From: a virus
DNA: 27,970 bases
Direction: 5' to 3' (one strand)
IMG/VR virus record: IMGVR_UViG_3300043444_000182
Location: 1 to 27,970 of that record
Below, one piece after another: positions 1 through 27,970 of the stretch. The position numbers were made by a program, and so were the translations under genes. Below the pieces are notes generated by a model. That model ran no database searches. It was not told the origin of the DNA and worked only from the letters and a program-made list of their open reading frames with translations. Each line of letters opens with the position of its first letter. Position 1 is the stretch's first letter.

Positions 1-405
1 ACAACTTCTTTCAAGTATTTTGCCAATAGAGATGTAGAACCTAACCGATACGAATTTTACTCCGGCAACCTACGTGCTAATCCAGAAGCCAGTCAATTGA
101 CTACCGTTGCCATGTACTTTACCAACTATACAGGAACCGTAGAAGTGCAGGCAACATTGGATAATGCTCCTTCGAACTTCGGTAACTATGCAACTTTAGA
201 AACCAAAACTTATACCAACTTCACCGGCGTTGATTATGCCAACGCCGAAGGAACTTGGAGTGATGTTCGTGTTAAATGGTACCCAGACAATTCCGATCTT
301 CCCGGACTATTAAACTTCTACAGTCCTGAAATGCCGGGCAATCCTACTCCCGGAACGGCTTATTATCCTAACGGAAAAATTGACAAGCTAATTGTGCGAA
401 GCTAA
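1..405 (+). CDS. Virion-type protein, C-terminal part (5' truncated by window)
   Basis: The frame is open from base 1 and ends in TAA at 403-405, so the start lies outside the window. About 134 residues are visible. They are rich in Asn, Thr and Tyr with alternating polar and aromatic residues and no charged helices, which looks like a beta-rich structural domain. The end (GKIDKLIVRS) resembles C-termini of phage virion proteins. A TTG at 97 could be taken as a start but the frame continues upstream with the same character, so I treat it as internal. No family is recognised; a structural role is inferred from composition and phage context. Confidence 0.6.
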   Translation, partial: TTSFKYFANRDVEPNRYEFYSGNLRANPEASQLTTVAMYFTNYTGTVEVQATLDNAPSNFGNYATLETKTYTNFTGVDYANAEGTWSDVRVKWYPDNSDLPGLLNFYSPEMPGNPTPGTAYYPNGKIDKLIVRS

Positions 406-414
406 AATATATGT

Positions 415-1413
415 ATGAATCTCATACAGGCTTCCGTACAAACTTTCTTGCCTCCTAAAAGGAAGACAACTCCTAGCGGCTGGATAAGTTTTAACGCAGT
501 CTGTTGCCATCACAATGGAGATCATCAAGATACAAGAAAGCGTGGTGGCGTGCTGTTCAGCAACGAAGGATTCCAATATCATTGTTTTAACTGTGGATTC
601 AAAGCAGGCTGGACACCCGGAAGGTTGTTAAGTAAGAATACCAAGAGCTTATTCAACTGGATGGGAATGCCAAGTGATGAAATTAATAAACTGAATCTTG
701 AGGCATTGCGATCCAAAGAGGATCAACCAGTGGCTAAACCCACTATTAACTTTCATCAAGAGCCCAGAACTTTGCCGGGAGACTGTAGGTCAATATTAGA
801 ATGGCTGGAGGCTGAGCCAAATGATGAAGTAATAGCAGTAGTTGATTATCTTACTGGTAGAGGAATGGAACTTGACTGGTATCCTTGGATGTGGTCTAGT
901 GAAAACGGGTACCGCGATCGAGTGATGATCCCTTTCTATCAGGACGGAGTGGTAGTGGGCTATACTGGGCGTAAAATCAAACCTGGTAAGCCCAAATACC
1001 TCACAGACAGTCAAAGCGGATATGTATTCAATGTTGATCGCCAGACTGACTCTAGAGAATATGTAATTGTAGTTGAAGGCCAATTTGATGCTATTGCTAT
1101 AGATGGCGTGGCAATTATGACTAACGAGCCCAACACTACTCAGATTGCTAGGATTAATCGCCTTGGCAAGAAAGTTATTGTACTGCCTGACAGAGATAAG
1201 CCTGGCGCTAAGTTAGTGCAATATGCACTCGAACAAGGCTGGGCAGTGTCGATACCGCAGTGGGAAGACGACATAAAGGACTCTGCGGATGCTGTAAAAA
1301 AATACGGCAGGCTTTATACTTTATTCAGTATTCTGCACTATGTAGAGACTAACGAGATAAAAATAAAACTATATCAAAAGAAATTAGAAGCACTAGAAGA
1401 TGACGAAACCTAA
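415..1413 (+). CDS. DNA primase (zinc-finger plus TOPRIM, T4 gp61-like role)
   Basis: The 332-residue protein has an N-terminal zinc site, Cys30-x2-His33 and Cys57-x2-Cys60, followed by a TOPRIM core: the acidic EG motif at Glu221-Gly222 (VIVVEGQFDA) and the metal-binding DRD at 259-261 (VLPDRDKPG). This is the layout of phage and bacterial DnaG-type primases, which make RNA primers for lagging-strand synthesis. The gene overlaps the helicase gene by 14 bp (1400-1413), the usual primase-helicase pairing. There is no clear Shine-Dalgarno; the start is preceded by CTAAAATATATGT, similar to the TAAATA-near-ATG pattern of other genes here. The length is short compared with bacterial DnaG, typical of a phage primase. 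Confidence in the function is high. Confidence 0.9.
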   Translation: MNLIQASVQTFLPPKRKTTPSGWISFNAVCCHHNGDHQDTRKRGGVLFSNEGFQYHCFNCGFKAGWTPGRLLSKNTKSLFNWMGMPSDEINKLNLEALRSKEDQPVAKPTINFHQEPRTLPGDCRSILEWLEAEPNDEVIAVVDYLTGRGMELDWYPWMWSSENGYRDRVMIPFYQDGVVVGYTGRKIKPGKPKYLTDSQSGYVFNVDRQTDSREYVIVVEGQFDAIAIDGVAIMTNEPNTTQIARINRLGKKVIVLPDRDKPGAKLVQYALEQGWAVSIPQWEDDIKDSADAVKKYGRLYTLFSILHYVETNEIKIKLYQKKLEALEDDET

Positions 1414-2845
1414 CTATAACGCAGACATGCAAAAACTCTATTTAGAGATGTTCCTATCCGATGCAGAGACTTTTGTTCGATGTCAAAATATTTTTGACCC
1501 AGAGAACTTTGACAAGAGATACCAAGATGCATCCTCTTTCATCACAAAGTATGTAGATGATTACAAGGTCATGCCTGAAGTTAGTATTGTTAATGCTTCA
1601 TGTCAAACTGACTTTCAATCTGTAACATTACCCAAAGAAAACTATGATTGGTTAATGGATGAGTTTGAAAACTTTAGTAGGCACAAAGGATTGGAACGTG
1701 CTATTCTAAAGTCAGCAGACATGCTGGAAAAGGGAGAATACAGTCCAGTTGAAAAACTAATCAAGGACGCTATTCAGATTAGTCTAAACAAAGACATGGG
1801 CACAGACTACTGGGCAGATCCCCGTGCTCGTTTAATGAAATTGAAAGATAATAATGGTCAAATATCTACTGGATACCCTAGTATCGATAAGAAACTCTAT
1901 GGAGGTTTCAAGCGAGGCGAACTCAATATTTGGTGTGCTGGCTCGGGCGGTGGTAAGAGCTTGTTCTTGGCTAATCTTGGTGTTAATTTTGCTCTCGCAG
2001 GCTTAAATGTCATTTACTTTACCTTCGAACTTAGTGAAGAGTTAGTAGGTATGCGTGTGGATAGTATGCTAACCGGTGTGGCATCAAAAGACATCTTTAA
2101 GAATCTTGATGATGTTGAAATGAAGGTTAAACTTACAGGCAAACGTGCAGGCGGAATGCAGATCAAGTATCTACCATCCGGCAAAAACTGTAATGATTTG
2201 AGATCTTACCTAAAAGAATATCAAGTTAAAACAGGTAAGAAGCCAGATGTTCTATTAGTTGATTACCTAGACTTAATGATGCCATTAAGTGTTAAAGTTA
2301 GCCCTAGTGACCTGTTTGTTAAAGACAAATATGTTTCGGAAGAGTTGCGTAACCTAGCTATGGAAACTCAATGTGTAGTAGTAACTGCCGCTCAGTTAAA
2401 CCGTGCTGCCGTTGAAGAAGTTGAATTCGATCACAGTCACATTTCGGGCGGTTTAAGTAAGATTCAAACTGCTGACAACGTTATTGGTATCTTTACCAGT
2501 CGTGCTATGCGTGAGCGAGGACGTTATCAAATTCAGTTTATGAAGACACGTTCGTCATCGGGTGTTGGACAAAAACTTGACTTAGAATTTGATATCGACA
2601 GTCTTAGAATCAAAGATCTTGGAGACGAAGAAGAAAATAGTTTTAGCCAACAGCGTAGTGCGGCCAGTAATGCGCTAATCGACGGATTGAAAAAGACCAG
2701 TGTTGTAACTGCTACTAATGTAGATCCAGAAACTGGTGAAATTGATATGACTAAAGGTTTGTCTGCGCCTAAACCTAAACAGGCACAACCTACAATGAGA
2801 AGTGTTAGGGATATTTTAAGTAGTTTTAGTCCGGAAAAGGATTAA
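1400..2845 (+). CDS. Replicative DNA helicase (DnaB / T4 gp41-like)
   Basis: The 481-residue protein has a small N-terminal helical domain (about 1-130), then a RecA-like ATPase. The Walker A is GSGGGKS at 181-187 and the Walker B-type strand is PDVLLVDYLDLM near 280-290. The region with VVTAAQLNRAA and HISGGLSKIQTADNVIGIF is the DnaB H3/H4 signature, and MKTRSSSGVGQ is the arginine-finger segment. It should form the hexameric 5'-3' helicase that works with the primase encoded just upstream. The start is inside the primase gene (14 bp overlap), which suggests translational coupling. The acidic and Ser-rich tail ends with MRSVRDILSSF. Its stop overlaps by 4 bp the stop of the convergent gene at 2842. 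Confidence 0.92.
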   Translation: MTKPNYNADMQKLYLEMFLSDAETFVRCQNIFDPENFDKRYQDASSFITKYVDDYKVMPEVSIVNASCQTDFQSVTLPKENYDWLMDEFENFSRHKGLERAILKSADMLEKGEYSPVEKLIKDAIQISLNKDMGTDYWADPRARLMKLKDNNGQISTGYPSIDKKLYGGFKRGELNIWCAGSGGGKSLFLANLGVNFALAGLNVIYFTFELSEELVGMRVDSMLTGVASKDIFKNLDDVEMKVKLTGKRAGGMQIKYLPSGKNCNDLRSYLKEYQVKTGKKPDVLLVDYLDLMMPLSVKVSPSDLFVKDKYVSEELRNLAMETQCVVVTAAQLNRAAVEEVEFDHSHISGGLSKIQTADNVIGIFTSRAMRERGRYQIQFMKTRSSSGVGQKLDLEFDIDSLRIKDLGDEEENSFSQQRSAASNALIDGLKKTSVVTATNVDPETGEIDMTKGLSAPKPKQAQPTMRSVRDILSSFSPEKD

Positions 2846-3399
2846 AGCCAGGAAGAAACTTTGTGTTGTGCAACTAATTCAATGCACTTTTGCCATTGAT
2901 CATCCTGACTAAGGCTAAACACAGATTCTATGGTAGCAGGAGCATCTAGCCATCTATTTGCCGTTTTCCAGGGTGGCTCTCCTCTATATTCACCGTCTAA
3001 TTGTCCCGGTCCCCATCCTGCACTTCCTACGCAGGTCCTATATAGTGCAGGACCTTCTCCGGTGCTAATTGCGGCTAACACCTGCATCTCGTTCGTTATT
3101 CCTATATCTCTAGTAACCTGTATAGTATTGTGACTTTGCCAGTCCATACTATGAACAATGAATACTCTATGTGTATCTACAGGCCCTCCAACATAAACTC
3201 TATCCTGTTTATTTGAATCAATCCCTACTGCCTGCATTATTGTGCCTAATGTTAAGTTAGGTGTTGATTTATTAATCATAATACCCCATGCACCCTGTGG
3301 GCCGTGCTTGGCTACTAATATAACACTTTTAGAAAAATAAGGATCCTCGCTCCTAGGTTGCGATACTAAAATATGTCCTGCTAAACTACTATTACTCAT
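2842..3399 (-). CDS. YqgE/AlgH family protein (UPF0301)
   Basis: The 185-residue protein matches the YqgE/AlgH family over its full length: N-terminal LAGHILVSQPRSEDPYFSKSVILV, then WGIMINKS, VYVGGPV, and the glycine-rich CVGSAGWGPGQLDGE that is the family signature. Family members are usually 180-190 residues in Proteobacteria and their biochemical role is unclear; in Pseudomonas AlgH was linked to alginate regulation. A copy between the replication genes and a nucleotidyltransferase, on the opposite strand, is unusual. The start is ATG at 3397-3399. No Shine-Dalgarno is seen, but GTAAATA ends 5 nt before the ATG. The family call is confident; the role in a phage is unknown. Confidence 0.88.
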   Translation of the reverse strand: MSNSSLAGHILVSQPRSEDPYFSKSVILVAKHGPQGAWGIMINKSTPNLTLGTIMQAVGIDSNKQDRVYVGGPVDTHRVFIVHSMDWQSHNTIQVTRDIGITNEMQVLAAISTGEGPALYRTCVGSAGWGPGQLDGEYRGEPPWKTANRWLDAPATIESVFSLSQDDQWQKCIELVAQHKVSSWL

Positions 3400-3404
3400 T
3401 CAGA

Positions 3405-3422
3405 TATTTACTAAAATAAATA
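3405..3422. promoter_or_regulatory. Divergent TAAATA late-type motifs
   Basis: On the - strand GTAAATA ends at 3405, 5 nt before the ATG of the YqgE-like gene. On the + strand ATAAATA (3416-3422) ends 6 nt before the ATG of the nucleotidyltransferase gene. Neither gene has a Shine-Dalgarno. Confidence 0.45.
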
Positions 3423-3428
3423 AATGGT

Positions 3429-4115
3429 ATGAGCGTTGTTGAATTCACTGATCCTATTGATATCCATAATACACTAAATCCAGACATTTGGGACGGGGAA
3501 CACCTACGATCTGATGTTCGAGTAGCGTTACTAAAGATTGCTAAAGAGTACTATAAATTTTTAGATATCAATGTAACATTAATGGATGTTATTATTACAG
3601 GTAGTCAAGCAAATTTTAACTACACCAAATATTCCGATCTAGATCTACATCTTGTTGTTCCGTATGACAAAGTTAAGTGTGATATGGGAATAGATCAACT
3701 GTTTAAAACTAAAAGAGATTTATGGCGTTCAACTCACGATATTTCGATTCACGGAGTACCTGTAGAATTATACGCAGAAGATGTTGATGAGCCCGTAACT
3801 GGTTCTACTTACTCTGTAGTACGCGGCGAATGGCTTAAAAAGCCAGTACCAATTAAGGCAGGATACGATAAAAAAGAAGTAATGAGATTAGTTGAGCTTT
3901 GGGAAAGGATTATCGACAAAGCAATAGCAACTAGAGAACTTTCCGTCTGTATCTCTGTAAAAGATCTACTGAGATCGTTCCGGCAGGCAGGACTAGATAA
4001 AAGCGGAGAAATGAATCCCGCCAACCTTGCATTTAAAAGCCTACGCAATGACGGATATGTAGGAAAGCTAATAGACGCCGTTCGCAATTTAAAAGATGAG
4101 CAATTAAGTATTTGA
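3429..4115 (+). CDS. Nucleotidyltransferase-fold protein
   Basis: The 228-residue protein contains the polymerase-beta-type nucleotidyltransferase motif GSQANFNYTKYSDLDLHLVV near residues 58-77 (GS, then a spaced SDLDL with the two metal-binding aspartates), followed by a third acidic region around VPVELYAEDVDEP. Such proteins transfer a nucleotide to a protein, tRNA or small molecule; the substrate cannot be read here. The C-terminal third is helical and lysine/arginine-rich. The ATG at 3429 is preceded by ATAAATA with a 6 nt gap and no Shine-Dalgarno. It is divergent from the YqgE-like gene, only 29 bp away, so both late-type motifs lie in this short gap. Confidence 0.75.
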   Translation: MSVVEFTDPIDIHNTLNPDIWDGEHLRSDVRVALLKIAKEYYKFLDINVTLMDVIITGSQANFNYTKYSDLDLHLVVPYDKVKCDMGIDQLFKTKRDLWRSTHDISIHGVPVELYAEDVDEPVTGSTYSVVRGEWLKKPVPIKAGYDKKEVMRLVELWERIIDKAIATRELSVCISVKDLLRSFRQAGLDKSGEMNPANLAFKSLRNDGYVGKLIDAVRNLKDEQLSI

Positions 4116-4139
4116 TTTTTTCTTAGTTTATGCTATAAT
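4112..4139 (+). promoter_or_regulatory. Extended -10 sigma70-like promoter of the nucleotidase gene
   Basis: TTGATT at 4112-4117, a 16 bp spacer and TATAAT at 4134-4139 preceded by TGC. The ATG follows after 5 nt, so the predicted transcript has almost no 5' leader. Confidence 0.55.
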
Positions 4140-4144
4140 AAACT

Positions 4145-4666
4145 ATGAGAACAATTTACTTAGACATGGACGGCGTTGTAGCCGATTGGGAAGCAGGTGC
4201 AGCCGAATTAGTCGGATATGTTTCTGAGTACCCAGAAAAACCTTATCCGCCTAGTGACTGGGCAAAAATTCGTAGCCATCAACGAATATTCCGTAACCTA
4301 CCAAAAATGAAACGTGCCGACGAGCTGGTCGAACTTGCTCGAAAGTTTCGTGATGAACTAGGTTGGGAATTGATATTTCTAACTGCGGTTCCGCACTATA
4401 ATGATATCCATTGGGCCTACTATGATAAAGTAATGTGGGCACATGAGCGCTATCCAGATATTCCTGTGCATTTTGGTCCATATAGTCAGGACAAACGCAA
4501 TCATACCAAACCTGGTGATATCTTAGTTGATGACCGACTTGATAATTGTCAAGGCTGGAAAGAGGCAGGCGGCCTTGCAGTTCGTGTAACCAAGTACTAT
4601 GGAGAGGCGCTAGATCAGCTAAAGGTACTGTATGAGCAAGAGCAGATCCTGCTCTCACTCATTTAA
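4145..4666 (+). CDS. 5'(3')-deoxyribonucleotidase-like HAD phosphatase
   Basis: The 173-residue protein begins MRTIYLDMDGVVADW, a HAD motif I with nucleophile Asp7 and acid Asp9. Motif II-like LIFLTAVP is near 117-124, and PGDILVDDRLDNCQGW near 139-154 carries the acidic motif IV. This arrangement and length fit the NT5C family, which dephosphorylates nucleoside monophosphates, a plausible part of phage nucleotide turnover. An extended -10 promoter (TGCTATAAT) lies only 5 nt before the ATG and there is no Shine-Dalgarno, so the transcript is probably almost leaderless. The stop is immediately adjacent to the stop of the convergent tail fibre gene. Confidence 0.82.
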   Translation: MRTIYLDMDGVVADWEAGAAELVGYVSEYPEKPYPPSDWAKIRSHQRIFRNLPKMKRADELVELARKFRDELGWELIFLTAVPHYNDIHWAYYDKVMWAHERYPDIPVHFGPYSQDKRNHTKPGDILVDDRLDNCQGWKEAGGLAVRVTKYYGEALDQLKVLYEQEQILLSLI

Positions 4667-9805
<5,139 letters not shown>

Positions 9806-9840
9806 AGGTCAAGGTTATCCTGATAAGGGTTCTCTAATTT

Positions 9841-9852
9841 CTATATTTAGCC
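9841..9852 (-). promoter_or_regulatory. Late-promoter-like motif of the tail fibre gene
   Basis: On the - strand it reads GGCTAAATATAG. The same 12 bp occurs on the + strand at 27927-27938 before another probable structural gene. It resembles the T4 late promoter core TATAAATA and lies about 36 nt before the tail fibre ATG. Confidence 0.5.
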
Positions 9853-9865
9853 CAAGTCTAAAGAA

Positions 9866-9872
9866 GTAAATA
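9866..9872 (+). promoter_or_regulatory. TAAATA late-type motif, radical SAM gene
   Basis: GTAAATA, followed by 6 nt and then the ATG at 9879. The same spacing recurs at five other genes that lack a Shine-Dalgarno, which suggests a late promoter giving a leaderless transcript. Confidence 0.45.
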
Positions 9873-9878
9873 TCAGCT

Positions 9879-10892
9879 ATGAATACCAAAGCTGATCTTA
9901 TAGAAATACGCAACCACAAACCTCGGGTATTTCAACTGACTTGGTGTATCAACAACATCTGTACCAATCATTGTAGATATTGCCCTACAATGTTGCATAA
10001 TGGTAAGAATCATCATTATGAATGGCGGCACGCCGAACGATTTGCTCTAGAACTAATGGAACAACATCCCAATATACAGTTAAGTATTGCAGGCGGAGAA
10101 CCTACAGTCAGTCCCTGGCTTAAAGATCTAATCAATCTATTTCTAGATCGAGGACATACTGTAGGGCTAACTTCTAACGGAGTTCGTGCAGGACACTATT
10201 GGGACGACTGCCGCCCGGACTATATCTGTCTCAGCTATCATGCCGCATTTGACGATCTGTCTTGGGTAGGTCGTGCTGTGGAAACACAGTGCAGAATACC
10301 ACATACTACGGCTCGTATCATGATGGACCCTGATAGATGGAGCCAATGTTTGGCAGTCTTTAAAATACTAGAAAAAACAAATCTGGGTATAGAACCGGTA
10401 AAGATAGTCAATTGGGGTGGGGGCAGCAAACCGGTTACCTACAGTGCCGAACAGCTGGAATGGCTGGAGAACAGCAGACCTAAAAAGCACCCCGAAGGCA
10501 AGAATGCCAAGCTAGAATACAGTGCCCAAGCAGTATATATGGATGGCTCTACTGAACGAGTGTCGGGACCCTGGGCAACTCGCCTGATAGTTGAAGATCG
10601 ACACTATTTTCCAGGCTGGCAATGTGACATAGGCCTGGACACTCTGTTTGTGCAGTATGACGGCAGTTATCGCAGGGGTAACTGTGCAGAAGGCGGTTAC
10701 ATAGGACGACTGAGCGATCCCATATTAAAATGGCCCACTACTCCTGTTATTTGTCATCAGCACAACTGCCACTGCACTACGGACATAGTAACTGCTAAAC
10801 GCATGATTCCGGTCGGGCCCGTTCCTGTCCACCCAGCGGCGGAGCCGCGAAGCGGTTCAACAGCGAAAATTTTTAACATCATAAACTGCTAA
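9879..10892 (+). CDS. Radical SAM enzyme with C-terminal cysteine cluster (SPASM-like)
   Basis: The 337-residue protein carries the radical SAM signature Cys28-x3-Cys32-x2-Cys35 (CTNHCRYC), and the SAM-binding glycine motif QLSIAGGEP follows near 68-76. The C-terminal part has further cysteines (GWQCDIG, RGNCAEGG, VICHQHNCHC) placed like the auxiliary Fe-S cluster site of SPASM/twitch proteins, which modify peptides or proteins. The substrate is unknown. It is divergent from the collagen-like tail fibre and is followed by two oxygenase-like genes. No Shine-Dalgarno is seen; GTAAATA ends 6 nt before the ATG. The last 25 residues are coded partly by a GC-rich palindromic insert (10836-10858) and look unlike the rest. 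Confidence 0.88.
   Translation: MNTKADLIEIRNHKPRVFQLTWCINNICTNHCRYCPTMLHNGKNHHYEWRHAERFALELMEQHPNIQLSIAGGEPTVSPWLKDLINLFLDRGHTVGLTSNGVRAGHYWDDCRPDYICLSYHAAFDDLSWVGRAVETQCRIPHTTARIMMDPDRWSQCLAVFKILEKTNLGIEPVKIVNWGGGSKPVTYSAEQLEWLENSRPKKHPEGKNAKLEYSAQAVYMDGSTERVSGPWATRLIVEDRHYFPGWQCDIGLDTLFVQYDGSYRRGNCAEGGYIGRLSDPILKWPTTPVICHQHNCHCTTDIVTAKRMIPVGPVPVHPAAEPRSGSTAKIFNIINC
10836..10858 (+). repeat. GC-rich double palindrome inside the radical SAM gene end
   Basis: GCGGC-GGA-GCCGC (10836-10848) is a perfect hairpin, directly followed by GAA-GCGG-TTC (10849-10858), a second one. It sits in an otherwise AT-leaning context and adds about eight in-frame residues (AAEPRSGS) near the C-terminus. It looks like a small palindromic insertion of the REP/RPE type, but only one copy is in the window. 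Confidence 0.5.
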
Positions 10893-10906
10893 TTTAATTT
10901 ACACAA

Positions 10907-10913
10907 GTAAATA
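10907..10913 (+). promoter_or_regulatory. TAAATA late-type motif, oxygenase-like gene 1
   Basis: GTAAATA, then 5 nt, then ATG at 10919; no Shine-Dalgarno in the gap. Confidence 0.45.
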
Positions 10914-10918
10914 AGACT

Positions 10919-11476
10919 ATGCAGAAAATTAAATATTGGAAATCACTAGGCTGGTCAGGTTCTGACTATTATAATCTACAGCAACAGATAACCATATACC
11001 TACGTGATCAAGGATTGATTCACGATGTACTGAACAGTGTTGCCGTAAAATTAGATATAGAAGACACTCTAGCACATGTTCCTAAACTAGCAGAACTGTT
11101 AGATCGATCGGGCTACACTGCTAGAATAATCACTATGTTTAAATCTGCAAGAACGTTCGATAGCCTACTTTTGGGTCCGTTAATGGGCAGCTTTAGTCTA
11201 AGACAGGCCTGCATTGAAATACCCGTTATAGGCTGTGATTACAGCGTGACTAGATTCTACCATGCAAAATTAACAGGCTGGAACAGTCAAAAAAATGGAC
11301 TACGCTACAAAACATTTGATGAAACAACTGCTGAGCTAGCTGAAGAGCTACGTTTAACAGAACCAGTAATATTACGTCATGTAGCTCCACATAATGTTAG
11401 CTTGGAAAGAACATTTGTAACTAGAATCAGCTTGAGAGTAACAGTAGATCCAGATCCAGTAAATGAACTACTATAA
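10919..11476 (+). CDS. 2OG/Fe(II)-oxygenase-like paralogue 1, metal motif apparently lost
   Basis: This 185-residue protein is a diverged paralogue of the next gene. Shared features are a similar N-terminus (KYWKSLGW / KELDWH), a central strand ACIEIPVIGCDYSVTRFYHA aligning with ARINFPILNSSRARTVFWSV, a distal PHNVSLER with His158, and the same TVDPDPV ending. Where the paralogue has the metal-binding His-x-Asp, this protein has LMGSFSLR, so two of three expected iron ligands appear to be missing. It may be a structural partner of the intact copy, or may bind without catalysis. GTAAATA ends 5 nt before the ATG and no Shine-Dalgarno is present. It overlaps the next gene by 14 bp. Confidence 0.65.
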   Translation: MQKIKYWKSLGWSGSDYYNLQQQITIYLRDQGLIHDVLNSVAVKLDIEDTLAHVPKLAELLDRSGYTARIITMFKSARTFDSLLLGPLMGSFSLRQACIEIPVIGCDYSVTRFYHAKLTGWNSQKNGLRYKTFDETTAELAEELRLTEPVILRHVAPHNVSLERTFVTRISLRVTVDPDPVNELL

Positions 11477-12026
11477 AGAGTTAGATTGGCATCCTTTACA
11501 GCATAAAATACAGGAAGAACTGCTAGAGCATGTTAGGAAGCTGGGTTATTTAAATGGCCGTATTCCACACACATTTAAAGGTATGGATATGCAGTTGATG
11601 TTGTCTAGATGCCCTAGTATAGTTACATATCTCGCTGACCTAAACTTAACTCCCTTGTACTCTACACTGTACGCAACAGATCGAGCAACACGTGAAATAA
11701 ATGACATACACACGCACAATGACACTAGTTCGGCAGCTAGAATAAACTTTCCTATTCTGAACTCAAGCCGTGCTAGAACAGTGTTTTGGAGTGTAGATCC
11801 GCAATACACACACTATAGAATACATAAGAACGGTGAAAGAAGCTATGTAAGTTTAGACCCTGATCCTGTAGAACTGGACAGTCTGCGTATAACTAGACCA
11901 ACTGTTTTAAGTGCTTATACACCACATAGTGTGGTACTGGATAGAGATGGTGAAAGACGGATTACAATGATTCTAACAGTAGATCCGGATCCCGTAAGTT
12001 ATCTATATGAACAAACCGGTCTATAG
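11463..12026 (+). CDS. 2OG/Fe(II)-oxygenase-like paralogue 2 (asparaginyl/prolyl hydroxylase-type fold)
   Basis: The 187-residue protein has the minimal facial triad of a double-stranded beta-helix dioxygenase: His85-x-Asp87 in HTHNDTSSAARINFPI, a distal His155 in YTPHSVVLDRDG, and Arg165/Arg166 about ten residues later as a likely 2-oxoglutarate anchor. The pattern is close to aspartyl/asparaginyl beta-hydroxylase-like and other small phage 2OG-Fe(II) oxygenases; the exact family is uncertain. It is translated from an ATG inside the end of paralogue 1, so the two are probably made together. Its position next to a radical SAM enzyme and a collagen-like fibre suggests protein modification, which is inference only. 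Confidence 0.68.
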   Translation: MNYYKELDWHPLQHKIQEELLEHVRKLGYLNGRIPHTFKGMDMQLMLSRCPSIVTYLADLNLTPLYSTLYATDRATREINDIHTHNDTSSAARINFPILNSSRARTVFWSVDPQYTHYRIHKNGERSYVSLDPDPVELDSLRITRPTVLSAYTPHSVVLDRDGERRITMILTVDPDPVSYLYEQTGL

Positions 12027-12053
12027 TAGCCCTAAAAAAATACTGTAAAAAAA
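12016..12053. repeat. Imperfect direct repeat, copy 1 (flanks a 45-codon gene)
   Basis: CCGGTCTATA, a GCCC, a run of A and CTGTAAAAAA recur in the same order at 12247-12288. The two copies flank the small membrane protein gene at 12063-12200. The A-runs could also act as U-tracts on the opposite strand. Confidence 0.45.
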
Positions 12054-12062
12054 TTTTTCAAA

Positions 12063-12200
12063 CTACAGAACAGCTAGCCACAGGAAGCCTAAAGCTAGCC
12101 CGAGACCGATGGACAGCAGCCAGGATACTGCTAATATACCAATATACTGCCAATCTTCGGGTGCCATGTATATGTTAGGGCGGTACCAAACACGAAACAT
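12063..12200 (-). CDS. Small single-pass membrane protein, 45 aa
   Basis: Reading the - strand from the ATG at 12198-12200 gives 45 codons ending in TAG. Residues 1-18 are polar and aromatic (MFRVWYRPN), followed by one long hydrophobic stretch IGILAVSWLLSIGLGLALGF running almost to the end. This is a clear transmembrane segment with the basic side inside. No Shine-Dalgarno is obvious (AGTTAAG is weak). It lies between two imperfect direct repeats, after the end of the oxygenase-like operon of the other strand. No family is recognised. A membrane role, for example in lysis or host membrane modulation, is possible but not shown. Confidence 0.55.
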   Translation of the reverse strand: MFRVWYRPNIYMAPEDWQYIGILAVSWLLSIGLGLALGFLWLAVL

Positions 12201-12246
12201 CTTAACTGCACGATTAGTTACTGTGATCATATAGTGTATTTACAGG

Positions 12247-12288
12247 CCGGTCTATACGTGCCCAAAAAAATTGCGCTACAGTAAAAAA
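12247..12288. repeat. Imperfect direct repeat, copy 2
   Basis: The second copy of the CCGGTCTATA / GCCC / A-run / CAGTAAAAAA pattern at 12016-12053. Between this repeat and 12408 the sequence holds GGCAAGCGG-type short repeats and no convincing gene. Confidence 0.4.
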
Positions 12289-12408
12289 CAGGGAGTGAGA
12301 TCTCGGGTCCTGGTGATTACATCTAACTGGGGTGGGGTTTTGGCAAGCGGCTAGCGGGTAAGCAAGCGGCAAGCAAAGGAGCAACCTAATGCCCCCATGC
12401 CCCACCGG

Positions 12409-13137
12409 TCACCTCAAGAACTCTACCAACCTGACCTTCATCAAATCAAAAGCCTGCTGGTTGAATTCTACCCTGTGATGCCCATTAACCAGTAGTGATA
12501 CACCAGGCATGTCAAAGCCGTGATATGCGTTAGGATAGTAGATTAGATCGTAGTTAGACTTGTCTAACCTGTCTACCATACAGTAAGAGTGATGTGTCCA
12601 GTAGTCGCTGAGCCCGAAATGTACTTGCGTGGGCGTTAGTGTTTGCTCTGCTAAGGCACCAATGCCGCACTGTGGATACACGCTGACAATGCGATCTAGT
12701 CTGCGGATGTTGCCAGCAGTGATGCCTTTGGCTTCTAGGTTCTTTGGGTCTGTGAATGTGTTTGTGATGCTGCCCCCAAAGCTGAAACCCATTGCTGACA
12801 CACGACCCTTGTGCCACTTCTGTGTTCTAACCCAAGCAATGATCTGATCAACATCGCTGGCCACAGCAGTGATGCTGATGGGTGCATTCTTGTCGCAGAT
12901 TGTGGTAAAACCACGGTAGCTGATGTAGTCTATTAGTACTGTATTGAAGCCCTGTTGATCCAGTATGCCCATCCAGTGCTCGTGTGGTTGAGTGCCTCCA
13001 CAGCCGTGTATTAGAATAACTGATGGGCGAGGATGATCCGTTGTACTGACTCTAGTTACGGCAGTGTCGCCTGCACGGTAGATAGGGCTAGCACAGCCGG
13101 TTAGGGCTAATGCTAGCAGTATAAGAAGCACCCTCAA
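12409..13137 (-). CDS. Lipoprotein alpha/beta hydrolase (dienelactone-hydrolase-like)
   Basis: The 242-residue protein has a lipoprotein signal peptide, MRVLLILLALALTGCAS, with Cys15 as the lipidation site, so the enzyme should sit on a membrane facing the periplasm. The hydrolase core follows: oxyanion region ILIHGCGG (41-48), nucleophile elbow GFSFGG with Ser119, Asp178 (FGLSDYW) and His206 (NAYHGFD). This is a complete catalytic triad of the dienelactone-hydrolase group; the substrate is unknown. The start is TTG at 13135-13137, overlapping the TGA of the upstream gene and spaced 6 nt from AGAGGA. A secreted phage lipoprotein hydrolase is unusual and could act on envelope material or on superinfection. 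Confidence 0.8.
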   Translation of the reverse strand: MRVLLILLALALTGCASPIYRAGDTAVTRVSTTDHPRPSVILIHGCGGTQPHEHWMGILDQQGFNTVLIDYISYRGFTTICDKNAPISITAVASDVDQIIAWVRTQKWHKGRVSAMGFSFGGSITNTFTDPKNLEAKGITAGNIRRLDRIVSVYPQCGIGALAEQTLTPTQVHFGLSDYWTHHSYCMVDRLDKSNYDLIYYPNAYHGFDMPGVSLLVNGHHRVEFNQQAFDLMKVRLVEFLR

Positions 13138-13391
13138 GCTTCTTCCTCTTCTTCAATAGCGGCCCACCGAGGTTCAGCTGGATCGTAGCCTTCGTCTATG
13201 AGTTCCTGCACAGCGGCATTCATCTCCGACTCCAGGTCCCAGACCTCTGCTGCTCGGCGGGCATCTTTCTTGCGGCGGGTAGCTGTACCCGTTTGATAGA
13301 CCTTAGCGTAGTGCTCTAGACAGTAGCTAGAGCCTGCTACTGCATCGTGAGTACAGCCTTCACCCGACCCAATCCATTGGCACTTGCTCAT
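13134..13391 (-). CDS. Small Cys/His-containing protein, unknown
   Basis: The 85-residue protein starts MSKCQWIGSGEGCTHDAVAG and carries Cys4, Cys13, His15, Cys24 and His27 in the first 30 residues, a spacing that could bind one zinc ion. The rest is a basic stretch (RRKKDARRAAE) and an acidic helix ending in EEEEEA. The ATG overlaps the upstream stop (ATGA) and has GAGGAG in the upstream gene as ribosome binding site. It is co-directional with the hydrolase and probably translationally coupled. The family is not recognised. Confidence 0.68.
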   Translation of the reverse strand: MSKCQWIGSGEGCTHDAVAGSSYCLEHYAKVYQTGTATRRKKDARRAAEVWDLESEMNAAVQELIDEGYDPAEPRWAAIEEEEEA

Positions 13392-13627
13392 TTGTTCTTC
13401 TCCTCAAACGACTTCTTGACTTCTTCTGCCGCATGTGTTACACGAGCGATCTGCTCCCTGACAGCACTGATGTACTCTTCTACTGACTCCAATGCTTCTC
13501 TGCGGGTCATCCACTCTGACGCAATGAACAGGGCCAGGATGCACCAGAATGCCCAGTGGTCGATGTTGATCTGGGCCGCATCAAGGACTAGGCCCAGAAC
13601 AGCGTAAAGGGTTATACGCTGTAACAT
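13388..13627 (-). CDS. Membrane protein with two TM segments and coiled tail, unknown
   Basis: I start this gene at the ATG of MLQRITLY, 2 nt after the ATPase stop, because the longer frame would run into the ATPase gene. The 79-residue product has two hydrophobic segments (ITLYAVLGLVLDAAQI and WAFWCILALFIASEWM) followed by a charged amphipathic helix (ESVEEYISAVREQIARV ... KSFEEKNK). It overlaps the next gene by ATGA. No family is recognised; a holin-like or membrane-anchored helper is possible from topology alone. Confidence 0.65.
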   Translation of the reverse strand: MLQRITLYAVLGLVLDAAQINIDHWAFWCILALFIASEWMTRREALESVEEYISAVREQIARVTHAAEEVKKSFEEKNK

Positions 13628-13629
13628 GT

Positions 13630-14499
13630 TTAGACTCGCTTCATACAAGTAGTCTTGGCCATAGCAGTCCAAGACTTGGGAAAGCTCTTACGCAGGTCAG
13701 CTAGCTTGAGCACCATACGCAGGCTCAGCTCACGAAGCTTCTCCTTGTTGTCTTCAACGAACTTGATCAGCTCGTCCTGTACAGCATCCGGGAACTCGTA
13801 GCGAGCCAGCATTTCGTTCTTCTTGACTACCTGCTTGATGCGGAGGATCTTCTCACGCATGGTGTCCATTTGGAGGTCAATGTAGTGGCAACGGCTTTCC
13901 AGAGCGTCCAAGTGGTCACGGAGCTTCTTGCTTCGAACGTGCTCGAACTTAATGTTAGTGATAAAGATAGCCGCACCCTTGAACTCAAAGCGGTCTGGAA
14001 TGCCTTCACTGCGAAGCAAGCGGCTGTCCGTGTTCCAGCTGATCCAACGGCGCTCACTGGAGTCCAAGGCACCCTTGAGGATGTTCAAGCTCAGGTCTTC
14101 CATAAGGATACTGTCGCAGTCGTCAAACACAACCACGTTACCTTTTTCGCTGAACTCGTACAACTTGGCGTAGAGGCCGATAGCTGACATAGCGCCCTTG
14201 ACCACTTCGTACTTGGGCTTCTTCTCTGCTAGCGTATTGAACAGGTCTGCCTTTTGCAGTACTGCTTCGACACCAAAGCTCTTACCCACGCCCGGAGGGC
14301 CACTAACAATCATAGCACGGACATCACCTGTCTTGACTGCCATGGTCATTTCGTTAAGGATTTCGAAACGTTCGCCCAAACGTTCCAGGATCTGTTCGTC
14401 TGTTTCACGGGCGACTTCGTTCTCACGGCGCTTGATAGCATCGGTGTCAAACTCTAGAACGGTAGCGCCCTTTGAGGGCTTCTGCGAGGCTTTAGCCAT
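13630..14499 (-). CDS. AAA+ ATPase
   Basis: The 289-residue protein has Walker A GPPGVGKS (67-74), Walker B VVVFDD (122-127), a sensor-1 asparagine in AIFITN (Asn182) and Arg203 in ESRCHYIDL as a possible arginine finger. The C-terminal helical part (211-289) is rich in Lys and Leu. It is a compact single-domain AAA+ protein; phage members are used as remodelling motors or loaders but the partner is unknown. AAGGAGCAC precedes the ATG by 4 nt. It is the first gene of a likely five-gene unit with the two small proteins, the hydrolase and possibly the 45-aa protein. Confidence 0.85.
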   Translation of the reverse strand: MAKASQKPSKGATVLEFDTDAIKRRENEVARETDEQILERLGERFEILNEMTMAVKTGDVRAMIVSGPPGVGKSFGVEAVLQKADLFNTLAEKKPKYEVVKGAMSAIGLYAKLYEFSEKGNVVVFDDCDSILMEDLSLNILKGALDSSERRWISWNTDSRLLRSEGIPDRFEFKGAAIFITNIKFEHVRSKKLRDHLDALESRCHYIDLQMDTMREKILRIKQVVKKNEMLARYEFPDAVQDELIKFVEDNKEKLRELSLRMVLKLADLRKSFPKSWTAMAKTTCMKRV

Positions 14500-14532
14500 T
14501 TGTGCTCCTTTAAATCTGTTGCTGAAGTGTGT

Positions 14533-14561
14533 ATTGTACTATCAAAAGGCACTCTTGTCAA
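14533..14561 (-). promoter_or_regulatory. Early promoter of the AAA+ gene
   Basis: TTGACA at 14556-14561, 17 bp spacer, TACAAT at 14533-14538. The -35 lies in the loop of the hairpin at 14545-14569. Confidence 0.75.
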
Positions 14562-14569
14562 GTGCCCTT
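14545..14569 (-). terminator. Stem-loop with U-tract overlapping the AAA+ promoter
   Basis: The - strand reads GGGCACT, loop TGACAAG, AGTGCC, TTTT. This looks like an intrinsic terminator of the gene at 14579, and its loop contains part of the next promoter's -35 box. Confidence 0.6.
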
Positions 14570-14578
14570 CAATAGGAC

Positions 14579-14926
14579 TTAGTCCAAACGGCTACCGGCG
14601 TAGCAGGACTCCAAACCCAGTTTCTGGCGGAGAACTTCTGCGTAGGCTTCTGCGCCTGCTTCCAGGATGCCCACGCTCTGCACGCCTGCTTTGCTGGGGT
14701 TCCACAAGCAGAGGGCGCCGGTGTAGTCCTTGCGGAAGCCAGCGGCTTGCAGTGCCTTGCCCAACTTGCTGTTGGAGCGCACCTTATAAACATTGACCCA
14801 GGCAAAGCCACAGGCGTCGCGATCGCCGAACTTCTGCAGAGCCAGTTTAGCGGCAGTGCGGGCTTGGATGCCAGCTTCGTTCAGGGCGTCTTGCACGGCT
14901 TCCAGGTTAAAGTCTTTTGCAGTCAT
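14579..14926 (-). CDS. Conserved phage protein, unknown (115 aa)
   Basis: The product is soluble, with an N-terminal helical half and a C-terminal half containing VRSNSKLGKALQAAGFRKDYTG, LCLWNPSK and the end YAGSRLD. I recognise this pattern from hypothetical proteins shared by large phages, but know of no function. AAGGAGCAC lies 4 nt before the ATG. The gene has its own consensus promoter and a terminator-like hairpin just after its end, so it is monocistronic. Confidence 0.75.
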   Translation of the reverse strand: MTAKDFNLEAVQDALNEAGIQARTAAKLALQKFGDRDACGFAWVNVYKVRSNSKLGKALQAAGFRKDYTGALCLWNPSKAGVQSVGILEAGAEAYAEVLRQKLGLESCYAGSRLD

Positions 14927-14958
14927 TTAGTGCTCCTTAGTGCGTTGTTGATGTATGT

Positions 14959-14987
14959 ATTATAAGGCCTTTCGACCCGGTTGTCAA
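14959..14987 (-). promoter_or_regulatory. Early promoter (gene 14579-14926)
   Basis: TTGACA (14982-14987), 17 bp, TATAAT (14959-14964). The TGA stop of the upstream gene (14984-14986) is inside the -35 box. The leader is the ACATACATCAACAACGCAC type. Confidence 0.85.
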
Positions 14988-15223
14988 GCCATTTCTTTGA
15001 AGATTTTGTAGCCCCTGCGGCTCAGAACTTCGATAGCGGCACGGACATCTACGGCCTGCTTTTCTTCCCAATCCAGCATCTCTTTGGCACCCTTGATGGT
15101 GTCTTCCTCGAAGCTCTTACCTGTGAAGAAGTGAGTGTAGATATAGCAACGATCACCGTCCTCTGTCTTAGACATTGTGATAGCACCGATGCCCTTGTAG
15201 ATCTGTGTTTCGCCTTGTTTCAT
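14984..15223 (-). CDS. Small soluble protein, unknown (79 aa)
   Basis: The product (MKQGETQIYKGIGAITM...) has a beta-rich first half with CYIYTHFFTGKSFEED and a helical C-terminal half (KEMLDWEEKQAVDVRAAIEVLSRRGYKIFKEMA). GGGAGC precedes the ATG by 5 nt. Its stop codon forms part of the next promoter's -35 box. No family is recognised. Confidence 0.68.
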   Translation of the reverse strand: MKQGETQIYKGIGAITMSKTEDGDRCYIYTHFFTGKSFEEDTIKGAKEMLDWEEKQAVDVRAAIEVLSRRGYKIFKEMA

Positions 15224-15255
15224 AGTCTGCTCCCTAGTGCGTTGTTGATGTATGT

Positions 15256-15284
15256 ATTATATGGTAAAACCAAAGACCTGTCAA
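15256..15284 (-). promoter_or_regulatory. Early promoter (gene 14984-15223)
   Basis: TTGACA (15279-15284), 17 bp, TATAAT (15256-15261). The spacer GGTCTTTGGTTTTACCA is almost identical to that of the promoter at 24040-24068, nearly 9 kb away. Confidence 0.85.
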
Positions 15285-15293
15285 CCTCTAGGG

Positions 15294-15500
15294 TTAATCC
15301 TTCTTTGTGGTTGTGTGGCTTTTAAACAACAGTCCGCAGAGCAGACTAAGACCCCAGGCTTGAAACCAGGTTATGGTGGTTAGCCCAAAGATTGCAGGCA
15401 TAACGGCGTCCCACAGGAGCATTACGGGCAGGGCCAGCAGGAAGCTCAGGAATACGATTAGGGCCAAGCCCACGACGATGGTTGCGATTACATTAGTCAT
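15294..15500 (-). CDS. Small membrane protein, two TM segments (68 aa)
   Basis: I use the ATG at 15498-15500 (MTNVIATIVVG), which overlaps the upstream TGA as ATGA. The product has two hydrophobic segments (IATIVVGLALIVFLSFLLALPVMLL split from ITWFQAWGLSLLCGLLF) joined by WDAVMPAIFGLTT, ending in a basic KSHTTTKKD. The pattern WxxxMPxIFGLxxITxxQAxGLxxL is widespread in small bacterial and phage membrane proteins of unknown function. It is the last gene of a three-gene unit with 15497 and 15733. Confidence 0.75.
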   Translation of the reverse strand: MTNVIATIVVGLALIVFLSFLLALPVMLLWDAVMPAIFGLTTITWFQAWGLSLLCGLLFKSHTTTKKD

Positions 15501-15733
15501 TTGGATACCTTGCGGATCAGTGATTGTGCTTCGTTCATAGGGCTGAGTCCGTCGTAGCACTGTTCGACGGTGGCCATGATCATCAGATCGACGATAGCTC
15601 GGGCTTCGTCTTGCAGTTGGACAGTAGGCAGACTGCGGATGAACTCGTTGATCTGTTTGCGGGTCTCGCAGGCCCAGATGATGTCAGCAAGGACTCGCTG
15701 ACGGGCATTCAACCCTTCGATTGTGATTTCCAT
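15497..15733 (-). CDS. Small helical protein, unknown (78 aa)
   Basis: The product starts MEITIEGLNARQRVLADIIWACE and is mostly helical and acidic (QINEFIRSLPTVQLQDEARAIVDLMIMATVEQCYD). AAAGGAGAG, located in the end of the upstream 27-codon gene, is 5 nt before the ATG. Its start shares one base with the upstream stop (TAATG), so it is translationally coupled. The family is not recognised. Confidence 0.7.
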   Translation of the reverse strand: MEITIEGLNARQRVLADIIWACETRKQINEFIRSLPTVQLQDEARAIVDLMIMATVEQCYDGLSPMNEAQSLIRKVSK

Positions 15734-15816
15734 TAGAACTCTCCTTTGAGGATCAGGGCCAAACCCATAACGATGATGGGCATCATTACGACTGTGAGAT
15801 TGATTAGTGCTTGCAT
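15733..15816 (-). CDS. Very small membrane peptide, 27 aa, leaderless start
   Basis: The - strand from ATG 15814-15816 reads MQALINLTVVMMPIIVMGLA... and is hydrophobic almost throughout, a single membrane helix ending in LKGEF. Its stop overlaps the next start (TAATG). There is no Shine-Dalgarno: the ATG follows TATAAT by 6 nt, which puts its A at the predicted +1. The coupling and the composition support a real gene; alternatively it is a translated leader that drives the next gene. Confidence 0.5.
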   Translation of the reverse strand: MQALINLTVVMMPIIVMGLALILKGEF

Positions 15817-15822
15817 AATTGT

Positions 15823-15851
15823 ATTATATCCTCAAAGGTAGTCTGTGTCAA
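15823..15851 (-). promoter_or_regulatory. Early promoter giving a leaderless transcript (gene 15733)
   Basis: TTGACA (15846-15851), 17 bp, TATAAT (15823-15828), then ACAATT and ATG. The -35 and most of the spacer lie inside the end of the upstream gene (codons LDTDYL). Confidence 0.8.
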
Positions 15852-16062
15852 GCTCGTGTTGCTCGTCGTACCAATTGTCGTTGGTTTGAGCAGTGAGTTT
15901 GGTATCAACTTGGGCAGTGCCCAGACCCTGCAGATCACGGATTTCCTGGATCAGTTGGGCTCGCATGGCATTGGTGCGAGCATTGGATTCATCGTCTAGT
16001 TGGTCAGCGATCTCGTCCAGGAAAGCCAGTTGCTCGTACATGTCATTGATGTGATCTTGCAT
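15832..16062 (-). CDS. Small helical acidic protein, unknown (76 aa)
   Basis: MQDHINDMYEQLAFLDEIADQLDDE... forms a predicted long amphipathic helix for residues 1-45, probably a coiled coil, with an Asp/Thr-rich tail. AAGGAGCAC precedes the ATG. Its last codons contain the -35 region of the next promoter. No family is recognised. Confidence 0.7.
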   Translation of the reverse strand: MQDHINDMYEQLAFLDEIADQLDDESNARTNAMRAQLIQEIRDLQGLGTAQVDTKLTAQTNDNWYDEQHELDTDYL

Positions 16063-16088
16063 TGTGTGCTCCTTGTTGCGATGTATGT

Positions 16089-16117
16089 ATTATACTGTCA
16101 GCGACCAGCCTTGTCAA
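16089..16117 (-). promoter_or_regulatory. Early promoter (gene 15832-16062)
   Basis: TTGACA (16112-16117), 17 bp, TATAAT (16089-16094), followed by ACATACATCGCAACAAGGAGC. Confidence 0.85.
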
Positions 16118-16307
16118 TCATTTTCATGAACTGATTGTTGATTGCATCCATCTCACTCTGCTCCACATAGAAGTCAGTCTTGGGATCGTAGTAGCTGCCT
16201 TCCTTGGGATCGTAGTACAGAACACGCCCGGAGAAGTTGAACGGACCTTCTAGTCCTTTGCGGGTTCCGTACTGTTCGCGCATCGAATCCATTACCACGT
16301 ATGCCAT
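16098..16307 (-). CDS. Small Tyr/Asp-rich protein, unknown (69 aa)
   Basis: I choose MAYVVMDSMREQYGT as start (ATG 16305-16307), because GCAGGAG lies 7 nt upstream and the upstream gene ends 1 nt before it. The centre has a repeated motif YYDPKEGSYYDPKTDFY and the C-terminus is helical. Longer starts would run into the upstream gene. No family is recognised. Confidence 0.7.
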   Translation of the reverse strand: MAYVVMDSMREQYGTRKGLEGPFNFSGRVLYYDPKEGSYYDPKTDFYVEQSEMDAINNQFMKMIDKAGR

Positions 16308-16308
16308 A

Positions 16309-16422
16309 TCAAACTCCTGCAACAAAAGAAAGAGCAACCATAGACCACAGGGCCATCAGCTGGATGATACCGAAGTGGAACCCTGCCCAAATCAATGTAA
16401 CGATCCCGATCAGTTTCAGCAT
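16309..16422 (-). CDS. Small membrane peptide, 37 aa
   Basis: The frame from ATG 16420-16422 reads MLKLIGIVTLIWAGFHFGII..., entirely hydrophobic with one His and ending LSFVAGV. AAGGAGC is 5 nt before the ATG and a consensus promoter follows upstream. Its TGA is 1 nt before the ATG of the next gene. The ribosome binding site and promoter make it a real gene, although no family is known; one long or two short membrane helices. Confidence 0.68.
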   Translation of the reverse strand: MLKLIGIVTLIWAGFHFGIIQLMALWSMVALSFVAGV

Positions 16423-16448
16423 AGTCAGCTCCTTGTTGCGATGTATGT

Positions 16449-16477
16449 ATTATATCAGATCCCGCCCTGCCTGTCAA
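16449..16477 (-). promoter_or_regulatory. Early promoter (genes 16309 and 16098)
   Basis: TTGACA (16472-16477), 17 bp, TATAAT (16449-16454). It overlaps the last codons of the upstream gene. Confidence 0.85.
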
Positions 16478-16721
16478 CCCCTATCCAAGATTGTTCTGTG
16501 GCGATTGTGCAACACTCTGTGACATCTTTAAGGATCTTAGTCAGCTCTATGATGTTGATCTTCAGGAACTCCTGTGTGGCAAACAGTGCTGAATCCTGGG
16601 CATTGGCACCAGCACCTTCTACGGTTGAGAGTTGCTCACGGGCCTTGCGGACTTCTTCCAGGTAGGCCTGCTTGCCCTCAATGGTCTTGATCAGGTTGTC
16701 GCGGACGGTGTAGATGTTCAT
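16455..16721 (-). CDS. Small helical protein, unknown (88 aa)
   Basis: MNIYTVRDNLIKTIEGKQAYLEEVRKAREQL is a charged amphipathic helix, followed by an Ala-rich linker (TVEGAGANAQDSA) and a second helix (FLKINIIELTKILKDVTECC). Probably a helical hairpin or coiled coil. The ATG is 1 nt after the upstream TAA. The C-terminal codons contain the spacer and -35 of the next promoter. Confidence 0.7.
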   Translation of the reverse strand: MNIYTVRDNLIKTIEGKQAYLEEVRKAREQLSTVEGAGANAQDSALFATQEFLKINIIELTKILKDVTECCTIATEQSWIGVDRQGGI

Positions 16722-16722
16722 G

Positions 16723-17010
16723 TTAGGCTTTCAAGGAGTAGAACTGGAACTCTGTATTGAACAGGGTAACGGCAAAGCCATGAGCCTTAGGGTTTGTAGG
16801 CTTGCGATAGCCGAATCGCTTGGTGCTTTCTGCAACCTCAACTTCCCAACGGACCATCTGCATCAGGACCAACAGCACCATCAAGACAATGCTCACAGGC
16901 CAGAACAAGCAGAGCACGAACACTGTCAGGGCTTCTTCATGCGGAGCACGGAGTGCGAACAGGCCCTGCATTACCACAACACCTACCAAGTATGCTACGA
17001 TCATTTCCAT
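16723..17010 (-). CDS. Membrane protein, two TM segments (95 aa)
   Basis: MEMIVAYLVGVVVMQGLFAL and [27 protein letters not shown] are two membrane segments joined by RAPHE. The C-terminal 35 residues are soluble (WEVEVAESTKRFGYRKPTNPKAHGF). CAGGAG is 7 nt before the first ATG. It forms a pair with the helical protein at 16455. No family is recognised. Confidence 0.75.
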   Translation of the reverse strand: MEMIVAYLVGVVVMQGLFALRAPHEEALTVFVLCLFWPVSIVLMVLLVLMQMVRWEVEVAESTKRFGYRKPTNPKAHGFAVTLFNTEFQFYSLKA

Positions 17011-17043
17011 TTCTAACTCCTGTTTGTTGCTGTCTATGTATGT

Positions 17044-17072
17044 ATTATAAGACCTTTTGGCACTTTGGACAA
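17044..17072 (-). promoter_or_regulatory. Early promoter (genes 16723 and 16455)
   Basis: TTGTCC (17067-17072), 17 bp, TATAAT (17044-17049). The -35 is weaker than its neighbours. It directly follows the terminator at 17070-17099. Confidence 0.65.
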
Positions 17073-17099
17073 GAGAAACCCGCCATTGCGGCGGGCTTT
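17070..17099 (-). terminator. Intrinsic terminator after gene 17102
   Basis: The - strand reads AAAGCCCGCC-GCAAT-GGCGGGTTTCTCTT: a GC-rich stem with 5 nt loop and a short U-rich tail. Confidence 0.75.
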
Positions 17100-17101
17100 G
17101 T

Positions 17102-17314
17102 TTAGCGGACTGGACCTATGTAGTCTGCCCGCACATACCAATCGGGTGCAGAGCTGGCGGTGTTGTGCTCTCTGTTGTAGGCAATTGCTGCCTCACGAGC
17201 TTCCGCTTCGTTGTCGAAATACCAGGTGTCCCAGTGCTTCTGTCCCCAACCACGTTCATACTCGGTTAGCTCAACTTTGAAAGCCTGTACAGTGGGGGCG
17301 GTGATTCTTGCCAT
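17102..17314 (-). CDS. Small aromatic-rich protein, unknown (70 aa)
   Basis: MARITAPTVQAFKVELTEYERGWGQK and HWDTWYFDNEAEAREAAIAYNRE alternate strands and a helix, ending WYVRADYIGPVR. This looks like a small alpha/beta domain. AAAGGAG is 6 nt before the ATG. It is flanked by a promoter on one side and a strong terminator on the other, so it is monocistronic. Confidence 0.7.
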   Translation of the reverse strand: MARITAPTVQAFKVELTEYERGWGQKHWDTWYFDNEAEAREAAIAYNREHNTASSAPDWYVRADYIGPVR

Positions 17315-17340
17315 CTTCGACTCCTTTCTAATGAGTCTTT

Positions 17341-17368
17341 AGTATAGCATCTCTTGCCAAAAAGTCAA
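17341..17368 (-). promoter_or_regulatory. Early promoter (gene 17102)
   Basis: TTGACT (17363-17368), 16 bp, TATACT (17341-17346). The inverted repeat CTCTTG/CAAGAG encloses the -35. Confidence 0.7.
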
Positions 17369-17411
17369 GAGAAAAGATGAGCCCTGCGATGCTTCACAGC
17401 AGGCAGGGCTC
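17369..17411 (-). terminator. Strong hairpin after gene 17460
   Basis: GAGCCCTGC and GCAGGGCTC (17379-17411) form a perfect 9 bp stem on the - strand, followed by ATCTTTTC. A second hairpin, CCTGGG/CCCAGG, at 17417-17436 precedes it. Together they form a structured 3' end for the DNA-binding-like gene. Confidence 0.65.
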
Positions 17412-17459
17412 GGGTGCCTGGGACACTACCCCCAGGACTTAGGAGCGAACTCTCAGTTT

Positions 17460-17732
17460 TTAAGCAAGGCCGAGAGCAAGAGCCTTGTAACCTGCGGCAA
17501 CTACACGACGGCTAGGCATACCAATTTGGTATTCAGTAACGGTAACACCATTACCAGCCTTGCGAGTATTCGCATAAACTGCATAACCGGCACTGCGGAT
17601 ACGACTTGCTTCTGCACTGATATTCTTAATACCAAAACGCTTAGAAGCTTCTGCAGGAGTAACCTTTTCACCACTCTTTAGTGCTTGAAATAGCTTACCG
17701 GTTTTTGTTTCCATATTGATTCTCTTCAACAT
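17460..17732 (-). CDS. Helix-turn-helix-like protein (90 aa)
   Basis: LFQALKSGEKVTPAEASKRFGIKNISAEASRIRSAGYAVYAN reads as a winged helix: a first helix, the helix-turn-helix core (TPAEASKRFGI / SAEASRIRSAG) and a beta wing (VYANTRK...VTVTEYQIG). Similar small proteins occur in many marine phages. It probably binds DNA and could regulate transcription. AGAGGAA is 6 nt before the first ATG; a second ATG at codon 7 is also possible. A TATAAT (17745-17750) is seen but no good -35. The region is more AT-rich than its neighbours. Confidence 0.72.
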   Translation of the reverse strand: MLKRINMETKTGKLFQALKSGEKVTPAEASKRFGIKNISAEASRIRSAGYAVYANTRKAGNGVTVTEYQIGMPSRRVVAAGYKALALGLA

Positions 17733-17798
17733 TTTATTTCCTCTATATTATACTGCCTTAGCAGTTAGTATTAATAATACAGGAACTGTCGAAGAAAA

Positions 17799-18017
17799 TC
17801 AAGCATTAAATTTGCCAAATTCCTTATCTACATAGAACTGAATCAGTTCTCTTTGGATTTGAGTAATGAGATCGCCGTGATCTTCATTTACCACAAAACG
17901 AACTGGGCAACGACCCCAAGCACCTGACTTATTAAAGTCAGCGAACCAGCGCCGATGATCTTTATCCTTAGCGTTGAATACTACCCACGGACGACCGTGC
18001 AGTTGTAATCTACTCAT
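17799..18017 (-). CDS. Small basic protein, unknown (72 aa)
   Basis: MSRLQLHGRPWVVFNAKDKDHRRWFADF is followed by WGRCPVRFVVNEDHGDLITQIQRELIQFYVDKEFGKF. Trp/His-rich, likely a small alpha/beta fold. CGGAGC is 7 nt before the ATG. The leader contains CAACGGGGTC followed by TTAATATACA, a motif repeated near 26 kb, in place of a consensus promoter. Confidence 0.68.
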   Translation of the reverse strand: MSRLQLHGRPWVVFNAKDKDHRRWFADFNKSGAWGRCPVRFVVNEDHGDLITQIQRELIQFYVDKEFGKFNA

Positions 18018-18040
18018 TTGTTTGCTCCGTTAGTGTATAT

Positions 18041-18070
18041 TAAGACCCCGTTGAGTAGGTGGGGGTCTTA
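18041..18070 (-). terminator. Perfect 9 bp stem-loop with embedded CAACGGGGTC
   Basis: TAAGACCCC and GGGGTCTTA pair perfectly. The hairpin may terminate the gene at 18103 and lies immediately before gene 17799. Its stem includes one copy of the repeated CAACGGGGTC box. Confidence 0.55.
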
Positions 18071-18102
18071 TTGACGTTGCCCCCTGCCTTCACACGGCAG
18101 TA

Positions 18103-18507
18103 TTAGAAAGGTGCGTCTTCTGCGTCCGCAGGCACTGTGACCTTTTTGGCCTTAGCAGCTTTTGCCTTGATAGACTCCATAGTAGGCTTAGCTTTGGTCT
18201 TTGCGGCAGGCTTAACTGCTTTGACCTTCTCAACCTTAGCCACTTTGGCTTTGGGCTCTTTGGGAGCTCGCTTGCCCTGTTCTGCTTCGATAGCAGCTCG
18301 GACTTCTTTGTTGCCGTTGTCGAAGTCAATTGACAACAGATAGGCAACGGCTTCCTCTTTGTTCATAGGATGCTTGAGCTCGACAATATCGATATCGGTG
18401 TGACCATTCTTGATCAGCACCTTAGTGCGGAGGCTGTCATTTGCGAAACGCATTTTGAACTTACCGTCCAGTTTAGAAACACCTGCATGAGTGAAAGACT
18501 TAGACAT
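18103..18507 (-). CDS. Lys/Ala-rich protein with SSB-like acidic tip (134 aa)
   Basis: Residues 1-75 form a compact domain (MSKSFTHAGVSKLDGKFKMRFANDSLRTKVLIKNGHTDIDIVEL...). Residues 76-122 are a histone-H1-like Lys/Ala/Pro repeat (PKAKVAKVEKVKAVKPAAK...). The protein ends DAEDAPF, an acidic tip ending in Phe that resembles the protein-recruiting tail of bacterial SSB. Nucleic-acid binding is likely but not proven. AAGGAGATC precedes the ATG. Its leader is longer than usual and carries a hairpin (18540-18558). Confidence 0.72.
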   Translation of the reverse strand: MSKSFTHAGVSKLDGKFKMRFANDSLRTKVLIKNGHTDIDIVELKHPMNKEEAVAYLLSIDFDNGNKEVRAAIEAEQGKRAPKEPKAKVAKVEKVKAVKPAAKTKAKPTMESIKAKAAKAKKVTVPADAEDAPF

Positions 18508-18539
18508 ATTGATCTCCTTAAGTGAATGTCTGTGTGTTC

Positions 18540-18558
18540 TGCGTAACTCTCTTACGCA
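18540..18558 (-). other. Hairpin in the 5' leader of gene 18103
   Basis: TGCGTAA-GAGAG-TTACGCA on the - strand, a perfect 7 bp stem starting about 9 nt after the -10. It may stabilise the mRNA end. Confidence 0.55.
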
Positions 18559-18566
18559 TTAATTAA

Positions 18567-18595
18567 AGTATAACACCTTTGGACGGAGGTGTCAA
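18567..18595 (-). promoter_or_regulatory. Early promoter with palindromic spacer (gene 18103)
   Basis: TTGACA (18590-18595), 17 bp, TATACT (18567-18572). ACACCT and AGGTGT form an inverted repeat from the -35 through the spacer. Confidence 0.8.
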
Positions 18596-18608
18596 CCGTT
18601 TTCTGGAA

Positions 18609-18824
18609 TTAGGCGCCGTAGTAGGGACTATAGATCTCCTCATCTTGTGGCGCATCTGCCACACCAAAACTCTCCAAAACTTCGAGCACCATATCCACAG
18701 GGCAGTTCAGCTCTGCGGCAATCCGTTTGGCACTCAAGCCCTCGATGTACAGTTGCTCGATATCATACGCCAGTTCAGCGACCTTAGCCATAGCCATTTC
18801 CTTTTTACTTTTAAAACCCGGCAT
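18609..18824 (-). CDS. Small helix-turn-helix protein (71-72 aa)
   Basis: LAYDIEQLYIEGLSAKRIAAELNCPVDMVLEVLESFG has the spacing of a sigma-like or transposase-type helix-turn-helix, with a short acidic tail. I start at the ATG at 18822-18824, which overlaps the upstream TGA (TGATG); MAMAKVAEL or MAKVAEL a little downstream, after AAAAAGGAA, are also possible. Likely a DNA-binding regulator. It is the third gene of a unit with 18824 and 19012. Confidence 0.72.
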   Translation of the reverse strand: MPGFKSKKEMAMAKVAELAYDIEQLYIEGLSAKRIAAELNCPVDMVLEVLESFGVADAPQDEEIYSPYYGA

Positions 18825-19015
18825 CAATATGCCCCTTCTTCCAGTTGTTCGTCAGTTGTTTCAATCAGTTCGGCACCGCAGTCCAGCAGTCTGTTCAGGA
18901 TATCAACAATGTCTTGGGCACCTGCCCTGTGTCCTTCAAACAGTACTTCACCGCAGTGGCCCTTGACAGTGACCCAATCGCCACTGCCCAGACTGTTCGT
19001 AACAACCTTGATCAT
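18824..19015 (-). CDS. Small protein, unknown (63 aa)
   Basis: The start MIKVVTNSLG is chosen because its ATG overlaps the upstream TGA as ATGA. The product has a beta-rich first half (GSGDWVTVKGHCGEVLFEG) and a helical second half (AQDIVDILNRLLDCGAELIETTDEQ). It resembles small phage proteins of unknown function and is translationally coupled on both sides. Confidence 0.7.
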   Translation of the reverse strand: MIKVVTNSLGSGDWVTVKGHCGEVLFEGHRAGAQDIVDILNRLLDCGAELIETTDEQLEEGAY

Positions 19016-19410
19016 TCTTCGCACTCCTCACGTGATTGGAACTCAAAAGCGTCCTGCATAGACAGGTACTCGCCGTCTGTGCCGTACATAGACACATACC
19101 AACGGCCGTCGCGTCGCAGGATGTAGTCGTACTCCTCACGCTGGCACTCACGTGCGTACTCTTGGAAGTCCTTGTACATACGCTGGGGGTTCAGTTCCTC
19201 GCCACGCTTGGTGTAAAACTCGCAGTCCGCAACATTCTCAGACAGCGTAGAAGTGTCGCCACCGTCAAGCAGGTCGCGCACTTTGAAAGCGTCTGTGTAG
19301 TGCTCTTGCAGGATCTTGCCGTTGTGATCCAAGTAGCCGTCCCAGTGGCAGTAGATCTGCCCAACAGTACCGTCTGCGTATTCCAGTGCAATAGTAGAAC
19401 GAGTTGCCAT
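19012..19410 (-). CDS. Conserved phage protein, unknown (132 aa)
   Basis: MATRSTIALEYADGTVGQIYCHWDGYLDHNGKILQEHY is a highly conserved opening that I recognise from many phage and some bacterial hypothetical proteins; no function is known. The rest has a region of Asp, Tyr and Arg (YKDFQEYARECQREEYDYIL) and a strand-rich end (RWYVSMYGTDGEYL). AAGGAGC is 7 nt before the ATG. It is the first gene of a three-gene coupled unit. Confidence 0.8.
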   Translation of the reverse strand: MATRSTIALEYADGTVGQIYCHWDGYLDHNGKILQEHYTDAFKVRDLLDGGDTSTLSENVADCEFYTKRGEELNPQRMYKDFQEYARECQREEYDYILRRDGRWYVSMYGTDGEYLSMQDAFEFQSREECEE

Positions 19411-19443
19411 TTCAAGTGCTCCTTAGTGTGTCAGTATGTATCT

Positions 19444-19472
19444 ATTATAACCCCAAACTGCTGTTTGGGCAA
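19444..19472 (-). promoter_or_regulatory. Early promoter with palindrome (gene 19012)
   Basis: TTGCCC (19467-19472), 17 bp, TATAAT (19444-19449). The palindrome CCCAAAC-TGCT-GTTTGGG (19452-19469) runs from the -35 into the spacer. Confidence 0.8.
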
Positions 19473-19475
19473 CCA

Positions 19476-19619
19476 TTAACCCTTCTTCTTGGCGGGCTTT
19501 TGTTTAGCTTCCTGAGCGGCGATCTTGCCGCTATAGGCACTGCCAGCCTTGTGGATCAGGCCAGTCTTGGTGAAAGTGATGGTGCCGCCAGTGCTGGAAG
19601 GAATAGTTTTACCGATCAT
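19476..19619 (-). CDS. Small Lys/Ala-rich protein, unknown (47 aa)
   Basis: The frame from ATG 19617-19619 gives MIGKTIPSSTGGTITFTKTG, then LIHKAGSAYSGKIAAQEAKQ and a basic end KPAKKKG. TTAGGAGCAC and a consensus promoter precede it, so it is a real gene despite its length. The basic tail suggests nucleic-acid contact. No family is recognised. Confidence 0.7.
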   Translation of the reverse strand: MIGKTIPSSTGGTITFTKTGLIHKAGSAYSGKIAAQEAKQKPAKKKG

Positions 19620-19651
19620 TGTGTGCTCCTAAGTGCGTTGTTGATGTGTGT

Positions 19652-19680
19652 ATTATAACACCGTTTAGCCTCGGTGTCAA
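19652..19680 (-). promoter_or_regulatory. Early promoter with palindromic spacer (gene 19476)
   Basis: TTGACA (19675-19680), 17 bp, TATAAT (19652-19657). ACACCG (19658-19663) and CGGTGT (19672-19677) form an exact inverted repeat. Confidence 0.85.
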
Positions 19681-19731
19681 CCCCGGCGACTACCCAGGCG
19701 TGTTGCAGGGCGTATGGCCGGGATTGGCACT

Positions 19732-19998
19732 TCAGCAATCAGGGTCAAAGTCTGCCCACTCTTGCGCTTCGTCAGGCTGACCATCGCGCTCTTCGCGCTC
19801 CAATTCTTCTTGAAGTTCCTCGCTCATAGACATGAAGTCCTCGCACATGCCAAACAGTGCTTCAAAGTAACGACGCTCGTCCCTGTTCATCTCACGCAGG
19901 AACATAGGGCCTTCTTCTTGCATTGCCTGCACAACCTGTTGCAGGGCCAGGAAAGTGTTGTTGCACATGCAGTAGGACATGTTAGGGTAGTTAGACAT
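19732..19998 (-). CDS. Acidic helical protein, unknown (88 aa)
   Basis: MSNYPNMSYCMCNNTFLALQQVVQAMQEEG is followed by a long, very acidic helix (MSMSEELQEELEREERDGQPDEAQEW) and ends FDPDC. It has four cysteines, two as CMC near the N-terminus. Net charge is strongly negative, which could suit a DNA-mimic or an inhibitor, but this is only a possibility. AAGGAGC is 4 nt before the ATG. Confidence 0.7.
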   Translation of the reverse strand: MSNYPNMSYCMCNNTFLALQQVVQAMQEEGPMFLREMNRDERRYFEALFGMCEDFMSMSEELQEELEREERDGQPDEAQEWADFDPDC

Positions 19999-20029
19999 TT
20001 CAGCTCCTTAGTGCGTTGTTGATGTGTGT

Positions 20030-20058
20030 ATTATAACAGGGTTTGGAAACCCTGTCAA
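20030..20058 (-). promoter_or_regulatory. Early promoter with perfect 20 bp palindrome (gene 19732)
   Basis: TTGACA (20053-20058), 17 bp, TATAAT (20030-20035). ACAGGGTTTGGAAACCCTGT at 20036-20055 is a perfect palindrome filling the whole spacer and part of the -35. This could be an operator or a cruciform/hairpin. Confidence 0.85.
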
Positions 20059-20066
20059 GTGGCGGG

Positions 20067-20255
20067 TTATTCTGCTTCCAGCTCCTCTATAGCTTCCTCA
20101 AGCGTGTCTATAATGTTGTCAATCTCATTGTGCAACTCATAGCACACATCTCCATCCAGCTCTGCTGTGCCTACTTGTTGCAGTGCATCAACATCCTGTA
20201 GCAGTGCAATTGCCTCACGCAGTTTGTCTGCCTTTTGCTTGTTTGTTAGTTGCAT
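20067..20255 (-). CDS. Acidic coiled-coil protein, unknown (62 aa)
   Basis: MQLTNKQKADKLREAIALLQDVDALQQV ... NEIDNIIDTLEEAIEELEAE has heptad-like hydrophobic spacing over most of its length. It resembles its upstream neighbour (20287) in size and helical acidic character. AGGAAC precedes the ATG by 7 nt. Its promoter lies inside the end of that neighbour. No family is recognised. Confidence 0.7.
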   Translation of the reverse strand: MQLTNKQKADKLREAIALLQDVDALQQVGTAELDGDVCYELHNEIDNIIDTLEEAIEELEAE

Positions 20256-20277
20256 CTCTCGTTCCTGTTAAAACTGT

Positions 20278-20306
20278 ATTTTAGCATCAGTCCAAGTAGT
20301 AGTCAA
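20278..20306 (-). promoter_or_regulatory. Early promoter inside upstream coding end (gene 20067)
   Basis: TTGACT (20301-20306), 17 bp, TAAAAT (20278-20283). The -35 and spacer code the last residues VDYYLD of the upstream gene. Confidence 0.7.
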
Positions 20307-20451
20307 CCACCTGTTGTAGTTGTGCTACAGCACTTTGTACCTCAGCCCACACGTCGCCAATCTCTGCAAGTTGCACCTTGTCACATTCTGCGTCAAACAG
20401 CATCTCATCAACCTCTGCAATTTTAGCAAGTATCTGTTCCTTCAACGTCAT
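20287..20451 (-). CDS. Small acidic helical protein (54 aa)
   Basis: The frame from ATG 20449-20451 reads MTLKEQILAKIAEVDEMLFD, AECDKVQLAEIGDVWAEVQS and AVAQLQQVVDYYLD. It is helical with coiled-coil-like spacing. AAGGAGCAC is 2-3 nt before the ATG and a strong promoter precedes it. The similarity in style to 20067 suggests a diverged duplicate, but identity is low. Confidence 0.72.
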   Translation of the reverse strand: MTLKEQILAKIAEVDEMLFDAECDKVQLAEIGDVWAEVQSAVAQLQQVVDYYLD

Positions 20452-20476
20452 GTGTGCTCCTTGTTGCTAAGTGTGT

Positions 20477-20505
20477 ATTATAACGCAAACACAGCACAGC
20501 GTCAA
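20477..20505 (-). promoter_or_regulatory. Early promoter in a hairpin (gene 20287)
   Basis: TTGACG (20500-20505), 17 bp, TATAAT (20477-20482). The -35 is in the loop of the 20490-20524 stem-loop. Confidence 0.8.
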
Positions 20506-20524
20506 TCAATAACCCTGTGCTGTG
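20490..20524 (-). terminator. 10 bp stem-loop enclosing the -35
   Basis: CACAGCACAG pairs with CTGTGCTGTG, followed by TTTG on the - strand. Probable terminator of gene 20533 fused to the next promoter. Confidence 0.65.
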
Positions 20525-20532
20525 CTCAACTA

Positions 20533-20856
20533 TTACGCTTCCATGCTCGCGTAGTTGTCCTCTTGCATACCCTGCTCTGTAAATGTTACAGCAAAACCCA
20601 CAGCGTCGCTAATAGCATTTTCAAAAGCACTGTCTGTATAAATGTCCCATGTGCTGTCGTGTTGCACATTTACCATTGTGTAAAATTCTTGTTCATAAAT
20701 GTTATTAATAACAGTAATACCTGTAACATTTACTTTTCTACCTGCCTCACAGCCCCACAAGCCGTCCCCTGCTGTAGTAACAGCAAACGCACAATCAAAC
20801 TCTGTAATAATACAATCTACATCACGTTCAAAACGCACAAGTGTTAATTTTTGCAT
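20533..20856 (-). CDS. Beta-rich protein, unknown (107 aa)
   Basis: MQKLTLVRFERDVDCIITEFDCAFAVTT ... VNVTGITVINNIYEQEFYTMVNVQHDSTWDIYTDSAF is strand-rich, with a short helix before the acidic C-terminus. CAGGAGC is 6 nt before the ATG. Codons here and in the next gene are more T- and A-rich than in neighbours, with Gly-poor composition, so the pair may be of separate origin. No family is recognised. Confidence 0.7.
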   Translation of the reverse strand: MQKLTLVRFERDVDCIITEFDCAFAVTTAGDGLWGCEAGRKVNVTGITVINNIYEQEFYTMVNVQHDSTWDIYTDSAFENAISDAVGFAVTFTEQGMQEDNYASMEA

Positions 20857-20879
20857 TGCTTTGCTCCTGTTAAAAATGT

Positions 20880-20908
20880 ATTATAACGCAAAACAAAGCA
20901 CAGCGCAA
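20880..20908 (-). promoter_or_regulatory. Early promoter downstream of terminator stem (gene 20533)
   Basis: TTGCGC (20903-20908), 17 bp, TATAAT (20880-20885). The -35 is inside the terminator stem at 20889-20928. Confidence 0.7.
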
Positions 20909-20928
20909 GCAATAACCCTGCGCTGTGC
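20889..20928 (-). terminator. Intrinsic terminator overlapping a promoter
   Basis: GCACAGCGCA pairs perfectly with TGCGCTGTGC across an 11 nt loop and is followed by TTTGTTTT on the - strand. It ends gene 20936 and overlaps the next promoter. Confidence 0.8.
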
Positions 20929-20935
20929 AGTGTTA

Positions 20936-21172
20936 TTAAAACAGTTCTACAACGTTGTTTGTACGCAGTTGTTTTTTAGCCACAGCAATAGCTTGTTGCA
21001 AACTGTGTGCAACATATTCTGCACTGTCAGTAAAACTAGCTACATCTCCTGTAACTAGTACAGCATTTTGCACTGTAATACGATTGTGTGCATCAAAACT
21101 AAAAACTAAACGATAAGTTTGCAAACGCTTGTTTTTAACTAGTTTTGCGTACAGTGTGCAATTTGTTTGCAT
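20936..21172 (-). CDS. Small protein, unknown (78 aa)
   Basis: MQTNCTLYAKLVKNKRLQTYRLVFSFDAHNRITVQNAVLVTG is strand-rich, followed by an alanine-rich helix (EYVAHSLQQAIAVAKKQLRTNNVVELF). AAGGAGC is 5 nt before the ATG. It shares the AT-leaning codon use of gene 20533. No family is recognised. Confidence 0.68.
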   Translation of the reverse strand: MQTNCTLYAKLVKNKRLQTYRLVFSFDAHNRITVQNAVLVTGDVASFTDSAEYVAHSLQQAIAVAKKQLRTNNVVELF

Positions 21173-21197
21173 AAGTGCTCCTTGTTAGTGTAAGTGT

Positions 21198-21226
21198 ATT
21201 ATAACGCAACACTAACAAGAGAGCAA
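21198..21226 (-). promoter_or_regulatory. Early promoter (gene 20936)
   Basis: TTGCTC (21221-21226), 17 bp, TATAAT (21198-21203), just after a terminator hairpin. Confidence 0.7.
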
Positions 21227-21228
21227 CC

Positions 21229-21252
21229 AAAAACCCTGAGGACTGTAGGGTT
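21229..21252 (-). terminator. Intrinsic terminator after gene 21251
   Basis: AACCCT-ACAGTCCTC-AGGGTTTTT on the - strand: short 6 bp stem with a U-tract. Confidence 0.65.
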
Positions 21253-21805
21253 ATTCTTGATCTTCCTCCTCATACTGTGCCATCTCCTCTGAGATGCCAA
21301 AGTAGTCATCCAACTCAGCGCCAATCGCTTCACGCACAGTAGCAGAAGTCTCGCCACTGTATTCGTAATAGTCGTCCTCACCATTGTCCCACTTGCCCAC
21401 AAAGCACATGCCGGGCTCGTAATACATGGCTTCAACCTCAAAGCCCAGAGCCATCAGTTTCTCATAAGCACCAGTGGGAGGAGCCCAGGCACTTTCAAAG
21501 CTCGCTGTCACTGTGTTAGGATCCTGTCGCTCAACGTTCTCCAAGTTGAAATCCCACTTGGTACCCCAATTGGCCACATTCCAATCGTACCAGTCCTTGT
21601 AGCCATACTTCTCAATGTTGGCTGCTTGCTGGGCTTCGTGAGCGGCTCGCTTGTCCTCACCCATAAAGCCAGATACAGTATCAATCAGCTCTTGGGGAGT
21701 AGGCAAGAACTCCATCAGCAGGCCTTCTTGGCCTTTGATCACGCGATCGATCATTGCAGGGTCTGCGTGACGCAGTGTAATACCGTTTGAGCACCAATTA
21801 GGCAT
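21251..21805 (-). CDS. Api92/YubB-like protein with ferredoxin-like domain (DUF1281)
   Basis: The 184-residue protein starts MPNWCSNGITLRHADPAMIDRV, the signature opening of the DUF1281/Api92-like family found in phages and plasmids. WGTKWDFNLENVERQ and SFESAWAPPTGAYEKLMALGF follow, then a very acidic C-terminus (EEMAQYEEEDQE). Function is unknown in the family. It overlaps the upstream gene by 8 bp and is the last of a three-gene unit (21990, 21798, 21251). Confidence 0.78.
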   Translation of the reverse strand: MPNWCSNGITLRHADPAMIDRVIKGQEGLLMEFLPTPQELIDTVSGFMGEDKRAAHEAQQAANIEKYGYKDWYDWNVANWGTKWDFNLENVERQDPNTVTASFESAWAPPTGAYEKLMALGFEVEAMYYEPGMCFVGKWDNGEDDYYEYSGETSATVREAIGAELDDYFGISEEMAQYEEEDQE

Positions 21806-21980
21806 TTTCCATCTCCTTGCGTTGTGCTACTTCGTAGCGAAGTTCATCGTCAGTAAAGTTCCTGTAGCCTTTGAAGCCAAAGCCCAGGTAAGAGTCCAAC
21901 AGCTCGGGACCGTTGGCACAATCCATGATGTACCTGAAGTCCGAGTCAATCAGGTAGTCGACCATTTCTTCGCGATCCAT
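21798..21980 (-). CDS. Small acidic protein, unknown (60 aa)
   Basis: MDREEMVDYLIDSDFRYIMDCANGPELLDSYLGFGFKGYRNFTDDEL is a compact helical protein with conserved-looking Tyr and Gly positions; similar proteins occur next to DUF1281 genes in phages. AAGGAGCCGCT precedes the ATG. It overlaps the next gene by 8 bp. Confidence 0.7.
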   Translation of the reverse strand: MDREEMVDYLIDSDFRYIMDCANGPELLDSYLGFGFKGYRNFTDDELRYEVAQRKEMENA

Positions 21981-21989
21981 AGCGGCTCC

Positions 21990-22247
21990 TTAGTAGTATT
22001 CGTGAATTTCAACAGAGGGATCCAAAGCCAACAGCTCTGCCGCAACCTTGTGCAGTGCGGCACGACGGGCCATAACCTGTCGAGCAGGCAGTTCGCCATC
22101 GCAGGAAATGTTTTCTGGGCTTAGAGCGCAGTCAATGTCACGGGCCAGTTCCTGGCGGTCTGCGGCACTCTTGAGGTTGAGCTCCTTACCACCAAACAGT
22201 TTAGCCCACTTGTTCTTGGACTCTACATACGCTTTGAGATTTTGCAT
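21990..22247 (-). CDS. Small helical protein, unknown (85 aa)
   Basis: MQNLKAYVESKNKWAKLFGGKELNLKSAADRQELARDIDCALSP is followed by CDGELPARQVMARRAALHKVAAELLALDP. Largely helical with basic patches. The stop overlaps the ribosome binding site of the next gene (TAAGGAGC). AAGGAGC is 5 nt before its own ATG. No family is recognised. Confidence 0.7.
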   Translation of the reverse strand: MQNLKAYVESKNKWAKLFGGKELNLKSAADRQELARDIDCALSPENISCDGELPARQVMARRAALHKVAAELLALDPSVEIHEYY

Positions 22248-22274
22248 CGTCTGCTCCTTAGTGTGTAAGCCTTA

Positions 22275-22303
22275 ATTATATAGAGGTTTTACCAGTTTGT
22301 CAA
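22275..22303 (-). promoter_or_regulatory. Early promoter (genes 21990-21251)
   Basis: TTGACA (22298-22303), 17 bp, TATAAT (22275-22280). The TGA stop of the upstream gene (22300-22302) is inside the -35. The leader TTAAGGCTTACACACTAAGGAGC is shared with the gene at 23718. Confidence 0.85.
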
Positions 22304-22533
22304 TCCAGCGCCTTATATAACCCTAGAACGCATAGGGCTATTGCTACACCGTTGATGATCATCTGTTGCTTATTTGCCACACGGTAGCTCCACGTAAAGA
22401 AGCAAATGGCACCCCCGAGCCCTGCCCAAATATTGTAGGGGTGCATGTTGGGAAAGAAATTCATTAATGCATACATCACAAGAATGAACGCAGTCCCAAC
22501 CCACTGTAGTACTTCATTCGACTGCGATCGCAT
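22300..22533 (-). CDS. Membrane protein, three TM segments (77 aa)
   Basis: MRSQSNEVLQWVGTAFILVMYALMNFF, NIWAGLGGAICFFTWSYRV and MIINGVAIALCVLGLYKAL are three hydrophobic segments, with the N-terminus short. The pattern is like small polytopic phage and bacterial proteins but I cannot name the family. It begins inside the end of gene 22514 (20 bp overlap), with only a weak ribosome site, so it depends on coupling. Confidence 0.75.
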   Translation of the reverse strand: MRSQSNEVLQWVGTAFILVMYALMNFFPNMHPYNIWAGLGGAICFFTWSYRVANKQQMIINGVAIALCVLGLYKALD

Positions 22534-22867
22534 TCAGCTTCTCTTTCAAACGTTTGACTTCTTGTTTTGCTTCGTGCATAGCTTCGATCAGGCAGTCTTC
22601 AACTGTTCCGTCAGTGAGCACATCTGCGGCATTCTCGTACAAGCATCCGCCCAGGTAGTGCGAGCCCAACTCGTGTCCGTCCAGCATAACACGCACTCGC
22701 AACATGAACCAATCGTACTTGCCCGACTCAATGTCTGCGTAGAGTTTGCGCTTAGAGTCAAAGCATTCGCTCAACTGTGACCAAGGGTCAATGTCCTCAT
22801 AGGTCTTATCTACAAACACAAGAAACCCGTCGCGTTCGAATGTAGCCAGCTCGTCATAGTGTCGCAT
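22514..22867 (-). CDS. Conserved phage protein, unknown (117 aa)
   Basis: MRHYDELATFERDGFLVFVDKTYEDIDPWSQL, WFMLRVRVMLDGHELGSHYLGGCLYENA and a C-terminal charged helix EAMHEAKQEVKRLKEKL. The motif LxxHYLGGCLYE looks conserved, but function is unknown. AAGGAGC is 5 nt before the ATG. It is the first gene of a pair with the membrane protein at 22300. Confidence 0.72.
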   Translation of the reverse strand: MRHYDELATFERDGFLVFVDKTYEDIDPWSQLSECFDSKRKLYADIESGKYDWFMLRVRVMLDGHELGSHYLGGCLYENAADVLTDGTVEDCLIEAMHEAKQEVKRLKEKLNAIAVE

Positions 22868-22892
22868 GTTTGCTCCTTAGTGTGAAGTGTAT

Positions 22893-22922
22893 ATTATACA
22901 CCCGGTTTTACCACAATGTCAA
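22893..22922 (-). promoter_or_regulatory. Early promoter entirely inside a coding sequence (gene 22514)
   Basis: TTGACA (22917-22922), 18 bp, TATAAT (22893-22898). The upstream gene's TAA stop (22894-22896) is inside the -10. CCGGTT and AACCGG form an inverted repeat around the -35. Confidence 0.8.
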
Positions 22923-23034
22923 CCGGATATCCGTCGTGGTTGATCAGGCTGTCACGTACATACTTTTGATCGCAGTTCTTGGTGAAGAACACACGATCGA
23001 TCCACTTGCCCTTGTGAAATACATTCCAACTCAT
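22894..23034 (-). CDS. Small phage protein, unknown (46 aa)
   Basis: The frame from ATG 23032-23034 reads MSWNVFHKGKWIDRVFFTKN, then CDQKYVRDSLINHDGYPVDI and VVKPGV. The pattern VxxGxxxDxVFFxxxCDxxYVRxxLIxHDGY is one I recognise from small phage hypothetical proteins. The start overlaps the upstream TGA (ATGA). The next promoter is coded by its last 9 codons, and the stop lies in that promoter's -10. Confidence 0.75.
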   Translation of the reverse strand: MSWNVFHKGKWIDRVFFTKNCDQKYVRDSLINHDGYPVDIVVKPGV

Positions 23035-23216
23035 TCTTCGTCCTCCTCGTCCTGCTCGATAATGTCGTTGGCCTTCATCATCTCTGCTACATCGTACTCC
23101 GAGAGCCAGCTCAATGCCATGTCTGCCACAGCGCGAGCGTCGATCAAGCCCTCGTCCATCATGTCGATCAGACGGTTAGTTGCAGGGCGAACTTTGCGAT
23201 GATCAAATCCGTACAT
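23031..23216 (-). CDS. Small acidic protein, unknown (61 aa)
   Basis: MYGFDHRKVRPATNRLIDMMDEGLIDARAVADMALSWLSEYDVAEMM is helical and similar in outline to small proteins common in phages, with an acidic end DEEDEE. AAGGAGC is 4 nt before the ATG. It is coupled to the 46-residue gene by ATGA. Confidence 0.7.
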   Translation of the reverse strand: MYGFDHRKVRPATNRLIDMMDEGLIDARAVADMALSWLSEYDVAEMMKANDIIEQDEEDEE

Positions 23217-23247
23217 TAGAGCTCCTTAGTGCGTTGTTGATGTGTGT

Positions 23248-23276
23248 ATTATAACAGGATTCAAAGACCCTGTCAA
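23248..23276 (-). promoter_or_regulatory. Early promoter with palindromic spacer (genes 23031, 22894)
   Basis: TTGACA (23271-23276), 17 bp, TATAAT (23248-23253). ACAGGGT...ATCCTGT is a near-palindrome and relates this cassette to that at 20030-20058. Confidence 0.85.
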
Positions 23277-23284
23277 GTGGCGGG

Positions 23285-23641
23285 TTATTCGAAGCTTACG
23301 CTTACATCGACCTCAATGTCTGTTACTTCGCCAGCGAGATTAAACTTCAAGCCCGTAACAGCCGCGCCGTAGCGAGCAGCCTCAAGCCGGCGCTCAATTT
23401 CGTGCTTGAGATCGCCAATCATGTCGTTGAGAAAGTCCCCAGCGCTGTCTTTAACGCCTTTCAGCGTTTCATTGATCGCGTTACGGCTCATGTCCTCTTG
23501 CCCGTCCATGATCATCTCAATAAAGCCCTCAGTCTGGTTGATCAAGGCACTCTCAACAACGGCGTCGATCAGCTCCCGCTTTGCCCACAGAATTTCGCTG
23601 GCTTTGAAAGTCTTCTCGCCTGCTTTGTAAATGACTGACAT
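23285..23641 (-). CDS. Helical protein, unknown (118 aa)
   Basis: MSVIYKAGEKTFKASEILWAKRELIDAVVESALINQTEGF ... DFLNDMIGDLKHEIERRLEAARYG is a mainly helical protein with an amphipathic central region, then a strand-rich end (KFNLAGEVTDIEVDVSVSFE). AAGGAGCAC precedes the ATG. Monocistronic by promoter and hairpin placement. No family is recognised. Confidence 0.7.
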   Translation of the reverse strand: MSVIYKAGEKTFKASEILWAKRELIDAVVESALINQTEGFIEMIMDGQEDMSRNAINETLKGVKDSAGDFLNDMIGDLKHEIERRLEAARYGAAVTGLKFNLAGEVTDIEVDVSVSFE

Positions 23642-23667
23642 AGTGTGCTCCTTGTTGCGATGTGTGT

Positions 23668-23697
23668 ATTATAACACCATTTGGGCAGGGCTGTCAA
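23668..23697 (-). promoter_or_regulatory. Early promoter in a hairpin loop (gene 23285)
   Basis: TTGACA (23692-23697), 18 bp, TATAAT (23668-23673). The -35 lies in the loop of the stem at 23683-23708. Confidence 0.8.
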
Positions 23698-23708
23698 TAA
23701 CCCTGCCC
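23683..23708 (-). terminator. GGGCAGGG/CCCTGCCC stem enclosing the -35
   Basis: A perfect 8 bp stem with a 10 nt loop that contains the -35 box. No U-tract follows, so terminator function is uncertain; it may be a PeSL-type stem-loop. Confidence 0.55.
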
Positions 23709-23717
23709 ACTGTAGGG

Positions 23718-24011
23718 TTAAGCGTACTCGCGTTCGTCTGCAATCACTGTCAGCATACTAGCAGGCACCCGCCACAGACCGCTGATGGTCTTGACTGTAA
23801 CATACTTGATCGCGATCTTTGTGACCACGCCCGTATAGTTTTGGCCAGTTTTGGTGCTGGTGAAATTGACGTTTGAGCCCAAGGTGATCGAGCGCTTGTT
23901 CTTCTCGCTCAGGCGTGCCCGGGCAAACTTGACAGCATCGATGATCGAGCCCAGTTGCTCGTTAGTGAAGTTGCCTGCCAAGATCTCTGCATTAACGGTT
24001 TGAATTGACAT
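23718..24011 (-). CDS. Small phage protein with SH3/KOW-like end (97 aa)
   Basis: Residues 1-40 are helical (SIIDAVKFARARLSEKNKR) and residues 41-90 form alternating strands LGSNVNFTSTKTGQNYTGVVTKIAIKYVTVKT-SGLWRVPASMLTVI, as in KOW/SH3-like small barrels. Similar proteins are frequent in marine phages. RNA or protein binding is plausible, not shown. AAGGAGC is 6 nt before the ATG. Confidence 0.75.
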   Translation of the reverse strand: MSIQTVNAEILAGNFTNEQLGSIIDAVKFARARLSEKNKRSITLGSNVNFTSTKTGQNYTGVVTKIAIKYVTVKTISGLWRVPASMLTVIADEREYA

Positions 24012-24039
24012 TCAAGTGCTCCTTAGTGTGTAAGCCTTA

Positions 24040-24068
24040 ATTATACGGTAAAACCAAAGACCTGTCAA
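24040..24068 (-). promoter_or_regulatory. Early promoter (gene 23718)
   Basis: TTGACA (24063-24068), 17 bp, TATAAT (24040-24045). The spacer is nearly identical to that at 15256-15284 and the leader to that at 22275. Confidence 0.85.
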
Positions 24069-24080
24069 GTCTTAGGGTCT

Positions 24081-24356
24081 TTACATAGACCAGTAGAGTT
24101 CCGAGCTAGGATCGCACGAACGAGGCGTGTCGTGTGCGATCTCAACCATTTGCCCGGTCATCAAGTTCTTTACCCACTTGGTCGTAGGCACAACCTCAAC
24201 ACGGAACTGGCTCGCAGGCCAAACAGCCTCTACTTCTCGGATCACTGTGAGTGCATCCCGGCCTTCCCATACTGTAGTGGATACCAGTCGCTCGCCAGTC
24301 TTGCAACGACGATCTGTTTTCCAAACGTATGCGGTATGTCGTGTTCTATCAACCAT
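24081..24356 (-). CDS. Small protein, unknown (91 aa)
   Basis: MVDRTRHTAYVWKTDRRCKTGERLVSTTVWEGRDALTVIREVEAVWP is followed by FRVEVVPTTKWVKNLMTGQMVEIAHDTPRSCDPSSELYWSM. The two-half layout with a conserved-looking KxVKNLMTGxMVE resembles phage proteins of unknown function. GAGGAG is 7 nt before the ATG; the ATG is 1 nt after the upstream TGA, so it is coupled to the GIY-YIG-like gene. Confidence 0.7.
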   Translation of the reverse strand: MVDRTRHTAYVWKTDRRCKTGERLVSTTVWEGRDALTVIREVEAVWPASQFRVEVVPTTKWVKNLMTGQMVEIAHDTPRSCDPSSELYWSM

Positions 24357-24357
24357 G

Positions 24358-24696
24358 TCAGTCTCCTCGGCAGTCAGTGTTCAATGCGGGCTCAAGCTCG
24401 CGGCGGATTTGTACTTCTAGCGCATGACCTTCTGCTTTGCCACGCACTACGGCCAAAACACGAACAACAATCTCGCTCTTGTCGTTGAGCTCACGCAGAG
24501 CTTCGCACAATAGCCAGTTCTTGCCTTCTGTCTTAGCACGATAAAAGTGCTTGGCAGCTCGTGTCTTTGCCGACTTCAATGCAGTGCTTTCTGTCTTTGC
24601 AGTAACGCCTACATAGGTCAAGCCCATGACGTTCAGCTCATAGACCACATGAGTGCGGTCAGTGCGCTTTTTACGATGTGTGTTTGTTGCTGTCAT
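24358..24696 (-). CDS. GIY-YIG-like domain protein, leaderless (112 aa)
   Basis: I start at MTATNTHRKKR (ATG 24694-24696). VVYELNVMGLTYVGVTAKTESTALKSAKTRAAKHFYRAK has the layout of a GIY-YIG domain (a Tyr strand, then YVG, a basic residue and a conserved His), and HALEVQIRRELEPALNTD has the Glu and the closing Pro/Asn-Thr-Asp found at the end of such domains. The GIY triad is degenerate, so nuclease activity is uncertain. No ribosome site exists: the ATG is at the predicted +1. Longer starts would include the promoter. Confidence 0.65.
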   Translation of the reverse strand: MTATNTHRKKRTDRTHVVYELNVMGLTYVGVTAKTESTALKSAKTRAAKHFYRAKTEGKNWLLCEALRELNDKSEIVVRVLAVVRGKAEGHALEVQIRRELEPALNTDCRGD

Positions 24697-24702
24697 GTGT
24701 GT

Positions 24703-24731
24703 ATTATAGCAAGGTTTTACCACAAGGTCAA
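24703..24731 (-). promoter_or_regulatory. Early promoter giving a leaderless transcript (gene 24358)
   Basis: TTGACC (24726-24731), 17 bp, TATAAT (24703-24708), then ACACAC and ATG. Confidence 0.78.
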
Positions 24732-24733
24732 GC

Positions 24734-24755
24734 AAAACCCTACAGTCTGTAGGGT
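24734..24755 (-). terminator. Intrinsic terminator after gene 24766
   Basis: CCCTACAG-A-CTGTAGGG followed by TTTT on the - strand. The loop is only one base in the written stem, so the outer 6-7 pairs are likely to form. Confidence 0.75.
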
Positions 24756-24765
24756 CGTTGTATTT

Positions 24766-24906
24766 TTACAACATTTCTTCGTCTAGAGCGCAGGCAAGTG
24801 CGTTAAAAGCATTTTGTATGCTTTCGTTTTCCTCGAACTCCTGGTCTATTAATGCTTGTAATTGTAACAAGGCTTTGTCGATTTGCAGTTTGTATTGGTC
24901 TTGCAT
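24766..24906 (-). CDS. Small acidic coiled-coil protein, unknown (46 aa)
   Basis: The frame from ATG 24904-24906 reads MQDQYKLQIDKALLQLQALI, DQEFEENESIQNAFNALACA and LDEEML. It has heptad-like Leu/Ile spacing. AGGGAGC is 4 nt before the ATG, a consensus promoter lies upstream and a terminator downstream, so it is an independent gene. No family is recognised. Confidence 0.72.
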   Translation of the reverse strand: MQDQYKLQIDKALLQLQALIDQEFEENESIQNAFNALACALDEEML

Positions 24907-24926
24907 TCTAGCTCCCTTAAAACTGT

Positions 24927-24955
24927 ATTATAACGCAAACTGAGCCGGCCGTCAA
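24927..24955 (-). promoter_or_regulatory. Early promoter (gene 24766)
   Basis: TTGACG (24950-24955), 17 bp, TATAAT (24927-24932). It abuts the U-tract of the terminator at 24956-24984. Confidence 0.8.
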
Positions 24956-24984
24956 GAAAAGACCCTAAAACCACAAGGGTCTTA
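24956..24984 (-). terminator. Terminator of the tRNA/non-coding transcript
   Basis: AAGACCCT-TGTGGTTTT-AGGGTCTTTTC on the - strand: 7-8 bp stem and a U-tract that runs into the next -35 box. Confidence 0.75.
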
Positions 24985-25208
24985 GGGTTTCTCAGTCGTG
25001 TGCTGGGCAGGTCTCCCACACACGCCCCATCCAGTTGTTCCTGCAGGGTATCAGCCCGCGAGCCCTAACCTCTTGCCGAATTAGGTCCTGGATTCTGAAC
25101 AGTTACAGTGGTCTATGACAACTACTTCACAGCCTTCTTTACAGCTCTCGGGCGGCAAGCCCCTGCTGTCAGCCCAGCTGATATATCCTGTTCTTCTAGG
25201 GTTTAAAT
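24985..25208 (-). ncRNA. Candidate structured RNA downstream of the tRNA
   Basis: No reading frame of useful length is present on either strand. The - strand contains several hairpins: CGTGTG-TGGG/CCCA-G-CACACG (24997-25024, 10 bp with one bulge), CCTAA/TTAGG around 25055-25085, and GGGC/GCCC around 25150. It is bounded by the tRNA and an intrinsic terminator, so it should be transcribed with the tRNA. It may be a processed small RNA or the remains of other tRNA genes. Confidence 0.4.
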
Positions 25209-25284
25209 TGGTGGGCCCAGTGTGATTCGAACACACGACCAAAGGATTATGAGTCCTCTGCTCTCACCGCTGAGCTATAGGCCC
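25209..25284 (-). tRNA. tRNA with anticodon CAU (Met elongator or Ile2)
   Basis: The - strand folds into a full cloverleaf: acceptor GGGCCTA/TGGGCCC with encoded CCA, D stem GCTC/GAGC, anticodon stem GAGGA/TCCTT with loop CTCATAA (anticodon CAT), T stem GTGTG/CACAC with loop TTCGAAT. The variable region TTGGTCG resembles bacterial Ile2 tRNAs, whose CAU is changed by TilS to read AUA, but an elongator Met cannot be excluded. It is not an initiator, because the stem lacks the GGG/CCC pairs. Confidence 0.92.
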
Positions 25285-25296
25285 CTCTCAACTAAT

Positions 25297-25325
25297 ATTA
25301 TACAGTCACTTGCCTATGCTAGCAA
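25297..25325 (-). promoter_or_regulatory. Promoter of the tRNA
   Basis: TTGCTA (25320-25325), 17 bp, TATAAT (25297-25302), placed in the last codons of the glycosyltransferase-like gene, about 12 nt before the tRNA. Confidence 0.65.
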
Positions 25326-26049
25326 GCGGAAAGTAGTTCCAGTCTGACAGCAGTACGGGCGTTAGATCCATCTTACTACGGCGGATAAACCACTTGTCCC
25401 TATGCATGTCCAGGCCATCCACTAGGTTGCTGTAGCAGCTATCAATTAGATACAGTGACTCCGCGCCCTCTAGTACTTTAAGCCAGTCTAATGCATTATC
25501 ACTAACACCTTCCCGGATCTTTACCACTTGATAACCAGCAGCTTCAGCTTCACTCCAGTCTAGATCTACACGTACATCCGACCCTTGATCATGTACTACT
25601 ATATACTTGTCCCCAGTAACAACCTGCTTATACACCCTATCTTCTGCAACGGGGTCACGAGTTATACACTCAGTCAACCGTTGTTTGTTCTTAAATGGCA
25701 CTCCCGCCACTGCATACTTGTATTGATCGAACTTTAATATTGGGAACAGATCCGGATCACTTAGTTCGGGCATATTGCTTAGGAACTGATACAAGCATAT
25801 GATGTCCTCGCAGTCCCTATACTTCAAGTTATTGAGTGCATGGAAGTAAAAGAACGACCCATCACGAGTAGTCTTTAACGGGATCCATTCTACCCAAGGA
25901 GCACACTTACGCATTGTGCTAATAAACTCTTCACAAATGGGCCAGAGAATCTCATCGTATCCAGCCTCCTTATAGTGCAGTGCAATGGGCAGAGCAATGA
26001 TCAGATCGCCCAATCCACGACTCTGTATAATACCTATCCTTCTAGTCAT
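25306..26049 (-). CDS. Glycosyltransferase family 9-like protein (heptosyltransferase-type)
   Basis: The 247-residue protein opens MTRRIGIIQSRGLGDLIIALPIAL, the N-terminal nucleotide-sugar-transferase signature of GT9 (GxGDxIxxLPxA), followed by YDEILWPI. The C-terminal part has YIVVHDQGSD, VVKIREG and LIDSCYSNLVDGLDM, comparable to the sugar-nucleotide side of GT9 (an acidic IDS motif). It is shorter than bacterial heptosyltransferases (about 320-350). It may glycosylate the host envelope or a phage product; the acceptor is unknown. AAAGGA is 5 nt before the ATG. Its upstream region contains a CAACGGGGTC box on the other strand. Confidence 0.72.
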   Translation of the reverse strand: MTRRIGIIQSRGLGDLIIALPIALHYKEAGYDEILWPICEEFISTMRKCAPWVEWIPLKTTRDGSFFYFHALNNLKYRDCEDIICLYQFLSNMPELSDPDLFPILKFDQYKYAVAGVPFKNKQRLTECITRDPVAEDRVYKQVVTGDKYIVVHDQGSDVRVDLDWSEAEAAGYQVVKIREGVSDNALDWLKVLEGAESLYLIDSCYSNLVDGLDMHRDKWFIRRSKMDLTPVLLSDWNYFPLASIGK

Positions 26050-26059
26050 ATATCCTTTA

Positions 26060-26069
26060 CAACGGGGTC
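26060..26069. repeat. CAACGGGGTC box, copy A
   Basis: The same 10-mer occurs at 25647-25656 (in coding), 26060-26069, 26250-26259, 26575-26584 and, inverted, 18044-18053. Four copies are followed within 3-6 bp by TATA-rich sequence containing TATACA. Five copies of a 10-mer in this length is far above chance. Confidence 0.6.
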
Positions 26070-26082
26070 ACTGTATATACAG

Positions 26083-26208
26083 TTACTTTCTAGTGTTACG
26101 TGCGATCTCAGCTAACATGCGATCACGATCACGCTGCTTATACTGATAGCTCTTGTAGAAGAACACTGCAAAGAAGCCAATGAAGAAACTCTTTAGTATG
26201 CGCCCCAT
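26083..26208 (-). CDS. Small membrane-anchored basic protein (41 aa)
   Basis: The frame from ATG 26206-26208 reads MGRILKSFFIGFFAVFFYKS, then YQYKQRDRDRMLAEIARNTR and K. One hydrophobic segment (residues 4-18) is followed by a basic cytoplasmic helix. GAAAGG is 6 nt before the ATG and a consensus promoter lies upstream. No family is recognised. Confidence 0.7.
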   Translation of the reverse strand: MGRILKSFFIGFFAVFFYKSYQYKQRDRDRMLAEIARNTRK

Positions 26209-26243
26209 ATAAACCTTTCAACTCTACTTAGTGTATAAGCAAT

Positions 26244-26272
26244 ATTATACAACGGGGTCGTGGTTTTGTCAA
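26244..26272 (-). promoter_or_regulatory. Early promoter with GACCCCGTTG in the spacer (genes 26083, 25306)
   Basis: TTGACA (26267-26272), 17 bp, TATAAT (26244-26249). The spacer ends with the complement of the repeated CAACGGGGTC box, so a protein bound there could control the promoter. Confidence 0.8.
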
Positions 26273-26686
26273 TCAAATGTGTGGCAAAACCGTGACAAAA
26301 CCGTCAAGAATCGGTGGTGATTCGGTGGGATTTGACTGGGTTTTTGGCAGAAAATCGTCCAAAAAGTGTTGTTTCTACGCTGAAAACTGTAGTGTATAGT
26401 AGAAATTATGGTGACAGTGATGAGACACTATGCTAGAATGGTGCCAACCATATTTCACCATATCCCACCGCCCTCTTACGGTACCCCCACTGTATATACA
26501 AGATAATACCAAAGTAAATTTAGACCCTATACCAAAGTAAATTTACCGTAGAATTTGAGCTTCTTGACTCTTTACAACGGGGTCTTATATACACTATGCT
26601 ATTGCTTATACAGTTGTTTAATATACAGTGAGCAGACTGAGAGCTATACAATCTCATCGCTTATACACTTGTGTATATACAGTTGT
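26273..26686. other. Repeat-rich non-coding stretch, candidate origin or control region
   Basis: No convincing gene is seen for about 410 bp. Contents: tandem CAAAACCGT units and a CGGTGGTGATTCGGTGGG repeat (26284-26329); two + strand promoter-like pairs, GTGACA-17-TAGAAT (26411-26439) and TTGACT-16-TATATA (26564-26591); a 17-bp direct repeat (26506-26545); a CAACGGGGTC box (26575-26584); and two copies of TATACAGTTGTTTA (26607-26620, 26676-26689) among many TATACA words. It separates the leftward block from the rightward gene at 27075. Confidence 0.5.
26506..26545. repeat. Iteron-like direct repeat, 17 bp with 23 bp period
   Basis: ATACCAAAGTAAATTTA occurs at 26506-26522 and 26529-26545, separated by GACCCT. 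The period is near two helical turns, as for a protein that binds the same face of DNA. Confidence 0.7.
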
Positions 26687-26689
26687 TTA
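26607..26689. repeat. TATACAGTTGTTTA direct repeat pair
   Basis: The 14-mer occurs at 26607-26620 and 26676-26689; GCTTATACA also occurs at 26604 and 26659. The second copy includes the stop of the gene at 26687. Confidence 0.55.
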
Positions 26690-26851
26690 GAATTCGCTTG
26701 ATATGGCTGCTACTATGATCAGTAGAGGTAAGCTGTATAAGTGTAGATAGTAACAGGCCGCTACTATTAGGAATATCCATAATATGTGATATACATTGAA
26801 CGCTATGGGATTAGTCTCGGGATCTATTAGGGACATCAGTCTTTTAAACAT
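26687..26851 (-). CDS. Small membrane protein, two TM segments (54 aa)
   Basis: The frame from ATG 26849-26851 reads MFKRLMSLIDPETNPIAFNV, then YHILWIFLIVAACYYLHLYS and LPLLIIVAAISSEF. A basic, polar N-terminus is followed by two hydrophobic segments. It starts 16 bp inside the end of gene 26836, with GAAGAAG as a possible ribosome site. The composition is strongly membrane-like, so I accept it although the family is unknown. Confidence 0.62.
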   Translation of the reverse strand: MFKRLMSLIDPETNPIAFNVYHILWIFLIVAACYYLHLYSLPLLIIVAAISSEF

Positions 26852-27033
26852 AGCTTCTTCAACACTAGATTTTTCGCATAAAAGTCGTGCTCACATACAC
26901 TTGATAACAGTCCCAGGATTAGACCCAATTGATGAGCACGACGGGTAGAGACATCGTGGCGGGCAAAACGGCTGTTTTCCGTTTCTCTTGCGCTCCATTG
27001 CAGTAGGGCTTGTTCTAACTGTTTTTTATGCAT
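26836..27033 (-). CDS. Small basic helical protein, unknown (65 aa)
   Basis: I start at MHKKQLEQALLQWSARETENSR (ATG 27031-27033); the longer frame would reach into the divergent gene. RFARHDVSTRRAHQLGLILGLLSSVCEHDFYAKNLVLKKL is helical and basic. No Shine-Dalgarno is seen; ATAAATA ends 4 nt before the ATG, the pattern of the leaderless late-type genes. It is divergent from the phosphomannomutase gene, 41 bp apart. Confidence 0.68.
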   Translation of the reverse strand: MHKKQLEQALLQWSARETENSRFARHDVSTRRAHQLGLILGLLSSVCEHDFYAKNLVLKKLCLKD

Positions 27034-27037
27034 GGGG

Positions 27038-27044
27038 TATTTAT
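27038..27044 (-). promoter_or_regulatory. ATAAATA late-type motif (gene 26836)
   Basis: ATAAATA on the - strand, CCCC, then ATG. No ribosome binding site is present in the gap. Confidence 0.45.
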
Positions 27045-27074
27045 CTGTATAAGTATGCGATTGGAGTTGTTGAT

Positions 27075-27794
27075 ATGTATAATTTTGTATTTGATGTAGA
27101 TGGCACACTGACACCTAGTCGCGGGCTTATGGACCCGGAATTCAAGGCGTGGTTTAAGTCCTGGGCGGAGCATAAACCTGTCTATTTGATCACGGGTTCT
27201 GATTATCCCAAAACTGTTGAACAAGTGGGCCGGGATCTTGCTGAGTTTGTCACGGGAGTTTATAACTGTGCGGGCAACTATTTCTATCGTCAGGGTGTGC
27301 TGGAGCAGTCACGTGATTGGGCTCTTACACCCGAACAAGAGGGCTATTTGAAGGGTCTGTTAGCCGCCAGCACTTGGCCCATCAAGACTGGTCAGCACAT
27401 TGAAAGCCGTGGGGGTTTGGTTAATTTCAGTACTCTAGGGCGTGGTGCTGGGGTAGAACAGCGTGGGCTATATGAAGCTTGGGATAGAAGTAATCAAGAG
27501 CGCCGTAAGTTGGCCCTGTTGATCGAGATGGAATACCCAGAATTATCCGCTACTGTTGCAGGGGCTACGGGCATTGACATTTACCCTCGGGGTTGGGACA
27601 AAGCACAGATTGCCGACAGTATTGACAACATAGTGTTCTTCGGGGACCGGACAGAACAGGGTGGTAACGATTGGAGTTTGGCCCAGCGAGCCCATAGGGT
27701 ACATGCAGTTACATCGTGGGAAGATACCCGCAGGATTTTAGCTGAGCTGTATGTTCCTCAACTAGAAGAGGCTGCTGACGCTTCTAGCTCTTGA
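27075..27794 (+). CDS. Eukaryotic-type phosphomannomutase-like HAD protein
   Basis: I start at MYNFVFDVDGTLTPSR (GGAG is 8 nt upstream); an earlier in-frame start would overlap the divergent gene. The 239-residue protein has HAD nucleophile Asp7 and Asp9, substrate-loop GRGAGVEQR (122-130), GWDK (173-176) and GDRTEQGGND (190-199), which are the landmarks of eukaryotic PMM (mannose 6-phosphate to mannose 1-phosphate, the GDP-mannose route). Bacteria normally use an unrelated enzyme. A related HAD-IIB sugar phosphatase remains possible. Its 3' end overlaps a - strand gene by 37 bp. Confidence 0.8.
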   Translation: MYNFVFDVDGTLTPSRGLMDPEFKAWFKSWAEHKPVYLITGSDYPKTVEQVGRDLAEFVTGVYNCAGNYFYRQGVLEQSRDWALTPEQEGYLKGLLAASTWPIKTGQHIESRGGLVNFSTLGRGAGVEQRGLYEAWDRSNQERRKLALLIEMEYPELSATVAGATGIDIYPRGWDKAQIADSIDNIVFFGDRTEQGGNDWSLAQRAHRVHAVTSWEDTRRILAELYVPQLEEAADASSS

Positions 27795-27913
27795 ACTGCT
27801 ACCTGTAGCTGAAATATGTTGGCCAACAATTCTGGGCTGGGCTCTTGATTATAAGCAGTCTGTAGCTCGGCCAAGTTGGCCCGTAACATGTGTAGGGTAT
27901 CGGTGGTGTTCAT
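27758..27913 (-). CDS. Small coiled-coil protein, unknown (51 aa)
   Basis: The frame from ATG 27911-27913 reads MNTTDTLHMLRANLAELQTA, YNQEPSPELLANIFQLQVAV and QELEASAASSS. It has helical heptad-like spacing. TATAAATA, the exact T4 late promoter core, ends 5 nt before the ATG and there is no Shine-Dalgarno. It overlaps the convergent phosphomannomutase gene by 37 bp. Confidence 0.65.
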   Translation of the reverse strand: MNTTDTLHMLRANLAELQTAYNQEPSPELLANIFQLQVAVQELEASAASSS

Positions 27914-27918
27914 GAGAA

Positions 27919-27926
27919 TATTTATA
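27919..27926 (-). promoter_or_regulatory. TATAAATA late promoter core (gene 27758)
   Basis: TATAAATA on the - strand, then TTCTC and ATG, so the ATG is close to the expected +1. Confidence 0.5.
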
Positions 27927-27938
27927 GGCTAAATATAG
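27927..27938 (+). promoter_or_regulatory. Late-promoter-like GGCTAAATATAG (gene at 27955)
   Basis: Identical over 12 bp to the motif before the tail fibre gene; CGGAG and an ATG follow. Confidence 0.5.
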
Positions 27939-27954
27939 CGGAGATTAAAATAAC

Positions 27955-27970
27955 ATGGCAGGCTTCTTTT
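27955..27970 (+). CDS. Start of a gene cut by the window end
   Basis: ATGGCAGGCTTC (MAGF...) follows GGAG by 11 nt and a late-type motif. The shared late motif with the tail fibre gene suggests a structural protein; nothing more can be said from 5 codons. Confidence 0.5.

Follow-up and report, generated by a model that had tools for sequence, protein, structure and literature searches.

Predicted sigma70-type promoters overlap stop-codon-linked RNA hairpins in an uncultured, apparently T4-related phage clade

The T4-type phages RB49 and phi1 reportedly carry promoter-early stem-loops (PeSLs), described by Arbiol et al. in Genome Biol Evol in 2010. Each PeSL is said to combine a sigma70-like promoter with a stem-loop that works as a terminator, and to mediate shuffling. 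Two reviews of T4-related phages left PeSLs unmentioned, and a literature search on overlapping promoters and terminators in phages found nothing direct. In Kayvirus phages, which use the host RNA polymerase, intrinsic terminators consist of a stem-loop followed by poly-T (PMC7698491). Further, in vitro work has described recycling termination, or facilitated reinitiation, by bacterial RNA polymerase at bacterial terminators that lie close to promoters (PMC11347151).

The window, a 27,970-nt viral record of IMG/VR analysed as a whole, is part of a larger phage, since it shares 8,164 bases at 100% identity with a 140,615-base contig (L088). Gene 13630-14499 encodes an nrdC.10-like ATPase, a type present in T4-type phages; the protein matched 1,236 phage records, T4 and RB32 included, and among cultured phages it is closest to PA5oct-like Pseudomonas phages (49% identity). 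By the sequence of this one gene, the phage is T4-related. Between 14.5 and 26.3 kb, the minus strand holds many small genes, most with their own predicted host-type promoter; a promoter scan of positions 10000-27970 gave 39 hits against 21.8 expected, including 13 exact TTGACA-17/18-TATAAT pairs and 5 more that carry a single mismatch. Also on the minus strand are a lone tRNA-Met (CAT) gene at 25209-25325, with a promoter of its own (TTGCTA-17-TATAAT), and, at 4667-9805, the gene of a 1,712-aa tail fibre protein that combines collagen repeats with an S74 peptidase (endosialidase chaperone) domain at its C-terminus.

The focal site, at 20880-20928 on the minus strand, had been described as an intrinsic terminator with a perfect 10 bp stem, whose stem and loop hold the next promoter (Table 1). 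The 10 perfect pairs are present, and the stem is longer than described, as a G.T and a G-C pair bring it to 12; its RNA fold has a free energy of -26.3 kcal/mol (z = -5.9 versus shuffles), and the sequence 3′ of the stem (20928-20898) is TTTGTTTTGC. The -35 indeed lies in the same stem, though it is a poor match to consensus. As for the promoter as a whole, the -35 is within the hairpin at four of the five sites originally named and the -10 is outside it at all five. Rfam returned no family at the focal site, its sole family being tRNA-Met. The two flanking genes, 20533-20856 and 20936-21172, have low GC3 (0.33 and 0.22, respectively) and scarce GA/TC dinucleotides (0.062 and 0.034, respectively, versus about 0.12 elsewhere), and are likely recent arrivals or subject to an unusual sequence avoidance.

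Table 1. Hairpins, promoter elements and flanking genes in the window; -35 coordinates are given in brackets.
Feature	Start	End	Strand	Basis or remark
Focal hairpin, 12 bp, loop GTTATTG	20898	20928	-	starts 7 nt past stop codon of 20936-21172
T-rich tail TTTGTTTT 3′ of focal stem	20890	20897	-	within promoter spacer
Focal -35 TTGCGC, within descending arm	20903	20908	-	3/6 consensus bases
Focal -10 TATAAT (perfect), predicted promoter of 20533-20856	20880	20885	-	17-nt spacer
Upstream small gene, putatively ended by focal hairpin	20936	21172	-	78 aa, no PHROG match
Downstream small gene	20533	20856	-	107 aa, no PHROG match
Paralogous cassette: 13-bp hairpin, -35 TTGACG (20500-20505) in loop; -10 at 20477-20482	20487	20527	-	z -7.1
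16-bp hairpin, TTGACA (14556-14561) in loop/inner stem	14539	14575	-	z -6.1; covariation in 8 relatives
11-bp hairpin, TTGACA (23692-23697) in loop/stem, without U-tract	23682	23709	-	z -2.9
Classical upstream terminator (predicted); tail CTTTTC meets -35 TTGACG (24950-24955)	24962	24988	-	folding, scan
Hairpin AAAGACC/GGTCTTT, TTGACA (24063-24068) in loop	24055	24083	-	clade hairpin survey
Spacer hairpin TGACAGGGTTtccaAACCCTGTTA, between -35 and -10	20034	20057	-	z -4.1
Spacer hairpin; cassette paralogous to 19995-20072	23252	23275	-	hairpin survey and self-repeat
Spacer hairpin ACACCG/CGGTGT	19656	19679	-	hairpin survey
Spacer hairpin CCCAAA/TTTGGG	19452	19469	-	hairpin survey
Spacer hairpin GACACCT/AGGTGTT	18571	18594	-	hairpin survey
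Classical upstream terminator (predicted) meeting -35 TTGTCC (17067-17072)	17076	17098	-	hairpin survey

The original prediction saw the same fusion at 14545, 20490, 23683 and 24956, with a U-tract running into the -35. At 14545, 20490 and 23683, the -35 does lie inside a strong hairpin, but any T run sits in the spacer; at 24956, by contrast, the hairpin is a classical terminator upstream of the -35 (24988-24962, T-run sequence CTTTTCTTGACG), and there, as at 17076-17098, the T run does reach the -35. Two arrangements had been merged: a -35 within the hairpin, and a T run that meets the -35. The paralogous cassette at 20487-20527 aligns with the focal one over 53 bp at 91% identity, and the promoter at 14539-14575 is predicted to drive the nrdC.10-like gene. 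At 23682-23717 (minus strand), and at position 7650 of L093, two mutually exclusive hairpins can form in an attenuator-like manner, AACCCT/AGGGTT upstream of the -35 versus a larger hairpin around it.

A survey that covered the window together with 84 related loci from metagenomes (80 found via the nrdC.10-like protein and 4 via a leader motif), with genes called by a simple codon model of our own, yielded 525 non-redundant sigma70-type promoters that precede a called gene. In the 329 promoters of the co-directional class, the position of the -35 ranges from 12 nt inside the end of a co-directional upstream gene to 60 nt past its stop codon. Overlapping hairpins were counted at -5 kcal/mol or better, with energies from a simple helix model that gives tetraloops no bonus, and compared with dinucleotide shuffles that preserve the -35. 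A hairpin over the -35 or the spacer was found at 142 of the 329 promoters versus 52 ± 5 in shuffles, and upstream hairpins numbered 67 versus 27 expected, with a shuffle-based significance that is somewhat inflated, as promoters of related phages are not fully independent. Promoters inside the upstream coding sequence have no clear hairpin excess (15/88 versus 10 ± 3 shuffled), and at divergent promoters the excess is absent (1/12 versus 1.2 shuffled). In a complementarity map that chooses no hairpins, pairing runs along diagonals with their centre at the -35 and along others in the spacer (z of 4-6, versus a maximum of 2.0-3.1 for permuted columns). Overall, the promoter-hairpin fusion is real and far beyond chance at the level of the clade. 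The hairpin is not obligatory, because 195 of the 329 intergenic promoters have none at -7 kcal/mol or better. Synteny blocks start at promoters threefold more often than expected (28% versus 9%), and a -10 is present in all 18 self-repeats listed for the early region of the window.

A separate spacer motif, GGTAAAACC or its complement GGTTTTACC, occurs at 56 of the 525 promoters. In particular, GGTAAAACC is found in 48 spacers, in 47 of them 9-11 bases past the first base of the -35, and GGTTTTACC in 8; in the window, the promoters concerned have their -10 at 24708, 22898, 22280, 24045 and 15261 (minus strand). The motif may be an operator or may represent another type of cassette.

Relatives of the 14545 site retain the gene pair and the TTGACA with an altered stem sequence. 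Nine orthologous sequences have the -35 inside the hairpin and carry 8 distinct arms around an invariant TTGACA; seven of the first eight stem pairs are standard in 9/9 sequences and the remaining one in 8/9, with up to four pair types at a single stem position. The two arms of one sequence pair better with each other than with arms exchanged between sequences, and the observed pairing was matched by 0 of 20,000 permutations. In 15 other relatives, the hairpin at the nrdC.10-like promoter is found in the spacer instead; for example, in TTGACAGGGGC-tacg-GCCCCTGTTATAAT, the -35 contributes its ACA to the stem, paired with the TGT that precedes the -10.

The loops indicate which strand is at work. 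Among 34 distinct tetraloop hairpins, 14 have GNRA and 4 have UNCG loops (about 2% each in shuffles), and 0 have the complement of either; as these loops occur in the gene sense only, the hairpin would act as RNA of that sense. Its place relative to the promoter changes with the distance between the stop codon and the -35. Spacer hairpins occur at 46/160 promoters whose -35 is 0-15 nt past the stop versus 3/78 at 15-40 nt (Fisher p = 2e-6), while the 15-40 nt group is richer both in hairpins around the -35 (27/78 versus 10/160, p = 5e-8) and in upstream hairpins (17/78 versus 5/160, p = 9e-6). The distance from stop to stem has a median of 9-11 nt in both overlapping classes. The simplest reading of these positions is that the upstream gene places the hairpin and that the promoter is laid over it. 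Because the hairpins are enriched only after co-directional genes, have covarying stems and GNRA/UNCG loops, and keep a steady distance from the stop, they probably mark the 3′ end of the upstream transcript. The original proposal that one unit's 3′ end and the next start share the same bases is well supported by this co-directional enrichment, the near-constant stop distance and the compensatory changes around an unchanged -35. That proposal went on to suggest that the sharing may set a fixed ratio of read-through to new starts, a point on which the sequence data are neutral.

Whether the hairpins resemble intrinsic terminators depends on the copy. A U-tract was scored as at least 5 T in the 7 bases after the stem's last G-C pair; a count after the longest possible stem, which conceals short runs of T paired to A bases upstream, gave no T excess for the clade hairpins. 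By the former measure, such tracts follow 37% of upstream hairpins versus 3% at the same positions of other promoters, 18% of the hairpins that contain the -35 versus 2%, and none of the spacer hairpins (0% background). Long T runs do occur in these phages, at some of the ends of convergent genes. Among the features of canonical terminators, a GC-rich hairpin is present, and a U-tract directly follows the stem at 20898-20928 and 24962-24988; across the clade, the spacer class has none and the -35 class has it weakly. The label of intrinsic terminator, originally given to all of these sites, suits the focal copy with its good T-rich tail and is too strong for all copies, because the U-tracts are short or absent in most. 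Intrinsic termination thus looks plausible for the focal copy and for some others, and the spacer-class hairpins may be weak terminators or 3′ caps.

We consider it likely that the hairpin forms the upstream transcript's 3′ end, with the next promoter overlaid on it in a PeSL-like cassette and the units insulated from one another. The early region would be a row of small genes, most with their own host-type sigma70 promoter, in which a stable RNA hairpin about 9 nt past the stop codon provides the 3′ end of the transcript; laying the next promoter over it would save space, and the distance from stop to promoter would set whether the hairpin falls before the -35, around it, or between the -35 and the -10. 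In T-tailed copies, including the focal one, the hairpin would end or partly end upstream transcription, and it would also cap the RNA's 3′ end. Such insulation probably separates the tightly packed genes, keeping the upstream RNA polymerase from running over the next promoter, and the cassettes would act like the PeSLs of RB49. The overlap, enrichment, covariation, orientation, stop-codon link and cassette recurrence were computed, and from these we infer promoter activity, termination at the hairpin and its insulating role. Counting against this reading are the poor focal -35 and the lack of a good U-tract at most overlapping hairpins, unlike some convergent gene ends.

The same tails bear on whether the hairpins might be 3′ caps and not terminators, with polymerase stopping elsewhere (e.g. 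through Rho) and exonucleases trimming back to the stem, or with RNases cutting read-through RNA there. The missing U-tracts of the spacer class, the loops, which are the most stable RNA tetraloops, and the stems' close trailing of the stop codon would all suit a cap; however, T-rich tails exceed background at the focal copy, at 24956, at 17076-17098 and in a minority of hairpins around the -35 as well as in the upstream class, and RB49 PeSL stem-loops have reportedly proved effective terminators. Caps without termination seem unlikely. More doubtful still is a coupled termination and re-initiation, in which host RNA polymerase would release its RNA at the hairpin, stay on the DNA at the overlapping promoter and be passed on from one gene of the early region to the next; this hand-off idea builds on recycling termination (PMC11347151).

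The dyads could also be DNA operators or cruciforms that control the downstream promoter, as the -35 and spacer are a usual location of operators and the separate GGTAAAACC motif, complement included, occurs in spacers as well. Yet the stems vary between sites and covary, their position tracks the upstream stop codon, divergent and intragenic promoters lack the enrichment, and a cruciform has no need of GNRA/UNCG loops on the coding sense only. We regard operators as very improbable; the covariation, the coding-sense tetraloops and the absence of enrichment at divergent promoters largely refute them. Chance overlap, arising where intergenic regions are compact and promoter flanks are rich in T or in GC, has on its side that these regions are short (median 65-81 nt) and crowd features together, and that some weak hairpins are expected in any case (52/329 in shuffles), but against it stand about 90 promoters above shuffles, the covariation, the tetraloop bias and the distance dependence. 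It is scarcely credible as an explanation, and at clade level the shuffle excess and the complementarity map refute it; single weak sites, such as 15261, may be chance.

Judged by covariation and statistics, an uncultured T4-related clade appears to place two opposite signals on the same bases, one ending a transcript and the other starting the next; the hairpin keeps to the stop codon while the promoter slides over it. Many such hairpins would escape standard terminator finders, since their U-tract is short and the -35 may sit in the loop. The clade offers hundreds of natural constructs for asking whether termination at a hairpin feeds re-initiation from the neighbouring promoter, and how promoters cope with a stem at the -35.

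The closest comparison is RB49, whose DNA was tested directly (about 99 kb, 36 promoters). Its promoters have spacer hairpins in 10/36 cases (among them 6714, 7859 and 19527 of L096) versus 1.2 in shuffles, upstream hairpins in 8/36 versus 1.2, the -10 inside a hairpin in 6/36 versus 0, and the -35 inside a hairpin in 1/36 versus 2.6. The RB49 early promoters with the -10 in a hairpin loop or stem are at 3179, 36963, 39107 and 42332 of L095 and at 4915 and 44231 of L096; one example is GGGAGTATgctataATACTCCC. The present clade lacks this type: a search there for hairpins around the -10 gave no excess (11 versus 13.8 expected). Promoter-hairpin overlap is occasional in phage K (3/27 versus 0.9) and SPO1 (2/13 versus 0.7), and PA5oct, with only 6 such promoters in 49 kb, has too few for use. 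Like Kayvirus, the present clade places GC-rich stem-loops after small genes and beside strong consensus promoters; unlike Kayvirus terminators, most of its overlapping hairpins lack poly-T, and the promoter overlap is systematic, not occasional. The likeness to recycling termination is that hairpin termination beside a promoter could return the same polymerase there, and the difference is that a terminator and promoter in the same bases are not discussed in the part of that work cited (PMC11347151).

With the PeSLs of RB49 and phi1, the present clade shares a strong sigma70-like promoter (TTGAC-17-TATAAT type) and a stem-loop in a small intergenic cassette, and such cassettes are dispersed among the small genes of a plastic region. 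Cassette recurrence and synteny breaks at cassettes are likewise PeSL-like, and the spacer hairpins of RB49 have the same layout. The two differ in that several upstream stem-loops of RB49 have clear T-runs, whereas most overlapping stems of the present clade do not, and in that hairpins surround the -10 in RB49, whereas in the present clade they often enclose the -35 (the best class at 38 promoters). The comparison suggests that RB49-type cassettes are widespread beyond cultured phages. On sequence grounds, the present system is PeSL-like, and the -35 inside the hairpin is a new variant relative to PeSLs as reported for RB49 and phi1.
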